Shown here piece by piece: positions 1-64,000 of a DNA stretch of 64,000 bases. The translations under genes and the position numbers were made by a program. Source of the DNA: Methylococcales bacterium (lineage in GTDB: Bacteria > Pseudomonadota > Gammaproteobacteria > Methylococcales > Methylomonadaceae); contig JAQTMV010000002.1 of assembly GCA_028714175.1 (NCBI GenBank), positions 1 through 64,000 on the forward strand. Reading direction: 5' to 3'. The notes beneath the pieces are model-generated. The model was not told where the DNA came from. It ran no database searches and was given only the letters and a program-made list of their open reading frames with translations. Within the stretch, counting starts at the first letter, position 1, and every line of letters starts with the position of its first letter.

Positions 1-15
1 GATATCTTTAGTATA

Positions 16-46
16 CAAAAAGGGCGGCATAGTAGCCGCCTTTTTT
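16..46 (-). terminator. Rho-independent terminator after recJ
   Basis: A 6-bp GC-only stem (GGCGGC at 23-28, GCCGCC at 35-40) with a 6-nt loop is flanked by A-runs on one side and T-runs on the other. It can therefore terminate in both directions. It overlaps the recJ stop codon, so ending the recJ transcript is its most likely role. Confidence 0.8.
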
Positions 47-1790
47 ATGCTATTTTTTCCAGATACTGCAAAATAAACTGCACACTCCGGTTACCCCTGA
101 ACTCATTGATGTCCAGCTTGTAAGCTGCCTTGATTTGTCTCAGCCCCAACCATTGCTCCGGCTGATCGATAAAAAAAGCGATGGCATCGATAATCAGATC
201 GCCACCAGGTTTTCTCAATACTAATTTAAGATGCCGCTGTCCAACAATACGCGATTGAATTACATCAAATACGCCGTCAAAGACAGGTTCTGGAAATTCC
301 TGCCCCCAGGTAGCTGCATTTTGTAATAAATCGGCAATTTCAAGCGTCATTTCCTGTTCAGTCAGCTCGCCATCGGTCAGTATTTTTTGTTCCAGATCGA
401 CATTAGCCAGACGTTTGCTGACCATCTCATCAAAAGCCAGGGCAAATGGTGGATAATCGTGCATTTTCAAACTCAAACCTGCCGCCATTGCATGACCGCC
501 AAATTTACTCAGTAATTTGGGGTGCACTGCGGCAATATCGCTCAACACATCGCGAATATGCAACCCTGGAATGGATCGTGCCGAACCTTTTATTAAATCC
601 TTGCCCGCAGGTGCAAAGGCAATAACCGGACGATGCAGCCGGTCTTTCAGGCGTGACGCCAAAATTCCTATGACACCTTGATGCCAGTTTGCATCATATA
701 AACAGACACCGGCAGGTAAATGGTGTTCATCCAGCACCTTCATTTCACTTAATAAGGCCATTGCCTCATGTTTCATGACGCCTTCAACTTCCCGCCGGTC
801 ATTATTCAACTCATCAAGCTGAACCGCGATGTCCTTTGCAAGTGCCGGATCATCAGTCAATAAACATTGAATGCCTAGTGACATATCATCCATACGCCCC
901 GCCGCATTCAACCGGGGGCCCAGTGCGAAACCCAAATCCGAGGCCGCAATGGTTTGAGGATTTCTCCCCGATACTTCAATCAGTGCATTCAAGCCTGGAT
1001 GACAACGCGCCGTGCGTATTCTCAATAAACCCTGATGTACCAGAATCCGGTTGATTTGTTCCAGTGCAACCACGTCAGCAACTGTGCCTAAGGCAACATA
1101 ATCCAGCAACTGAGCGAGATTCGGTTCCTGAAGCTGCTTTTTCTCAAACCAGTTCATTTCTCTTAACCGGCTTCTTAAGGCCATTAATACATAAAAAACA
1201 ACTCCCACGCCTGCCAGTGATTTACCGGGAAATTTATCACCCGCCAGATTAGGATTTACGATGGCATCGGCTGCGGGAAGCTCATGACCCGGCAGATGAT
1301 GGTCGGTCACCAGAACTTTTATGCTCAAGTCTTGTGCCGCCCTTACCCCGTCGACACTGGATATGCCGTTATCGACAGTAATAATAACATCAGGATTTTG
1401 CAGTTTAACCAGCTCAACAATTTCAGGCGTCAAACCATAACCGTATTCAAATCGATTGGGAACCACGAATGACACCTGCCCTGCCCCCAGCAACTGCAAG
1501 CCCTTGATAGCCACAGCACAACTGGTCGCGCCATCGGCGTCAAAGTCGGCTACGATACAAATCCGTTGCTGCTCATTGATCGCAGTGATTAAATGAGTAA
1601 CCATCTCTTCCATACCCGATAACAGCCACGGAGAAGGCAGTTTTGACAGTGTCCTGTCCAACTCTGCTTCTGAAGTGATACCTCTGGCTAGAAATATACG
1701 CTCTAACAAAGGATGAATAGCATTCAGAAACGAATGATTTTTTTCAACAGACCGAACAACTATATTTTTTTTTACGCCTTGATAATACAT
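45..1790 (-). CDS. recJ: Single-stranded-DNA-specific exonuclease RecJ
   Basis: A 581-aa protein with the DHH phosphoesterase layout of RecJ. The N-terminal half carries the DFDADG motif (about residues 82-87), the NGISS motif and the VTDHH motif that bind catalytic metal. The C-terminal half carries the DHHA1 region with GGHAMAAG. The length is normal for the family. RecJ degrades single-stranded DNA 5' to 3' in recombination and mismatch repair. The ATG at 1790 follows almost directly after the mazG terminator, so recJ probably has its own promoter in or near that hairpin. No strong ribosome-binding site is visible. Confidence 0.96.
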   Translation of the reverse strand: MYYQGVKKNIVVRSVEKNHSFLNAIHPLLERIFLARGITSEAELDRTLSKLPSPWLLSGMEEMVTHLITAINEQQRICIVADFDADGATSCAVAIKGLQLLGAGQVSFVVPNRFEYGYGLTPEIVELVKLQNPDVIITVDNGISSVDGVRAAQDLSIKVLVTDHHLPGHELPAADAIVNPNLAGDKFPGKSLAGVGVVFYVLMALRSRLREMNWFEKKQLQEPNLAQLLDYVALGTVADVVALEQINRILVHQGLLRIRTARCHPGLNALIEVSGRNPQTIAASDLGFALGPRLNAAGRMDDMSLGIQCLLTDDPALAKDIAVQLDELNNDRREVEGVMKHEAMALLSEMKVLDEHHLPAGVCLYDANWHQGVIGILASRLKDRLHRPVIAFAPAGKDLIKGSARSIPGLHIRDVLSDIAAVHPKLLSKFGGHAMAAGLSLKMHDYPPFALAFDEMVSKRLANVDLEQKILTDGELTEQEMTLEIADLLQNAATWGQEFPEPVFDGVFDVIQSRIVGQRHLKLVLRKPGGDLIIDAIAFFIDQPEQWLGLRQIKAAYKLDINEFRGNRSVQFILQYLEKIA

Positions 1791-1800
1791 AAAATGCCCA

Positions 1801-1828
1801 ATAAAAAAGCCGACTTATGCCGGCTTTA
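1801..1828 (-). terminator. Rho-independent terminator after mazG
   Basis: Inverted repeat AAAGCCG (1806-1812) and CGGCTTT (1821-1827), followed on the minus strand by a run of T. It lies between the mazG stop and the recJ start and separates the two transcripts. Confidence 0.75.
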
Positions 1829-1880
1829 CATCAAATGCTTGTGATTCCACATACAGAGTGTGCAAGATAATCTGTCCATT

Positions 1881-2687
1881 CTATAGTTTAGGATTTTTCA
1901 AAACCACTTTCGCTTCATGCCAGAAAGCATCCAGCTCCATTAATTCGCAGTCTCTTAAACTCCGACCGGAGGCTTCTACCTGCTGCTCGATATAGTGGAA
2001 ACGTTTAGAGAATTTTTTAGTGCTTTCTTTTAGCGCTATCTCAGGATTGACGTTTAAATGACGGGCCAGATTAACTGCGACCAGCAATAAGTCGCCGATT
2101 TCTTCTTGTATATGCGCCTGATTACCGGATTTCCAGGCTTCATGGACTTCATCGAGCTCTTCCTGGACTTTGGCGAAAACAGGGGGCACATCCGGCCAAT
2201 CAAAACCGTGTTGCGCGGCGCGATCCTGGATTTTTTCACATTCCATTAATGCCGGAAGACTGCCCGCTACACCTGATAAAACACTGCTCTGTGCAACAGC
2301 CTTGTTTTTTTCCTGCCGCTCGGCGGCTTTGGCCTGTTCCCAAGCCAGATGACGCTCTTCATCACTGTTAAAAACCGCATCAGCAAAAACATGCGGATGC
2401 CTGCGTATCAATTTTTCAGCGATGGTTGCCGAAACCTGATCGAAATTAAACAACCCGCGCTCTTCGGCAATCTGCGAATGAAAAACCACTTGTAACAGCA
2501 AATCACCTAGTTCCGAGCGCAAATCATCCAGATCATTACGTTCAATCGCATCGACGACTTCGTAGGCTTCTTCAATCAGGTAAGGTATCAAGCTGGTGAA
2601 ATCCTGATTAAGATCCCACGCACACCCGTCTTCCGGACGGCGCAGGCGCGCCATAAGGTCTAATAATTGTTGGGTATTTTTCAGCAT
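1881..2687 (-). CDS. mazG: Nucleoside triphosphate pyrophosphohydrolase MazG
   Basis: A 268-aa protein, the usual length for two-domain MazG. The N-terminal domain has the metal-binding pattern EEAYE followed by ELGDLL (about residues 39-66). A second, similar MazG repeat with EEIGDLLL lies near residues 195-205. The enzyme hydrolyses NTPs and dNTPs to monophosphate and pyrophosphate and is linked to house-cleaning and to (p)ppGpp-related stress control in E. coli. Its ATG overlaps the stop codon of the upstream sugar/adenosine kinase gene (TAATG), so translation is probably coupled. Confidence 0.95.
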   Translation of the reverse strand: MLKNTQQLLDLMARLRRPEDGCAWDLNQDFTSLIPYLIEEAYEVVDAIERNDLDDLRSELGDLLLQVVFHSQIAEERGLFNFDQVSATIAEKLIRRHPHVFADAVFNSDEERHLAWEQAKAAERQEKNKAVAQSSVLSGVAGSLPALMECEKIQDRAAQHGFDWPDVPPVFAKVQEELDEVHEAWKSGNQAHIQEEIGDLLLVAVNLARHLNVNPEIALKESTKKFSKRFHYIEQQVEASGRSLRDCELMELDAFWHEAKVVLKNPKL

Positions 2688-3619
2688 TAAAATGAGCAGC
2701 CAAAGTTTTCATGGTAGCGTTGTTTGAATTCGTCCATGTCCAAGAAATGATTCTGAGTGCCGTGATGCTCGATTTTAATCGCACCCATGAGTGAGGCAAT
2801 TCTTCCGGTACTTTCCCAATCCAGTTCATTCATCAAGCCGTATAAAAGTCCGGCACGATAGGCATCGCCGCACCCTGTCGGATCAAGTAACGCTGTTGGT
2901 TTTGCCGATGGAATCAATAGGCACCGCCCTTGCGTGTAAATTTTGGAACCCTGACCGCCCAGAGTAATAATCAAGGCTTCCACCCGTTCCGCCATTTGTT
3001 CCAATGACAAGCCTGTGCGTTCCTGCATCAACTCGGATTCATAATCATTTAATGTCATCCAGGTGGCTTGATCGATAAATTTAAGCAATTCCGCGCCATT
3101 AAACATCGGCATACCTTGTCCGGGATCGAACATAAACGGTATATCCAGTTCTACAAACTGTTCGGCATGAAGCTGCATGCCTTCCTTGCCATCGGGTGAT
3201 ACAATGCCAATGTTGATATCATTGTCGGTAGGGATTGAATTCAAATGCGAAAAACTCATGGCTCCCGGATGGAAAGCAGTAATCTGGTTACCGTCTTCGT
3301 CTGTGGTGATATAAGCCTGGCCGGTATAGTGATTATCCATAATATAGATAAACTCGCTGGACAACCCGTTCTGGCTCATCCATTGACTGTAAGGTTCAAA
3401 ATCATGACCTACGACTGCCATTGCCAGGGCTTCTTCGCCCAACAAGTTCAGATTGTAGGCAATATTACCCGCGCACCCGCCGTATTCGCGCCGCATGACA
3501 GGCACTAGAAAGGATACATTCAGGATGTGAACTTTTTCCGGCAAAATGTGATTTTTAAATTTGTCATGAAAAACCATGATAGTATCGTAAGCCATGGACC
3601 CGCATATCAGTGCACTCAT
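2687..3619 (-). CDS. PfkB-family carbohydrate kinase (adenosine kinase-like)
   Basis: About 310 aa with the PfkB/ribokinase fold. The C-terminal signature DPTGCGDAYRAG holds the catalytic Asp in the anion hole. The N-terminal GGCAGNIAYNL motif is the substrate-side PfkB signature. Proteins of this type are usually annotated adenosine kinase or ribokinase-like sugar kinase, and substrate specificity cannot be settled from sequence alone. A TTG 15 nt further upstream is in frame, but the ATG at 3619 is preferred because AAGAGGAAGG sits just before it. That ribosome-binding site overlaps the dgkA stop. The gene forms an operon with dgkA upstream and mazG downstream. Confidence 0.88.
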   Translation of the reverse strand: MSALICGSMAYDTIMVFHDKFKNHILPEKVHILNVSFLVPVMRREYGGCAGNIAYNLNLLGEEALAMAVVGHDFEPYSQWMSQNGLSSEFIYIMDNHYTGQAYITTDEDGNQITAFHPGAMSFSHLNSIPTDNDINIGIVSPDGKEGMQLHAEQFVELDIPFMFDPGQGMPMFNGAELLKFIDQATWMTLNDYESELMQERTGLSLEQMAERVEALIITLGGQGSKIYTQGRCLLIPSAKPTALLDPTGCGDAYRAGLLYGLMNELDWESTGRIASLMGAIKIEHHGTQNHFLDMDEFKQRYHENFGCSF

Positions 3620-3630
3620 TGCCTTCCTCT

Positions 3631-3990
3631 TCAAAGTAAAATTAATGCCCAGGTTACCGCCGCCCAGGCTAAAGACATCATAACTGCCGCAGAGCCAATA
3701 TCTTTGGCCCTGCCGGATAATTCGTGATGTTCAAAACCGACTCTGTCGACGACAGCTTCGACTGCTGAATTTAATAATTCAACCAGAAGAACCAAAATCA
3801 AGCTGCCTATCAACAGCAGTTTTTCAATATTGGTTTCTCCCAGCCAGATTGCCAAAGGCGTTGTTATCAGGAACAGGGTAACTTCCTGTCTGAATGCCTC
3901 CTCGTGTTCCCAGGTTGCCTTAAAACCTGCAACAGAGAAAAAACAGGCATTAACAAGGCGTTTAAAGCCTTTTGCATTTTGATTTGCCAT
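3631..3990 (-). CDS. dgkA: Diacylglycerol kinase (undecaprenol kinase family)
   Basis: About 119 aa from the chosen ATG, close to the roughly 120 aa of typical DgkA. It is a small integral-membrane protein with three hydrophobic segments. The conserved stretch ELLNSAVEAVVDR contains the acidic active-site and metal-binding residues, followed by GRAKDIGSAAV. It phosphorylates diacylglycerol to phosphatidic acid to recycle lipid by-products. An in-frame upstream start at 4065 would overlap the end of gcvH and add an unconserved N-terminus, so it was rejected. Confidence 0.93.
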   Translation of the reverse strand: MANQNAKGFKRLVNACFFSVAGFKATWEHEEAFRQEVTLFLITTPLAIWLGETNIEKLLLIGSLILVLLVELLNSAVEAVVDRVGFEHHELSGRAKDIGSAAVMMSLAWAAVTWALILL

Positions 3991-4054
3991 CGTTTCACTA
4001 TTATCCGTATTAAAAGAAGTGAATAGTAGATATTTTACAGCTTGTACCTTAACA

Positions 4055-4438
4055 TCATTGCTCAATCATCTGTCGATAGGCATCGGCATCCATCAACTGA
4101 TCCAAAGCCGATAGATCATCTGCCTTGATACAAAAAAGCCAGGCCTGATAAGGCGAATTATTGACTTCTTCAGGTTCATCTGCCAATGCGACATTAACAG
4201 CAACAATTTCACCGGTAACCGGGCTGAACAGGTCTGACGCTGTTTTAACCGATTCAACCACGGCGCATTGCTCATGAGCCTTTACCTTGCGCCCCAGTTC
4301 AGGCATCTCAATATAAACCAAATCTCCCAACTGTTCCTGAGCGAAATCGGTTATACCGACACGAACAACATTATCGTCTTCCAGTTGCGCCCATTCATGC
4401 GTCATCGCATACTTTAAATTTTCTGGTAAATCACTCAT
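4055..4438 (-). CDS. gcvH: Glycine cleavage system H protein
   Basis: A 127-aa single-domain lipoyl carrier. The lipoylation motif ESVKTASD (about residues 62-69) contains the lysine that carries lipoate. The sequence begins with a typical YAMTHEW segment. GcvH shuttles the aminomethyl group between the P and T proteins during glycine decarboxylation. Neither gcvP nor gcvT is in the window, so the other subunits are encoded elsewhere. A GAGAG ribosome-binding site precedes the ATG. Confidence 0.96.
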
Positions 4439-4473
4439 GCCAATCTCTCAAAAATAATCAGGTAAGGTAACAG

Positions 4474-4524
4474 GATTCAAGACACAAGACACAAGGCGCA
4501 TTGCTTAACCTTGAATCTTGAATC
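4474..4524. repeat. Inverted repeat of the TTCAAGA/TCTTGAA type
   Basis: GATTCAAGA (4474-4482) pairs perfectly with TCTTGAATC (4516-4524), and further TTGAATC/TTGAACC copies lie in between and just after. Similar TTGAACCTTGAAT strings occur at 39778-39798 and 41687-41763, so this is a small dispersed intergenic repeat family. Confidence 0.5.
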
Positions 4525-4572
4525 TTGAACCCTTAGACTATAAAGCTATATATTAACAAACATCATTAAAAC

Positions 4573-4830
4573 ATGCCTGAGATACTGATCTACACAACCA
4601 AAATTTGCCCCTATTGCATTATGGCTAAACGCCTTCTCGAAAAAAAAGGAGCCGCTTATACCGAAATTAATGTGGATACCCAAGCGGGCCTCAGAGAAGA
4701 AATGATGCTCAAAACAAAACGCCGGACGGTGCCTCAAATCTATATAGGCGAACTTCATGTTGGCGGCTTTGACGATTTATATGCCCTGGAACAACAGAAG
4801 AGACTTAATGCTTTACTGGCATTTGCCTGA
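4573..4830 (+). CDS. grxC: Glutaredoxin 3
   Basis: An 85-aa glutaredoxin with the dithiol active site CPYC at residues 12-15. The TVPQIYIG cis-Pro motif and the GGFDDLYAL glutathione-binding segment follow. Size and motifs match GrxC, a glutathione-dependent thiol-disulfide oxidoreductase of the cytoplasm. It stands alone on the plus strand between gcvH and a decayed region. Confidence 0.95.
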   Translation: MPEILIYTTKICPYCIMAKRLLEKKGAAYTEINVDTQAGLREEMMLKTKRRTVPQIYIGELHVGGFDDLYALEQQKRLNALLAFA

Positions 4831-4920
4831 TCAAGCAGTCTTCAGACAAGCGAAATTTAAATGTGTCATAGAGCTATACCCTTCGCACTCCATTGTCGAC
4901 ACCTTCATCCACTCTCCTGC

Positions 4921-4990
4921 TGGACGACTGCACGGATGCAGAACAACGCGGGAGCTGTTGCCGAGAGTTATAGGGAGAGGAGATTTTAAT
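4921..4990. repeat. Possible interspersed hairpin element
   Basis: Two small inverted repeats sit side by side: CTGCA/TGCAG (4928-4941) and CAAC/GTTG (4944-4960), in a stretch richer in G and C than its surroundings. It resembles a short extragenic palindromic element. I see no second copy in this window, so the family status is a guess. Confidence 0.25.
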
Positions 4991-5014
4991 GCTTAACGAT
5001 ACTATTTACCATAA

Positions 5015-5140
5015 TTAAAACCTTGCCAATAAAAAAACTTGTGCGGTTAAATCGTCCGGCCTGACGCCAGCCAATACGCCTTTGTATGCCAGTGTAAACG
5101 GCGACCTTGTATAGCCTGCGATAACGGCGTTTTTCAAAAT
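5015..5140 (-). pseudogene. Thiolase N-terminal remnant
   Basis: The minus-strand translation contains NAVIAGYTRSPF, AYKGVLAGVRPDDL and TAQV. This is the start pattern of thiolases (acetyl-CoA acyltransferases), whose family continues for about 350 more residues. Here the reading frame runs into a stop after about 40 residues and no catalytic Cys or His region follows. I see no good start codon directly before the conserved part. I read it as a deletion remnant. Confidence 0.5.
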
Positions 5141-5218
5141 GTTGTCTTCTGTGTTGAAAAAGATTGCGGCGTTATGGAGGCGATGGTCGTATCGCATCGA
5201 TACTGGTTTAAAAAATCA

Positions 5219-5446
5219 TCAATAACCGGCCAGACGGCGATGGGATTTTCCAGACTGCAGCTTTTTAATGGCAATATCTAGCACTGTGTAAAGCCGGCTT
5301 TTTGCGATATACCGCCGTTTGCCGCCGATGAAACTCATGATCAGGGTGGAGGCCAGATGGCTCAGGTTTACCGTGACATTGGCGTAAAACTTCTCCATGT
5401 ATTGATTCCGCGAGCATTCGGCATTTTTGATGAAATAATGGCCCAA
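5219..5446 (-). CDS. Unrecognised 75-aa ORF
   Basis: TTG-started minus-strand ORF preceded by AAAGGAA. Its composition is protein-like, with a basic patch (GGKRRYIAKSR) and an amphipathic stretch near the C-terminus. I do not recognise it. It lies between a thiolase remnant and another unrecognised ORF, and it may be the frameshifted tail of a decayed gene, or not a gene at all. Confidence 0.3.
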   Translation of the reverse strand: MGHYFIKNAECSRNQYMEKFYANVTVNLSHLASTLIMSFIGGKRRYIAKSRLYTVLDIAIKKLQSGKSHRRLAGY

Positions 5447-5522
5447 CAGCCGTTCCTTTCAATTTCCGGGTTTGGTATTCAGCCAAAACACATCGTCCAG
5501 GTCTTATATGCCCGGTGCGACT

Positions 5523-5969
5523 TTATCCATTAACCCAATGGGTGCGCCAATCCCAGACGTAGCAGGGATTGACCGGTCTGCCCATACGAATATCCATATC
5601 GGTGTTCTTGAGCATGATGTTGCCTTCGATCAACAATTCCTCTGATTGACGCAGGCTCAATTCGTCTGAAAAAAGTTCAACGCTTTTGAACAGCAGATTT
5701 TCCGAGGAACGAATCGGATAGAAGGTAATGTTGGCCGGTACGATCAGCGTCAGTTTCAGCGCTGTTGCCATCAATTCATCGAGACTGTCGAAATGCAACT
5801 GCTCTTTCCAGAGTTGTAGACGGTCGAATTGGTTTTCTTTAAAAGCATGGCGAATCGCCGCTTTCAAGGCTTCCACGCCCTGACCCAAAACTGCGGGACC
5901 GGTGTGGTGTTTACGGCGGTTGCCGGTAATGCGCGAATAGATGCTGTATTCGCCTTTCTTGTCGAACAT
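5523..5969 (-). CDS. Hypothetical protein, 148 aa
   Basis: ATG-started minus-strand ORF. It is mostly alpha-helical in character, with a basic N-terminus (SRITGNRRKHHTG), and ends in a tryptophan-rich CYVWDWRTHW segment. There is no signal peptide or membrane segment. I do not recognise a family. It is bounded downstream by decayed sequence and upstream by the regulatory region of the peptide cluster on the other strand. It could be a real accessory gene or part of a decaying one. Confidence 0.45.
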   Translation of the reverse strand: MFDKKGEYSIYSRITGNRRKHHTGPAVLGQGVEALKAAIRHAFKENQFDRLQLWKEQLHFDSLDELMATALKLTLIVPANITFYPIRSSENLLFKSVELFSDELSLRQSEELLIEGNIMLKNTDMDIRMGRPVNPCYVWDWRTHWVNG

Positions 5970-6101
5970 TGACTTAAATAAGGAACAGGAAAATTACGAG
6001 GGTTTGGGGTTAAACCCCGGGTAGAAACATGAAGCCTGAAAATATGTTGTCAAGTGGCTAAATTCACAAAAACCGAGTGCATTATTTCGCAGATTCAAAC
6101 G

Positions 6102-6117
6102 GGTTATGGACATAACC
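6102..6117. promoter_or_regulatory. 16-bp palindrome upstream of the peptide cluster
   Basis: GGTTATG at 6102-6108 and CATAACC at 6111-6117 form a perfect inverted repeat around a 2-nt centre. It lies about 85 bp before the first gene of the cluster, a typical operator position. A second small inverted repeat (GGGGTT/AACCCC) is near 6010. No regulator gene is adjacent, so the binding protein is unknown. Confidence 0.35.
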
Positions 6118-6202
6118 TAACATCTAATTCCAGCAAAGCCAAGACGTCCTAATTTGCTGTTAAAACTGCATGCTAAAAGCTACTGATCTCCGGAGAAAAA
6201 TC

Positions 6203-8068
6203 ATGAATGAACAGATACTAGAAAGACCAAAAACAGTGAATAACGAACATTGGCAACAGGCATCCAGATGTCCGATGCATGCCCAATCCACAGAGCAAAC
6301 CCTGCTGAGGGCCGAAGATGAGCTGTTTCTTCCTATGCATAAGCGCGTGATTACCCAGTATTCAACTAATGAGTCTGGTGTCACCGAACTGCATCTTTAC
6401 TACGAAGACAAGGAGATTTCCTTTGACGAGCCGGAGCTTTTTGCGTTTGGTGAACGCTTGGGGCAACAATCCCGTTTTGTAGCTGAAACCGCTACAACTT
6501 GGGGCGATGGCTATAGTTGGCCGCGCATCAAAGAACTTCTTGAGCATCTTATTGAAGAAGGCATATTGCATCTTGCGGATACATCCGAATCCGCCTCTAG
6601 TCCAGGCGAAACCCGCCAGATCAGCCCACCTCCAGCGCAAAGCAAAGAGCCTCGCACCTGGTTTGATTGCGAAGCGATCATTGCTGAATTAACAGGGCGT
6701 CCTCTGGAAATGGGTTATCTGGAATTAGTGGTTCCGATTTTTAGAGTCGCCCATATTGCTCTGGACATGGAAGGCCGACAAGTTGGCGAAGCCAATGTTT
6801 TCCCAGATCGGCTCCGCCTGGATATTCCGACCGAGTGGAGTGCCTGCCCATTCCCAGGCAGTCGTTACCAGAACGAACGGCCAATGAATGTAACTGCACT
6901 AAAAAGCATGAAGAAGCATTGGTCACAAACCATGGCCGTCCTGACAAAAATTAGAGAAGCTTATTTACGCAGATTTCCCGATGCCCGGCAAGGCTTGACA
7001 GTTGGCCATTTAGAGTGCCTGTCCACGTTGGTATTAGCGCTACCTGCCTACCTGCTTATGCGTTCGGAAAATAAAGTAAATAACGGCAGTCTTCATCCCG
7101 TGCTGTCAAACATGTTCCGAGTTACGGATGGCGTGCGTATGACGACGCATCAAATGCTGATCGTACCCGCTGCAGAAGCTACATTGTCTCCCGACACACC
7201 CATCACCAGTAGCGAAATATATCAGTACGCTGAACGCAATTATGTCTTTCAGTCGGCTCATGGGGTTTGTGCAGGGCCAAAAGCAATGATAGAAGAGTTC
7301 TTGGCTGTACTTGTAGATGGCAAGCCTGTTGAGGATATGGCCTCAGTAAAATTTGATCCTGAGGTACAGGACGCTTTGGATGCTATTGAACCCGCTTTAG
7401 ATTATGGTCTATATGGCTTACGGGTTTATGTCATTGTATTGTCCTTCTGGACATTAATGAGCCGAACTTATGAACAACTCTGGAAAATTTTAGAATCTTG
7501 GCCGGAAAGAGGCTCGGTAATGCTGAACGAATTTAAGCAAATTATCCAGATTGATGTAAAAAACCTGCAAGCCGATACCCTTTTAGCCACTGAAGATTTG
7601 CGGTCAAACCGTGACCATGTCCAAGCCGGCATGTTTGAGAAAACATCTCGAGGACTTAAGCTTCCGTTCGCGGAAGAAACATTATCACAGCGAATAGCTC
7701 CTGTGCCGGCAACCCACCACGCAACTGCTGAAAAAGTACTCCGTTCTGCTTTAAGTCAATGTTTTGGCAAAAAGATTGCTGACGATGATCCAACTTTCAA
7801 TCGCTTGATTGGCTGCTTGATAAATTACTTTCGCAGCGAACAAGCCATTGTAAAAGCAGCTTGTGAAGCTCAAGGTTTTATTAATCGCCAACTTGGCAGA
7901 CCAGCACCTGAACGCGATTTCACCGCGGCGGATATTAATCTTTATAGCCTGTTGATCGGTGATGTTAAGAGATTACCCCTCTTAAGTGAGTTATTTTATG
8001 AGGTATTTAACCTCCAAGTAGTTGTAACGCAGAACAATATTGAAATATCAGATCGGATTGCCGGTTAA
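6203..8068 (+). CDS. Unrecognised 621-aa protein, first gene of peptide cluster
   Basis: The start is set at ATG 6203 because CGGAG lies 8 nt upstream; an in-frame ATG at 6170 lacks such a site. It has no signal peptide or membrane segment, so it should act in the cytoplasm. Residues about 63-126 (from LHLYYEDKEISF to EEGILHLAD) have the strand and helix spacing of a small PqqD-like winged-helix recognition domain, but this is a weak pattern match. The rest is mainly helical with scattered His, Glu and Cys (CPMH near residue 24, a Phe-Arg-Val/Asp-Gly-Val-Arg-Met stretch about 310-330). I find no radical SAM, YcaO, ATP-grasp or LanB/LanC motif. Its place before the peptide gene makes a peptide-modifying or peptide-binding role plausible. 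Confidence 0.85.
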   Translation: MNEQILERPKTVNNEHWQQASRCPMHAQSTEQTLLRAEDELFLPMHKRVITQYSTNESGVTELHLYYEDKEISFDEPELFAFGERLGQQSRFVAETATTWGDGYSWPRIKELLEHLIEEGILHLADTSESASSPGETRQISPPPAQSKEPRTWFDCEAIIAELTGRPLEMGYLELVVPIFRVAHIALDMEGRQVGEANVFPDRLRLDIPTEWSACPFPGSRYQNERPMNVTALKSMKKHWSQTMAVLTKIREAYLRRFPDARQGLTVGHLECLSTLVLALPAYLLMRSENKVNNGSLHPVLSNMFRVTDGVRMTTHQMLIVPAAEATLSPDTPITSSEIYQYAERNYVFQSAHGVCAGPKAMIEEFLAVLVDGKPVEDMASVKFDPEVQDALDAIEPALDYGLYGLRVYVIVLSFWTLMSRTYEQLWKILESWPERGSVMLNEFKQIIQIDVKNLQADTLLATEDLRSNRDHVQAGMFEKTSRGLKLPFAEETLSQRIAPVPATHHATAEKVLRSALSQCFGKKIADDDPTFNRLIGCLINYFRSEQAIVKAACEAQGFINRQLGRPAPERDFTAADINLYSLLIGDVKRLPLLSELFYEVFNLQVVVTQNNIEISDRIAG

Positions 8069-8149
8069 ATCGGCAACCGTTGTCCGAATCTGCCAGCATG
8101 GGGTTGGCAAATCAACGTGCGATGGGCACGGACATAACAGGAGAATACC

Positions 8150-8233
8150 ATGAAAGTAAAATCCAATATACGTGCTGGCTTGCAGGCAAAATTGGTTTCA
8201 GGCGGTTTCTGTCGCGGCCCAGTAATAGCTTAA
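8150..8233 (+). CDS. Candidate RiPP precursor peptide, 27 aa
   Basis: Too short for standard gene calling. AGGAG is 8 nt before the ATG, a strong ribosome-binding site. The first 19 residues are basic and amphipathic and end in LVSGG. The remaining residues are FCRGPVIA. The Gly-Gly is the classic cleavage site for C39 peptidases, and the exporter encoded 3.7 kb downstream has an intact C39 domain, so an 8-residue core released after GG is the natural prediction. A transcription hairpin follows directly. It is not a methanobactin precursor: the core does not have that Cys pattern and no mbnB or mbnC is present. Confidence 0.7.
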   Translation: MKVKSNIRAGLQAKLVSGGFCRGPVIA

Positions 8234-8252
8234 GCCTAGCCTAGTAAAAATC

Positions 8253-8286
8253 ATGAGAGGGATGATGAGTTCCCTCTCATTTTAAA
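8253..8286 (+). terminator. Hairpin terminator or attenuator after the precursor gene
   Basis: Perfect 10-bp inverted repeat ATGAGAGGGA (8253-8262) and TCCCTCTCAT (8271-8280), with an 8-nt loop and a T-rich tail. It lies between the peptide gene and the di-haem enzyme gene. Partial termination there would give more precursor mRNA than downstream mRNA, which is common in bacteriocin and RiPP operons. Confidence 0.75.
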
Positions 8287-8407
8287 TAGCCATTTTGTTG
8301 GATAAGTCATCCACGTCAGGCAAGGCGGTTTGATTGCAAAAGCAGAGAACCAAGTTGAAATATTGTATTTGCGGGTTATACGTTATAAAAGAATTTAGGA
8401 GCATACC

Positions 8408-10648
8408 ATGAAACAGAGTTTTATTAGCGATGAACCGCAAAACACAGAAACGACAATACCTACAGCACGTCGTCACCGGCATGAAGAAAAAAATAATCCT
8501 ACAGGGCGATTTTTTGCTTCGGTTACTTATGTTATGGCAGTTAGCGGCCTTTTGTTAACGACTCAAGCGTCAGCAAACACCACGCCAATCTATAACCCCT
8601 CTCAAGCACGATTATTCGGCTTAGACTCATTACGCAGTGCAGTAATACAGAACGGCGGCGTGCCATTGCCGAAAAATCTGGATCATTACATCAAAAATCG
8701 TGAGGCTGCCTTGCAGCTAGGTAAAGCATTATTTTGGGATATGCAAATTGGTAGCGATGGCGTACAGTCCTGCGCCAGCTGCCATTTTCATGCGGGAACC
8801 GATGATCGTGTCAAAAACCAGATTAATCCGGGTTTGCTGGCTATTTTCGACCGCCCAGAAGACGCCATTAAAGGCTACTTTAATGCCACAGGTGTTTTCA
8901 AGCCTGTTTTCGAAAGCAGGCAACCTAATCAATCTCTTAAACGCAAAGATTTTCCTTTTGTTAAGACAATTCAGAAGGTAGAGCACGCGGCAGATGGTTC
9001 GATTGCGCCGATCTCCGGCAACAGTAATGATATAGTAGGCACCATGGGTATGCTGTTTACATTTTATAATAACGTGGTTCCAGGTTTTGCCATCGATTCA
9101 GGATCGCCAGTTAAGGACCCAATCTGGAATATCAACGGAAAATACAATGTGCGCCGGTCTGTAGCAAGAAACGCCCCGTCAGTAATCAACGCCGTTTTCA
9201 ATTTAACAAATTTTTGGGATGGAAGGGCGAATCCTCATTTTAATGGGCAAGATACCTTCGGAGACCAAAGTCCAAACGGCGGCGTTGTTGTTCATCAGCC
9301 AGGACAGCCTTTAAGCTTTGAACCAATCACAATGGACAGCGCCAGTTTGGCATCTCAAGCCCTTGCTCCAATTGTTAGCTTCTCTGAAATGTCTTTTGGC
9401 GATCCTTCCCAAAGATCCGTAACCGATCCATCCCAGCCCAATGGACGTAGTATTTCTGAGATCGGCAAGAAAATGTTAGCAGCATCAACGCAGACCGGGG
9501 TGCCATTAACTCCGCTGGGTTTACAAACAGTTCACCCCGAGGATTCGGTGCTAGGCAGTTTATCCAAAGCGCCTTACCGTGGATTGAATACGACCTATGA
9601 AACGCTTGTCAAAACCGCTTTTGCAGAACAATACTGGAATTCTGATGAAGCTATTGAGACACCTGGCATTGTATTCAACCAAATGGAGTTCAACTTCGGC
9701 CTGTTTTTTGGACTCTCTGTAGCTCTCTACGAATCGACTTTGGTAGCAGACCAATCTTATTTCGACCAATGGATGGAAACGGGTCGCTTCAATAGCGGCT
9801 TTGGTAACAAGGAATTAGCAGGATTAAACCTGTTCGTCAACGAAGGCCAATGCCTAAAATGCCACGCCGGCCCTGAACTAACCAAGGCATCAGTAAGAGC
9901 CGCTCAAGAGAATAAAAATCTAATACGGGCGATGGCAATGACAGAGGGCAGCGCGCTCTACGATAATGGTTTTTACAATATATCGGTTACGCCCACTACG
10001 GATGATATTGGCAGGGGCGCTGCGGATGCTTTTGGCAATCCACTCTCTTTTGCTCGTCAAGCGCTATTCTCCCGAATGGGACAAAAAACTATTCCTTTCC
10101 CCATCCTTGGCGACCAATTCATCCCTGCCAAAAATGAGAATACCGGAAATCCGGTCTGCACGGATGCAAACAGTAATGGATTTTGCGAATCAAGCGAAGC
10201 TATCCTTCCTGAATTCCAGAGAGTTGCTGCGGATGGCGCCTTCAAGACACCCGGATTGCGAAATAGCGCTCTGACCGGACCTTATTTCCATAACGGCGGC
10301 ATAGCTACTTTAAGACAAGTAGTGCAGTTCTATAATCGCGGAGGAAATTTCTGTAGCTTTAATCTTAAGGATTTGGATCCAGGCATCAAACCCCTTGGCT
10401 TGTCCGATGAACAAGAAGAAGAACTGGTCTCCTTTTTGATATCTTTGACCGATGATAGAGTTGTCTATCAAAAAGCCCCTTTTGATCATCCGGAACTAAA
10501 GATACCATCAGATGGACGCGATACTGCCGGTACTCGCAGGATAAAGGAGGTAGGCGCGTATGGATCAGATCGCCCTTTGGGAACTTTTCTCAACCTGAAT
10601 CCCAACGATGCCATCTATACTCCTTCCGGAATCTGTTTCACAGAGTAA
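8408..10648 (+). CDS. Di-haem MauG/cytochrome c peroxidase-like enzyme
   Basis: 746 aa, about twice the usual di-haem peroxidase. After a long N-region there is a hydrophobic segment ending in TTQASA (residues about 35-56), so it should be exported. Two c-type haem sites are visible: CASCH at 122-126 and CLKCH at 482-486. The C-terminal block FKTPGLRNSAL, GPYFHNGG and QFYNRGG is the standard family signature. The extra length lies mainly between the two haem sites. MauG and MbnH in this superfamily oxidise peptide or protein side chains. Position directly after the precursor suggests oxidation of the peptide in the periplasm, but the predicted core has no Trp or Tyr. AGGAG precedes the ATG. 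Confidence 0.88.
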   Translation: MKQSFISDEPQNTETTIPTARRHRHEEKNNPTGRFFASVTYVMAVSGLLLTTQASANTTPIYNPSQARLFGLDSLRSAVIQNGGVPLPKNLDHYIKNREAALQLGKALFWDMQIGSDGVQSCASCHFHAGTDDRVKNQINPGLLAIFDRPEDAIKGYFNATGVFKPVFESRQPNQSLKRKDFPFVKTIQKVEHAADGSIAPISGNSNDIVGTMGMLFTFYNNVVPGFAIDSGSPVKDPIWNINGKYNVRRSVARNAPSVINAVFNLTNFWDGRANPHFNGQDTFGDQSPNGGVVVHQPGQPLSFEPITMDSASLASQALAPIVSFSEMSFGDPSQRSVTDPSQPNGRSISEIGKKMLAASTQTGVPLTPLGLQTVHPEDSVLGSLSKAPYRGLNTTYETLVKTAFAEQYWNSDEAIETPGIVFNQMEFNFGLFFGLSVALYESTLVADQSYFDQWMETGRFNSGFGNKELAGLNLFVNEGQCLKCHAGPELTKASVRAAQENKNLIRAMAMTEGSALYDNGFYNISVTPTTDDIGRGAADAFGNPLSFARQALFSRMGQKTIPFPILGDQFIPAKNENTGNPVCTDANSNGFCESSEAILPEFQRVAADGAFKTPGLRNSALTGPYFHNGGIATLRQVVQFYNRGGNFCSFNLKDLDPGIKPLGLSDEQEEELVSFLISLTDDRVVYQKAPFDHPELKIPSDGRDTAGTRRIKEVGAYGSDRPLGTFLNLNPNDAIYTPSGICFTE

Positions 10649-10742
10649 TCCTGACTAATAAATATAGGTTCGGAAGTCCACAATTTGCTTGTTAAGTGAG
10701 TGATGAGACTATATCTTATTGATTATACTAACATTAAAATGT

Positions 10743-10756
10743 TGGACAGTTGTCCA
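10743..10756. promoter_or_regulatory. 14-bp palindrome before the exporter genes
   Basis: TGGACA (10743-10748) and TGTCCA (10751-10756) form a perfect inverted repeat with a 2-nt centre. It is 13 nt before the proposed TTG start of the HlyD gene and just before its ribosome-binding site. It could be an operator for a second promoter or an RNA hairpin that affects translation. The evidence is only the symmetry and position. Confidence 0.3.
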
Positions 10757-10769
10757 GGGAGATTATTTC

Positions 10770-11963
10770 TTGCCTGCTTCATTTTCTCGTACAACTCGAT
10801 CGCTAGCCAATGACACGTCCAGGTATGCTGTTTTCGCCTGGTTAATTGCGGGATTAATCCTGACCGGATGGTTGGCCTGGTTTTTCTTTGCCAAGATAAC
10901 CGTGTACGAGGTTTCCACCAACGCGCGCCTTGAAGTCGATCAATCCGCTCATCCTATTGCCGTATCGGTGGCGAGCAAGATTGTTTCCACCTCATTATCA
11001 TTGGGGCAAGAAGTTCAGGCGAGTGATGTTTTGGTTGAACTCGATGCGAGCAGCGAAAAGCTGCGTTTGCACGAAGAAGAGTCACGATTGCAGGCTTTAC
11101 CCCCCCAGATTGTCTCCATACAAAAGCAGATTGCCGCACTGGAGCAAGCCAAATCCGAGGATCATCAAGCTTTGCTTACGGTAGCCCAGAGCGCTCGATC
11201 GCGGCATAAGGAAGCTGTCGCTGCCGCAGAATTTGCCAAAGACCATGAGCGCCGCCTGACCAAAATGATGAGCTCTGGAGCTATTCCACTTATTGAAGCG
11301 TTACGCGCCAAAGCAGAATTACAAAAGTTGAGTTCTGCCAGGGATGCGCTGTTCCTGGATATTCATCGCTCAGAGTTGGATGCCAGGACGCGTTTAAATC
11401 AGGAGCAGGCAGAAATTGAAAATCTCAAACGCGAGGCCGCCAGATTGAATGGCGAACTGGAAACAACCCGAAGGACTATTGCCAGGCTTAAACAGGACAT
11501 CGAAAAACATCTGATTCGAGCTCCGGTAGCGGGGCAAATCGGCGACGTAGTGCCGCTGCAAGTGGGCGCTTATGTCGCGGCGGGTGAAAAACTAGGAAAA
11601 GTGGTACCGCATGGTGAACTCAGAATCGTTGCTGATTTTTACCCCGCATCAGTGCTGGGAAAAATTCATCCGGGACAACTCAGCCGTATGCGCCTGGACG
11701 GTTTCCCCTGGGCTGAATATGGGACGATTCAAGCCAGAGTAAGCCGGGTCGGCGCTGAAATCAGAGATAACCTGGTGCGGGTAGAGTTCATGCCAGAACT
11801 GTCTTCCGAATCGCCTATTATTATGCAACACGGCCTGCCTGGCTCTATCGAGGTGAGCGTGGAACAGCTTGCTCCCGCAGTGATGATCTTGCGTGCAGCG
11901 GGTCAGTTAATGTTTGGCTCCAGGGAACAGCTTAGTCCTCCGACCGAAGCCAAACGCTTATGA
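10770..11963 (+). CDS. HlyD-family membrane fusion protein
   Basis: About 397 aa from the proposed TTG start, chosen because AGGGAG lies just before it; the frame opens earlier at 10719 without a good site. One membrane segment near the N-terminus (FAWLIAGLILTGWLAWFF) is followed by a lipoyl-like half motif, a long coiled coil, the second lipoyl half (HLIRAPVAGQIG) and a beta-barrel region. This is the periplasmic adaptor that joins an inner-membrane ABC exporter to a TolC-type channel. It overlaps the next gene by 4 nt (ATGA), indicating one operon. Confidence 0.93.
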   Translation: MPASFSRTTRSLANDTSRYAVFAWLIAGLILTGWLAWFFFAKITVYEVSTNARLEVDQSAHPIAVSVASKIVSTSLSLGQEVQASDVLVELDASSEKLRLHEEESRLQALPPQIVSIQKQIAALEQAKSEDHQALLTVAQSARSRHKEAVAAAEFAKDHERRLTKMMSSGAIPLIEALRAKAELQKLSSARDALFLDIHRSELDARTRLNQEQAEIENLKREAARLNGELETTRRTIARLKQDIEKHLIRAPVAGQIGDVVPLQVGAYVAAGEKLGKVVPHGELRIVADFYPASVLGKIHPGQLSRMRLDGFPWAEYGTIQARVSRVGAEIRDNLVRVEFMPELSSESPIIMQHGLPGSIEVSVEQLAPAVMILRAAGQLMFGSREQLSPPTEAKRL

Positions 11964-14683
11964 GCAATATCAGGACTACTGCAAAACAGCGTTGGCTAGT
12001 GCCTGAGGTCGTCCAGACATCAGCCATGGATTGCGGCCCCGCCTCTTTAAAATGCCTGCTCGAAGGTTTTAATGTACCTATTAGTTATGGCCGTCTTCGC
12101 GAAGCCTGTCAAACCGATGTGGATGGCACTTCAATCGATATGCTTGAGGTAGTCGCCAACCAGTTAGGTGTTGAAGCCGAGCAGGTTATGATTCCTGTTG
12201 ATCATGTATTGTTGCCTGAAGCAGACGTCTTACCGGCCATGGTGGTTGTGCGTCATGCGGATGGGGCGACTCATTTTGTGGTGATCTGGCGACGGCATGG
12301 TTCCTGGTTACAAGTGATGGACCCGGCAATTGGCAGGCGCTGGGTGAATTGTCAGCGTGTTACCGAAGAAATTTATCGCCATGTATTACCCGTACCCGCT
12401 ATCGACTGGCGAGACTGGGCGGCTACGAATGAGTTTCTGAAGCCGTTACGCCAACGCTTGTCTTTGCTGGGAGCGACCAAGAATAACACAACAATATTGA
12501 TAGATCATGCGCTTAAGGACCCTGGCTGGTTGGCATTGGCAAAGCTGGATGCCAGTGTCCGATTGGTTAATTCTATTGTGGAAGCTGACGGCATCAAATC
12601 TGGCAAGCATGCTGTCAAACTAGTGCGGACGCTGCTGGAACAAGCAGGTAATAAGTCAGACGAACTCTTTAAAACGATTCCAAAATCTTATTGGTCAGTG
12701 ACACCTCAAAAACCCGAGGGTGCTAGTGAAGAACAACTTCTATTTAAGGGTGCGGTTTTATTACAGATAAGAGGAAAAAAATCCGGAATAATCAAGGAAG
12801 AAAGTGATAAAGAAGAGCCGCTGTCGCTTGAACTTGCAGCCGCACTCAACGAAAAGCCCTTACATCCGGGAAAGACACTGCTGGATTTACTCAAAAACGA
12901 TGGCCTGTTATCACCTGTTGCGCTCATAGGAGCGCTATCCATTTCCGTAGGTGCGGTGTTAATTGAAACTCTGCTGTTCAGGGGGATTTTTGATATTTCC
13001 TGGGAACTGAATCTGACCAGCCAAAGATTGGGGGCAGTACTTGGCCTGATTTCTTTCGTCGCTTTGCTTTTGTTAATTGAAATTCCTATCGCAATGGAAT
13101 CGCTGCGTTACGGGCGGCACCTTGAAATACGTCTGCGTATGGCTTTATTGCGAAAACTTCCTAATTTGACGGATCGCTATTTTCAGAGTCGACCAGTTTC
13201 AGACATGGCCGAACGCAGCCACAGTATCCATTTGACCAGACTGGTTCCCGGTTTAGGCATCCAATTTATACAAACGATATGGGATATCACGTTCACTCTG
13301 GCCGGAATCATGCTCATCGATTCAGCCAGCAGTGTTTTAGCCCTTATTATTGCCGCACTGGCGGTTGGCCTTCCATTGTTCGCTCAACCTCTACTTAACG
13401 AAATGGATTTGCGGGTACGTAGTCATTCGGGTGCGTTGTTTACTTTTTACCTGGATGCTCTACTGGGCCTTGTTCCCATCCGGACGCATAGGGCTGAGCA
13501 AGCCGTTAGCCGCGAACATGAAGGATTATTGGTGGAATGGGCGCGATCAAGCCGGAGCCTGATCCGTATTTCATTATTCACCGAAGGCTTGCAATCTTTA
13601 ATCTGTGTTGGATTTGTTGGCTTGATGCTGTTTCAGCATTTTTTGCGTTCAGGCGGGGTCACGGGTGGTGATCTGTTGTTGGTTTATTGGGCATTGAAGT
13701 TACCAGCTCTCGGTCAAAGACTGACAGCACTGGCGCATCAATATCCTGCGCAACGGAATATTCTGCTCCGGCTGCTAGAACCGCTTTCGGCTCCAGAGGA
13801 AATCCATGATCCTGCACATAATGAGATCATCAAAGCAAGTACCAAGAGCGCCTGCGGCGTTGGCATAGCAATTGACAGTGGTAGCGTGCTGGTGTCTGGA
13901 CATACTATCTTGCAGGATATTGATCTCATTATTTCCCCAGGAGAACACGTCGCTATCGTTGGTCCCTCGGGGGCCGGCAAATCCAGTTTGGTAGGTTTAT
14001 TGCTCGGGTGGCATCGGCTGGCTACCGGACAATTGCTGGTCGATGGTATGACTTTGAACGGAGCAAACCAGCAATCCTTGCGTCAGGAAACGGCGTGGGT
14101 TGACCCTGCCATCCAAATCTGGAACCGTTCGTTTCTGGATAATCTCAACTACAGTTCCAGTGAAAATGGTTTCGATAAAATGGCTGGTGCTATTGATTCG
14201 GCTGCTCTGCGTGGCGTATTAGAGAAATTGCCATCAGGTTTGCAAACCTACCTGGGTGAAAGCGGCGCATTGCTTTCTGGCGGAGAAGGACAAAGGATGC
14301 GACTGGGCCGTGCCTTGCTGCAAACCAATGTTCGTCTTGCCTTGCTGGATGAACCTTTCCGCGGAATGGATCGCAGTCAACGTCACCAGTTACTGACCGA
14401 TGCACGGCAATGGTGGCAAGATGCAACACTGCTTTGTGTCACCCATGATGTAAGCGAAACGTTAGCATTTAATCGCGTTTTAGTTGTTGAAAACGGACGC
14501 ATCATCGAAGATGGTTCCCCCGGTCAATTGGCCAAGAGCCAATCCCGTTACCGGGACTTGCTAGATGCCGAAGAAGTGGTGCGCCAGGACCTGTGGAAGG
14601 GAGATCAATGGCGTCGCATCCATATCCAGGAAGGATGTATTAACACTACCCATACGGACACAGTGAATGAACAAGGATATTAG
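11960..14683 (+). CDS. C39-peptidase ABC exporter (NHLM/bacteriocin type)
   Basis: A 907-aa three-part exporter. An N-terminal C39 peptidase domain has an intact triad with Gln19 in the oxyanion hole, Cys25 (DCGPAS), His105 (THFVV) and Asp121 (MDPAIG). The membrane domain spans roughly residues 310-590. The ATPase domain has Walker A GPSGAGKSS (about 668), signature LLSGGEGQ, Walker B LALLDEP (about 794) and the VTHD switch His. An unusual charged linker of about 170 residues separates peptidase and membrane parts. The enzyme should cleave a leader after Gly-Gly and export the rest. The 27-aa peptide upstream offers exactly such a site. Confidence 0.93.
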   Translation: MSNIRTTAKQRWLVPEVVQTSAMDCGPASLKCLLEGFNVPISYGRLREACQTDVDGTSIDMLEVVANQLGVEAEQVMIPVDHVLLPEADVLPAMVVVRHADGATHFVVIWRRHGSWLQVMDPAIGRRWVNCQRVTEEIYRHVLPVPAIDWRDWAATNEFLKPLRQRLSLLGATKNNTTILIDHALKDPGWLALAKLDASVRLVNSIVEADGIKSGKHAVKLVRTLLEQAGNKSDELFKTIPKSYWSVTPQKPEGASEEQLLFKGAVLLQIRGKKSGIIKEESDKEEPLSLELAAALNEKPLHPGKTLLDLLKNDGLLSPVALIGALSISVGAVLIETLLFRGIFDISWELNLTSQRLGAVLGLISFVALLLLIEIPIAMESLRYGRHLEIRLRMALLRKLPNLTDRYFQSRPVSDMAERSHSIHLTRLVPGLGIQFIQTIWDITFTLAGIMLIDSASSVLALIIAALAVGLPLFAQPLLNEMDLRVRSHSGALFTFYLDALLGLVPIRTHRAEQAVSREHEGLLVEWARSSRSLIRISLFTEGLQSLICVGFVGLMLFQHFLRSGGVTGGDLLLVYWALKLPALGQRLTALAHQYPAQRNILLRLLEPLSAPEEIHDPAHNEIIKASTKSACGVGIAIDSGSVLVSGHTILQDIDLIISPGEHVAIVGPSGAGKSSLVGLLLGWHRLATGQLLVDGMTLNGANQQSLRQETAWVDPAIQIWNRSFLDNLNYSSSENGFDKMAGAIDSAALRGVLEKLPSGLQTYLGESGALLSGGEGQRMRLGRALLQTNVRLALLDEPFRGMDRSQRHQLLTDARQWWQDATLLCVTHDVSETLAFNRVLVVENGRIIEDGSPGQLAKSQSRYRDLLDAEEVVRQDLWKGDQWRRIHIQEGCINTTHTDTVNEQGY

Positions 14684-14684
14684 T

Positions 14685-16802
14685 ATGTTGGCCTGGCCTC
14701 TTTCGAGGCTGGGAGAAAGTATCGAAGAACTTGCGCGTCATGCACACCTGAATCCGGCAACCCGGGAAAGTCTTATTGCTGCTGAACCCTTGAAACCGCA
14801 AGATATGGCTGATCTTGATCGCTGGATCGAATGGGCTGGTGATAGATTAGGCATTGAAGCTGAACCCATCGAAACATCAGTATCTGAATCCGGGCAACTT
14901 CTTCGCAATTCGGGACCTGCCTTGCTGAAGCTGGGTGATGGTCAAGATGTTCGGTTTTTGTTATTACTCAAGTCAAAATCCGGTATGTTACAACTGATCG
15001 GCCCAGACCTGTGCGTACACAGATGTCCGGCTGAAGTCATGCGCGCGGCACTGTGTGAACCCTACGAAGCGCCGGTTACCGCCGAGATAGATCGCTTACT
15101 GGTGATTGCCGGCGTACCCGGGCGGCGGCGGCAACATGTAAGAGCGGTCATGCTCCGTGAGCGTCTCGCTACTCAGCGCATAAGTGGCTGCTGGATCCAG
15201 CGTCTGCCACCTACATCAGGATTTTGGCGGCAGCTGGCACAGGCTCATTTGCCTCGGCGGGTGGTTCTTATGTTAAGCGTATTCACACTGGTTTATGGAT
15301 TGGAAATAGCGGGTTGGAGTTTGATTGGACACGCTGCTTTAAACGGACGGCTGGATTTGGGCTGGCTTACTGCCTGGGCTTTATTGGTATTATCACTTAT
15401 TCCGCTACATTTACTGGGAAGCTGGTTAGACTCCACTTTTGCGCTGGATATGGGCAGAATTCTTAAAAAGCGGCTTTTGGCCGGCGCCTTACGAATGGAT
15501 ACTGAATCAGTCAGACATCAGGGTGCCGGCCGATTGCTCGGGCGGGTTATGGAATCCCAGGCACTTGAGTCATTAGCGCTGAACGGTGGTTTTGCTGTTA
15601 TTATCGCGGTCATCGAATTGATCTTTGCCGGTGTTATTTTGGCTGCTGGAGCAGGAGGTCAACTGCATTTACTCCTGTTGCTAGGCTGGTTAACGCTGAC
15701 TATGGGATTAAGCTGGCGTTATTTTCAGCGCTTGCGAAAGTGGACGTTTATGCGCCTTGATATGACACATGAGCTGGTCGAACGCATGGTCGGACATAAA
15801 ACTCGTCTGGCTCAGGAACCGGCAAATCGCCGAAACGCGCAGGAAGATCAGGTTATTAAAAAGTATCTGAACATGTCTAAGGAATTAGATGACGCCATTG
15901 TGCCGATCACTGGCGGATTAGCGCGCGGCTGGATGATAATTGGCTTGACGGGGTTAGCACCTGCTTTTGTTTCCGGTACCGGCGATGCAACCGGATTGGC
16001 AATTGGCTTGGGCGGACTATTGCTCGCCAGCAGAGCGCTTTCTGGCGTATCCGGCGGCTTGGCGGCATTGGCCAGGGCTGGTATCGCCTGGACTCAGGTT
16101 TCAGCATTATTTTACTCAGCCAACAAAAAACTTTCCCAAGAACCCTTTATAACGTCCTCCCAGATGGCAGGGATGGGTTCCAATGGCTCAGCAACGAAAT
16201 TAATTGATGCCAGCGATTTGGTGTTTCGTTATCGGCCACAAGGTGATCCAGTCCTAAGTGGTGTTGATTTATCCATTTATAAAGGCGAGCGAATTCTGCT
16301 TGAAGGCTCATCCGGCGGTGGAAAATCGACACTTGCGTCTTTGTTGGTGGGTCTTCGAACACCTGATTCCGGCTTATTGCTTTTGAATGGACTGGATAGA
16401 CATACATTAGGTGCAAGCTGGCATCGACTGGCAACACAAGCGCCTCAATTTCACGAGAACCATATTCTGACTGGCACTCTGGCATTTAACCTGCTGATGG
16501 GACGTAATTGGCCTGCTTCACAGGAGGATCTTCAAGCAGCTGAAGAATTCTGCGCAGACTTGGGGTTAGGAGATTTGCTGGAACGGATGCCGTCAGGAAT
16601 GATGCAGATGGTGGGCGAAACAGGCTGGCAACTCTCTCATGGCGAACGTAGCCGTATCTTTCTGGCGAGGGCATTACTGCAAAATGCACAATTGACTATC
16701 CTGGATGAAAGCTTCGCTGCACTAGACCCGGAAACACTGGAGAAATGTTTAAATTGTGCGTTTAAACGTGCGCAAACTTTACTGGTTATTGCGCATCCTT
16801 AA
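14685..16802 (+). CDS. Second ABC exporter with degenerate N-terminal domain
   Basis: About 705 aa. The ATG at 14685 directly follows the stop of the preceding gene and has AAGGA before it; an overlapping ATG at 14667 is possible. The N-terminal 190 residues resemble a peptidase-like domain without catalytic Cys or His (a VRFLLLLKSKSG strand pattern survives). The membrane domain follows, then an ATPase domain with Walker A GSSGGGKST, a variant signature QLSHGERS and Walker B TILDESF. The pairing of a C39 exporter with a non-cleaving partner is the arrangement of NHLM-type peptide exporters, which probably act as a heterodimer. Confidence 0.88.
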   Translation: MLAWPLSRLGESIEELARHAHLNPATRESLIAAEPLKPQDMADLDRWIEWAGDRLGIEAEPIETSVSESGQLLRNSGPALLKLGDGQDVRFLLLLKSKSGMLQLIGPDLCVHRCPAEVMRAALCEPYEAPVTAEIDRLLVIAGVPGRRRQHVRAVMLRERLATQRISGCWIQRLPPTSGFWRQLAQAHLPRRVVLMLSVFTLVYGLEIAGWSLIGHAALNGRLDLGWLTAWALLVLSLIPLHLLGSWLDSTFALDMGRILKKRLLAGALRMDTESVRHQGAGRLLGRVMESQALESLALNGGFAVIIAVIELIFAGVILAAGAGGQLHLLLLLGWLTLTMGLSWRYFQRLRKWTFMRLDMTHELVERMVGHKTRLAQEPANRRNAQEDQVIKKYLNMSKELDDAIVPITGGLARGWMIIGLTGLAPAFVSGTGDATGLAIGLGGLLLASRALSGVSGGLAALARAGIAWTQVSALFYSANKKLSQEPFITSSQMAGMGSNGSATKLIDASDLVFRYRPQGDPVLSGVDLSIYKGERILLEGSSGGGKSTLASLLVGLRTPDSGLLLLNGLDRHTLGASWHRLATQAPQFHENHILTGTLAFNLLMGRNWPASQEDLQAAEEFCADLGLGDLLERMPSGMMQMVGETGWQLSHGERSRIFLARALLQNAQLTILDESFAALDPETLEKCLNCAFKRAQTLLVIAHP

Positions 16803-16827
16803 AACCTAAATCCGCAGCTGCGAGATT

Positions 16828-18276
16828 ATGAATAAACTTTTTATTTTAGCGCTATCGGCGCTAATCGCCGGATGCTTCAAGATCGGCCCGGATTATATCC
16901 GTCCTCAGATCGATACACCCAGGCAATGGCGCTTTGCGGAGAGCAATGTCCGTCAAAATGCCACCAACCTGAAGTGGTGGGAACAGTTAGGTGATCCTGT
17001 CCTGAATCAGCTGGTAGGTCAGGCGGTGCAAGGAAACCTGGATCTGAAAATAGCTATTGCCAATGTCGAGCAGTTTATGGGGCAGTATGGTTCAACTCGC
17101 GCCAATCTGTTTCCCCAGATTTTCGGAACAGGTAATTATGCACATGATCAGCCCAGCAGTGGCGGAGGCGATGTTTTGAACAGCGGAGCAAACAATGACG
17201 AAGTTGACTTTGCCCGACTGGGAGTCACAATGAACTGGGAACTGGATGTCTGGGGTCAACTGCGCCGAGCCAACGAAGCTGCTCGCGCTGACCTGCTCAG
17301 ACAGGAAGCTATCAAACGGGCAGTGATTCTGACCCTGGTCAGTCAGGTTGCGCAAACGTATATCACGCTACGCGAGTTGGACAAAAATCTGAAGATCACG
17401 AAAAACATTGTTAAAAGTCTCGAAGAGGAAATGCGCATCGCTAAAATTCGTTTTGATGGAGGTTACAGCTCCAAACTGGAACTTCAGCAGGTCAACTCCG
17501 AATACCAACGACGCAGGGCCTTTATTCCCTTATATGAGCAACAAATAGCACAAACGGAAAATGCGTTGAGCGTTTTGCTAGGGCGAAACCCGGGTACCAT
17601 TCCACGTGGCCTTTCGTTTGATGAACTCCGTCTTCCCGCCGTACCGGCCGGCTTGCCTTCCGACCTGCTCGCCCAACGTCCCGACATTCAGCAGGCAGAG
17701 CAGGAATTGATTGCTGCCAATGCAAGAATCGGCGTAGCTCGCGCTCAATATTTCCCGAAAATTTCGCTAACTGGCGATGTGGGACAGATAAGTACTCAAG
17801 TGGCGACGCTTTTTGTTCCAGGCGCTAATTTCTGGAGCGTAGGCTCGGCTCTGCTCACGCCGATTTTTACCGCAGGCAAGATCGCGGGACAAGTGCAGTC
17901 TGCTGAAGCAGTGCAGAAAGCGGCTGTGGCGAATTACCAGCGGTCTATCCTCTCCGGCTTTCGTGAATTCGAGAATGCGCTTGTGAGCAGTAACAAAACC
18001 AAAGTACAAAAGGAGAGACAAAGCGAGCGAGTTGCCGCAGTGCAAAGCTATTTCAACTTGTCTCGCATTCGTTATGATGGAGGCTATACCGATTACCTTA
18101 CGGTGCTCGATTCGATCCGGCAGTTGTTCGACGCGCAAATTGATCTCATCCAGGCACAAAGCGCCAACCTTACCGCGATGATCGGTTTATACCGCGCCAT
18201 AGGTGGCGGCTGGATAGTTGAGGAGGAGAAAGCGGCTAATTTGCCCAAGCCAAACGATGCAGCGTTTCTCTTTTAG
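16828..18276 (+). CDS. NodT-family outer-membrane efflux lipoprotein (TolC-like)
   Basis: 482 aa. The lipoprotein signal ends in LIAGC (lipidated Cys near residue 16), and GPDYIRP is the family's usual start. Two repeated outer-membrane efflux (OEP) domains follow, with the second copy starting around AQRPDIQQAEQEL. It forms the outer-membrane channel for the HlyD and ABC genes directly upstream, from which it is separated by only 25 nt. Together they complete a cell-envelope-spanning export machine for the peptide product. No terminator is seen after it; IS-derived sequence begins 10 nt beyond the stop. Confidence 0.93.
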   Translation: MNKLFILALSALIAGCFKIGPDYIRPQIDTPRQWRFAESNVRQNATNLKWWEQLGDPVLNQLVGQAVQGNLDLKIAIANVEQFMGQYGSTRANLFPQIFGTGNYAHDQPSSGGGDVLNSGANNDEVDFARLGVTMNWELDVWGQLRRANEAARADLLRQEAIKRAVILTLVSQVAQTYITLRELDKNLKITKNIVKSLEEEMRIAKIRFDGGYSSKLELQQVNSEYQRRRAFIPLYEQQIAQTENALSVLLGRNPGTIPRGLSFDELRLPAVPAGLPSDLLAQRPDIQQAEQELIAANARIGVARAQYFPKISLTGDVGQISTQVATLFVPGANFWSVGSALLTPIFTAGKIAGQVQSAEAVQKAAVANYQRSILSGFREFENALVSSNKTKVQKERQSERVAAVQSYFNLSRIRYDGGYTDYLTVLDSIRQLFDAQIDLIQAQSANLTAMIGLYRAIGGGWIVEEEKAANLPKPNDAAFLF

Positions 18277-18286
18277 GAGGCATTTT

Positions 18287-18425
18287 GGTTCTGTTGCGTT
18301 AACAGAGGAAGCCACACTTACGGTAAACCAGGCATCCAACAAACACCGCCTGGATTACCCATATGACCGACTTCAAAGGACACCGCACCCAGCATAAAAA
18401 CTCTCGCATGGAAATTTCCGATTAG
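18287..18425 (+). mobile_element. IS6-family remnant (left end and transposase start)
   Basis: The sequence opens with GGTTCTGTTGCGTTAAC, which resembles IS6-type terminal repeats. It continues to an ATG at 18363 whose product begins MTDFKGHR, the usual opening of IS6-family transposases, and then runs into a stop. The rest of the element is missing, so it is inactive. Related end-like sequences occur near 20032 (GGTTCTGTCGAATTAAC) and at 20190. Confidence 0.5.
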
Positions 18426-18596
18426 ATCAATTTTTTACGCTCCATTGATAGCGGATTGCCTATCGATGAATCCGCCCTACAGCTCATAGAGTCGTAGATG
18501 CGCATAAATTGGAATCGGCATATCATTGCTCTCAAATGCTCCGAGCTTGTCTGGAAATGTGCAGTCACTCAAATCGTAAGAGCAATACTTGTCATA

Positions 18597-18612
18597 TGTG
18601 AAATAAATCACA
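18597..18612. promoter_or_regulatory. CRP-type operator TGTGA-N6-TCACA
   Basis: TGTGA (18597-18601), a 6-nt spacer and TCACA (18608-18612) form a perfect match to the E. coli CRP half-sites, with extra flanking symmetry (CATATGTGA/TCACATTT). It lies in a non-coding stretch about 360 bp before a small ORF and 735 bp before a Crp-family pseudogene. The gene it once controlled, or still controls, is not obvious. No other perfect copy was noticed in the gaps of this window. Confidence 0.55.
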
Positions 18613-18975
18613 TTTCTGTCGTGCAATATTTCATAGAAATCAAGCTTGATCATCCCTAAAATTTAGCAAGTGTCAATGTATCAGCTCTACGATTTTTTTC
18701 TTAAGAGTTCAACATTGTGCTCAACTTGGCCGGATTTCGTACCGGGCCTCTATTGTTTATATTGCGTTTGCCAGACGATTATTAAAACGACGTATTACAT
18801 GAAATGCTTAATAGCTGTCTGCTTCACTTAACTTGAATAAAGATTATTAATCTTCTGGCTGCATTTTTTAAACCCAAAACTTGTTGTTGATAAAAACGCT
18901 GTTCGATATTAGCGAGTCATCGTATGAATGTCGAACACAAAGATACAACTTGATTCAACCCTTAGGAGAAACCCA

Positions 18976-19041
18976 ATGGCCGTTTTTTCAATTGATGTAA
19001 ATAGGTTCGATCCTTCTGTGAACTATTACCCATCAGGTTGA
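18976..19041 (+). CDS. Small ORF of 21 codons with strong RBS
   Basis: TTAGGAGAAACCCA precedes the ATG, one of the better ribosome-binding sites in this area. The product starts MAVFSIDVNR and ends NYYPSG. It has no signal peptide, membrane segment or double-glycine site. It may be a tiny gene, or the surviving 5' end of a larger gene lost in this IS-scarred region. The remaining sequence between 18426 and 19331 shows nothing else I can name apart from the CRP-type operator. Confidence 0.35.
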   Translation: MAVFSIDVNRFDPSVNYYPSG

Positions 19042-19331
19042 AACCTCTTTTTATTTTCATTTCCCAGCACTGCGACTGAACCGCTTGCCATGCAGAGTTA
19101 GAAACGCATTCGCGGCAACACCATGAAAGCGCGTGGGTTGCCGCAACAAAAATCGAAAGCATGGATCAGTGTGTCTACACTCAAGCGAATGAAAAGTCCA
19201 GGTAAGCCTATGACTGTTAAAATCTAGCACATGCAAGAAATGGGGAGATTTAGCCAATTTTTGATTTATTCAACAACGCCCCATTGCATATAATTCCCCG
19301 AATTTGTTTCACTGTATAATAAGGATCCACC

Positions 19332-19998
19332 ATGCAACAAGAAATCTTCTCGGCACTGAAAAAATCCATTTTCTTGCCAATCTGCCCGATGAAACACTTG
19401 ACTCTTTGGCAGCAAAAGCAAAATCAGCCAAATTTCCAAAGCAGGCAATTATTATCACGGAAAGTGATGAAACCTGCTCGCTTTATATCATTCTCTCCGG
19501 CAAAGTGCGTGTTTTTAGCAGTGATGAAAAAGGTCAGGAAGTTACGTTACTTATCCAGGAAGCCGGTACTCATTTTGGTGAATTGGCATTACTCAGTGAT
19601 GAAACCAGATCTGCTTCTGCGATAACCCTGGAAAAAAACCGTATGCTGTGTTATTTCTCAAGAGGATTTTATCAATTGGCTTACCCTACACCCGGATGTA
19701 GCGATTGGTTTGTTATGTGCCTTATCAGAAAAAATCAGGTATCTGACTGAAATGGTTAAACAACGGGCTTTGTCAAACGTTTATGAAAGAAACCATTAAA
19801 CTACTCTATGAAATGGCCCATAAAGAAGGCGATATTTTCGTTATCCATGACCGACCCACACAGCAAGAATTAGCCAACATGGTAGGTTCATCCAGAGAGA
19901 TGGTTAATAAAATCATGCATGAATTAACCAAAGGCGTTTATATTGCAATTCAAGACAAAACACTCAGAATTGAGCGTACATTACCAGCGTCCTGGTAA
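19332..19998 (+). pseudogene. Frameshifted Crp/Fnr-family regulator
   Basis: Three reading frames together rebuild a protein colinear with the intact regulator at 30385-31050. The first frame gives MQQEIFSALKK. The second gives LPDETLDSLAAKAKSAKFPKQ through FGELALLSDETRSAS. The third gives RPTQQELANMVGSSREM to the C-terminal LPASW. At least two frameshifts break it, and the stretch around the hinge helix is garbled. It is a dead paralogue. It sits just upstream of the left FecR/CHASE2 module, as the intact copy sits beside the right one, so both probably come from one duplicated block. Confidence 0.88.
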
Positions 19999-20189
19999 TG
20001 ACTCCATACTGGTTATAATGGCACTGTTGGGTTCTGTCGAATTAACCTTCGAGCAGAAAATTCGGTTATTCTAAGCATCTTTCAATATAAGTTGTAACTC
20101 GATATGCTCAATACAAAAAGGATGCACTACCCCATAGACATAATTTTGGTGTGCATTCGTTGGTACGCGGCATATCCGAGAGCTACATG

Positions 20190-20446
20190 GGTTTTGTCGC
20201 ATTAACACATTAACCGCAAACCGCATATTTCGGACGAGCAAATATGCCATTGTTGTTAAGATACTTGATCTGACGAACCTCGACAGGCACGTTCCGATTA
20301 TTATTGATCCTATCGATGGCTGCTTTGTTGGCTCGGCTTTTGTCCATCGTGGCCATCTCTATATCGTTGTTATGGCGCATCGCTTTTTCGAAGAACCGAT
20401 TGGCTGCTGCCTTATCGTGCCTTGCCGTTAGAAGAAAGTCGACCGT
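20190..20446 (-). mobile_element. IS6-family remnant (transposase C-terminal part)
   Basis: On the minus strand, about 78 codons from 20446 to a stop at 20210 encode VDFLLTARHDKAAANRFF, TMDKSRANKAAIDRIN and VRQIKYLNN. These are the middle DDE-domain motifs of IS6-family transposases, including the second catalytic Asp in MDKS. The N-terminal part is missing and the C-terminus diverges. An end-like GGTTTTGTCGCATTAAC lies at 20190-20206 beyond the stop. It is inactive. Confidence 0.7.
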
Positions 20447-20514
20447 TTAAGCCTCCTTATCAACGGCACGATGGAGATATTTCCAAATGTCTTCCACCCT
20501 AATGCATATTTTGC

Positions 20515-20551
20515 TAAATATGGACTTTTCACCGAAAGAAGCCCATATTTA
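20515..20551. other. Imperfect hairpin in the gap before the FecR gene
   Basis: TAAATATGGACTTTTC pairs with GAAAGAAGCCCATATTTA with few mismatches around a short centre. A second symmetric tract (AGAGAAGA...TCTTCTCT) lies near 20615-20640. The 290-bp gap between the IS remnant and the FecR gene holds no convincing ORF. The hairpins may mark the left edge of the module or its promoter region. Confidence 0.3.
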
Positions 20552-20736
20552 TGGCTTGTCAATCCCGATGAGGGAATTCTCGACTGGAAAACTGCACGCA
20601 CGGTTCGGAGAGAAGAGAGAGTCGAGAGGATCTTCTCTACTCTATCTTTCAATATGAATGTTATTGATTTTAGTTAGGTAAAGATATTAGTATTAGATTA
20701 GCAAAATAGAAATTTCCTCTCCGGAAAAAATAAAAA

Positions 20737-23700
20737 ATGCATTATCTACTTGTTCTGTTACTTTTTTTATTTGCGCCCAAAAGTTGGTCGGAGGAAGAAG
20801 TTGCCGATAAAAACTGTATCAATAAACCCACCGCAAAGCTGGTTTCCTTGCAAGGTAATGTATTTTTCGATTCTGATAACAGGGGACATTGGCAAGCAGC
20901 ACAACACAATGAAACAATTTGTGAAGGTGGCCGAGTGCGATTAGCGGCTTTCAGTCGAGCCTCATTACTGCTGCCTGACGGTATTGTCTTACGTCTCGAT
21001 GAAGGCACGGTGCTCAGTTTAAATGGGATTGCCCCCAATAAACCTACCTTGCTGGATTTGCTTAGTGGCTTTATCCTCTTTATTAGCCGGACACCCAGAC
21101 ATCTGCAAATTAATACGCCGATTGCCAACGCTGGACCTGAAGGCACCGAATTTGCCCTAAGCGCTGATGATACCAAGGCCTCTATATGGGTTTACGAAGG
21201 TGAAGTAAGATTTTTTAACGCGCAGGGCAGTATGCACCTCAAAGCTGGGCAAAGCGCACAAGCCCAATTGGGGCATGCGCCGCAAGCACAGATTGACATT
21301 AAACCACCGGATGCAGTTGTGTGGGCGCTTTACTACCCGCCATTGCTGCCTTATCCCGATGTCACAATGATAATAGATGCCAGTATTCGTACGGCTATTC
21401 GGGATTTTCGTCAAGGCCGAATTGACGCGGCTTTGTCGCGGCTCGATGCATTATCGCCTGAGAAACGGACGCCTTATTTTTACAAAATACGCGGCGCCAT
21501 AAGACTCACCGTCGGGCGAGTTGCGCTTGCCTTGCAAGATATCCACGCTTTGCTGGCAAATAATCCCAACGATGCCGAAGCATTGGCATTACAATCAGTG
21601 CTGGCACTGACGCAAAACCGGAAAGATGAGGCCTATGCCTTGGCAAACAGGGCAATTTCTTCTGATTCCCGCTCGTCTACAGCTTATTCTGCATTATCGT
21701 ATGCCGAGCAAGGCCGTTTTGAACTGGACAAAGCACTGGAAGCTACCGACCAAGCCGTGAAGTATGCGCCACACGATGCGATGGTTTGGGCACGGAAAGC
21801 AGAACTCGAACTCGCCCTGGGGTTGATTTCTGAAAGCGGGCAAAGCGCACAACACGCTTTAAAGCTGGATGCCAACCTTGAAAGAACACAAACCGTGATG
21901 GGCTTTTCTTATCTGCTCCGTATGGACACTGATGAAGCGCTGCAAGCCTTTGAAAAAGCGGTCAAACTGGATTCCACCTCGCCTTTGGCACGATTGGGTT
22001 TAGGGTTGGCCAAAATTCGGAGTGGCGACCTTGAGAAAGGCCGTCAGAATCTGGAAATTGCCGCCATTCTTGATCCTGACAATTCATTAATTCGCAGTTA
22101 TCTTGGCAAGGCTTACCACGCAGAAAAACGCAATGTGCTTGCTGAAGGTCAGTTCAACTTGGCGAAAGAGCGCGATCCCAAGGACCCAACGCCTTATTTT
22201 TACGATGCTCTCAAAAAGCAGACAGAGAACAGGCCGGTGGAGGCATTGCAGAATTTACAGAAAGCGATAGAATTAAACGATAATCGCGCGGTTTATCGTT
22301 CCAAGCTGTTGCTGGATGCCGATAGAGCCTCCCGTGAAGCTAGCCTGGCGCGTATTTACGATAACCTCGGTTTCGAACAACGGGGTTTGGTTGAGGCAAC
22401 CAGTTCACTGCAAATTGATCCTACCAACTTTTCTGCCCATCGTTTCTTAGCGGATACGTATGTCAATCAATCCAGTAGAGAAACAGCGCAACTTAGCGAA
22501 CTGTTGCAGGCGAAACTGCTGCAACCTGTCAATATCAATCCGGTGCAACCGCATTTGTCGGTTTCTCAAAGAGGATTACTAAATGCTTTGGGAATAGCAA
22601 ATTCCTCGTTCCAGGATTTTACCCGCACTTTCGAGGGGAATCGTCCGCAGCTAATTGTTTCCGGAGTAGGCGGAAACCTCGGTACTTTCGGTGATGAAGT
22701 CACCTTAAGTGGGCTTGTAGACAAGTTTTCTTATAGCTTAGGGCAGTACCATTATCAAACGGATGGTTTTATCCGACCCTATGGACCTGATGAAGATAGA
22801 AAAAATACGGATCAGCGCCACGACATTTACGATGCTTTTCTACAGTGGGCCATTAATGATCGATTAAATACACAATTCGAATTTGTGCATAGGGAAACCC
22901 AGCAAGGTAATTTAATACAGAAACTGAACTCAATAGATACTACTTTTCCAGACCGTAATTTTTTGAGGGAAAAAACTTACCGTGCCGGTATAAATTTAAG
23001 AGTTTTTACGGATGATCATTTGTTGGCATCATATGTTCATAATGATTCTTTTACGTATATAGACCAGTTAGCTACTGAAAGCCCTGGAAAATTCACGAAT
23101 GATAATAGGGATAGCATCGATTTTTATGAGGGCCAGTATCTTCATCATACGAATTTATATAATCTTATAACCGGCTTTAGCGCCTATACAATAAAAGATT
23201 TTATACCATCTAAGAATATGTCCGGTGGTGATGACGGTCGGAATGGACATAGAGAGTATACCTATGTTAACCTAAAATTACCCGCCAGAATTACAGGAAC
23301 ACTCGGGTTAACATACGATTTTTCGGACGCAAAAAATCAGCCAGATATATATCCAAATGGGGGTATATATCCAAAAGCAGGTCTTTTGTGGGATATAGGA
23401 AATAGGATCAAACTCAGGTTTGCCTACATTAGGGAAAACAAAAGACCTATAGCCGCGATACAAACCATTGAACCAACTCAGATAGCAGGATTTAACCAGT
23501 TTTTTGATGATCTGGCTGAAAAAAAATTTTCGTTTTATGGCGGAGCTGTGGATATGGTAATACAACCCAATTTATTTGCTGGTGTTGAGTTTTCACGCAG
23601 GGATGTCTTTAACCTACATGGTGGCGATTTATTTTTTCAAAAAGATTCATCAAAAGTCTATATTAATTGGGCACCTTTAGAACAATTAGCAATTACTGCC

Positions 23701-24072
23701 CGATATAATTATATAAGAAAATATAGCCCTGAATCTAGTGTGCTTTCCACCCATATCGTGCCCTTAGAGTTCAGATATTTCCATCCTTCTGGTTTTTTTG
23801 GCAAGTTGATTGAAACCTATGTTCATCAAGCGCTGGATAAAATAAATCTAATACAAGTTAATCCAAACGCAAGTAATTTTTTTCTTCTTGATGCTTCAAT
23901 CGGTTTTCGATTTCCGAAACGGCTTGGAATTATAAGCATCGAAGGAAGAAATTTATTAAACAAAAAGTATAGATTTGAGGATTTGAGTGGTGATGAGAAT
24001 AACCAATTCTTTAATCCTAGTTTATTTATTCCGGAAAGGACAATTTTCGGGCGTATTACTTTGAATTTTTAA
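20737..24072 (+). CDS. FecR-TPR-outer-membrane-barrel protein (left module)
   Basis: 1111 aa. A signal peptide (about 1-18, ending SWS) leads into a FecR domain (about 35-190) with the typical pattern from GGRVRLAAFSRASLLLPDG to NTPIANAGPEGTEFAL and VYEGEVRFF. A run of about nine TPR-like repeats fills residues 210-590. The C-terminal 460 residues are beta-rich like a TonB-dependent receptor barrel without a plug and end in FGRITLNF, a typical outer-membrane terminus. The order places FecR and TPR in the periplasm. A paralogue lies at 31810-35235, with shared blocks such as HYQTDGF and IEPTQIAGFNQF. It is followed by two small exported proteins and a CHASE2 cyclase, so a sensor or porin role is likely. 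Confidence 0.9.
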   Translation: MHYLLVLLLFLFAPKSWSEEEVADKNCINKPTAKLVSLQGNVFFDSDNRGHWQAAQHNETICEGGRVRLAAFSRASLLLPDGIVLRLDEGTVLSLNGIAPNKPTLLDLLSGFILFISRTPRHLQINTPIANAGPEGTEFALSADDTKASIWVYEGEVRFFNAQGSMHLKAGQSAQAQLGHAPQAQIDIKPPDAVVWALYYPPLLPYPDVTMIIDASIRTAIRDFRQGRIDAALSRLDALSPEKRTPYFYKIRGAIRLTVGRVALALQDIHALLANNPNDAEALALQSVLALTQNRKDEAYALANRAISSDSRSSTAYSALSYAEQGRFELDKALEATDQAVKYAPHDAMVWARKAELELALGLISESGQSAQHALKLDANLERTQTVMGFSYLLRMDTDEALQAFEKAVKLDSTSPLARLGLGLAKIRSGDLEKGRQNLEIAAILDPDNSLIRSYLGKAYHAEKRNVLAEGQFNLAKERDPKDPTPYFYDALKKQTENRPVEALQNLQKAIELNDNRAVYRSKLLLDADRASREASLARIYDNLGFEQRGLVEATSSLQIDPTNFSAHRFLADTYVNQSSRETAQLSELLQAKLLQPVNINPVQPHLSVSQRGLLNALGIANSSFQDFTRTFEGNRPQLIVSGVGGNLGTFGDEVTLSGLVDKFSYSLGQYHYQTDGFIRPYGPDEDRKNTDQRHDIYDAFLQWAINDRLNTQFEFVHRETQQGNLIQKLNSIDTTFPDRNFLREKTYRAGINLRVFTDDHLLASYVHNDSFTYIDQLATESPGKFTNDNRDSIDFYEGQYLHHTNLYNLITGFSAYTIKDFIPSKNMSGGDDGRNGHREYTYVNLKLPARITGTLGLTYDFSDAKNQPDIYPNGGIYPKAGLLWDIGNRIKLRFAYIRENKRPIAAIQTIEPTQIAGFNQFFDDLAEKKFSFYGGAVDMVIQPNLFAGVEFSRRDVFNLHGGDLFFQKDSSKVYINWAPLEQLAITARYNYIRKYSPESSVLSTHIVPLEFRYFHPSGFFGKLIETYVHQALDKINLIQVNPNASNFFLLDASIGFRFPKRLGIISIEGRNLLNKKYRFEDLSGDENNQFFNPSLFIPERTIFGRITLNF

Positions 24073-24091
24073 TGACAATTTGGAGGCAAAA

Positions 24092-24286
24092 ATGATTGAA
24101 GATTATGATTATATTTACAAAGACAGGAAAACGATTGCAATTCTAATGGTTCTGGGATTTTTGTTAGGTATATTTATTGGTTATATAACTGCCGATGTTA
24201 AGGTGCAAGAATTTGGCTTTAATGCAAGCAATTTTATGGCAACATCCGATAGCAACCGTTTACAGGATAACCAATACAAAAAGTAA
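24092..24286 (+). CDS. Small single-pass membrane protein, 64 aa
   Basis: The ATG at 24092 follows GGAGG; the frame also opens at a TTG 12 nt earlier that overlaps the ribosome-binding site and is rejected. An acidic/tyrosine-rich N-terminus (EDYDYIYKDRK) precedes one membrane helix (IAILMVLGFLLGIFIGYI), and a polar tail of about 35 residues follows. No known family. It lies 19 nt after the FecR-TPR-barrel gene and 15 nt before a cysteine-rich protein gene, so all three are probably one transcript. Confidence 0.65.
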   Translation: MIEDYDYIYKDRKTIAILMVLGFLLGIFIGYITADVKVQEFGFNASNFMATSDSNRLQDNQYKK

Positions 24287-24301
24287 AATGAGGAGAGAAT
24301 T

Positions 24302-24709
24302 ATGGCAGCATCACCAGGAATAAATGCAGTTATCGCAGCGGGTCTGACGATTATAACGATAGTAGCAGGATACATAGTGGGACAAGAAATTTACCAAAGA
24401 ACGAGCACAATACAAGTTAATATGGTATATGGTTATGAAGAAAACACAGGGGTTTTAAAATTGGGCTTTGCTTGTCTATGTGAACTAACTAATCCAAGTA
24501 CAAGAACATCATCGTGGAAAGGAGATGGTGGTGGCTGTGGTATTAGCGATGGCAATGCGCTCACGTTTGCAAGTGATTGGATCCCGGCAAATAAGCGACG
24601 TCCGGATATTCCTCCGCCTGATGGCGCTTGCTGTAAGTTACAACCAAAAGTAGGAAATTGGGAAGCACCACTACCTAATAAATCAAATTGTTGGGTTAGT
24701 GGACTTTGA
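24302..24709 (+). CDS. Small exported cysteine-rich protein, 135 aa
   Basis: AGGAGAG precedes the ATG. An N-terminal hydrophobic segment (AVIAAGLTIITIVAGYIVG) is followed by a polar region with six cysteines arranged CLC, GGGC, ACC and NC. This suggests disulfides outside the cytoplasm. I recognise no family. The position directly downstream of the FecR-TPR-barrel gene is matched by the cysteine-bearing lipoprotein gene at 31258-31758 beside the paralogous module, although the two sequences are not clearly alike. Confidence 0.65.
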   Translation: MAASPGINAVIAAGLTIITIVAGYIVGQEIYQRTSTIQVNMVYGYEENTGVLKLGFACLCELTNPSTRTSSWKGDGGGCGISDGNALTFASDWIPANKRRPDIPPPDGACCKLQPKVGNWEAPLPNKSNCWVSGL

Positions 24710-24788
24710 TAAGATGCAAGGAACGGTGAATTAAATGACTATGCAGTTTGATGCATCGATTGTCGTTCAAATTTAGAATGTGAATGAT

Positions 24789-24828
24789 AGAAAGTAGCCT
24801 CAGGGTAGCAAAAGAGAGGCTACTTTCT
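24789..24828 (+). terminator. Strong hairpin after the left-module small genes
   Basis: Perfect 13-bp inverted repeat AGAAAGTAGCCTC (24789-24801) and GAGGCTACTTTCT (24816-24828) with a 14-nt loop. The T-tract is short, so it could be a terminator or a transcript-stabilising structure. It separates the FecR-barrel/small-protein genes from the cyclase gene. Confidence 0.6.
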
Positions 24829-24945
24829 CTGTGCATTTAACTTAACGGAAGCTGGTAAAATACTTTGGTTCATCACAAGAATTATTGTCTGTGCTTGCTT
24901 TAAGTAGAGTTGAAGCGAGTCCCAGCCGACATTGAACTAAGCCAG

Positions 24946-25200
24946 GTAGGGTGGGCAACGCTTTTCTGCCCACCAATGTTGGTGAACCCCTAGTTTGGGT
25001 GTTGTAAACGGTGGGCAAAAAAACCTGCCCGCCCTACATATATCGTTTCCATGCTCAACAGCGCCCATCTTTACTATTGCAACGCGGTAAGGCGCAATCT
25101 ATAGGGCGAAATAGGCCATAGCCATTGCGCCCCCGTATGTTGGGCTTCGTTGTGACGCAATACGCTCTCGCTATTGCGCCCTATGCAGACTTCATTGATC
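24946..25200. repeat. Intergenic inverted-repeat elements
   Basis: GTAGGGTGGGCA (24946-24957) pairs with TGCCCGCCCTAC (25026-25037), enclosing inner GTGGGCA/TGCCCAC copies. This is a MITE- or REP-like palindromic unit of about 92 bp. The next 160 bp contain several ATTGCGCCC or GGCGCAAT strings in both orientations. No ORF is convincing in the 520-bp gap before the cyclase gene. Confidence 0.45.
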
Positions 25201-25229
25201 TTAAAGGAGAGGGCTAGAAACATCCAACC

Positions 25230-27440
25230 ATGAAATGCCATTTCCTACGCGCAATCACCATTGCGTTAGTCACACTCCTGCTGGGCAGCAGCATTTATTA
25301 TCTAACCAATCTGGAAACGACGTTAGGTCTGGATACTTTGTTCCGTATCCGGGGACAGCGTCCACCACCCGCTGAAGTTGTTGTCGTGGCGATGGATGAA
25401 GCTTCGGAAAATCAGTTAGGCGTAGGGCAGGATTTAACCCGTTGGCGCGGCTTTCATGCCCAGTTGATACAGGAATTGCAGCGTCAGGGTGCAGCATTAA
25501 TTGTATTTGATCTTCAGTTTATCGCATCCCATCCTGATCACGATCCAGCGTTTGCTGCAGCCATGCGGGAAGCAGGCAACGTGCTGGTGACAGACTGCGT
25601 ACAAAAATTGCGGCGCGGGGTTGAGGATTTTTTCGGAAGGGATGAATGCTCGGAAAAAAATAAGGAGCCATTCGTCCAAAGGGATGGAGGACAACAGCAG
25701 CAGCTTTCCGAACAGCTTATTGCCCTGCGCAAAATTCCCCCTACGCCAGTGCTGGTTCAGTCCGTATTGGATCATGCGCCGTTTTACCTGAGTAACGACG
25801 CTGAAAGTTCTACTGTTCATGAAGGCTGGACTTTCCTTGATACGCTCGCAGAAACACCTACCTTGCCGGTACTAACGTGGTTATACTATCTTCAGCGTAC
25901 CGGTGCTTTACAAGGTATTACCCAGCCCGACACTCCTTTTTCTGTCTGGTTAACAGAACAGCGTAGACAATGCCTGTCCACCCCAGGCAACACTTCGAAA
26001 AGCTTGCCGAAAAAATCCGACTTGGAAAATCGTATTGATAAGGTGGTTTGTTTGAATGACAGTCTTTACCTTGATTTTTACGGCCCGCCAAAGACGTTGA
26101 GAATGGAATCGTACAGCGATGTTTATTACGGAAAAGTGGTTGATTTAGAGGGTAAAGTACTATTTATTGGCAAGGCCAATCGTAAGTTTTCATCCGGCAA
26201 AACAGACTATTTACAAACACCCTTCAGCGACACGCGCAGTGGCAAGATGGCAGGAGTAGAAATTATGGCTACGCAATTTGCCAATTTACTGGAAGGTCGT
26301 TTTGTTGAATCACCATTCCCTCCAGGGCTAGCGCTTGTAATGTTCGGATTGGTTGTTGGTTTGTTGCTGACTTGGTTTGCCGGGCTATTCGGTATAGCGG
26401 CAAGCTTACTGGCTGGCAGCGCTTATGTTGGCTTGGCTGTGTGGTATTTTAGTCGAAGTAGCATGTGGTTGCCGGTGGCTGTGCCGGTATTGATCCAATT
26501 ACCTTTAGCTTGGCTTATTTCTTTATTATGGTCGCGCCGGGACCTGCTAAATGAAAGAAAGCGGATTCTGGCTTTTGTCCGCCGCGTGTTTCCAAAATGG
26601 CTACCCTTTGTTCCGGCATCACCGGGGCAATGGTATCCGGAAAAAGGAGCAGCAGTATATTTATCTCAACGGGATATAGTCGGTTTGTGCCTTGCCACAG
26701 ACATTGAAGGTTATACGAGTGTTGCAGCGCATCATACTGCCCACGAAATGTGGGAATTATTAAACGCGTATTACCAAGTGTTGGGGCATCCGGTGAGTTT
26801 TCATGACGGTATCATCGCGGATGTAACCGGTGATTCAATGATAGCGGTATGGATCGATTTTCCTGTCGCTAACCAACGATTTGCCGCTTGTTTAACTGCG
26901 CTGGAAATGCAACTGGCGGTTGAGCAATTCAATCAAACATCAAGTACAGGCCTGCTTCCTACGCGAATCGGTTTGCATGAGGGTGATATGACGCTAGGCA
27001 GGCTAGATGCAGGTGAGGTTAGTCATTATCGTGCTATTGGCGATACGATAAATACCGCTTCACGCATTCAGGGTGTGAACAAATTTTTGGGAACCCATAT
27101 TTTAGCTTCTGCGGAAATTGTAGCTAGCCTGATCAATGTAATTTATAGGCCAGTAGGTAGTTTTCGTTTGGTTGGACGAGATGAACCAGTGGAGCTTATG
27201 GAGATTGTTGGTAAGGAAACAGATGTCAATGTGGCTAATTACGCCAAATACGAGCAATTTGCCTGCGGGCTAAGTGCATTTAAGCAAGGCCAATGGGAGG
27301 ATGCCGTAGTCAGTTTTCAAACTTTGCTGGATATTTATGGACACGATGGCCCAACCAACTTTTATTTGGACTTGGCATTAGCTTATCGGGAAACCCCTCC
27401 ACAGGGGTGGGAAGGCTTCATTACACTGGACGCAAAGTAA
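25230..27440 (+). CDS. CHASE2-domain class III adenylate/guanylate cyclase (left module)
   Basis: 736 aa. One N-terminal membrane helix (about 5-25) is followed by a periplasmic CHASE2 sensor domain (about 40-365), then hydrophobic segments (about 368-440) and a cytoplasmic class III cyclase domain (about 485-650). Both metal-binding Asp residues are present (ATDIEGY, Asp491; TGDSMIAVW, Asp535), as is the transition-state pair in GDTINTASR. The catalytic site looks intact; ATP versus GTP preference is not certain. A short TPR-like helical tail follows. It presumably converts an envelope signal into a cyclic nucleotide, with the FecR-TPR-barrel protein as neighbour and a Crp-type receptor nearby. 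GGAG is about 20 nt from the ATG, so translation initiation may be weak. Confidence 0.9.
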   Translation: MKCHFLRAITIALVTLLLGSSIYYLTNLETTLGLDTLFRIRGQRPPPAEVVVVAMDEASENQLGVGQDLTRWRGFHAQLIQELQRQGAALIVFDLQFIASHPDHDPAFAAAMREAGNVLVTDCVQKLRRGVEDFFGRDECSEKNKEPFVQRDGGQQQQLSEQLIALRKIPPTPVLVQSVLDHAPFYLSNDAESSTVHEGWTFLDTLAETPTLPVLTWLYYLQRTGALQGITQPDTPFSVWLTEQRRQCLSTPGNTSKSLPKKSDLENRIDKVVCLNDSLYLDFYGPPKTLRMESYSDVYYGKVVDLEGKVLFIGKANRKFSSGKTDYLQTPFSDTRSGKMAGVEIMATQFANLLEGRFVESPFPPGLALVMFGLVVGLLLTWFAGLFGIAASLLAGSAYVGLAVWYFSRSSMWLPVAVPVLIQLPLAWLISLLWSRRDLLNERKRILAFVRRVFPKWLPFVPASPGQWYPEKGAAVYLSQRDIVGLCLATDIEGYTSVAAHHTAHEMWELLNAYYQVLGHPVSFHDGIIADVTGDSMIAVWIDFPVANQRFAACLTALEMQLAVEQFNQTSSTGLLPTRIGLHEGDMTLGRLDAGEVSHYRAIGDTINTASRIQGVNKFLGTHILASAEIVASLINVIYRPVGSFRLVGRDEPVELMEIVGKETDVNVANYAKYEQFACGLSAFKQGQWEDAVVSFQTLLDIYGHDGPTNFYLDLALAYRETPPQGWEGFITLDAK

Positions 27441-27602
27441 GATATTATTGAGGTATTGTGGTCGAAAAACTCAAACCGATTTTGATCAGGGCTATCTTAT
27501 GGACACAGCTATCCCACAAAAATAAAACAGGGTTCAGTATTTTCCATACATGGACGCTCATGTTGGATAACTGAAGATATTTGAACAGAACCAAATCTTA
27601 CC

Positions 27603-30284
27603 ATGACCACTAAAGAACATCTTCGAATCAGCGAGAACACCGGCGACCTTCCCCCCTGGTGGCGATGGGGGCCGTATGTGAGCGAGCGGTCCTGGGGAAC
27701 GGTTCGTGAGGATTACAGCCCTAATGGCGATGCCTGGCGTTATTTACCGCATGATCTGGCGCGCAGTAAGGCTTATCGCTGGGGCGAAGACGGTTTGGCG
27801 GGTATTTGTGATCGTTATCAGTTATTAGTCTTTGCCTTGGCGCTCTGGAATGGCCGTGATCCGATCCTGAAAGAGCGCGCGTTTGGCCTCGATGCCTGGG
27901 AAGGGAATCACGGCGAGGATGTTAAAGAATATTATTTCTATCTGGATAATACCCCGACGCATAGTTATATGCGTTATCTTTATAAGTATCCGCAAGGCGC
28001 TTTTCCTTACCAGGAGCTCATTAACGAAAATCAGCGCCGTGCCGGCAAAGGACCTGAATATGAGCTTTTGGATACCGGCATCTTTAAGGACGAGCGTTAT
28101 TTTGATGTCGAAGTTGAATACGCCAAAGCGTCCCCCGATGATCTTTGTATCCGTATTACGGCTTTTAACCGGGGACCTGAAACGGCGCCCTTGCATATTT
28201 TACCTCAACTCTGGTTTCGTAATACCTGGGCGTGGAGCGAACCGCGCGGCGCTGAACCGATCATTAAATTAGTCAGTGACGGTAAATCCTCCAAGGCTAC
28301 TTGTTTACTCGCCGACAGTACCGAACTTGGGCTGCTACCGGGTATTCTATTTCCGTATCAACTGCCGAACTATTATCTTTATGCCAATGGCGACTGTACG
28401 CCATTATTTACCGATAACGAGACCAATAAGCAACGCGTCTATGGCGCAGCCGCAAATGATACGCCGCACTATACAAAAGACGCATTTCATCGCTACCTTA
28501 TTCAGGGGGAAGCTTGCATCAATCCTGTCCAGTCAGGCACTAAAGCTGGCCTCCATTACCTGTTGGCTATTCCGGCTGGTAAGTCCGCGCAATTAACGTT
28601 GCGCTTAACGTCTCAATCAATGGAACAGCCTTTCGCAGAGATTGCAGCGATATTCAGCCAACGTAAAGCTGAAGCGGATGCCTTTTATGCATCGATTCAT
28701 CCACCCAACGCCAGTTTGGAGCTGCGCCATGTTCAACGGCAAGCCTTTGCCAATTTACTGTGGAGTAAACAAATTTATTTATTCGATGTCCGCAAGTGGC
28801 TAAAGGGGGATTTTCCAAACGCCCCGCCGCCTGCCTCCCGGATCGGGATCCGGAATCGTCATTGGCTGCATCTTAATTCCATGCGCATACTGCTGATGCC
28901 CGATAAATGGGAATATCCCTGGTTTGCCGCCTGGGATTTGGCGTTTTCCTGCATCCCGATGGCGTTGATTGACCCTGATTTTGCCAAGGACCAGTTGTGG
29001 TTAATGTTGTTCGAACAATTCCAGCACCCTAATGGCCAGATTCCCGCCTATGAATGGGATTTCTCGGATTTAAATCCACCCGTGCACGCCTGGGCGGTGT
29101 GGCGGGTTTACAATATGGAAAAGCGGCATCATCATAAAACTGACCGGGCCTTTCTGGAGCGTTGTTTTCATAAACTCTTAATCAATTTTGCCTGGTGGGT
29201 TAACAAGGTCGACAATCATGGCAATAACGTTTTTGAGGGTGGTTTTTTAGGGCTTGATAATATTGCCGTTGTCGATCGTAGTAAACCGCTGCCGCCAGGT
29301 GATGTATTGGAACAATCCGATGCGACGGGCTGGATGGCGATGTTCTGTTTAAATATGATGCGCATCGCTTTGGAACTGGCCGGTGAAAATAAAACTTACG
29401 AAGGCTTGGCAACCAAGTTTCTGGAGCACTATGTTTATATAGGCGCTGCGATGAAGCATATGGGCGGGCGCGATTACCTGCTCTGGGATGAAGCAGATGG
29501 TTTTTTTTATGATGTGTTACGCCATGCTGACGATAGTTTCGATAAATTCAGGGTCAGATCATTAGTTGGCTTAATTCCTTTGTTTGCAGTTGAACGCCTG
29601 GAAGCCGACTGGATTCAGCCTTTTCCTTATTTTAGGGCAAATCTGAACTGGTTTTTAGAAAATCGCAGTCATTTTGCCCAATTTTGTCATCATACCACCT
29701 GCCAAAACGGCCAAACGACTTATGTTTTAAGCATCCCCAACCAAAACCAAATAAAACGGATTCTTGCCCGGGTTTTCGACCAAAACGAATTTCTTGCTCA
29801 ATTTGGCATCCGCAGCCTATCCAAAATCCATGCCCAACAACCCTTTCAGTACGGTACAGGCGAAGTCCGTTATGAACCCGCCGAAGCTGAATCCAAGCTA
29901 AAAGGAGGGAACTCCAATTGGCGCGGACCGATCTGGTTTCCTACCGGTTTTCTGATGATTGAAGCACTGCGCAAACTGGATAAGGCCCTTGGAGGCGAAC
30001 TTCAAATTGAAGTACGTTTAGACGATAATCCAACGCCTGTTTGGATGAGCTTGGGCGCCTTGGCCGAAGAACTCGCTCAGCGCATGATTCGACTGTTTTT
30101 ACCTGATGCAAACCAGCGCAGACCTATTTATGGGGATGAACCCCTTTTTCAACATCATCCGCACTGGCAAGAACATTTATTGTTCCATGAATATTTTCAT
30201 GCTGAAACAGGACAAGGTCTAGGCGCCTCACATCAAACCTGGACCACTTTAGTGGCGGCATTAATTGATGAATGGTGTCGTTGA
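27603..30284 (+). CDS. GH63/MGH1-like glucosidase
   Basis: 893 aa, no signal peptide, so cytoplasmic. The N-terminus ([22 protein letters not shown]) and the central [28 protein letters not shown] and [11 protein letters not shown] blocks match large bacterial proteins annotated as glucosidase or MGH1-like hydrolase, related to glycoside hydrolase family 63 with an (alpha/alpha)6 barrel. The C-terminal [14 protein letters not shown] block is also typical. The likely substrate is an alpha-glucoside or glucosyl/mannosyl-glycerate type compound, which cannot be decided here. It lies between the two signalling modules and may be unrelated to them. Confidence 0.85.
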
Positions 30285-30384
30285 ACCCATTGCCAATTAG
30301 CTAAACTGGAAGATGGAAAATCCGGATATTATAGTTATGGCTGGAATTGGCAGAGTAAAAGCCCTCAAAGTTATGTTTGGAAAT

Positions 30385-31050
30385 TTACCAGGATGCAGGC
30401 GGTTTTTTCTCAATTCTAAGTGTTCTGTCTTTAATGACTATATAGCCGCCTTTGGTTAATTCCTTCATGATTTTATTGATCATCTCCCTTGATGAACCCA
30501 CCATATTAGCTAGTTCCTGCTGAGTAGGCCGGTTATGGATAACGAAAATATCGTCTTCTTTATCAGCCATGTCCTGAAGTACTTTTATGGTTCTTTCATA
30601 AACATTTGATAAAGCCATTTGTTTGACTTTTTCAGTCAACTGCCTGATCTTTTCTGATAAAACTCGCAGCAACCCAATCGCCACATCCGGGTGGCTTGCA
30701 AGCCAGTATTTAAAATCATCTTTTGATATAATTCCGCACACTGTTTTTTCCAGTGTTTCTACAGAAGCCGACCTCGGCTCATCGCCAAGTAAGGCCAATT
30801 CTCCAAAATAGGAACCTGCTTCCTGAATAAGCAACGTCACTTCCTTGCTTTTTTCATCCCTGCTGAAAACACGCACCTTGCCGGAGAGGATAATATAAAG
30901 TGAACTGGTCTCGTCGCCTTCCGAAATAATGACTGCTTGTTTGGGAAATTTAACCGATTTAGCTTTTGCCACCAAAGCGTTAAGCACTTCATCAGGCAGA
31001 CTGGAAAGAAAAGGGATTTTTTTTAGTCTCAAGAAAACTTCTTGTTGCAT
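30385..31050 (-). CDS. Crp/Fnr-family transcriptional regulator
   Basis: 221 aa. An N-terminal cyclic-nucleotide-binding domain has the phosphate-binding cassette FGELALLGDEPRSASV with the key Arg-Ser and Glu residues seen in cAMP-binding CRP. A dimer helix and a C-terminal winged helix-turn-helix (TQQELANMVGSSREMINKIM) follow. There are no N-terminal cysteines for an FNR-type cluster. AAGGAAC precedes the ATG. The gene is convergent with the glucosidase and downstream of the right-hand cyclase module, from which a terminator separates it. It is the intact paralogue of the pseudogene at 19332-19998 and the natural receptor candidate for the cyclases' product. Confidence 0.93.
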   Translation of the reverse strand: MQQEVFLRLKKIPFLSSLPDEVLNALVAKAKSVKFPKQAVIISEGDETSSLYIILSGKVRVFSRDEKSKEVTLLIQEAGSYFGELALLGDEPRSASVETLEKTVCGIISKDDFKYWLASHPDVAIGLLRVLSEKIRQLTEKVKQMALSNVYERTIKVLQDMADKEDDIFVIHNRPTQQELANMVGSSREMINKIMKELTKGGYIVIKDRTLRIEKKPPASW

Positions 31051-31169
31051 GGTTGTTCCTTTTATACCGTAAAAAAGTATTAGAGGATTATATGCTTATT
31101 CAGTGACTATAAGAAAGAGCAGTTTTGTTGAGTTTTGCATCAGCAGACTTCCTTATTACGACTTTAAAG

Positions 31170-31215
31170 AAAAAAAGCAGAAAACCCTCGCTTGAAAAAT
31201 CAAAGCGAGGGTTTT
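31170..31215 (-). terminator. Rho-independent terminator after the right-module lipoprotein
   Basis: AAAACCCTCGCTT (31181-31193) pairs with AAGCGAGGGTTTT (31203-31215). On the minus strand the stem is followed by a T-rich stretch. It ends the transcript that carries the cyclase, FecR-barrel and lipoprotein genes, and separates it from the Crp-family gene. Confidence 0.8.
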
Positions 31216-31257
31216 GTGTTATTGGCTTCGTTTCATATGACGCAACTTGCTAACCAG

Positions 31258-31758
31258 TTAGGGGAAAGCACTATCAATAGCGTCTTGCGTAACACAATTA
31301 GTCCATGCGTCGCCATTTAGGAAATCAGAATTACAATGAGAACTCGGGTATAACGCCTTTACAGCAACGAAAAATCTCGCTTCGGTTTTCTCCCCATTAT
31401 CTTTTATGATAAACCCTTTTATTGGACTAGTAATTCTTAATGCATTCAACAGTTCCTGACTGGGTTCAAATATTTGATTGTTGCATGGCTGATTGGTTTG
31501 TGCTCCAGTGCTTGATGGATTCGATTGATCTGACCCTTGGACTGTTGGATTATCTTTTTCTATAATTATAGTTTTACCGCACGATTTAACTCTTTTTCCG
31601 CTTTCAGCAGCAATCACAACATATTTGTCGTTATTAAAGTTGACACCGCTAGCGAGTACAACGTTTTGTTCAGTTAAACTGCGCACTTCATCACATGCAA
31701 TTAACAATGTGCTCACGAATAGAGGTATAACAATTTGCAATATTACTTTCTTTTTCAT
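31258..31758 (-). CDS. Small lipoprotein of the right module, 166 aa
   Basis: The ATG at 31758 is preceded by AGGAGAAT; an in-frame start 21 nt upstream is weaker. The signal sequence ends in LLIAC, so Cys about 22 should be lipidated. The mature part has a Ser/Asn/Gln-rich low-complexity segment (about 75-90) and four more cysteines (KSCGK, QPCNN, SHCNS, TNCVT), consistent with disulfides in the periplasm. No known family. It follows the FecR-TPR-barrel gene by about 50 nt, matching the small exported genes after the left paralogue. Confidence 0.75.
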   Translation of the reverse strand: MKKKVILQIVIPLFVSTLLIACDEVRSLTEQNVVLASGVNFNNDKYVVIAAESGKRVKSCGKTIIIEKDNPTVQGSDQSNPSSTGAQTNQPCNNQIFEPSQELLNALRITSPIKGFIIKDNGEKTEARFFVAVKALYPSSHCNSDFLNGDAWTNCVTQDAIDSAFP

Positions 31759-31809
31759 TATATATTCTCCTATTTTCACTAAAAATCCTGGACAAGCTAT
31801 TCAATAAAC

Positions 31810-34800
31810 TTAATAAAATAAACTAAGTTTGACAAATAGCTGCCGTTCAGGGATATAAGGGCTGAGTTGCGGTCCGCTTGCATCAAAAGTACTTTGATAA
31901 TTAAATTTATAATCAAATAAATTTCTTCCTTCCAGACTTATTATCCCAATTCTTTTGGGGAACCTGTATCCTATCGCCGCATCAAAGGTCCAAAAATTTT
32001 CACTTTGATATTTGAGTGGGAATCCGGTTTCTTTTAAATCTCTAACAGTAGCAACATGCTGATTTACATAAGTCTCAGTGAGTTTTGCAAAAAGACCACT
32101 GTCGTGAAACAGATTTAAGCTGAGTGGCACTTGCTGTGTTTCAATACTGCGTGGATTGGTACGGTCACCTAATCCGAGTGTAAAATCTCTGCTAAATTTT
32201 TCATAACGATATTCAGAACGAAAAGACATCCACTCAAAAGGCACCCAATAAAAGTAAGCTAAATGAGCAGACTCATTTCGTCCCTGGTCTATGAACTGAG
32301 TATTTTCAGTCACTGGTTGCTTACCATCACGCCAAGTTACTTCCCCACCAAAGTATATTGATTTTATGGGGTTATAATCAATGCCAAAGCCATATTGCCA
32401 AGCAGATGTTCCATTGTTACCGTCGTAAAACTGATTGAAACCGGCTATTTGAGTAGGTTCAATAGTCTGATTGGCAGCTAACGGGCGGTTAAGGGTTCGG
32501 AATGCGGCACTTCGTAATGTCAAATTCTTGACGGGATTCCAGATAACTCCAAATTTCGGATTTAATTGTTGTCTAGCAATCAAATCATCATCATATGAAT
32601 CGAAACTGAGCCCTAAAACCGTCGTCAAGCCGGGTAATAAATTCTGTTTCGAATAGCCATAAGCGTTAAAGTAATGTGTTTCGCGTTGAGTTGGTATCGA
32701 AAATGTAAAGTCTTTGCTTTTACTTACAGTGAAAGGGGGGATAGCCAGTACACCTCGACTTTCGGATAATTTGTCATTTTTGGAATTTAGGTAACCCACT
32801 CCAGTTGTTATATCAAATGACTCAGGATGAAACATATATTGCATCTCTGCCTGATAACTCTTATTTTCAGATTCATCCAATGTAAATTGGTTAAAACTAT
32901 TTCGAGGGATTGATGCTTGTCTAAATTGACGATTAGTAATGCTATCATTACGTGTTGAATAAAAAGCAGAGACAATAAAGTCCTGCTCGACATCAATTTT
33001 ATAATGACCTCCCAGTCTTGCTGTGTCTTGTTCAATGGTTTGACTCAGGTTTTCCCGATGGAAGCCATTCAATCGGAAAGGCACATCCCCCGCTCTGACA
33101 TCTTCACTTTTAAATTCAATCTGAACACTTAAATCAGGTGAGAAGGCGTATTGTGCAAACGCATCATAAATATCCTGCTTATAATCATCATTCAGCCGAA
33201 AGCCATCGGTTTGATAGTGAAACTGACCCAGGCTCATGGACAGTTGATCGTACACGCCCGATATAATGGCATTGTCGGTTATAGTGTTGTTGCTTCCATA
33301 GGCGCCATTTAACACCACATGCGCCCCATTGGAGGTATACATCGGATCATATTCATTCACAGACAAACTAGCCGGCCCCGTGGAATTCAGAATGCCAATA
33401 TTTTCACCGGTTAATTGCGGTTGCACAGGCGTGATATTGATTGGTTGTAGTAATTGAGCCTGGAGTAGTTCACTCGCTCTGGCTACTCTGAAACGTGGCT
33501 GACCTATATACGCATCAGAAAGAAACCGGTGCGCAGAAGAGTTAGTTGAATCATAACCCAATGAATTCCAGGCTTGCTTTAACGCGACTCGACCAAAGCC
33601 AAGATCATTGTAGATACGGGCATGATTCGAAGCTCTGGCGGCGGCATCTTCGTTAAGCAGAAGTCTTGAACGGTAGACTTCCCGATTATCATTCAAATCA
33701 ATTGCCTTCTGCATATCGTGCAAGGCTTCAACAGGACGGTTGGTGGTTTGCTTGAGTATGGCATCGTAATACCACGGTGTCGGATCCTTGGGATCCATTT
33801 CCTTGGCTATCTTATACTCGGTGCCGGCGTAGTCCTTGTTTCTCAACTCATAATAGGCCTTGCCCAGATAGCTGCGACTAACGGCATTGTCAGGATCAAG
33901 ATTCACGGCTGTTTCAATATCTCTTGTGCCTTCCTCAAGCGCTCCTTTTCTGATTTTTGCAAGCCCCAGACCCAGCCGGGCAAGAGGATATGAGGAATCT
34001 AAAGCTATAGCTTGTTCAAAAGCTTTTTTACCAGCATTAAAATCAAACTGGGCAAGGGCGGCGAAGCCGAGAATGGTCTGTGTCCTGGCCAGTTTCGGGT
34101 TAAGAGTTTGGGCTTGTTGCGCGGAAACCAGAGCGCCATCGCGATCGCCCGTTGAAAGTTGTAATTCCGATAGCCTGGCCCAGGCCAGTGCATTATCCGG
34201 CGCCAATTGAGTCGCCTGTTGAGTGGCTTTTAAAGCATCTTCAATTTTGAACAACGACTGATACGCATAAGATAAAGCAATTTTTGCGGCGGATGACTTG
34301 GGATTCAGCGTTACCGCTTTGAGCGCAAGATCCAATGCGGTATGTTGTTGATTTTTGGCTACTGCAATAATCGATTGCAACGCAAATACCGTGCTGTGGT
34401 CATGTTGAATCCGTAGCGCCCGATTAATGCTGTTTTGTGCTTCATCGACACGGCCCACTGTCAGCAGCAGAGACGCTTTCAGTGTTAAATACTCCGAATC
34501 CTGATGGGTGACAGGGGCTTCATCCAATCTTGTCAAAGCCTGATAAATATCACCCTGCTGATACGCAGCCAAGGCTGATTTCAGACTGGGAGTAAGAATC
34601 GATGATTTCCGGTGTTGATAATCAATAACGGGCGGATAGTACAATGTCCACTGTACGGCATCTTCGGGAGTTATCGTCAGTGCCTGCAAGCGGGGTGCCT
34701 GGTTTTTTTGAGCGATGACTGCAAAGCCTTTTTTTATCTGGATTCGGCCTGCCTTATTTTCTGCCGCAACCTGGCCGTCAAAAACAGAAATTTTGGTTTG

Positions 34801-35235
34801 TTGAGCGTCAACAGTAACCAGAAATTCTGTTCCCTTATGCACCGCATTGATGAACGGTGTCTGGATGTTCAACCGTTGAGGCTCGCGGCTTCTGAAAAAG
34901 ACTGAACCCTCCATCAGGTTTAACAGCCACGTGGAGGTATTTTCTTCGGGTTCGGAAAAAATGAGTGTTGTGCTTTGATCTAGCGTAGCCAATGAATTGT
35001 TACTTAATGTTAACGTGGCACGGCTCCATCTTTCCGTACGGATTTTATCGCCGGGACAAAATAAATCGTCAGCCTGTACAGTCTGCCATTCGGAAGTTCC
35101 TGAATATTGTTTAGCAACGTTGCCCTGGGCTGATACCACTTTTGCGACCGGTTGAGTACAGGGGGGTGATGCTTCAAAGTAGTGAGGCATAATCAGAAAA
35201 ATGATAAAAGAATAATATTTTGTTTTCTGATGCAT
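31810..35235 (-). CDS. FecR-TPR-outer-membrane-barrel protein (right module)
   Basis: About 1141 aa from the ATG at 35235, which begins a signal peptide (YYSFIIFLIMPHYFEA); the frame opens 24 nt earlier at a TTG. The FecR domain (about 30-190) includes WSRATLTLSNNSLATL, INAVHKGTEFLV and VFDGQV. About nine TPR repeats (about 210-600) and a barrel-like beta-rich C-terminal half ending in FVKLSLFY follow. Blocks such as DPKDPTPWYYDAILKQ, HYQTDGF and IEPTQIAGFNQF are shared with the left paralogue. It lies about 110 bp downstream of a CHASE2 cyclase gene on the same strand, with the gene order reversed relative to the left module. TPR plus barrel recalls BcsC and PgaA exporters, but the FecR domain does not. 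Confidence 0.9.
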   Translation of the reverse strand: MHQKTKYYSFIIFLIMPHYFEASPPCTQPVAKVVSAQGNVAKQYSGTSEWQTVQADDLFCPGDKIRTERWSRATLTLSNNSLATLDQSTTLIFSEPEENTSTWLLNLMEGSVFFRSREPQRLNIQTPFINAVHKGTEFLVTVDAQQTKISVFDGQVAAENKAGRIQIKKGFAVIAQKNQAPRLQALTITPEDAVQWTLYYPPVIDYQHRKSSILTPSLKSALAAYQQGDIYQALTRLDEAPVTHQDSEYLTLKASLLLTVGRVDEAQNSINRALRIQHDHSTVFALQSIIAVAKNQQHTALDLALKAVTLNPKSSAAKIALSYAYQSLFKIEDALKATQQATQLAPDNALAWARLSELQLSTGDRDGALVSAQQAQTLNPKLARTQTILGFAALAQFDFNAGKKAFEQAIALDSSYPLARLGLGLAKIRKGALEEGTRDIETAVNLDPDNAVSRSYLGKAYYELRNKDYAGTEYKIAKEMDPKDPTPWYYDAILKQTTNRPVEALHDMQKAIDLNDNREVYRSRLLLNEDAAARASNHARIYNDLGFGRVALKQAWNSLGYDSTNSSAHRFLSDAYIGQPRFRVARASELLQAQLLQPINITPVQPQLTGENIGILNSTGPASLSVNEYDPMYTSNGAHVVLNGAYGSNNTITDNAIISGVYDQLSMSLGQFHYQTDGFRLNDDYKQDIYDAFAQYAFSPDLSVQIEFKSEDVRAGDVPFRLNGFHRENLSQTIEQDTARLGGHYKIDVEQDFIVSAFYSTRNDSITNRQFRQASIPRNSFNQFTLDESENKSYQAEMQYMFHPESFDITTGVGYLNSKNDKLSESRGVLAIPPFTVSKSKDFTFSIPTQRETHYFNAYGYSKQNLLPGLTTVLGLSFDSYDDDLIARQQLNPKFGVIWNPVKNLTLRSAAFRTLNRPLAANQTIEPTQIAGFNQFYDGNNGTSAWQYGFGIDYNPIKSIYFGGEVTWRDGKQPVTENTQFIDQGRNESAHLAYFYWVPFEWMSFRSEYRYEKFSRDFTLGLGDRTNPRSIETQQVPLSLNLFHDSGLFAKLTETYVNQHVATVRDLKETGFPLKYQSENFWTFDAAIGYRFPKRIGIISLEGRNLFDYKFNYQSTFDASGPQLSPYIPERQLFVKLSLFY

Positions 35236-35348
35236 GTCGATTACTCGTGTTGCAACCAAAATAATATCTTGTTTTAGAACGAACCCCCCTCAACTAAAAC
35301 AGATAGCGACGATATTTCTATCTAGGTTTTATTGTATGCGCATTGAAT

Positions 35349-37613
35349 CTAGAAATGCAATAGAGAGGTAATATTACCAATTTCGATGAGTGCCGGGTGT
35401 TCATCAGCGTGTTTTTCCGGTAGAAAAGAAAGCTGTTGACTTAAATAGCTGATATAAAAACAGGTAGGACCATCCTCAGGATATTCATTTTTGATAGCAA
35501 GAAATGCTTCCAGCGCTTTTGGCCACTGGTAACTTTGGAACAGTTTAAGCGCTTTTGAAAAGGCATTTACTAACGGTATCCGATATGGTTCAACGTGATC
35601 AATCGGTGCAATCAATTCAAAAATTATGACGGGAAACGTTTTACCTTTCAGTATAAAAACCCCCATTTCTCTAGTAAAAAAGGTGGTGAGACCTTCGATA
35701 ACACTGGCAGACACAAGAATATAGGTGCCTAACAGTTTATTCAACCCTTCAATGCGTGTTGCGGTATTAACAATATCCCCGACGGCACGATATTCGTAAT
35801 GCTCCATTGCACCGACATTACCCACGCGCATCTCACCATAATGCAAGCCCAGACGGGTTGGTAGCTGATGTGGCTGAGACCGGTTAAACTGATCTATTGC
35901 CATTTTAATTGCCAGAGCAGCATGGCAGGCATTTATTCTGTGTTGCGTTTCTACCAATGGTGCAGCCCATATCGCCAGCATGGCATCGCCTATCACATCA
36001 GAAATTATGCCACTATGTTTTTTTACTTGTGGAAACATCACGCCATAGTATTGATTCATCAGATTATTGAGTGCCAAAGGATCCATCGTTTCTGAAAGCG
36101 TCGTATATTGACCTGCATCCGTTGCCATGCAAACCCCCTGCATTAATTCTCCATAACAATTCATTGCATCCAGGGCCGGTTGATGGGCTATTTTACTGAC
36201 TACAGTATCCGGCAGATAAAAGCTGAATGCTTTAGTCATGTTTTGATGATCTTTTTTGTTTTTTAGAAAGTGTGAGATGCTCGCTACTATCAATACAAAA
36301 GGGGTTTGCAACATGATCGGGACGAACAAGGGAAACCAGACATAAGCAGTCGTAAATCTGAAATAAGCGAAAGCAAGGTAACCTGCGCTTAATGCAATAA
36401 TCAGACTTATTGCAAACCTGTAAGAAAATAACCGGCAAACGCCATGCAGCAGGAAGCTCCATGCAAGTACCAGGAAAAATTGCTTTTGAAGCGGCAAAGG
36501 TCTTAACCAGCTGTTATCTATAAGATTGGCGACAGCGGTTGCGGCAATTTCCGTAGAACTGATGGTTTCGCCATTGTCGCTTGAAAATTCGGTATAAAGC
36601 CCCTGATTTTTTTCCGGTTCTATATTTTCGGAGTAACCAACCAGTATGACTTTATTATTGAACAGTTCTGGGTTCAAAATATCATTAACAAGTGCCTGAT
36701 AGAAGGGAATGGTAGTAATTGTTCCCACTTTGCCGTAATGATTAAAATACAGACTGTCAGTGCTTTTTAATAAAGAAAACCAAGATTGCAGTAAGCGAGT
36801 TTTTTCCGGGGAATATCTTGCTGCCGTCAACAAATTGTCAAGTTGAGTTAAAGATTCTGTTTTTGTTGCAAATGCGGTATGTATTTTTTGAGTTATTTCA
36901 ATAGCTTTAAATTCTATAGCCAGCTGTTCGAAGGTCTCTGGCAATATAGATTCAAGCGCGGGGTCGATCTGGTGGAGTAGTTGTAAAATTTCAGGATAAG
37001 CTTTTTTAAACACATAGCTTTGAAAGACAGTGGCAGGAAACGTCGGAATATCGCCGGCGCTTTTTTTGTATGTCCAGAATTGCTTAACGGTAGAAGATGT
37101 TTTGGGTAACGGAAAAGGAGCCGTGCCTAGCGCGGCATGATCCAAAATATAAATGGGGTCAATAATGCGCTCGTATCTGATCTCATTAAAGGAGCCGACA
37201 GGTTGGATTGTATATTGCTTTAAATAACTGCTGAGAATTTTGTTTTTGCCCTCGGCTATTGCCTTAGCCAGCATTGCATCCTCTTCGGGATCCCGATCTT
37301 CGTCAAAATAGATATTAAAAGCAATAATGGCGGGATTTTGCCGGTTTAATTTTTCAATTAATCTCGCATAATATGAGCGTGGCCACTTTTCCGGGTCTTC
37401 CGGCAAAAGCAGAGTTTCCGCTGAAGTTTTATCAATATTCACAATGATGACATCTTTGGGAGAAGTTATCGATCCCCTTAGCTTAAAAAGCCAAGCCAAA
37501 CCCAATTCTTCCTCAAAGTAAAGTCCCACCTTCGTCAGGCATAATATGGCTCCAAAAATCCCGATTAAGAGGGCAGATAAACAAGCTTTTGAAGTTTTTA
37601 TGCAAACATTCAT
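35349..37613 (-). CDS. CHASE2-domain class III adenylate/guanylate cyclase (right module)
   Basis: About 754 aa. N-terminal membrane helix (ACLSALLIGIFGAILCL), periplasmic CHASE2 domain (about 40-390), a cluster of hydrophobic segments (about 395-470) and a class III cyclase domain (about 500-670). The metal-binding Asp residues are in ATDAGQYT and IGDAMLAIW, and the catalytic Asn-Arg pair is in GDIVNTATR. It looks active. It resembles the left-module cyclase throughout. ATG at 37613 is used; a TTG two codons upstream is also possible, and neither has a clear ribosome-binding site. It probably heads the operon that continues with the FecR-TPR-barrel and lipoprotein genes. Confidence 0.9.
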   Translation of the reverse strand: MNVCIKTSKACLSALLIGIFGAILCLTKVGLYFEEELGLAWLFKLRGSITSPKDVIIVNIDKTSAETLLLPEDPEKWPRSYYARLIEKLNRQNPAIIAFNIYFDEDRDPEEDAMLAKAIAEGKNKILSSYLKQYTIQPVGSFNEIRYERIIDPIYILDHAALGTAPFPLPKTSSTVKQFWTYKKSAGDIPTFPATVFQSYVFKKAYPEILQLLHQIDPALESILPETFEQLAIEFKAIEITQKIHTAFATKTESLTQLDNLLTAARYSPEKTRLLQSWFSLLKSTDSLYFNHYGKVGTITTIPFYQALVNDILNPELFNNKVILVGYSENIEPEKNQGLYTEFSSDNGETISSTEIAATAVANLIDNSWLRPLPLQKQFFLVLAWSFLLHGVCRLFSYRFAISLIIALSAGYLAFAYFRFTTAYVWFPLFVPIMLQTPFVLIVASISHFLKNKKDHQNMTKAFSFYLPDTVVSKIAHQPALDAMNCYGELMQGVCMATDAGQYTTLSETMDPLALNNLMNQYYGVMFPQVKKHSGIISDVIGDAMLAIWAAPLVETQHRINACHAALAIKMAIDQFNRSQPHQLPTRLGLHYGEMRVGNVGAMEHYEYRAVGDIVNTATRIEGLNKLLGTYILVSASVIEGLTTFFTREMGVFILKGKTFPVIIFELIAPIDHVEPYRIPLVNAFSKALKLFQSYQWPKALEAFLAIKNEYPEDGPTCFYISYLSQQLSFLPEKHADEHPALIEIGNITSLLHF

Positions 37614-37619
37614 TATCAA

Positions 37620-38274
37620 TTGAAAGACAAAGTGGTCACTATCAATTGGATTTCCTGGTTACCCGGGGATCCAATCATTTAAGACGTAATTATATCTCTC
37701 ACAATAGACAAAAAAGCAATGCTAAAAGGATGGGTTGTATCGCAAAGTTTTTCGAAATCAGAGACAATGTTTGCTCCGTGTTCGTTCCTGATCGATCCCG
37801 GAGGATGCCAGTCAGGATCTTTGACTTTTGCCGACAATACGGGTTTTGCCGAGCGACGTTTTTCAATCCATCCTGCCCCCTGCGCATGGGAAATGACCTG
37901 TGTGGGTGAAAGGTCGGATAATAATACAGACGGTATCGGGCGATATTCGAGGTAATGAAATCGAAAGAGTCAATAGTTTTAAAATTTTATAAGGTAAAGT
38001 CGCCATTTAGGTTGGTGACTGAACATGAAGATTTTAATCTTGTCCAGAATTATTTTATTCGGTTAATGTTTATTGCTTCTAAATGTAACAATAATTAGCG
38101 TATGATTATCAATCACCTTTCTATTTTCAGTGGAATTGTACTTCGAGGAATCAGCTACGAACTGGCTATATGCCCAATATGAAACAAATTCTGCAATAAT
38201 AAGGCATCAATACTTCGGCATGGTAATTGTGTCTCATCCATATCGGCCTAATATTTTTATTCGATGACCAACAC
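37620..38274. other. 655-bp gap between divergent cyclase and zwf genes
   Basis: This stretch should hold the promoters for the minus-strand cyclase operon and the plus-strand zwf gene. Short overlapping ORFs occur on both strands around 37700-37950 but have no ribosome-binding sites or recognisable motifs, and I do not accept them as genes. An A/T-rich segment from about 37970 to 38110 is the likely promoter zone for zwf. I see no strong repeats or terminators. Confidence 0.5.
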
Positions 38275-39744
38275 ATGACAGACAAAAAAATATATAAGCC
38301 CTGTGATTTAGTAATTTATGGGGCATTGGGCGATCTATCGAAACGCAAGCTGCTCATTTCTTTGTATCGTCTTGAAAAAGCCTGCTTCATTGAACCTGAT
38401 ACCTGTATTATAGGTATAGACCGGCATGACATAGGAAGTCCGGAGTTTATTGAGACAGCTTACAACAGTTTGCAGGAGTTTTTGAACGATGACCTTGAGG
38501 ACATCGTCTGGAAACGGTTTTCAGACCGGCTTTCCTATCTGAAAATAGATCTGACCCGAGTGGATCAATACCAGCAATTAAACACCGTCATTGACCAGAA
38601 ATCCAGAATTATGGTGAATTATTTTGCTGTGTCGCCGTTTTTATTTAAGAGTATTTGTCAGGGACTCGCCAAATCGGGAATTTTGACTGCAAGCTCGCGC
38701 ATGGTGATGGAAAAACCCATAGGTCATGACCTCAAATCATCAAAAGAAATCAATGATGAAGTGGCTAGCGTTTTCAGTGAACAACAGGTTTATCGCATCG
38801 ATCATTATTTGGGTAAAGAAACGGTATTGAATTTGTTAGCGTTGCGCTTTGCGAATTCCATTTTTACTACTAACTGGAATCACAATACCATCGATCACAT
38901 CCAGATTACCGTAGCTGAGGAGGTCGGTATTGAAGGCCGCTGGGATTATTTTGATAAAACCGGTCAGTTGCGTGACATGTTGCAAAATCACTTGTTACAA
39001 ATTTTGACCTTTATTGCCATGGAGCCGCCTGTCAATCTGGAAGCTGAAAGCATCCACAATGAAAAAATAAAAGTCCTTAAAGCACTGCGTCCGATAACCA
39101 TCAGCAATGTTGAAGAAAAAACCGTACGAGGACAGTATGCCGCTGGCTACATCAAAGGGTGTGCCGTACCCGGCTACCTGGAGGAAGACGGGGCAAATAC
39201 AGAAAGCACTACCGAGAGCTTTGTCGCCTTGCGTGTTGATATTGATAACTGGCGTTGGGCAGGCGTACCGTTTTACTTGCGCACCGGCAAACGATTAACC
39301 GGCAAACGCACTGAAATCGTGGTTTATTTTAAACAGCTGCCACACAATATTTTTAAAGACAGCTTTCGTGAACTGCCACCCAATAAATTAATCATTCATT
39401 TACAACCGAATGAAGGTGTAGAAATCGAGATGCTTAATAAAATACCCGGCATCGATGAACACATTAAACTGAAAAAAACCAAACTGGATTTAAGTTTTTC
39501 TGATACCTTCAAAACGAGCCGGATTTTCGGCGGGTATGAAAAACTGATACTTGAAGCCATGCGCGGCAATCCGACGCTGTTTCTCAGCCGCGAAGAAATT
39601 GAACAGGCCTGGACCTGGATTGATTCCATACAAAATGCCTGGACCCACAACAAGGATACACCTAAACCCTATCCTGCCGGCACCTGGGGTCCTGTCGCCT
39701 CGGTTGCTTTGCTTGCCAGAGATGGCAGGGATTGGGAAGAATGA
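38275..39744 (+). CDS. zwf: Glucose-6-phosphate 1-dehydrogenase
   Basis: About 489 aa from the ATG at 38275, the usual length; the frame opens 48 nt earlier with an unconserved extension. The N-terminal nucleotide-binding motif is GALGDLSKRKL, and the active-site signature is YRIDHYLGKE with the catalytic His region. The enzyme makes 6-phosphogluconolactone and NAD(P)H from glucose 6-phosphate. It is the first of three genes that feed the Entner-Doudoroff route. The edd gene follows 109 bp later. No 6-phosphogluconolactonase gene is present here. Confidence 0.95.
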   Translation: MTDKKIYKPCDLVIYGALGDLSKRKLLISLYRLEKACFIEPDTCIIGIDRHDIGSPEFIETAYNSLQEFLNDDLEDIVWKRFSDRLSYLKIDLTRVDQYQQLNTVIDQKSRIMVNYFAVSPFLFKSICQGLAKSGILTASSRMVMEKPIGHDLKSSKEINDEVASVFSEQQVYRIDHYLGKETVLNLLALRFANSIFTTNWNHNTIDHIQITVAEEVGIEGRWDYFDKTGQLRDMLQNHLLQILTFIAMEPPVNLEAESIHNEKIKVLKALRPITISNVEEKTVRGQYAAGYIKGCAVPGYLEEDGANTESTTESFVALRVDIDNWRWAGVPFYLRTGKRLTGKRTEIVVYFKQLPHNIFKDSFRELPPNKLIIHLQPNEGVEIEMLNKIPGIDEHIKLKKTKLDLSFSDTFKTSRIFGGYEKLILEAMRGNPTLFLSREEIEQAWTWIDSIQNAWTHNKDTPKPYPAGTWGPVASVALLARDGRDWEE

Positions 39745-39777
39745 TAGAGGCGGACGCAAGCTACCCGTGTCAAACTT

Positions 39778-39798
39778 TTTGAACCTTGAATCTTTTTT
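39778..39798. repeat. TTGAACCTTGAATC copy between zwf and edd
   Basis: TTTTGAACCTTGAATCTTTT matches the repeat family also found at 4474-4524 and 41687-41763. Here only one arm is clear. Confidence 0.35.
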
Positions 39799-39853
39799 GA
39801 TTTCTCATGTTTGTCAAGTCCATATCTCCACGTAACCATGAATAGGAATAAGC

Positions 39854-41674
39854 ATGCACCCCGTAATAGAAAAAGTGACTCAAGAAGTCATTGAGCGCAG
39901 TCATAAAACCCGCTCAGCCTACCTGAACCGTATTGATACATTCGCTAAAAAAGGCCCTGTTCGCTCAGGAATGGGATGCGGTAATCTGGCTCACGGTTTT
40001 GCCGCATGCAGTGCCAGCGAGAAAGCCGATTTGACTGGCGATCAAAAAGCCAATATCGCTATAATTACATCTTACAATGATATGTTGTCGGCTCACCAAC
40101 CGTACAAGGATGCGCCTGATTTAATCAAGTCCGCAATCAGAGAAGCAGGTGGCGTCGCCCAGGTTGCCGGCGGCGTACCGGCCATGTGTGATGGCATCAC
40201 CCAGGGTCAGCCGGGAATGGAACTGTCCTTGTTTAGCCGTGACTTGATTGCGATGGCCACCGCCATAGGCATGAGTCACAATATGTTTGATGGCGCCCTG
40301 TATCTGGGTGTCTGTGACAAGATTGTGCCAGGACTGCTGATAGGTGCGCTAAGTTTTGGTCATTTACCGGCCGTATTTGTCCCTGCCGGGCCAATGCCCA
40401 GCGGTATCACGAATAAAGAAAAAGCCCGTGCCCGCCAGGCATATGCTATTGGTAAAATTGGCCGTAAGGAGCTACTGGAGGCTGAATCCGCATCTTATCA
40501 TAGCCCGGGCACCTGTACGTTTTACGGTACTGCAAACAGTAACCAGATGATGATGGAAATTATGGGGCTGCACCTGCCCGGCAGTTCGTTCATTAATCCT
40601 TGCACGCCGTTACGTGATGAATTAACCAAAGCGGCCGCCAGACAGGTTTTAAAGTTTACCGCACTGGGTGACGATTATCGCCCGATTGCCCATATGATCT
40701 CGGAAAAGGCGATTATCAATGCTGTCATTGGCTTGTTGGCGACGGGCGGGTCAACCAACCACACGATGCACCTGATCGCCATTGCCCGTGCATCCGGCAT
40801 TATCCTTAACTGGGATGATTTTGACAGGCTTTCCAAGGCGATTCCCTTGATAGCAAAAATCTACCCCAACGGTCCTGCTGACGTTAACCACTTTCAAGCA
40901 GCCGGCGGCATGGGTGTGTTAATTGCTGAATTGCTGAGGAACGGCCTTTTACACGAAGATATTATTACAGTTGCCGACGAGCGCGGTATGAACAGTTATT
41001 GCCAGGAACCCAAACTGATTGGCAATACGCTGGTATGGGAGCCGGTGCCCGAGGCTGCTCTGGATCCGGAAGTGCTCAGCCCGGTAGCAAAGCCGTTTGC
41101 TACCGGGGGCGGCCTGCATGTGATGCACGGCAATTTGGGGCGCGGCATAGCCAAACTTTCGGCTGTGTCTGCAGATCATCAGATTGTTGAAGCGCCAGCC
41201 GTGGTATTTGATGACCAGGCTGATTTTCTTGCAGCTTTTCAACGCGGTGAGCTGGAAAAAGATTTTGTTGCCGTGATACGCTTTCAGGGACCACGATCCA
41301 ATGGCATGCCGGAACTGCATAAACTAACGCCGCCACTTGGCGTATTGCAAGACAAAGGCTTCAAAGTCGCACTCGTCACCGACGGCCGCATGTCAGGCGC
41401 TTCGGGTAAAGTCCCGTCAGCTATTCATATGTGTCCGGAATGTGAAGTCGGCGGCCCCTTGGCGAAAGTACAAAATGGCGATATTATTGCCATGAATCTC
41501 CAAACCGGTGATATTAATGTTTTAGGCGATGAAGCTGAATTTAATGCACGAATTCCAGTGCCCAATTCCGCTAAAAATCACCACTATGGCATAGGACGCG
41601 AAATGTTTGGCGGCTTCCGTCTTGGCGCATCTTCCGCTGAAACGGGAGCATCCAACCTGTTTATTGTTGATTAA
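39854..41674 (+). CDS. edd: Phosphogluconate dehydratase
   Basis: 606 aa, normal for Edd in the IlvD/Edd family. Motifs include [11 protein letters not shown], the iron-sulfur Cys in [16 protein letters not shown] and a second in [13 protein letters not shown], then [10 protein letters not shown] and [14 protein letters not shown]. It dehydrates 6-phosphogluconate to KDPG using an Fe-S cluster. AGGAATAAGC precedes the ATG. It lies between zwf and eda, giving the complete Entner-Doudoroff branch in one row. Confidence 0.97.
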
Positions 41675-41686
41675 CGTATAGGTACA

Positions 41687-41763
41687 AGGTTCAAGGTGAA
41701 AGTTACAAAAAAGCAACCTACAACACCTTGAACCTTTTATCTTGAACCTTTTACCTTGAATCT
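41687..41763. repeat. Inverted repeat plus TTGAACC copies between edd and eda
   Basis: AGGTTCAAGGTG (41687-41698) pairs perfectly with CACCTTGAACCT (41724-41735), and two further CTTGAACCTTTT/CTTGAATCT copies follow. The structure could slow or stop transcription between edd and eda. The same words occur at 4474-4524 and 39778-39798. Confidence 0.5.
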
Positions 41764-41771
41764 AAAAGCCC

Positions 41772-42422
41772 ATGAATTCAAACCACTGGAAAATCCAACC
41801 AAACGATGTATTAAACGCAGGTCCTGTCATGCCGGTCATGGTCATTCAAAACCTGGATGATGCCGTCCCTTTGGCAAAAGCACTGGTTGCAGGTGGCATA
41901 AAAGTACTGGAAATTACACTACGCACCCCAATCGCACTTGATGCGATAAGACTGATCAGTCAAAAAGTTAAAGAAGCAATTGTCGGCGCCGGTACGATTA
42001 CTACGCCTGAACAATTAAAAGCTGCTGAGGATGCCGGTGCATTATTTGCCATCAGCCCTGGACTAACACCCACGCTTTTAGCTGCTGCCAAAGCCGGAAA
42101 TATAGCCTTGATTCCGGGCATATCAACTTTGTCAGAATTGATGATGGGCATGGAGTACGGTCTGGATCATTTCAAGTTTTTCCCGGCAGAAGCGGCAGGC
42201 GGCATAGCTATGCTGAAAGCTATCGCAGGTCCTGTCCCTTCCGCAACTTTTTGCCCGACAGGTGGTATTTCACTTCGAAATTATAACGCCTATTTACAGT
42301 TAAACAATGTGGCTTGTGTAGGCGGCTCCTGGCTGGTTCCTGCAGATGCGGTAAAAACCAAAAACTGGGCCAAAGTAACTGAATTGGCAAAACAGGCCAT
42401 TGATAATGTAATTCCAACTTAA
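41772..42422 (+). CDS. eda: KDPG/KHG aldolase
   Basis: A 216-aa class I aldolase. The catalytic Glu lies in VLEITLRTP (about residue 46), and the Schiff-base Lys in FKFFPAEAAGG (about 135). It splits 2-keto-3-deoxy-6-phosphogluconate into pyruvate and glyceraldehyde 3-phosphate and completes the pathway begun by zwf and edd directly upstream. The length is normal. Confidence 0.96.
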   Translation: MNSNHWKIQPNDVLNAGPVMPVMVIQNLDDAVPLAKALVAGGIKVLEITLRTPIALDAIRLISQKVKEAIVGAGTITTPEQLKAAEDAGALFAISPGLTPTLLAAAKAGNIALIPGISTLSELMMGMEYGLDHFKFFPAEAAGGIAMLKAIAGPVPSATFCPTGGISLRNYNAYLQLNNVACVGGSWLVPADAVKTKNWAKVTELAKQAIDNVIPT

Positions 42423-42467
42423 AAATTATCTGGCTTCAAAACATGTCTAACCCCGGAGAGAACCGTC

Positions 42468-43769
42468 ATGAACAATCTTCGCAGTCTTACCCTGAATGAG
42501 AACGGCCAATCATTATGTGAGTTACCTGTTTTATCCGGGACTACAGGGCCCGATGTAATCGATGTTCAGGCCCTGTACAAGCAGACAGGCATGTTTACTT
42601 ATGATCCTGGTTTTACGTCTACAGCCAGTTGCAGTTCAACCATCACTTACATAGATGGCGAAGCCGGGATATTGCTTTATCGCGGTTACCCTATCGAACA
42701 AATTGCAGAAAAATGTACTTTTCTGGAAGTCTGCTATTTATTGTTGAATGGTGAATTACCCGACAACAATGAAATGGAAAAATTTGAATATAGCATTACC
42801 ATGCACACCATGGTGCATGATCAACTGACCAATTTCTTCAACGGTTTTCGTCGTGATGCCCACCCGATGGCGATTATGGTTGCTGTGGTTGGTGCTCTGT
42901 CCGCTTTCTATCATGATTCACTGGATATTAAATCGAAAGCGGATCGTGACATGAGCGCCATACGGCTGATTGCCAAAGTTCCGACTATCGTCGCAATGTG
43001 TCATAAATACAGCATAGGCTTGCCCTTTACGTATCCGTTAAATAAGCTGAATTATGTTGAAAACTTTATGCGCATGATGCTGGGTACACCTTGTGATGAC
43101 TACCAGCCTAATCCGGTATTGGTACGCGCACTGGACAGAATTCTAATTCTTCATGCCGATCATGAACAAAACGCTTCAACTTCCACTGTCCGCCTGGCCG
43201 GCTCCAGCGGCGCCAACCCCTTTGCCTGTATTACTGCCGGGATTGCTTGCCTGTGGGGAGCTGCGCACGGCGGCGCCAATGAGGCCGTCCTTAATATGCT
43301 TGAACAAATTGGCGATGTGTCGCGCATCCCTGAATTCATAAACAAGGCCAAGGATAAGGACGACCCGTTCAGACTCATGGGATTTGGTCACCGTGTTTAT
43401 AAACATTATGACCCGCGGGCCAGACTGATGCGTGAAACCTGCCACGAAGTGCTTACAGAGCTGGGGCTGCATGACGACAAGTTATTCGAATTAGCCCTTG
43501 AACTGGAGCGAATCGCTCTCGAAGATGACTACTTCATTGAGAAAAAACTCTATCCGAATGTAGATTTTTATTCAGGGATAGTCCTGCACGCATTAGGCAT
43601 ACCCAGCAATATGTTTACCGCGATGTTCGCTATGGGCAGAACTGTAGGCTGGATTGCCCATTGGGATGAAATGATAGCGGATCCGGAACAAAAAATCGGA
43701 CGGCCCAGACAACTTTATACCGGTGCAATACGACGCGATGTACCGGTGCAGCATGGTAAATCGGCTTAA
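42468..43769 (+). CDS. gltA: Citrate synthase, type II
   Basis: A 433-aa hexameric-type citrate synthase. The conserved catalytic His regions are in [10 protein letters not shown] and [15 protein letters not shown], and the Asp in NVDFYSG. It condenses acetyl-CoA with oxaloacetate. CGGAGAG precedes the ATG. It follows eda by 45 nt, so Entner-Doudoroff pyruvate production and entry into the TCA cycle may be co-transcribed. An N-terminal segment of about 50 residues typical of the gram-negative type is present. Confidence 0.97.
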
Positions 43770-43797
43770 GGCTTCCAACCAACCGTATAGGGTAAAC

Positions 43798-43828
43798 AAA
43801 AAAGCCTGCCGACTTTACTTGGGCTTTA
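43798..43828 (-). terminator. Terminator between convergent gltA and DUF411 genes
   Basis: AAAGCC and GGCTTT form a stem around a 15-nt loop. On the minus strand the stem is followed by seven T residues, so it most clearly ends the DUF411 transcript. On the plus strand the tail is weaker. Confidence 0.65.
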
Positions 43829-43841
43829 TCACCTCCGGGAA

Positions 43842-44297
43842 TCACTTGTAACTGTTAAATACTTGATAGTGATTTTCCTTGTCAAAACTCATAACGTTAT
43901 AAGGATCTTTTCTGCCATCCATTTCCATCCCCGGTGTACCGCTGGGCATTCCCGGTACTGCGATCCCGGCGACATTCGGCCTGATTTTCAGCAATGTCAT
44001 AATATCGTTTGGGGGCACATGTCCTTCAACAACATAAGAGCCGACTATGGCTGTATGGCACGAAGCCATTGCTTCCGATACGCCATATTTATGCTTTATT
44101 GCCTCGACATCATTAGTGACGATATCTTTGACATTAAAGTTATTATTTTTCAAATGCTCCAGCCACTTTCCGCAACAATTACAGGTTGGGCTTCTATAGA
44201 CAACGATATCAACAGGTTTACTTGCTCCAGTGTTATCTGCCTTGACAACATTGACAACGAGCAAACCCATTGCGAGAAAAACGTTTAATAATTTCAT
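43842..44297 (-). CDS. DUF411 metal-binding-type periplasmic protein
   Basis: 151 aa with a signal peptide ending VVKA. The motif SPTCNCCGKWLEHL (CxCC) and the later MASCHTA are the hallmark cysteines of DUF411 proteins. Members are often found with copper-resistance genes and are thought to bind metal, but the function is not well established. A perfect AGGAGG precedes the ATG. It stands between gltA (convergent) and hemE (same strand). Copper handling would suit a methanotroph, but nothing nearby proves that. Confidence 0.85.
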   Translation of the reverse strand: MKLLNVFLAMGLLVVNVVKADNTGASKPVDIVVYRSPTCNCCGKWLEHLKNNNFNVKDIVTNDVEAIKHKYGVSEAMASCHTAIVGSYVVEGHVPPNDIMTLLKIRPNVAGIAVPGMPSGTPGMEMDGRKDPYNVMSFDKENHYQVFNSYK

Positions 44298-44317
44298 ATT
44301 TGAATCCTCCTGTATTA

Positions 44318-45382
44318 CTACTGATGATAAGCCGGGCTATATTCATGCACGGCATTGACCATTGCTTTAACGTGATCCGGATTAATGTCCGGCAAAATAC
44401 CATGCCCTAGATTGAACACATGGCCTGAACCTGAACCGTATTTATGCAAAACGGTTTTGACTTTCTCGACGATGATTTCTGGTTGCGCATACAGAGCAAC
44501 CGGATCCATGTTGCCCTGTAAAGCAACCTGATTGCCGACTCTGGCACGCGCTTGCTGTATATCTGTCTGCCAATCCAGGCCCAGTGCATCATAACCCGCA
44601 TCAGTCATTGCTTCCAGCCACAATCCGCCGCCTTTGGTGAACAAAATGGCTGGAATCTGCTGCCCTGCTACATCGGTTTTGAGCAGTGCTCTGACTTGCC
44701 TGGCATAATATAACGAAAATTCAATATAATCTTCGGATGTTAACATCCCGCCCCAGGTATCAAATAGCATGACCGCCTGAGCGCCCGCTTCAATCTGGGC
44801 ATTCAAATAGGCCGCTACCGAAGAGCTAAGTTTATCCAGCATGATATGCATCAGTCTGGGCTGTTCATACATCAGGCCTTTAACTTTTTGGAAACTCTTG
44901 CTGCTGCCACCCTCAACCATATAGGTTGCCAAAGTCCAGGGACTTCCTGAAAATCCGATCAACGGCACGCTGCCTTGCAAGGCCTTTCTGATTAACCGCA
45001 CTGCATCAAGCACATAACGCAATTCTGTTGCCGGGTCAGGTACTGGTAATTTATTGACATCCGCAGCCGTTCTCACCGGATTTTTAAATTTAGGCCCTTC
45101 GTTCTCGGTAAAATAAAGCCCCATGCCCATTGCATCAGGAATAGTCAATATGTCTGAAAACAGAATAGCTGCATCAAAATCAAAGCGCCGCAAAGGTTGC
45201 ATTGTGACTTCACAGGCTAACTCGGGATTGGTACACAGATTTAAAAAACTGCCCGCCTGCTCTCTCACTTTTCTGTATTCCGGCAAGTATCTCCCAGCCT
45301 GGCGCATCATCCATACAGGCGTTCGATCAACGGGCTGTTTTAACAGGGCTTTAATAAACGAGTCATTTTTTAATACAGTCAT
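44318..45382 (-). CDS. hemE: Uroporphyrinogen decarboxylase
   Basis: 354 aa, typical length. The N-terminal signature [15 protein letters not shown] and the catalytic Asp in [12 protein letters not shown] are clear, as is the C-terminal [11 protein letters not shown] motif. It decarboxylates uroporphyrinogen III to coproporphyrinogen III in haem synthesis. It lies downstream of damX on the same strand, a common neighbourhood in gammaproteobacteria. Confidence 0.97.
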
Positions 45383-45437
45383 TATGTTTGATTATTCAGG
45401 TTTACGATATGGTAATAGATGCCAGGTTTATACACAT

Positions 45438-46895
45438 TTATTTATTTTTAATCGCACTCATTTTTCTCGCCAATGAATTACGGAACTCAGCAGGCAGTGA
45501 TTGTTTGGCCTTATTGGCCAAGGCGAAGCTGGTGAAAGAACCATAGAGAAGAACAAACCTTTCCTTGCCATTTACCACCTTCTTAAGATACCTTAAGTTC
45601 TCTTTCAACAGTGGATGTTTTTTCAGGAAATCCTTCGCCGACTGCTCCTTTGATAATACCATTATCTGCAACGTATAATGATCAACCGGTTGTTTTATTA
45701 GCCATTGCTCGCCATTATCTTGACTATCCGTGACTTCCTCTTGTTCTTCGATGACGGCTTCAATTTGCGGCTTCGGTATTATTTTCGAGTTTTTCGACAC
45801 AGATAATCCGGTATTATTAAAAATCTTACTGTCATCAGATTTGCCCATAACCACTAACGATTCAGTGATTTTTTGTTGAGTATCAGCAGTTTGTTGTTTA
45901 TTACATAGCGCCCAATCAAGCGCAGCCTGACTTGCTCCGGACTCATGATTTACAATGGTACCCATGCCCGACTCTGTTAAACGCTCTATAACATCTCCTA
46001 AAAACAGTTCTGAAATTACCGGCTTGATATGAACGGATTTTTTATTCTGCTTGCCTGGGGTTAATAGAGACGGCGCTGGCATGTTGTATTCTGAAGTGCT
46101 ATACCATTGCAAACCAAGTGCTATAACAACCAAACCGACCACAGCGCCGACAAGAATCGACAGCGAATTTTCGCTTTGTTTAACGGCAACTACATCCGGC
46201 AATTCAGCAATAATTTTCCCTGGAATACCCAGTGATTCCAGATAAATGCTTGCTATCATATCGTCATTGACAGCATCATATGACACTTGTCTCTTCGCTT
46301 GTGTAGCTAAATGCTGTAAAAATTCACCGCATTGTCTTTCTGACAAAGGCGGTATTTCAATGATATAGCAATCATCAACGGTACTATCTGATTTATATTT
46401 CACGTATAAATCATCATGCGTTAAGGCAAAAATAACCCTTAAAAATGAATTTGCAGCCGCATATTCAATGATTGTGTTTATCAGACTGGGTGCCAAATAC
46501 CCAGCGTCATCAATCATTAACACTATTTTCTTGTTCCGGTTTTCATGCCGGGCAAAAACAACAGATATAGCCTGAACCCGTTTATCTGACTTATCTTGCT
46601 GGATAACTTGAGCCATGCGCTGCTGAATCTCTTCGAAACTCAAATCCGTCTTGCCTTGCACAAAACAATAAAGCCACGATGCAACCTTGTGTTCCTGTAA
46701 GACTTTGAAAAGAGTCGTTTTACCGATGCCTTCAGGTCCGCAAACAATGAGTGCTTGCCTTGAATTTGAAAGCAGGTGTATTAATAATTCAAGCTTTTGG
46801 GTTCGCTCCTCTGTTATCAAGGAATGGAAGGCCCTGTTTTTTTGTTCTATCAATGACTTCTTCGCATGATACTTAAAGGTATCATTTCCTGCCAT
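45438..46895 (-). CDS. damX: DamX-like AAA/SPOR-domain protein
   Basis: 485 aa. An N-terminal ATPase-like domain has a P-loop [10 protein letters not shown] (about 52-61) and a Walker B-like IVLMIDDAG. One membrane segment (about 244-262, [17 protein letters not shown]) follows, then a low-complexity periplasmic linker and a C-terminal SPOR domain (about 405-480) that binds denuded septal peptidoglycan. The layout and the position right after aroB, with a 14-nt overlap, match DamX, which acts at the division septum. The ATPase part is longer than in E. coli DamX, as in many other gammaproteobacteria. Confidence 0.85.
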
Positions 46896-47964
46896 AGGTA
46901 TTAAGTGTCAGTTCTAACAGTTTTTGTTCAACATCCACGGGCAATGTGGCGGCACCGATTTTTTTTAACAAAATCAATCTGATTTGGCCATCAATATTTT
47001 TCTTGTCAACCGCCATTAATTCTAAAAATCGATCTGCATTAATTTGCTCCGGTGGCTTTACCGGCAGCATGGCATTTTTGAATAGCGTGATAATTCTTTC
47101 TACATCAGCATCATTTAACCAGCCTTTTCTTCTGGAAAGATCGGCCGCCTGACAGGTGCCAATAGCTACCGCCTCGCCATGCAAATAGGTACCATAACCA
47201 GTCCCCGTTTCAATCGCATGACCAAAGGTATGGCCCAAATTTAACGTTGCTCTAACGCCGGTTTCGGTTTCATCTTCAGCGACAATATCGGCTTTATTCA
47301 TACATGACCGTTCAATCGCAAATGACAGGGCTTGCTTATCTCTGGCCAATAATGCGCCGATATTATTTTCCAGCCATTCAAAGAACTCGACATCCCTGAT
47401 CAGGCCATATTTGATTACTTCGGCCAAACCTGCTGATAATTGCCGTTCATCCAGCGTATCTAACACATCGGCATCGGCAATAACGCATTGAGGTTGATAA
47501 AAAGCGCCGATCATGTTTTTCCCCAAAGGATGATTAACGCCGGTTTTGCCGCCAATCGAAGAATCAACTTGCGCCAGCAAAGTTGTGGGTATTTGCAGAA
47601 AAGCAATGCCCCGCTGATAACAGGCCGCTGCAAAACCGCCCATATCTCCGATAACGCCGCCGCCCAAAGCAATCAACGTGGCATTACGGTTAAACTTGCC
47701 GGCCAGCAATTTATCAAAAATGTGCGTAACATATTCTAATGTTTTAAATTGCTCGCCATCCGGTAATATCACCGTTTCGACATCAAAGCCAGGCAAGTTT
47801 TTTAAAACCGTATCCAGATACAAAGGAGCAATGGTTTTATTGGTTACGACCATGACCTGTTTCGCCTTTATATGTCGCGCATATAACCCGGATTGATTTA
47901 ATAAATCCGGGCCTATATAAATCGGGTAACTACGGTTCCCTAACGCTACCAATAATGTTTTCAT
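46882..47964 (-). CDS. aroB: 3-dehydroquinate synthase
   Basis: 360 aa. The NAD-binding motif [13 protein letters not shown], the zinc ligands in the [12 protein letters not shown] motif and the [19 protein letters not shown] segment are all present. It converts DAHP to 3-dehydroquinate in the shikimate pathway. It overlaps damX and follows aroK by a few bases. The GAGAG ribosome-binding site sits across the aroK stop, indicating coupled translation. Confidence 0.97.
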
Positions 47965-47967
47965 CTC

Positions 47968-48495
47968 TCAATGACGATTAAACAATCTGTATTTTTCCAG
48001 AATCTGGTTAACAACGGCTTTACTTTGCATGACACCGGTGTCAACTATTAAGTCCGCACAAGACAAATAAAGAGGCTGCCGTTGTTTAAATAAGCTTTCT
48101 ATCCGCTCTCTGGGATTATCTGTTTTTAGCAAGGGCCGCTGTGTATCCCTGCGCGTCCGTTCCTGTATTCTTTCTACTGAACATTGCAAATAAACAACGA
48201 AGCCTGTTTCCTTTAATAATCGGCGATTTTCTTCACGTAATATCGTACCGCCGCCCGTAGCCAACACTATTCCTTCCAGCTGCGTCAATTGCTGTATCAT
48301 TTTCTGTTCGCGATCCCTGAATCCTTCTTCCCCCTCAAATTCAAAAATGGTGGGAATATCTACTCCTGTGCTTTCTTCAATCGCCTTATCACTGTCATAA
48401 AAAGGCACGGACAGCGATTTTGCCAACTGTCGGCCTATTGTGGTTTTTCCTGCACCCATGAGGCCAACCAAATATATATTTTCTGATCTCGTCAT
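47968..48495 (-). CDS. aroK: Shikimate kinase
   Basis: About 175 aa from the ATG at 48495, the family's usual size. The P-loop is GLMGAGKTTIGR; the shikimate-binding motif is DSDKAIE, and GGGT and RPLL follow. The open frame extends 29 codons upstream to 48582 with an unconserved sequence, so the shorter form is preferred, although AAGGAGG lies about 20 nt before this ATG. It phosphorylates shikimate. The pil-aroK-aroB-damX order is conserved in gammaproteobacteria. Confidence 0.94.
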   Translation of the reverse strand: MTRSENIYLVGLMGAGKTTIGRQLAKSLSVPFYDSDKAIEESTGVDIPTIFEFEGEEGFRDREQKMIQQLTQLEGIVLATGGGTILREENRRLLKETGFVVYLQCSVERIQERTRRDTQRPLLKTDNPRERIESLFKQRQPLYLSCADLIVDTGVMQSKAVVNQILEKYRLFNRH

Positions 48496-48692
48496 CAAAA
48501 TACCGTGTTGATCTAACTTCTCCTCCTTATAAGGAGAATATTGAATTTTGACAGCCTTGCGCAGAACTGTCGTTTCAGACAACCTACCTCTTCGATCATG
48601 GTAATATCGATCCGCTGAACTATAAATCTTGCAGCTGAATATTAAGCGATGAGCGAACTTCGAGTATGAAATGAAACTATAAGATTAAAACT

Positions 48693-48719
48693 AAAAAAGG
48701 AGCATTATGCCCCTTTTTT
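48693..48719 (-). terminator. Rho-independent terminator after pilQ
   Basis: Read on the minus strand, AAAAAAGGGGCA pairs with TGCTCCTTTTTT through a 3-nt loop, with the T-run included. It lies just after the pilQ stop and separates the pilus operon from aroK. Confidence 0.8.
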
Positions 48720-48736
48720 GTCTCAAGTAGAAGTGA

Positions 48737-51079
48737 TCAATTGCTTGCTATATTTTCCTTCATGATTTTTGGTGTCACAAAAATCAGCAACTCCCTTTTG
48801 TCGTTTTGATTGACTGTCTTCTTAAACAAAAATCCTATACCAGGCAAATCGGCAAAGAAAGGCACTTTATTATTGACATTATTTTGTGTTCCTTCAAAGA
48901 CCCCACCTAGCACAACTGTCTCACCATCCTTCACAAGTACATTAGTTTGAATTTGCCGGGTGTTGATTGCTGGTTGCGTGCCCGGTATAGTTGGCTCTGG
49001 AAAATCCTTGGTAATCTTTAAATCCATCAGCACCGTTCCGCTGGGTGTTATTTGCGGCAGAACATCCAGTTGCAGTACAGCCTCTACAAACTCAATGTTT
49101 GTTCCTAAATTGGCGCTTGAAGTCTGATAAGGAACTTGAAAACCCTGTTTAATTGACGCCTGACAACGATCAGATGTCATTACTCTTGGATTGGAAATAA
49201 GCTCGCCAAGACCTTCATCTTGTAATGCGGATAATTCAAGGTTTAGCACATAATCAGCACCTCTTGCCAAGGTCATGCCTAATGCGCCGTATGGGTTAGA
49301 AGCAGCGAGATCTACCAATGCATCATTTATAATAGCTGTGCCATTGATGCTACCCGTTGTACCACCTAAATCATTTACTGACCCCACAGGTCCTGTTCCA
49401 TCGTTAATGTGGACATTCTGCCCTGCCACACCAAACCTGACGCCCAACTCTTTTGCAAATGTATTGCTGGCAATGACTATTCTTGACTCAATTATCACCT
49501 GACGCACTGGAACATCGAGCTTACGAATCATTTTTTTAATTTCCTCCAGGCGTTTTGCTGTTTCGCGGATAATCAGGGTATTAGTTCTTGAATCAACGAC
49601 TGCGCTTCCCCTGGAGGAAAGCAAAGCAAATTGCTCGTCTTTGGAAATCAGTTGATTTGATCTAACCAGTTTTCCCTGTGCTGAACCAGAAGTTTGATCT
49701 TTATATTGCTGTTGATTTGCCCCTTGTGATTGTCCTTGCCCTTGAGATTGCCCTTGTCCAGAGATGTTACCGGTTACTCCTGTGGAAGCTGTGTTTTTTG
49801 AGATGCCGCAAATGCCAAATAAGCCTGTATCAAGCCCATTCAAGAGGTTTCTAAAACTTTCAGCTTTGGCATAATTGATTGTGATATATTCGGTCATCAA
49901 TGGATCCAATTGCTCAACCACTGCTGCCGTTTCCTGTTGCTGTTCTTTATAATCTTTAATCCTACCTACGGGTGCAATCAACGTGACAGTGCCTGATTCA
50001 AATTTTTCCAGCCCCTTCGTCATCATGATAAAGTCCAGTGCCTCATCCCAGGGCACATCATCCAGTTTTAAAGTAATTGTACCGGTTACATCATCGCCGG
50101 CAACAACATTCTGCCCGGTAAACTCTGCAAGGATTGCAATAACGCTGCGAATTTCTATGTCCTGAAAGTTTAAGGACAATCGATCGCCGGTATATTTTAC
50201 CCGGGTTCTGTCCAGCGCTTCTTTTTCTGCATTACTTAAAGGCCGAAATTCAATAGTCAACAAACCTTCTGATTGAAACAACGAGTAATCATAAAGATCA
50301 TTTTGCGTCGTCACAGTAATTATGGTTTCCTGATTTGATGAGGTCGCATCAATAAACTTGACGGGCGTTGCAAACTCGGAAACATCCAGTCTTTTGCCCA
50401 AGTTTTCAGGCAAGCGGGTATTTAGTAAACTGATGACAACTTTACCGCCATCCTGCTTTGAGTTAACGATAGTATTGGGATTAGCCAGGGAGACAAGTAT
50501 CCGTCCTTCACTTTTATCGCCGCGTTTAAAATCGAAACCGCTAATAGCCTGTTCGGGTATTAATGCGGAAACGACAGAGTTTGCGTATTTGTTGGTAACA
50601 GGAATTGTTGTTTTTGCAGCTGAACGTTTAAATGCAGGGGGTACTACAGACTTTGCGCGGGTTAAAGTCAGCAGCACTTTATTGCCAACCACCTTGGTTT
50701 CAAAAGGCGTGGATTCAAGCAGATTGACTACAACCCGAACTCTGTCTGCTGCTTCTGCGACATAAACGCTACTCACAGCCCCCTGATTTATCGAATACAT
50801 TTTTTTATCCAGCGCATTTTTTACGCCGGAAAAATCCAGGGCGATCCTGGCAGGATTATCAGTATGAAATACTTTAGGTGCGACAGCAGCGCCGTTCATT
50901 TCCAGCTGTATTTGCAGCTTGTCCCCCGCCAGGGTAGCAATGTCCATCCCCGAAATAGCCAGGTCATCGGCTCTGACACTAGCGATTTGAACTATTAATA
51001 AAAACAAGCCCAAGCCCATGTGTATACACAAAGATCGTCCTGTTTTATTCCACATAACGCCGTCTTGTTTATTATTCAT
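48737..51079 (-). CDS. pilQ: Type IV pilus secretin PilQ
   Basis: 780 aa with a signal peptide (GLFLLIVQIASVRA). Two AMIN-type domains (about 35-260) are followed by secretin N-domains (about 300-390), a short Ser/Gly/Gln-rich spacer with repeated SQGQGQ units (about 435-455) and the C-terminal secretin domain, which includes VPFFADLPGIGFLFK. It forms the outer-membrane gate for type IV pili. It is the last gene of pilMNOPQ. The spacer is unusually repetitive at both DNA and protein level. Confidence 0.96.
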   Translation of the reverse strand: MNNKQDGVMWNKTGRSLCIHMGLGLFLLIVQIASVRADDLAISGMDIATLAGDKLQIQLEMNGAAVAPKVFHTDNPARIALDFSGVKNALDKKMYSINQGAVSSVYVAEAADRVRVVVNLLESTPFETKVVGNKVLLTLTRAKSVVPPAFKRSAAKTTIPVTNKYANSVVSALIPEQAISGFDFKRGDKSEGRILVSLANPNTIVNSKQDGGKVVISLLNTRLPENLGKRLDVSEFATPVKFIDATSSNQETIITVTTQNDLYDYSLFQSEGLLTIEFRPLSNAEKEALDRTRVKYTGDRLSLNFQDIEIRSVIAILAEFTGQNVVAGDDVTGTITLKLDDVPWDEALDFIMMTKGLEKFESGTVTLIAPVGRIKDYKEQQQETAAVVEQLDPLMTEYITINYAKAESFRNLLNGLDTGLFGICGISKNTASTGVTGNISGQGQSQGQGQSQGANQQQYKDQTSGSAQGKLVRSNQLISKDEQFALLSSRGSAVVDSRTNTLIIRETAKRLEEIKKMIRKLDVPVRQVIIESRIVIASNTFAKELGVRFGVAGQNVHINDGTGPVGSVNDLGGTTGSINGTAIINDALVDLAASNPYGALGMTLARGADYVLNLELSALQDEGLGELISNPRVMTSDRCQASIKQGFQVPYQTSSANLGTNIEFVEAVLQLDVLPQITPSGTVLMDLKITKDFPEPTIPGTQPAINTRQIQTNVLVKDGETVVLGGVFEGTQNNVNNKVPFFADLPGIGFLFKKTVNQNDKRELLIFVTPKIMKENIASN

Positions 51080-51094
51080 TTATTATTCCCACAA

Positions 51095-51652
51095 TCATTC
51101 TGTTAGCGCTAATGAAGTTTGTTGCTCACGCCATGTTCCCGGTTTATCTGGCACTATTTCCATTAGATCAATTTTATCGGTAACAATACGCGAAATTTTT
51201 CCATAATTTTTCCCCATATAATTACCAGCCTGAACCCGATGAATGGTACCGTCGCTTGCTTTTACCAATCCCCACAAGCTCGACTTCATTGCTATAGTTC
51301 CAACCATTTTTAAGCCATCCAAAGGAAACGCCTCCAACTCTTCTTTGCGACGATGGGTATCCGGCCTTATCCCGCTGCCTGTTGAAATAGCGGTTTCCTC
51401 ACCCTGTTGCGGTTGTTCTAGCGGTTTAAACGGGTCACGCAGGTCATCGGGCCTAAATATATAGGATTCAATAACCTTAACTTCGGGTAATGGCTGAATG
51501 GGTCCTTTAGGTTTGGCTTTAACTTCGGAGATATATTGATTCAAATCTGAAAAATCTTCACCGCAACCTGCCAATAAAACCAGATAAATGACGCAACTGA
51601 TCTGTAAATTCAGCAGTTTTCGGCACGACAACAGTAATTTATTTTGACCCAT
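51095..51652 (-). CDS. pilP: Type IV pilus inner-membrane lipoprotein PilP
   Basis: 185 aa. The lipoprotein signal ends in LLAGC. The segment FRPDDLRDPFKP is the typical PilP motif that contacts PilN and PilO, followed by the small beta-domain with LDGLKMVGTIA. PilP links the PilMNO platform to PilQ. It touches pilO directly upstream and lies 15 nt before pilQ. Confidence 0.95.
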   Translation of the reverse strand: MGQNKLLLSCRKLLNLQISCVIYLVLLAGCGEDFSDLNQYISEVKAKPKGPIQPLPEVKVIESYIFRPDDLRDPFKPLEQPQQGEETAISTGSGIRPDTHRRKEELEAFPLDGLKMVGTIAMKSSLWGLVKASDGTIHRVQAGNYMGKNYGKISRIVTDKIDLMEIVPDKPGTWREQQTSLALTE

Positions 51653-52269
51653 TACTTTCTACCCTTTCTTTGAGTCTGTTTGTCTGCCCTGGCAGTATCA
51701 GAACCTTCATTATAGGTTTTTACCATGGCATTCATCAGCATTGCCCCATCATTACCTGCTGGAGTAATTTTTACATCGTGTACGGTGACAATTCTGGGTA
51801 AGGATGCCAAACCGCTGACAAACAGCCCCAGATCCTCATATTTTCCTATTACCTGAATATTAATCGGCAACTCTGAGTAGAAGTCTTTACGAATCGGAGC
51901 ATCCGGTTTGAACAGCTTAAATTCCAAACCACTTGCTAATCCTGTCTGGGAAATGTCAACCAATAGACTTGCCACCTCTTCTTCTGTAGGCATTTGCCGA
52001 ATCATTTCATACAGTTGTATTTCAATTTGCGCCAGTTGGTCCTGGTAATCCTTAAGATTTGCCGCTTTCCTTTGCTTTCCTTCAAATTCATGCTTCAAGT
52101 CCTGTTCTTTCTGCTCAGTACTTTCAAGCGCAGCTAACTGATCAAGCGTATCAAAGTAAACACCAGCGCCCGCGACGATAGCGCAAACAAGCAACGTCGT
52201 CGCAGCTCTAATGGGTAATGGCCATGTTCCTGCCGCATTAAAATTCCAATTAATTTCCGACAGATTCAT
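51652..52269 (-). CDS. pilO: Type IV pilus assembly protein PilO
   Basis: 205 aa. One membrane segment near the N-terminus (AATTLLVCAIVAGAGVYF), then a coiled-coil region (about 45-95) and a ferredoxin-like periplasmic domain. It pairs with PilN in the inner-membrane alignment complex. The gene overlaps pilN by 4 nt and pilP by 1 nt. Confidence 0.95.
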   Translation of the reverse strand: MNLSEINWNFNAAGTWPLPIRAATTLLVCAIVAGAGVYFDTLDQLAALESTEQKEQDLKHEFEGKQRKAANLKDYQDQLAQIEIQLYEMIRQMPTEEEVASLLVDISQTGLASGLEFKLFKPDAPIRKDFYSELPINIQVIGKYEDLGLFVSGLASLPRIVTVHDVKITPAGNDGAMLMNAMVKTYNEGSDTARADKQTQRKGRK

Positions 52270-52844
52270 GAGCCACCTTCACTCTCAGCTTTTTCAGCGT
52301 TTTGTTTGCCTAACTTGGCATGCAGCGTGAAATCACTTAACTGATCAGAATCAGTTTTTTCCGGCACCTGAATCACATTAAGTGTCGGTTTTTGTAGCCA
52401 TAATGATGCATCAATGGCCCTCATAAAAGCGGAAACTCGTGCATTTGATTGTGACTTGCCTTCAAATACTAGCTCTGCTCCCGTTTGCGTGAATTTTGCA
52501 AGAAAAACCCCGTCAGGTGTAGCCTTGGGAATTTCATCGAACAGATGTACAATTTCCGGGCGACTTTCCTGTAATTTTTGTATCAACTCGATTTTGGATA
52601 ATAATTTACTTTTCTTTTCTTCAATACTTCTAACCTCTACAATTTTCTTGTCCAATAATACTATTTCGTTTTGTAGCATTTGGTTTCTTTGTTCCTGATA
52701 CGCTTTCAGCCCATTAATATAGGTATGCACAACGCCGAGAATAATAAACGTAACCAATACCGATAAACCAATCGTCTGTAAAAATTCCTGTTTCTTTTGC
52801 TTACGCAGTTCTTCCCGCCAGGGGAGTAAATTGATTCTTGCCAT
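52266..52844 (-). CDS. pilN: Type IV pilus assembly protein PilN
   Basis: 192 aa. It starts MARINLLPWREE, the conserved PilN segment that binds PilM in the cytoplasm. A membrane helix (about 22-43), a coiled coil and a periplasmic domain follow. It overlaps pilM by 1 nt and pilO by 4 nt, so the five pilus genes are tightly coupled. Confidence 0.96.
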   Translation of the reverse strand: MARINLLPWREELRKQKKQEFLQTIGLSVLVTFIILGVVHTYINGLKAYQEQRNQMLQNEIVLLDKKIVEVRSIEEKKSKLLSKIELIQKLQESRPEIVHLFDEIPKATPDGVFLAKFTQTGAELVFEGKSQSNARVSAFMRAIDASLWLQKPTLNVIQVPEKTDSDQLSDFTLHAKLGKQNAEKAESEGGS

Positions 52845-53905
52845 TAGTCAAAACTCCTTAATGCTAACCCGCAAGCAATCATCATTGCTGGTGCATCACT
52901 ACTCAACAATTGGGGCTTTACTTTATTAGATAGGGACATATTAACGAAGGGGTTGGCTGTAGAAACTGACAAACCCAAGCTTTGCTCAACCAACTTTTCA
53001 ATACCTAACACCGAAGCACAGCCGCCTGCCAGGATAACACTATCGATTATTCTATCTGCACTGGATGATGCAAAGAACTGGAGCGACCGTTGAATTTGCT
53101 GTACTATTGCTTTTTTAAATGGCTCAAGTACGTCAACTATATAATTGTCAGGCAATCCACCATGTCTTTTTGCCAAGCCGGCTTCTTCATAAGAAAGGCC
53201 ATAGCGACGCTGAATCTCTTCAGTCAACTGCTTACCACCAAATACCTGCTCTCGGGTATAGATAATCCGGCTATCATGCACAACATTCAAAGTTGACATC
53301 GTTGCCCCTATATCCGCAATCGCAACAGTTTGACCTGCCATTGAATCTGCAAACTGATCGGACAGCAATGAAAAAGCATTTTCCATCGCAAATGCTTCAA
53401 CATCGACTATCCTGGTCTTTAAACCGGCTTTTAATAACGCCTCTACCCGGTCATCAACATTTTCTTTTCTCGATGCCGCTAGCAATACATCAACCATTTC
53501 CGGGTTTTGTTCATTTCTGCGCTGTACTTCAAAATCGAAATTTATTTCATCAAGCGAATAAGGCACATACTGATCCGCTTCAACCATGATCTGTTCTTCC
53601 ATCTCATCATCGCTTAATGATGCGGGCATCGTGATAATTTTCGTCATGACAGCAGAACCTGCAACTGCAACAGTCGCTTGTTTCAGCTTTGATTCAGATC
53701 GTTTTAAAGCAACCTTAATCGCTTCCGCTATCACATTAACATTGGCAAAATTTTTAGCAATAACAGCATCCTGAGGTAAGGGGGCCACAGCGTAGCTCTC
53801 AACCCGGTAACGGGCGCCTACTTTACTCAATTCCAGTAATTTTACTGCAGCAGTACTAATATCAATGCTAAGAACAGCATTCTGTTTGTGATTAAACCAG
53901 TTCAT
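52844..53905 (-). CDS. pilM: Type IV pilus assembly ATPase-like protein PilM
   Basis: 353 aa with an actin/FtsA-like fold. Motifs include LSIDISTAAVKLLEL, the second phosphate motif AIADIGATMSTLNV and ILAGGCASVLGI. The cytoplasmic protein binds the PilN N-terminus. It is the first gene of the operon, and AAGGG precedes its ATG. The 228-bp space to the divergent lipoprotein gene should contain the operon promoter. Confidence 0.96.
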   Translation of the reverse strand: MNWFNHKQNAVLSIDISTAAVKLLELSKVGARYRVESYAVAPLPQDAVIAKNFANVNVIAEAIKVALKRSESKLKQATVAVAGSAVMTKIITMPASLSDDEMEEQIMVEADQYVPYSLDEINFDFEVQRRNEQNPEMVDVLLAASRKENVDDRVEALLKAGLKTRIVDVEAFAMENAFSLLSDQFADSMAGQTVAIADIGATMSTLNVVHDSRIIYTREQVFGGKQLTEEIQRRYGLSYEEAGLAKRHGGLPDNYIVDVLEPFKKAIVQQIQRSLQFFASSSADRIIDSVILAGGCASVLGIEKLVEQSLGLSVSTANPFVNMSLSNKVKPQLLSSDAPAMMIACGLALRSFD

Positions 53906-54133
53906 GGCATACCCTTAAAAACTTTATCCTTGATTTGACCCATAGCTTGCGTTGTCTATCTTGCGTATAATCTCTAACGTTAACATTTTGTATTTCTAAA
54001 AAAGTATAGTTACCTTTTTTTTCGGTGCTAAAAATTATGCAATTTATTTGTTCGGAATTTTGCTTTATGCCTGAAATACAGCGAATCTAGCCAATAGTAC
54101 AATTAATATTTCGAAAGAAATAAATCTCATGCA

Positions 54134-54559
54134 GTGGTTATAAAAAATCAGATGGCAAAATGGTATCCAAAATTGGTGAAAGCTCGAGTCTTGATGCTAA
54201 TGTCTATTATGGTTGCGTTATCGGGTTGTGCTCTCCCTTTTTTTGGAGGCTATGGGGAACAAGGCATGTCGCGGGAAGATTTCACACGCTATGTGGAAGG
54301 AGTATTCCGGTTACAAAACAGCATAACCAGCGAAGTAATGATGCAGTTTGAAGGTGATAATACTAAAAAGCATAATGCTTTATTGCAGGCTGAACAGCAT
54401 ATGCAGGAAGCATGCGGACCTCTCAATGAATATGTTTCTCGTGAGAGTGATGGTTTAAGTACCGGGCTTTTTTTGCGTCGTCGCGTTGAGAAATCTGCTA
54501 TTGACTGCGAGCGGGAGGCTCGAAAAGTCAAGGCACTGTTGGCAGAGCAATCGCATTAA
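54134..54559 (+). CDS. Small lipoprotein, unknown function
   Basis: 141 aa if it starts at the GTG 54134; an ATG at 54152 would give 135 aa, and neither has a strong ribosome-binding site. The signal sequence ends in ALSGC. The mature part is helical with two cysteines (QEACGPLN and IDCERE) that could pair. It is divergent from the pilus operon and convergent with sbcB. I do not recognise a family. Confidence 0.7.
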   Translation: MVIKNQMAKWYPKLVKARVLMLMSIMVALSGCALPFFGGYGEQGMSREDFTRYVEGVFRLQNSITSEVMMQFEGDNTKKHNALLQAEQHMQEACGPLNEYVSRESDGLSTGLFLRRRVEKSAIDCEREARKVKALLAEQSH

Positions 54560-54613
54560 CAATCAGTTAAAATGTGGCCGCGTGCCGGTCTTCTTCATAC
54601 CGTTCAACTAATT

Positions 54614-56089
54614 TCAGTTGCTAGAAACAGCTTCGGCTTCCCAATTATTGCACAACTTAACTGCATAAGTATCCAATGCTTTAATAATATCAATATTAAC
54701 ACTTTCATTATTGCGCAACTCCCGCAATCGAGCAAAATAAGCATCAAGCGTAATGCCAGCACCTGCTAGACGGCCCGTTAACCGATCCACACAAAATTCT
54801 TTCCATTTCAACTGCTCATCCGCATTAAGTGTTTCTGGATAATTACGCGCCCGGTATCTAAATAGCATTTCAGGTAGGCGGGGATCTGTAAAACTGAATT
54901 TCGATTTTGCTAACCGCTCTGGAAATGTGACTCTGATTTTTGCCATTTTCTGCTTATCTGCTTGAGAAAAAAATCCGCCACTATAAATGGCCAAGTCTGG
55001 ATCAGAATCCTGTCTGGAATAACTATGATCACTATAAACAGCTGCCAATTTTTCAGTCAACCCTGTTGCTGCTTTAATCTTGTCAATATTTTTCTGACAC
55101 AAAGTCAAATCAATAGCCAGCCTTTGTGCAACTTCCGGCCTGATAACCGACACGGGCGCTAATACGGGGCATTTGTTAATATGAACGGTTTTTAAAGGTA
55201 TTCTTGTAACACTTTCTGGCAAATCATTTGTGGCAATAAAGAGTCTTTGCTGAATGTCTTCTATTGATAAGGACAGCATGGGCTCAGGATCAATAGACAG
55301 ATCATAAACGATTATGCCATTAGTATTGGTCGGATGTTTACAAACGGGTAATACAATGGCCAGACAATGTTTAATAGCGGAATATTTTCCAGAAATATGC
55401 GCTACGGGTTTAAAACTGCCTAACTGAAGTAATTCCAAGACTTTGGCTTTAATGCGATTCTGAAAGAGAAACTGAAAAAGCTTTGGCTGCGCCTGCCTGA
55501 CCAGCCTGGCTATCGCTATAGTGGCATAAACATCAGACAACGCATCATGCGCCGTTTCATGTATGATGCCATTGGCAACTGTTAATTGATCAAGTTTTAA
55601 ACTTGACCGTCCTTCCTCATTGACAGGCCATTCAATACCTTCAGGGCGCAAAGCTCTTGCGGCTCTTACGACATCGATTATATCCCAACGGGAATTGCCG
55701 TTTTGCCACTCGCGCGCATAGGGATCATAAAAATTGCGATACAGACAGTTACGGGTGACTTCATCATCAAAACGAAGGCTGTTGTAACCAAGAGCGCATG
55801 TGTCAGGCTGAGATAGTTGCTGGTGAATCAGGCTAATAAATTCGGCTTCGCATACGCCCTTTTGTTCAGCCAGTTGCGGAGTAATGCCGGTAATTAAACA
55901 GGAATCAGGATTTGGAAGGCAATCTGCCGCAGGTCTGCAATAAATAACCAGAGGATCATCGATTACATTAAAATCAACATCAGTACGAACTCCGGCAAAT
56001 TGTACTGGCCGATCTCGCTGAGGGTCAGTGCCGAATGTCTCGTAGTCATGCCAATAAAAGGTTTGTGTGTCATGACTAAGTTCTGGCAT
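54614..56089 (-). CDS. sbcB: Exodeoxyribonuclease I
   Basis: About 491 aa from the ATG at 56089. The frame opens 15 nt earlier at a TTG that overlaps the preceding gene. The DEDDh exonuclease motifs are visible: FYWHDYETFGTDP, LGYNSLRFDDEVTRN and HDALSDVYATIAIARL. SH3-like and helical C-terminal parts follow, ending near ELRNNESVNIDIIKALDTY. The enzyme digests single-stranded DNA 3' to 5' and works in recombination and mismatch repair. Confidence 0.96.
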   Translation of the reverse strand: MPELSHDTQTFYWHDYETFGTDPQRDRPVQFAGVRTDVDFNVIDDPLVIYCRPAADCLPNPDSCLITGITPQLAEQKGVCEAEFISLIHQQLSQPDTCALGYNSLRFDDEVTRNCLYRNFYDPYAREWQNGNSRWDIIDVVRAARALRPEGIEWPVNEEGRSSLKLDQLTVANGIIHETAHDALSDVYATIAIARLVRQAQPKLFQFLFQNRIKAKVLELLQLGSFKPVAHISGKYSAIKHCLAIVLPVCKHPTNTNGIIVYDLSIDPEPMLSLSIEDIQQRLFIATNDLPESVTRIPLKTVHINKCPVLAPVSVIRPEVAQRLAIDLTLCQKNIDKIKAATGLTEKLAAVYSDHSYSRQDSDPDLAIYSGGFFSQADKQKMAKIRVTFPERLAKSKFSFTDPRLPEMLFRYRARNYPETLNADEQLKWKEFCVDRLTGRLAGAGITLDAYFARLRELRNNESVNIDIIKALDTYAVKLCNNWEAEAVSSN

Positions 56090-56093
56090 CTTA

Positions 56094-56486
56094 CTAAATG
56101 GCAACCAAAGCCTTTAAGACATCTACACGACTAATGACACCAACAAATTCGCCATCTTGAAATACCGGAAAGCTTCTGATTGGAGATTTCTGAAATTTTT
56201 CGGCAAGATCGACAATACTTGACGTTGCATCGACACTGATAGCTTCTGTGGTCATGTATTCGCCAACTTTTCCACTCATGCTTTGATTGTAGACACTTTC
56301 TAAAAAGACTTTCATACCGTCTTTTTCCGAAAACATGCCGACCAAATGACCTTTTGAATCAATAACCGGAGCGCTGGTAATTTTATGATCCAGCAATTTC
56401 TTAATCGCATCAATCACATTTGTATCTTTAGTCAATGTGACTAATCTTTTAGACATATAATCTGCTACAGTAATTTTTGCCAGCAT
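56094..56486 (-). CDS. CBS-domain pair protein
   Basis: 130 aa made of two CBS domains (about 8-60 and 74-128) and nothing else. The start reads ITVADYMSKRLVTLTKDTNVIDAI. Such proteins usually bind adenine nucleotides and regulate a partner, but the partner is not evident. ACGAGGAG precedes the ATG. It lies between nqrM and sbcB on the same strand. Confidence 0.9.
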   Translation of the reverse strand: MLAKITVADYMSKRLVTLTKDTNVIDAIKKLLDHKITSAPVIDSKGHLVGMFSEKDGMKVFLESVYNQSMSGKVGEYMTTEAISVDATSSIVDLAEKFQKSPIRSFPVFQDGEFVGVISRVDVLKALVAI

Positions 56487-56534
56487 AATGAACTCCTCGT
56501 TGTTCTTTTATTATTTAGTTTATTTTATTAATAA

Positions 56535-56726
56535 TCATCTCTGAGTTATATGGGCTTCTGCTTCCATTTTCTTTCTTTTATCGCATTTCTCTACACATAC
56601 ACACTCTGCTTTGCTCATTCCACCACCACATGAGCCTTTAATAGCGCGTCTGCCAAAAATAACACCTATTGCCATAATTGCAATAACAATTAGCATAAGC
56701 ACGAAAGTTATTAAAAAATAAGTCAT
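56535..56726 (-). CDS. nqrM: NqrM, Na+-NQR maturation protein
   Basis: 63 aa. One membrane helix (about 4-25) is followed by four cysteines: GSCGGG (Cys33), ECVCV (42, 44) and EKCDK (48). This is the NqrM (DUF539) pattern. NqrM is needed to insert the iron centre between NqrD and NqrE. GAGGTGATATC precedes the ATG. It lies after the nqr operon, separated by the DUF2845 gene. The flavin transferase apbE, usual companion of nqr genes, is not in the window. Confidence 0.9.
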   Translation of the reverse strand: MTYFLITFVLMLIVIAIMAIGVIFGRRAIKGSCGGGMSKAECVCVEKCDKRKKMEAEAHITQR

Positions 56727-56883
56727 GATATCACCTCGTATAGTCGATCAAGGCTGACGTACTTTCGTCAAAACCTTTTTTAATTTTATTACTTACTCAA
56801 TCCATATGAGCTGCAATGGGACAACTTGTTTGAGGTATTGCAGATGATTTCGCACGTCATGCCGTTAAATAGTAGAAGACCTT

Positions 56884-57252
56884 TTAATGATAATGACCAT
56901 AACCTAAATCATTAATTTCTGTCAGCCTGCCATTTTCAAAACGTAAGGATTTCTGAAACCGTCTAGGGCCAAAATCATAAATCCACTCATCAACCACCAC
57001 TTCTATTTCCGTATAATGTTGCTGCCCAAAATTAATAGACGTCCCGGGAGATGGGCGAATTCGTGCGCCAAAACGGTCAGTTACTCCTCTTATTTCAATA
57101 TGAGTCTCTATGGATTCCGGTTCGCCGCACTTATCAATAACAACTTCCTTATAGCTACCTATATCTACCAGGGCTTGTCCACAGCGCAAAGCAAAAACAG
57201 GATGTGAAAAAAGAAAACATAACGATATGATTAATAATCTTGATTGTTTCAT
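56884..57252 (-). CDS. DUF2845 exported protein
   Basis: About 122 aa from the second ATG at 57252, which has AAAGGA at proper spacing; the first ATG at 57258 abuts that site. The signal peptide ends in PVFA. The mature sequence has CGQALVDIGSYKEVVIDKCGEPE, the DUF2845 pattern with two cysteines, and WIYDFGPRRF. The function is unknown. It sits between nqrF and nqrM without being an obvious part of the complex. Confidence 0.85.
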   Translation of the reverse strand: MKQSRLLIISLCFLFSHPVFALRCGQALVDIGSYKEVVIDKCGEPESIETHIEIRGVTDRFGARIRPSPGTSINFGQQHYTEIEVVVDEWIYDFGPRRFQKSLRFENGRLTEINDLGYGHYH

Positions 57253-57420
57253 AGACATTCCTTTTATGCCAAAAATAGCACTGTTAATCTATCAAACGAT
57301 GTACCGCTGGTAGCTTTAATTAATCATAATCTATTAGCATGAATAAGTACTGAATTTATGTTACTAATGCAAAATATCTTCTGGAACAATACAGTTTTAG
57401 AAGAGAAAAAGCTTGTTTCG

Positions 57421-58641
57421 TTAACCGCCAAAGTCATCCAGCATGATATTCTCCGGTTCTACGCCATTTTCCAATAACATATTAATCACCGAAGTATTCA
57501 TGATGGGAGGCCCGCACATATAAAATTCACAATCTTCAGGCGCCGGATGTTTTTTAATGAATTCTTCAAAAAGAACATTATGAATAAATCCGGTATAACC
57601 ATCCCAGTTATCATCCGGCAATGGATCGGATAGCGCAACATGCCATTCAAAATTATCATTTTCCCTGGCCAGCATATCAAAATCTTCGACATAGAACATT
57701 TCGCGTTTGCTACGCGCGCCGTACCAGAACGTCATTTTACGCTTGGACTTCAGTCTGCGCAATTGATCAAAGATATGTGAACGCATGGGAGCCATACCGG
57801 CGCCACCGCCAACAAAGACCATTTCGGCATCAGTCTCTTTAGCGTAGAACTCACCGTAAGGTCCGGAAATGATACATTTATCGCCGGGTTTCAAGTTAAA
57901 GATATATGAAGACATGATACCTGGCGGTACGCTATCGGAAGCACCGGGAGGCGGTGTCGCAATACGAACGTTCAGCATAATTTCTTTTTCTTCAGGATAA
58001 CTTGCCATCGAATAGGCACGCAATGCCGGTTCTTTAACTTCAGATACATAACGCCATAAATTGAATTTATCCCAATCTTCACGAAATCTTTCTTCAATGT
58101 CGAAATCGCTGTATCTTGCAACATGTGGCGGACATTCAATTTGAATATAACCGCCCGCCCGATAATCGATTTCTTCGCCTGGCGGCAAATCAAGCACCAG
58201 TTCCTTAATGAAAGTTGCAACGTTCTGGTTTGATTTGACAGAACATTCCCATTTTTTTACGCCGAAGACATCATCTTCGACCTCAATGCTCATGTCATGT
58301 TTTACCGTAACCTGGCACGAAAGACGCTCGCCGTGAGCGGCTTCGCGTTTAGTAATATGGGTCAGTTCAGTGGGTAAAATTTCTCCGCCACCTGAGTGTA
58401 CTACGACTCTGCACTGAGCGCAGGTACCGCCGCCGCCACAGGCTGATGAAACAAACAAACCATTATCAGCTAAAGCTGTTAACAGTTTTGACCCCACCGG
58501 TACATGAATTTTCTTTTCATCATTGATCAGGATCTCAACATTCCCTTCAGCTACCAATTTACTTTTAGCACCGATAATAACGAATACCAGTGCTATTACA
58601 AAAGCCGTGAAAATAACGATCCCTAATAAAATTTCCAGCAT
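57421..58641 (-). CDS. nqrF: Na+-NQR subunit F
   Basis: 406 aa. N-terminal membrane helix, 2Fe-2S ferredoxin domain with [10 protein letters not shown] and a later SCQV cysteine, an FAD-binding domain with RAYSMASYP, and an NADH-binding domain with [12 protein letters not shown] and the C-terminal YMCGPP. It takes electrons from NADH into the complex. It is the last nqr gene, and AAGGTAG precedes its ATG. Confidence 0.97.
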
Positions 58642-58653
58642 TACGCTACCTTA

Positions 58654-59262
58654 TTAAAGTTGGATTCCGGAAAAAGCCATGAAGCCAAGCGACATCAGAC
58701 CCGCAGTAATGAAAGTAATACCCAGACCTTGTAAACCGGCGGGAATATCACTGTATTTAAGCTTTTCGCGTACACCCGCCATAACAGTAATAGCCAATGC
58801 CCAGCCCAAACCACTGCCCACACCGTAAGTGACACTCTCGCCGAAACTATAGTCTCGTTCAATCATAAACAAACTGCCGCCAAGAATCGCGCAGTTTACA
58901 GTGATTAAAGGAAGAAACACGCCTAGCGCATGGTATAAAGCCGGAAAGAATTTATCCAGGATCATTTCCAGGATTTGTACCAATGCGGCAATCATGCCGA
59001 TACAACTTAATAACGCTAAAAAGCTTAAATCAACCCCGGTAATGCCCATCCAGGACAATGCGTCTTCTTTTAACAAGGAATGGTAAACAATATTGTTGGC
59101 AGGTACAGTAATAGCCTGCACTACCATGACGGCAACACCCAAGCCCATAGCAGTGGCAATTTTCTTTGACACAGCTATAAAAGTACACATCCCGAGAAAG
59201 AAGGAAAGTGCCAGGTTTTCAATAAAGACCGCCTTGACAAATAAACTGATATAAGCTTCCAT
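58654..59262 (-). CDS. nqrE: Na+-NQR subunit E
   Basis: 202-aa integral membrane protein with six predicted helices. It begins [19 protein letters not shown] and includes [17 protein letters not shown]. It forms the inverted pair with NqrD that holds the membrane iron centre. It overlaps nqrD at the start codon and precedes nqrF by 12 nt. Confidence 0.97.
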
Positions 59263-59942
59263 TAGTGATGCCCTCCGTCACCATGTGCAATCGACATGAT
59301 TTTGTACTCTACTTTTTCAACCTGATTTGGTTTCCATTGACGCACGGCCCAGATAATCAATCCGATGATAAAGAATGCGCTGGGCGGCAATAACATCAAG
59401 CCATTAGGATCATACCAGCCGCCATCCTTTGCCAGTTTGAAAACCTCGTAACCGAGCAACTTGCCGGAACCCAAAGTCTCTCTAAAAAATGCCACGATAA
59501 TCAATATCAAGCTATAGCCCAAACCATTACCGATGCCATCCATGAAACTTTCCAAAGGCGGATTTTTCATCGCATAACCTTCAGCACGCCCCATAACGAT
59601 ACAGTTGGTAATAATCAAGCCAACGAATACCGATAGTTGTTTGCTGACTTCATAAGCAAAAGCCTTTAATATTTGATCAACCACGATGACTAATGAAGCA
59701 ATAATCGTCATTTGCACAATAATCCGGATACTGCCTGGAATATGGTTTCTGATCGCACTAATGGCCGCACTCGAAAACGCCGTTACCAACGTCAACGCAA
59801 GCGCCATAATCAGCGATGTTGACATTTGTGAAGTAACCGCCAAAGCCGAACAAATCCCCAACACCTGCAAAGTAATGGGATTATCATTGACCAGCGGAGT
59901 AGTTAATACTTTTTTTGTTTCATCATTTAACACTGCACTCAT
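59262..59942 (-). CDS. nqrD: Na+-NQR subunit D
   Basis: 226 aa, six predicted helices, a homologue of Nqr[17 protein letters not shown] is the conserved segment near the metal site, and [10 protein letters not shown] follows. The C-terminal tail is short and His-rich. Its start lies 3 nt after nqrC. Confidence 0.97.
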
Positions 59943-59945
59943 GAC

Positions 59946-60875
59946 TTAACCTCTTTTAGCCGTTCTTACTTTCTTTAAATAAAGAGCAAAACCTTCATTG
60001 CTCATCCAGTATCTGACCAGATTAGTCACACCGGTACTGGTCAAGGTCGCACCGGCAAGTCCATCTACCTGGTATTGAGAACCTGGTTTGGTGTTATCCA
60101 CCACGCCTTTAATCAAACTTAACGCCGGTTCGCCGACATCAGCTTCAGTGATTAAACCTTTCTCCAAAGAAGGTTGATCAGTTTCGGCATAAACTTTCTT
60201 GCCTTTCCACAATGCCCGCCAGTTAGGATTAACAACTTCACCGCCTAATCCGGGCGTTTCAGCCTGATCGTAGAAGTTGATACTTTGCACGGTTTGGCCA
60301 TCAGGGTCCAATGAAAGAAAACCATACAAGGTAGACCATAATCCATAACCGTTAACAGGCAGAATTATGGACTTGATAGAACCGGCCTCTTTCACCAAAA
60401 AGACTTTGGCGTATTTCGCTTTTATCCTGATATGTGCAATATCTTTTTCCTTAGGGATAGCGACACTTTGAGCAGGATCTTTTGCAGCTTTACGTTGATC
60501 ATATTCATTGGCATTGATGTTTTCAACATAGTCGCCCGTTTCCAGATCAACAACTTTTGCTTCAATTTGTTCGGCAAATGCCGAATTAATATCGGTGCCC
60601 TCTTCAAGCAAACCGGCCACATCGAGAATATTCCTCTTCATGTCCAATTCCTTGTTGTTTACTTGTAACGGCTTTAAAGCAACCGCTGCAAATGAAACCA
60701 GAACCGCACAAACCAGACACAGCGAAACTGCAATGGCAATCGTCTTTTCCAGACTATCATTACCTAAGGCAAGAACCTTATCCCTGTATGCTTTAAATTT
60801 TTGGTAATGCTCATTCTTGTCGAGTGCCGCACAGAAACTTTCGAAGCGTTTACAGGACATTTTTTTATCAAGCAT
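59946..60875 (-). CDS. nqrC: Na+-NQR subunit C
   Basis: 309 aa with one N-terminal membrane helix and an FMN-binding domain. The flavinylation motif DGLAGATLTS (about 275-284) contains the Thr that carries covalent FMN. It is slightly longer at the N-terminus than many NqrC proteins. It overlaps the nqrB stop by 8 nt. Confidence 0.96.
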   Translation of the reverse strand: MLDKKMSCKRFESFCAALDKNEHYQKFKAYRDKVLALGNDSLEKTIAIAVSLCLVCAVLVSFAAVALKPLQVNNKELDMKRNILDVAGLLEEGTDINSAFAEQIEAKVVDLETGDYVENINANEYDQRKAAKDPAQSVAIPKEKDIAHIRIKAKYAKVFLVKEAGSIKSIILPVNGYGLWSTLYGFLSLDPDGQTVQSINFYDQAETPGLGGEVVNPNWRALWKGKKVYAETDQPSLEKGLITEADVGEPALSLIKGVVDNTKPGSQYQVDGLAGATLTSTGVTNLVRYWMSNEGFALYLKKVRTAKRG

Positions 60876-62069
60876 GACGTTTCATCCTTCTTCTGATATT
60901 GGCCTGAATGACAAAATAATCAATTGTCGGTGCAAACATGTTTGAAAACAGAATCGCCAGCATGATACCTTCAGGAAACGCCGGATTCACCACCCGGATT
61001 AATACTGTCATGATACCGATCAAGGCTCCATATAACCATCGTCCGGTATCGGTCATCGCGCCACTTACCGGGTCGGTAGCCATATAAACCATGCCAAAGG
61101 CAAAGCCGCCCATCGTCAAATGCCAATACCACGGCACTGCAAACATCGGATTCGTGTCACTGCCGATGATATTAAAAAGCAATGAAGCCGCCACCATGCC
61201 GGCGAATACACCTCCCATAGTGCGATATGAGGCAACCCGAGTATAGAGCAGGAATGCCGCGCCGATCAAAGCAGCCAGTGTTGAGGTTTCACCAAGACTG
61301 CCCGGCTCAAAGCCAAAGAACGATTGCATCCAGCTATAGTTGGCCGCATAGACGGCATCAAGACCGCCGTTCGCAGCCAAACCTAAAGGCGTTGCGGCTG
61401 TGTAGCCATCTACGGCAACCCATATCGAGTCTCCCGTCATCGATGCGGGATAAGCAAAATATAAAAATGCCCGGCCGGTCAACGCGGGATTCAGGAAATT
61501 TTTACCCGTCCCCCCGAATACTTCCTTACCGATAACAATACCGAATGAAATACCCAAGGCAACCTGCCATAACGGCATATCAGGCGGCAAAATTAACGCG
61601 TATAACATCGATGAAACCAAAAATCCTTCGTTGACTTCATGACCACGTACCGTGGCAAACAATACTTCCCAAATGCCGCCAATAGCCAGTGTCGTGATGT
61701 AAATAGGCAAAAAGTACAAGGCGCCATGAACCAGATTGGAAAATGGATTCATCGTGCTATACCCGAATATCATCATCGGTATACTGCGCCAGTTATCTAT
61801 CTTCTCCAAGCCCATGACTGCCACGGCATGATTAGCCTGATAGCCGGTGTTATACATCGCCATTAACACACAGAATAGCGTTGCTATTACGACAAAAGTC
61901 ATCGTTCGTTTCAGGTCATTGCCGTCACGAACATGCGTGAAACCGCGCGCTACATCAGACGGTGTATAAATGAAAGTATCGACCATCTCATACAGACCGT
62001 AATACTTTTCAAAGCGTCCGCCTTTTGTAAAGTGCGGCTCTATGCTGTCTAAAATTTCTCTAGCCGACA

Positions 62070-62070
<1 letters not shown>
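60868..62070 (-). CDS. nqrB: Na+-NQR subunit B
   Basis: 400-aa membrane protein with about ten helices. The covalent FMN site is in DGYTAATPLG (about 230-239). Conserved GTGKNFLNPALTGRAF and MATDPVSGAMT are present. It carries riboflavin and FMN and forms the main Na+ path. It overlaps nqrA by 1 nt. Confidence 0.97.
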
Positions 62071-63868
<1,798 letters not shown>

Positions 63869-64000
63869 ATGACTCGGATTGCAGGCGCATTATTTGCTTG
63901 GTACGCCGTCGAAGCACGTTCGGATCTGGAACGTTTTTATCTGCTCCGTTATCATCTGCCGGACAGCGATTTGATCGCTGCTTTGGGTGCGAAACGTGGC
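63869..64000 (+). CDS. Partial gene, N-terminal 44 codons, unrecognised
   Basis: ATG at 63869 with GGAGA 8 nt before it, and the frame is open to the end of the window. The product starts MTRIAGALFAWYAVEARSD and continues with an acidic/aromatic helix pattern. It has no signal peptide. Too little is present to name a family. Confidence 0.65.
   Translation, partial: MTRIAGALFAWYAVEARSDLERFYLLRYHLPDSDLIAALGAKRG

Follow-up and report, generated by a model that had tools for sequence, protein, structure and literature searches.

Which product is made and exported by the closely spaced genes at positions 6203-18276 of the window (the whole 64,000-nucleotide stretch of Methylococcales bacterium DNA analysed here), and does it belong to an established class of ribosomally synthesized and post-translationally modified peptides (RiPPs)? 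According to the ORF list, Pfam and NCBIfam, the cluster genes all lie on the + strand, and the inventory given by the first-pass annotation (a 621-aa protein, a 27-aa peptide, a hairpin, a di-haem enzyme, HlyD, a C39 exporter, a second ABC protein and a NodT channel) was borne out together with its coordinates. The same annotation had read these genes as a RiPP-like export cluster lacking any known class-defining enzyme, and the relatives support such a system and show it to be conserved. We lean towards the view that the genes together produce a small modified peptide for secretion, and that they represent a candidate new RiPP family.

The precursor would be encoded by a 27-aa ORF at 8150-8233 (+ strand), which is preceded by an AGGAG ribosome-binding site and reads MKVKSNIRAG followed by LQAKLVSGGFCRGPVIA. 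Methyloglobulus morosus (L014, on a contig shared with G960/L049) encodes a close homologue of the 621-aa protein, as do a Ramlibacter-labelled metagenome-assembled genome (MAG; L015) and the methanotroph-order genomes G006 (L016/L017), G037 (L018), G003 (L019), G896 (L050), G868 (L051) and G887 (L052). These eight loci and the window make up the nine loci counted below, which cover three methanotroph-order families plus the Ramlibacter-labelled MAG. The first-pass annotation had staked its proposal on short peptides and large di-haem enzymes recurring beside such homologues, and the proposal held: a short ORF whose start fits or nearly fits MK[VI]K[ST][NK][IV]R[AG]G was located near the 621-aa gene at all nine loci, and a di-haem enzyme of ~745 aa at six of them, the other three having no adjoining di-haem gene.

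Across 16 such peptides, residues 1-10 are near-invariant and the remainder is divergent. Several codons are used at most leader positions with many synonymous changes, and most of the leader ORFs have a Shine-Dalgarno-like sequence upstream. A leader that is nearly fixed while its codons vary and the remainder diverges indicates selection on the translated leader, and the encoded precursor, conserved leader and variable core that are expected of a RiPP are all present in these 16 peptides. The DNA pattern is also specific. A degenerate pattern for the leader start was matched in 6 of 121 related genomes (0-2 matches per genome), the reversed-pattern control gave no matches in the same 121 genomes, and the window's 4.86-Mb genome contains a single site. 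In a sample of the phylum, the only match among 398 genomes was the window's own genome. Leader strings had no match in the literature search, the plasmid collection gave no peptide match, and Rfam returned only chance-level matches near the peptide.

Given that conservation stops at residue 10, the leader is probably 10 aa long (MKVKSNIRAG) and cut after A9-G10, leaving a 17-aa core, LQAKLVSGGFCRGPVIA. Residues 9-10 are Gly-Gly in L050 and Ala-Gly in the other relatives. The first-pass annotation had instead ended the leader at the internal Gly-Gly and proposed an 8-residue core, FCRGPVIA. This assignment was abandoned, as relatives fix residues 1-10 only and the Gly-Gly at 18-19 is missing from L014, L018 and L050. 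Double-Gly leaders carry a Gly-Gly/Ala/Ser site with hydrophobic residues at -4, -7 and -12, and the C39 protease LahT makes use of a hydrophobic -7 and a -12 contact (PMC6363468, PMC10885120). The [IV]-x-[AG]-G end of the leader resembles such sites in its hydrophobic -4 (Ile/Val; PMC6363468, PMC10885120). Unlike LahT substrates, however, the leader has Lys rather than a hydrophobic residue at -7, and it ends at -10 and so lacks the -12 position.

Two nucleic-acid elements flank the peptide gene. A tandem two-hairpin element at 8091-8130 (+ strand; stems 8091-8109 and 8116-8130) lies between the stop of the 621-aa gene and the peptide start. Its string CGTGCGATGGGCACGG occurs once each in G000, G960, G868, G887, G896 and G037, 34-42 nt upstream of the peptide, with one additional site carrying one mismatch in G037; these are the same six genomes that carry a close di-haem gene. 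Two variants of the element are found in L015, where the stem bases covary (CGTGC/GCACG to CGCGC/GCGCG). All seven element sequences fold as two hairpins, and not all of them beat shuffled sequences. The element had no Rfam match and may be a previously undescribed RNA element or DNA dyad. On the other side of the peptide gene, a hairpin at 8253-8280 (+ strand; 10-bp stem) gave -19.5 kcal/mol for an 81-nt stretch (z -2.15) and is a possible partial terminator or mRNA-stabilising stem. This arrangement, a conserved element just upstream and a hairpin just downstream, would suit a reading in which the conserved stretch serves to control the operon, as a regulatory RNA or a leader ORF, rather than to encode the product. 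We regard that reading as very unlikely, since what is conserved is the amino-acid sequence, while codons change synonymously, the 16 peptides join a common leader to unrelated cores, and several leader ORFs have no two-hairpin element upstream.

The cores fall into distinct types. Those adjoining a di-haem gene (window, L014, L018, L050 and L051) are 17-24 aa long, with one shared Cys, a C-terminal Ala, no Trp and no common aromatic residue. The cores of L015, L016 and L019 are longer and Ser/Asn-rich, and close with RC followed by a short hydrophobic tail. Two cores of 12 aa with RCETFRR are encoded in G467 (L034), a His-rich, Cys-free set of peptides is found in G005, G006 and G960, and G003 has a second peptide without Cys. 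At least one Cys-containing peptide is present on the same contig as every 621-aa locus.

The candidate peptide-modifying enzyme is the cytoplasmic 621-aa protein (6203-8068, + strand; an alternative upstream start at 6170 would give 632 aa), whose homologues at 53-79% identity adjoin leader peptides. The first-pass annotation had called this protein unrecognised, and rightly so: it matched no Pfam, NCBIfam, PHROG or PADLOC model, and a PDB sequence search returned a single chance-level match (E 1.5). A defence or phage identity was rejected on the lack of PADLOC and PHROG matches. An AlphaFold model built from four sequences reached pLDDT 51 and a model of the N-terminal domain pLDDT 48, values too low to put a name to the fold, and Foldseek searches with these two models gave no match below 0.001. 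No curated model places the protein in an established RiPP class. The predicted strand/helix order of its N-terminal domain is consistent with RRE/PqqD, but such an identity is not claimed, since the model of this domain is the one at pLDDT 48 and the hhalign comparison with PqqD was non-significant (P 0.084, against 0.29 for the reversed control).

Shorter relatives of 363-480 aa were also recovered: a single methanotroph genus supplied four, from two genomes, and the others came from a Burkholderia plasmid (one) and another proteobacterium (one). The plasmid collection gave one distant homologue in all. These distant homologues have no leader peptide nearby, and the Burkholderia plasmid relative adjoins Cupin_8, metallo-beta-lactamase-fold and NRPS genes. 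A joint alignment, which predates the last-found short relative, has 13 invariant columns, including D188, R192, E196, N229, E344 and C356. The invariant Cys of the 621-aa core is kept in homologues at 20-25% identity, and the invariant set looks like an active site. Together with an N-terminal CPMHA, Cys356 also invites the speculation that this is a haem-thiolate protein.

An enzymatic role has to be weighed against the simpler account of an unmodified bacteriocin or pheromone that undergoes nothing beyond trimming and export, with the 621-aa protein serving as a chaperone, immunity or regulatory protein. C39 exporters are also used by unmodified pheromones and bacteriocins (PMC6363468), no enzymatic domain was recognised in the 621-aa protein, and no 621-aa gene was seen at the leader-exporter loci of G005 and G467, so this protein is not a universal partner of the leader. 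The leader-less 363-480-aa homologues, one of them in an NRPS cluster, nevertheless keep the invariant polar residues and the Cys, which fits an enzyme better than an immunity protein. We therefore consider the unmodified peptide rather improbable and retain the 621-aa protein as the candidate modifying enzyme.

Export would be carried out by a recognisable set of genes. An HlyD-type periplasmic adaptor (10719-11963, + strand; PF13437), with a probable start near 10770 suggested by homologues, is followed by an ABC exporter with a C39 peptidase domain (11960-14683, + strand), a second ABC protein lacking a functional peptidase (14667-16802, + strand; PF00005) and a NodT-family outer-membrane channel (16828-18276, + strand; PF02321, and TIGR01845 at 373.8 bits, above cut-off). 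The C39 exporter scored above cut-off for both PF03412 (67.5 bits) and PF00005 (76.2 bits), and its C39 domain keeps all three catalytic residues (Cys25, the His of ATHFVV and the Asp of VMDP); a C39 domain with its catalytic residues is thus fused to an ABC exporter, as in PCAT/AMS exporters. The second ABC protein ends directly after the switch His and is a conserved partner of the C39 exporter in relatives. Homologues of HlyD, C39-ABC and the second ABC protein adjoin peptides in the window, L017, L018, L033 and L034. HlyD and the C39 protein are present up to the contig end in L015 and L050, and the exporter is located elsewhere in the genome in G868, G887 and G960. No C39 homologue above the limit was found in G003, where the second ABC gene is an 82-aa fragment adjoining a transposase-like ORF.

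Two kinds of known systems have a comparable export apparatus. The NHLM/NHLP systems likewise pair two ABC proteins with HlyD, and NHLM ABC1 is the top NCBIfam model for the C39 protein, whereas the window peptide has no long nitrile-hydratase-type leader. Membership was rejected on scores against the NCBIfam cut-offs (ABC1 173/853, ABC2 107/709 and HlyD 39/156 bits), so the label 'NHLM-type' used in the first-pass annotation is kept as an analogy only. Double-glycine RiPPs of the PCAT/AMS type (lanthipeptides, proteusins and others) likewise combine a C39-ABC exporter, an adaptor, an outer-membrane channel and a small precursor with a Gly-type site. In contrast to these, none of the established modifying enzymes is found among the cluster genes, and the published leaders are longer than the 10-aa leader ending in Ala-Gly. 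The exporter is a known kind of machine, and as a RiPP class the system remains a candidate that awaits its product.

The 746-aa di-haem protein (8408-10648, + strand) is an exported-type, CorB/SACCP-like MauG relative. It has the two CXXCH motifs and the CCP_MauG domain (69.8 bits) that define the bCCP/MauG superfamily. The sixth position of the second haem is ligated by Tyr in MauG, with His opposite, and by Met in bCCP (PMC6405878). In the alignment, Y642 falls on Y294 of MauG and on the corresponding MbnH Tyr, which puts the enzyme in the Tyr-ligated (MauG/MbnH-type) branch, with Tyr predicted to replace Met at this ligand. MbnH, which with MbnP and methanobactin is known from methanotrophs, is likewise a MauG-superfamily enzyme with the ligand Tyr, but the window enzyme scored far below the MbnH model cut-off (110 vs 363 bits). 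No MbnB, MbnC or MbnA-type precursor gene was found in the cluster, which does not qualify as a methanobactin cluster. A literature search on RiPPs with MauG/MbnH or methanotrophs returned methanobactin and unrelated papers only.

Oxidation of a peptide side chain by this enzyme, as proposed by the first-pass annotation, is a candidate function by analogy with its relatives. It is also quite possible, if somewhat less so than a joint pathway, that the peptide, the 621-aa protein and the exporter form one pathway and that the di-haem protein is a separate periplasmic peroxidase or copper-linked CorB-like enzyme sharing only regulation or location. Tyr ligation alone is no proof of protein or peptide modification, because BthA, a di-haem peroxidase, has the Tyr too (PMC6405878). 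The three 621-aa loci with no adjoining di-haem gene also fit a separate enzyme, as do the cores without Trp, Trp being the proposed target of CorB-type enzymes. Against this stands the distribution of the close di-haem subfamily (>900 bits), which turned up in six of the 221 genomes searched within the order, the next match scoring 399 bits. In all six, which span three families, the 621-aa gene and the peptide lie near the di-haem gene with varying gene order and strand, and the subfamily is found only in this company; because close relatives are among them, they do not count as six independent events. The six loci also have one core type and one upstream element in common.

In the preferred reading, in which the di-haem enzyme belongs to the pathway, the 27-aa precursor carries the 10-aa leader seen as the conserved segment, and the cytoplasmic 621-aa protein would recognise this precursor and modify its core, most likely at or near the single Cys. 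Cleavage after A9-G10 would then fall to the C39 domain, and export of the core to HlyD, NodT and both ABC proteins, as judged from family knowledge and the leader pattern. Last, and least securely, the separately exported di-haem enzyme would complete the product by an oxidation step, either in the periplasm or at the surface. The fullest version, a new RiPP class in which short Cys peptides are directed by a minimal 10-aa leader, MKVKxNxxAG, to a new enzyme fold modifying the Cys region, followed by a new CorB-like di-haem oxidation outside the cytoplasm, is put forward tentatively and is on present evidence unlikely. The relatives of the di-haem enzyme also prompt a guess that the product serves in copper handling.

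Such a system would give methanotrophs a compact peptide pathway whose leader is unusually short and one of whose protein families is named in none of the libraries searched. With this unnamed family and a CorB/SACCP-like enzyme together, one small system could be used to probe a new enzyme family and, at the same time, how far MauG-like chemistry extends. The cluster further points to a second type of partner for CorB/SACCP-like enzymes, the exact role of which is described as unresolved in the CorA paper (PMC3912023). CorB and SACCP are co-transcribed MauG-like enzymes with a proposed oxidation of Trp to kynurenine in the partner (PMC3912023). The CorA-CorB/MopE-SACCP systems of methanotrophs share with the window the di-haem branch, a large enzyme and a Tyr at the ligand position, but the window enzyme adjoins a Trp-free short peptide, a new protein family and a peptidase-exporter. 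Since the cores have no Trp or common aromatic residue, the Trp chemistry of CorB/SACCP is not simply transferable to the 746-aa enzyme. No CorA-like gene was found among the cluster ORFs, and the cluster does not show the CorB/SACCP pairing. The wider di-haem family, to which the 746-aa enzyme is ~35-47% identical, was found in 88 of 221 genomes at E 1e-60, and a CorA gene directly adjoins two of the five wider-family loci inspected (L095 and L098; 4bz4, E 1e-63 and 7e-32).

A tandem-hairpin element precedes the peptide gene in the window (8091-8130), in Methyloglobulus morosus (L014) and at loci L018, L050, L051 and L052. It is strongly conserved across these six, and the peptide start lies 34-42 nt downstream. 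Variants of the element, whose stems covary, were found in the Ramlibacter-labelled MAG (L015). Comparison with Rfam returned no credible match.

The second ABC protein of the exporter (14667-16802) ends immediately after its switch histidine (VIAHP), and the same stop directly follows this motif in a fragment from genome G003 (L019 13818-14066). Because homologues are nearly equal in length, the short C-terminal end looks to be real. The G003 cluster itself is degraded: its 621-aa gene is shortened and its second ABC protein is cut down to 82 aa and adjoins a transposase-like ORF, while two leader peptides remain intact despite the decay.

The same leader was also observed on His-rich peptides without Cys at L026, L017 and L090 (genomes G005, G006 and G960), for example MKVKTNVKAGNHGADDAPGHVRREHAGIAGHR. 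These cores are possibly metal-binding and may use the same exporter family. In G005, locus L033 encodes two His-rich leader peptides and lacks the 621-aa gene; a 566-aa di-haem protein of a different kind (1603-3303) lies directly ahead of its exporter genes.

Distant homologues of the 621-aa core occur in other contexts. One belongs to an NRPS cluster on a Burkholderia arboris plasmid (L036 6446-10272), together with Cupin_8 and metallo-beta-lactamase-fold genes. Homologues of 417-425 aa (L020, L021, L053, L054), two in each of two genomes of one genus, have methyltransferase-like and LRR-type or Rieske-type oxygenase-like neighbours. On a Piscinibacter gummiphilus plasmid (L037), a related, 38% identical C39 exporter has DUF692, TfuA-like and MoeB genes nearby, which makes this a further RiPP-like gene set. 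Downstream of the peptide cluster in the window, genes for a cNMP-binding protein, a 1111-aa FecR/TPR protein and a CHASE2 nucleotide cyclase (19304-27440) form a separate signalling neighbourhood.

Follow-up and report, generated by a model that had tools for sequence, protein, structure and literature searches.

Can an open reading frame (ORF) of only 27 codons be a genuine peptide gene and, if so, which of the enzymes encoded around it would act on its product? The question is raised by positions 8150-8233 of a 64,000-nucleotide stretch of a Methylococcales bacterium genome (contig JAQTMV010000002.1; hereafter the window), where the gene order is 620-amino acid enzyme, short ORF, di-haem enzyme, HlyD-type adaptor, C39 peptidase-ABC exporter, second ABC exporter subunit and outer-membrane protein. 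An earlier note had read the ORF as a precursor with a 19-residue leader and an 8-residue core, FCRGPVIA, and had suggested a small redox- or metal-active product. The ORF and its nearest surroundings hold the following features:

8150..8233, + strand: precursor peptide gene, ATG start, 27 amino acids, MKVKSNIRAGLQAKLVSGGFCRGPVIA
8150..8233, + strand: predicted division of the precursor into leader MKVKSNIRAG and core LQAKLVSGGFCRGPVIA
8150..8179, + strand: conserved leader, codons 1-10 (MKVKSNIRAG), whose pattern fits 25/25 precursors
8180..8230, + strand: predicted core of 17 residues, which includes the Cys-Arg motif, placed by the conserved AG/GG
8139..8143, + strand: ribosome-binding site AGGAG, six bases 5' of the precursor ATG
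8253..8280, strand unassigned: terminator-like hairpin of 10 pairs with T-runs, between the precursor and the di-haem gene

The ORF is real and coding. Its frame is intact in the closest relative, Methyloglobulus morosus (L030), where 12 of the 27 aligned codons are identical, 9 differ synonymously and 6 non-synonymously, with differences distributed 5/2/13 over codon positions 1/2/3 (binomial P 0.0037); such a synonymous bias in relatives was the check that the earlier note had proposed. Of 20 homologous loci, 18 hold similar ORFs, 25 short precursors altogether; the remaining two (L038 and L039), which have none, are on contigs that end within the enzyme gene or immediately past it. The good ribosome-binding site and the hairpin after the ORF, to which the note had also pointed, were both confirmed: AGG, GGA or GAG lies within -16 to -4 of the start in 24 of the 25 precursors, and the hairpin begins about 20 nt past the stop codon; a hairpin is likewise present in Methyloglobulus. 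A promoter scan found 9 candidates against 7.9 expected, and Pfam and NCBIfam scans of the precursors returned nothing useful.

The hallmark of the precursor family is the 620-amino acid protein, by which its distribution was traced. Among 61 genomes (the window's own and relatives), this query gave full-length matches in its own genome and three others (54-55% identity) and two partial matches in a fifth, and scanning a single genome for each species turned up 19 loci, 40-79% identical to it; L032, L035 and L047 are common to both searches, and the 19 named loci plus the window make 20 distinct loci. The hosts include Methyloglobulus morosus, Methylomonas koyamae, other Methylococcaceae, Steroidobacter gossypii, Rhodoferax lacus and a Nitrospira, as well as genomes labelled Ramlibacter, Rubrivivax, Roseateles, Phenylobacterium, Xanthobacteraceae and others. 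The family is rare, since only 2 of 398 phylum-sampled genomes match its profile (the window's own and one partial match), and a tblastn search of plasmids gave one partial match, in Burkholderia arboris. The literature and families searched, with subscription journals largely outside coverage, contain no description of it. The RRE-Finder papers (PMC12710340, PMC7470986) report many unannotated RRE fusions, so the protein may sit unnamed in those data sets; precursors this short could also be easily overlooked by gene callers.

What the precursors share is their beginning. The pattern M[KQ][VI][KQ][ST]x[VIL][RKQ][AG]G fits all 25, with Gly at residue 10 throughout and Ala at residue 9 in 24 (Gly in one, the RGG of L031), and comparison of all pairs of leaders counts 1115 synonymous versus 708 non-synonymous codon differences. 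In seven genomes selected for holding such loci the pattern has 11 matches, with none for the reversed control. The remainder of the peptide is more varied: Cys is present in 23 precursors, exactly one Cys in 22, and Arg adjoins Cys in 22, while Trp is absent from all 25 and Tyr occurs in 11 cores, that of the window having none. Two C-terminal types are common, namely a Ser-rich stretch followed by VSRC[AVL]GI, and short tails such as FCRGPVIA, GGRCGA, GGRCSGGIVLA, SRCSGVIYYA and GVCPVVLA; poly-Gly tails follow GGRCS at L042 (11878-12036) and L044 (11958-12134). The Cys-less precursors (L032a and L035b, plus the Methyloglobulus orphan L076) resemble a third kind. These paralogues with the same leader lie at L076 1501, L035 9691 and L032 8926, and two of them are His/Arg-rich. 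At L037 (9301-10596) and L048 (7245-8435) a gene with a methyltransferase domain lies 3' of the precursor.

A looser version of the leader pattern matched 7 of 369 class-sampled genomes (control 0), four of them apparently by chance; these four (G230, G298, G330 and G390) were dropped from the family, and G092 and G388 were kept apart from it because the 20-kb stretches concerned lack an enzyme homologue. In G092 (L024, 9359-10551), six tandem mini-ORFs of the form MKVKTD[VI][HKR]AG, with tails of 4-18 residues, have P-type ATPase-like genes on one side and a gene for an O-methyltransferase on the other, and the 20 kb hold neither a homologue of the 620-amino acid protein nor a C39 exporter. 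In G388 (L025, 9870-10291), two MKVQTGIKAG peptides with Pro/His-containing tails lie roughly 3 kb away from a gene for a subtilase, and these 20 kb too lack a related enzyme.

Where the precursor would be cut depends on the export genes, which are as follows:

10719..11963, + strand: HlyD-type adaptor (family models, locus comparison)
11960..14683, + strand: C39 peptidase-ABC exporter (family models; catalytic residues aligned)
14667..16802, + strand: second ABC exporter subunit (family models, locus comparison)
16828..18276, + strand: outer-membrane efflux protein of NodT type (family models)

The C39-ABC gene adjoins the precursor locus in 15 of 20 cases (14 of the 19 named loci and the window). 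It is encoded elsewhere in the genome in Methyloglobulus (73% identity) and M. koyamae (64-65%), no C39 gene was found for L032 and L048, which gave partial ATPase-region matches only, and L039, also without an adjoining copy, is cut by the contig end. Among the 19 named loci, six have a match to an outer-membrane efflux protein (L034, L036, L040, L042, L043 and L044). Q19, C25, H105 and D121 of the C39 domain are invariant in 11 of 11 aligned proteins; judged from these residues the domain looks active. That the precursor is accompanied by a C39 exporter whose catalytic residues are all in place speaks for the earlier note.

The division into 19 and 8 residues proposed in the earlier note fares less well. 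The VSGG before FCRGPVIA is indeed present in the window; its GG is not conserved, however, since the closest relative has VTKG, and no more than 7 of 25 precursors have a GG at most two residues away from the Cys. What stays constant is instead residues 1-10, which end in AG or GG: all 25 precursors combine V, I or L at -4 with AG (24) or GG (one) at -2/-1, and this is the only double-glycine-like site common to all of them. On this basis the leader is predicted to span ten residues and the core 17. An 8-residue product is therefore probably not right on comparison of the precursors. Cleavage after VSGG, possibly following a first cut at RAG, would suit the Val at -4 and the Ala at -7, and the seven precursors with a GG near the Cys include both Steroidobacter peptides, Methylomonas and one Nitrospira; we nevertheless regard it as very unlikely, considering that -12 of this site is Arg, that -4 is not hydrophobic in several other precursors, and that GG at this position is absent from 18 of 25. 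Some role for the GG near the Cys is possible from its recurrence. The preferred reading, cleavage after Gly10, has a main weakness of its own. PMC10885120 describes the C39 substrate motif as a leader ending in GG, GA or GS with hydrophobic residues at -4, -7 and -12, and the AG end of these precursors lies outside that list; a GG/GA/GS site with all three hydrophobic positions occurs in none of the 25. The recognition motif described there spans 12-15 residues, more than the ten of this leader, which raises the question of whether C39 domains process so short a leader.

The candidate for modifying the peptide is the enzyme encoded immediately upstream:

6203..8068, + strand: RRE-fused enzyme gene, about 621 amino acids, start taken at 6203
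6293-6583, + strand: RRE-like domain (AlphaFold2 models, fold comparison)
6587-8065, + strand: helical core domain (AlphaFold2 models, fold comparison)

No Pfam or NCBIfam family scored above cutoff for this protein, and the best hit of its family profile among PDB sequences was unrelated (E 0.12). Its AlphaFold2 model, built with 20 homologues (mean pLDDT 80.8), predicts strands at residues 49-54, 60-66 and 69-73 followed by helices at 76-85, 93-98 and 105-117, with a short strand (90-92) separating the first two helices. Foldseek gave high probability for the N-terminal part only (the MINA53 winged helix 1.00, McbBCD 0.98). With VIA-align, residues ~30-126 matched MINA53 (Z 9.9), NO66 (up to 7.9), ThcOx (7.4), McbB with bound substrate (7.4), the PbtF RRE (6.5), the TbiB1 RRE (6.5) and heterocyclase 4v1u (6.3); most RRE matches thus fall below Z 8, and the JmjC winged helices score equally or higher. 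PMC12710340 defines the RRE by its order of strands and helices and also describes RRE-like folds joined to JmjC domains; this explains the MINA53 match. The N-terminal domain is accordingly predicted from the models to be RRE-like, that is, of the kind that binds RiPP leaders.

The remainder of the protein gave no convincing match in the fold searches. Modelled alone, the core domain is predicted with confidence (pLDDT 88.2, pTM 0.90), and against solved structures the best Foldseek probability among the rows shown was 0.14 and the best VIA Z-score 4.2, an absence that is not proof. Distant relatives of this domain that have no RRE were found in G011 and G462. With the two from G011 included in the alignment, there is no change at D187, G190, R191, G194, E195, N228, Y341, E343 or C355, a pattern suggestive of an active site. 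These two (L011, 2573-3826 and 14712-15986) are located near genes for a Haem_oxygenas_2 iron-containing redox enzyme, a Rieske oxygenase and a vanadium chloroperoxidase-like protein. At L033, L034 and L040, loci without a di-haem gene, the enzyme gene has ORFs beside it that resemble sensor kinases on visual inspection, and at L034 also a response-regulator-like ORF, judged in the same way. It is conceivable that the peptide is exported unmodified by the C39 protein as a signal or a metal-binding molecule, and that the 620-amino acid protein is a winged-helix chaperone or regulator that binds it. The core domain indeed matched neither a known fold nor a catalytic family in the libraries searched, and His/Arg-rich Cys-less paralogues do occur, but the invariance of polar D187, R191, E195, Y341, E343 and C355 even in the two RRE-less relatives fits an active site, and the di-haem enzyme is tied to one clade; we consider an unmodified peptide improbable and favour an enzymatic role for the core domain.

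The di-haem enzyme itself is encoded just downstream of the precursor:

8408..10648, + strand: di-haem c-type enzyme of the MauG/peroxidase superfamily with two CxxCH motifs (sequence, alignment, family models)

Its Tyr642 (codon 10331-10333) aligns with MauG Tyr294, a ligand of one haem in MauG, and is kept in 7 of 7 di-haem proteins; peroxidases have Met at this position. A c-type haem and a hydrophobic N-terminus together suggest a periplasmic location. The protein scores well below the cutoffs of the MauG model TIGR03791 (74.5 vs 443.85 bits) and the MbnH model TIGR04039 (110.4 vs 362.85 bits), and no MbnP partner was found among the 10 neighbour proteins scanned. The gene is present at seven of the 20 loci, window included, and in the tree of 620-amino acid proteins these seven lie on one side of a single branch (91/91), so that its presence requires one change, a value as low as which none of 500 shuffles reached. 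Trp and Tyr are the usual targets of MauG. It is possible, and we take the prospect seriously while leaning the other way, that the enzyme acts on a protein partner and that its linkage to the peptide is incidental: the core in the window has neither Trp nor Tyr, and 13 of 20 loci have no di-haem gene nearby. Against this, all seven loci of one clade show the linkage, and this clade also has its own core type and RNA element. The adjoining di-haem enzyme fits a redox step; a redox- or metal-active small compound as the product is unproven.

The RNA element in question lies between the enzyme gene and the precursor, directly 5' of the Shine-Dalgarno site, and consists of two hairpins in tandem:

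8092..8108, + strand: hairpin 1, 6 pairs, loop AUGGG, with a covarying stem in 17 aligned elements
8116..8130, + strand: hairpin 2, CGTGC-GATGG-GCACG, second of the conserved tandem

Across the 17 elements, 95.2% of cells pair, compared with 22-40% when the alignment is slid, and 8 cells are changed on both sides, which none of 500 shuffles equalled. Two other controls are weak: further standard pair types were reached by 287 of 500 shuffles and are not significant, and both-side-changed pairs by 26 of 500. The first copy at L036 folds no better than its shuffles (z 0.65). The two hairpins together were not apparent by eye at L032, L035, L037, L045 and L048; these five loci were left out of the alignment, and the tandem hairpin thus covers 13 of the 18 precursor-bearing loci. 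A covariance model derived from the 17 elements also finds an element at L038, outside the alignment and 32 nt past the enzyme match (E 4.7e-4; next non-member 0.044). In the 61 genomes it is strong only at the window site (2.3e-11) and in G037 (3.5e-9), both of which belong to its training set, and the next hit is at 0.0018. Rfam 15 gave no match over 8092-8130 at E up to 5.

Within the di-haem clade, ACGTGCGATGGGCACGG (8115-8131, 17 nt) is invariant in 9 of 9 elements, while hairpin 1 varies with compensation. An invariant 17-mer with palindromic arms would suit a DNA operator as well; the covariation of the stems and the position of the element directly before the Shine-Dalgarno site argue for RNA, and we consider an operator unlikely. 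Three other candidates were set aside. A second conserved leader ORF across the hairpins is broken in frame by one-base length differences between loci. CsrA-type sites were rejected since the CsrA motif is GGA and the loops read AUGGG. Finally, a repeated element does not agree with a hairpin core that occurs once in its own genome and a 17-mer that is found in only one of 398 genomes, its own.

All of these observations suggest a pathway in which the tandem hairpin, as an RNA element, would control expression of the precursor. The RRE-like domain of the 620-amino acid protein could then bind the ten-residue leader, MKVKSNIRAG, and the fused helical domain would modify the core, with the Cys/Arg motif or its surroundings as the likeliest site. 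Cleavage after Ala9-Gly10 and export of the 17-residue core would fall to the C39 exporter and, in the di-haem clade, a periplasmic MauG-type enzyme may add an oxidation. That the ORF is the precursor of an RRE-dependent RiPP-like family with a pathway of this kind seems to us probable, and the interpretation in the earlier note is, as a whole, partly supported. A bolder claim, that the system represents a new RiPP class (an RRE joined to an enzyme of unseen fold that modifies Cys-Arg, C39 cleavage of a ten-residue strand-like leader, MauG-type oxidation and tandem-hairpin RNA control), is put forward tentatively, as a possibility on which we would not yet rely. The pathway would be compact, with one enzyme and one 27-amino acid substrate, and its main domain has no recognized relative among solved structures. 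It would also bring a short peptide together with an enzyme of the MauG type; if the di-haem enzyme does oxidize a core devoid of Trp and Tyr, this would be new chemistry for the MauG-type superfamily.

How the system relates to those already known can be considered in turn. With MauG, MbnH and BthA it shares the two CxxCH motifs and the Tyr at the MauG Tyr294 position, and differs in the size of the di-haem protein (746 amino acids, versus 373 for MauG chains) and in having a peptide gene as neighbour. With methanobactin it shares a short precursor and a methanotroph host (as relatives suggest), and a di-haem gene is present in some methanobactin clusters according to PMC3621798; it differs in its C39 export and in that no MbnB (MNIO)- or MbnC-type match was found among the 10 neighbours scanned. 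The export genes repeat the NHLP/proteusin combination of C39-ABC, second ABC and HlyD proteins (TIGR03796, TIGR03797, TIGR03794), TIGR03796 being the best NCBIfam match of the C39-ABC protein, but all three fall below the cutoffs (173.5 vs 853.3, 107.3 vs 709.4 and 38.8 vs 156.2 bits, respectively) and the precursor has no nitrile-hydratase-like leader. By the models tested, therefore, the system is not a member of the NHLP, MauG, MbnH or methanobactin groups; it works like a C39-exported RiPP while failing part of the C39 leader definition. We file it as RRE-dependent RiPP-like, an assignment based on predicted structure and gene context, not chemistry. It differs from the RRE-dependent RiPPs represented by ThcOx, McbB, PbtF and TbiB1 in a leader of only ten residues and in a fused domain that, in the libraries searched, matched none of the common RiPP enzymes. 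What it has in common with them is an RRE-like winged helix, N-terminal and fused as in ThcOx and McbB, and an adjoining short precursor, encoded locally with a conserved leader.
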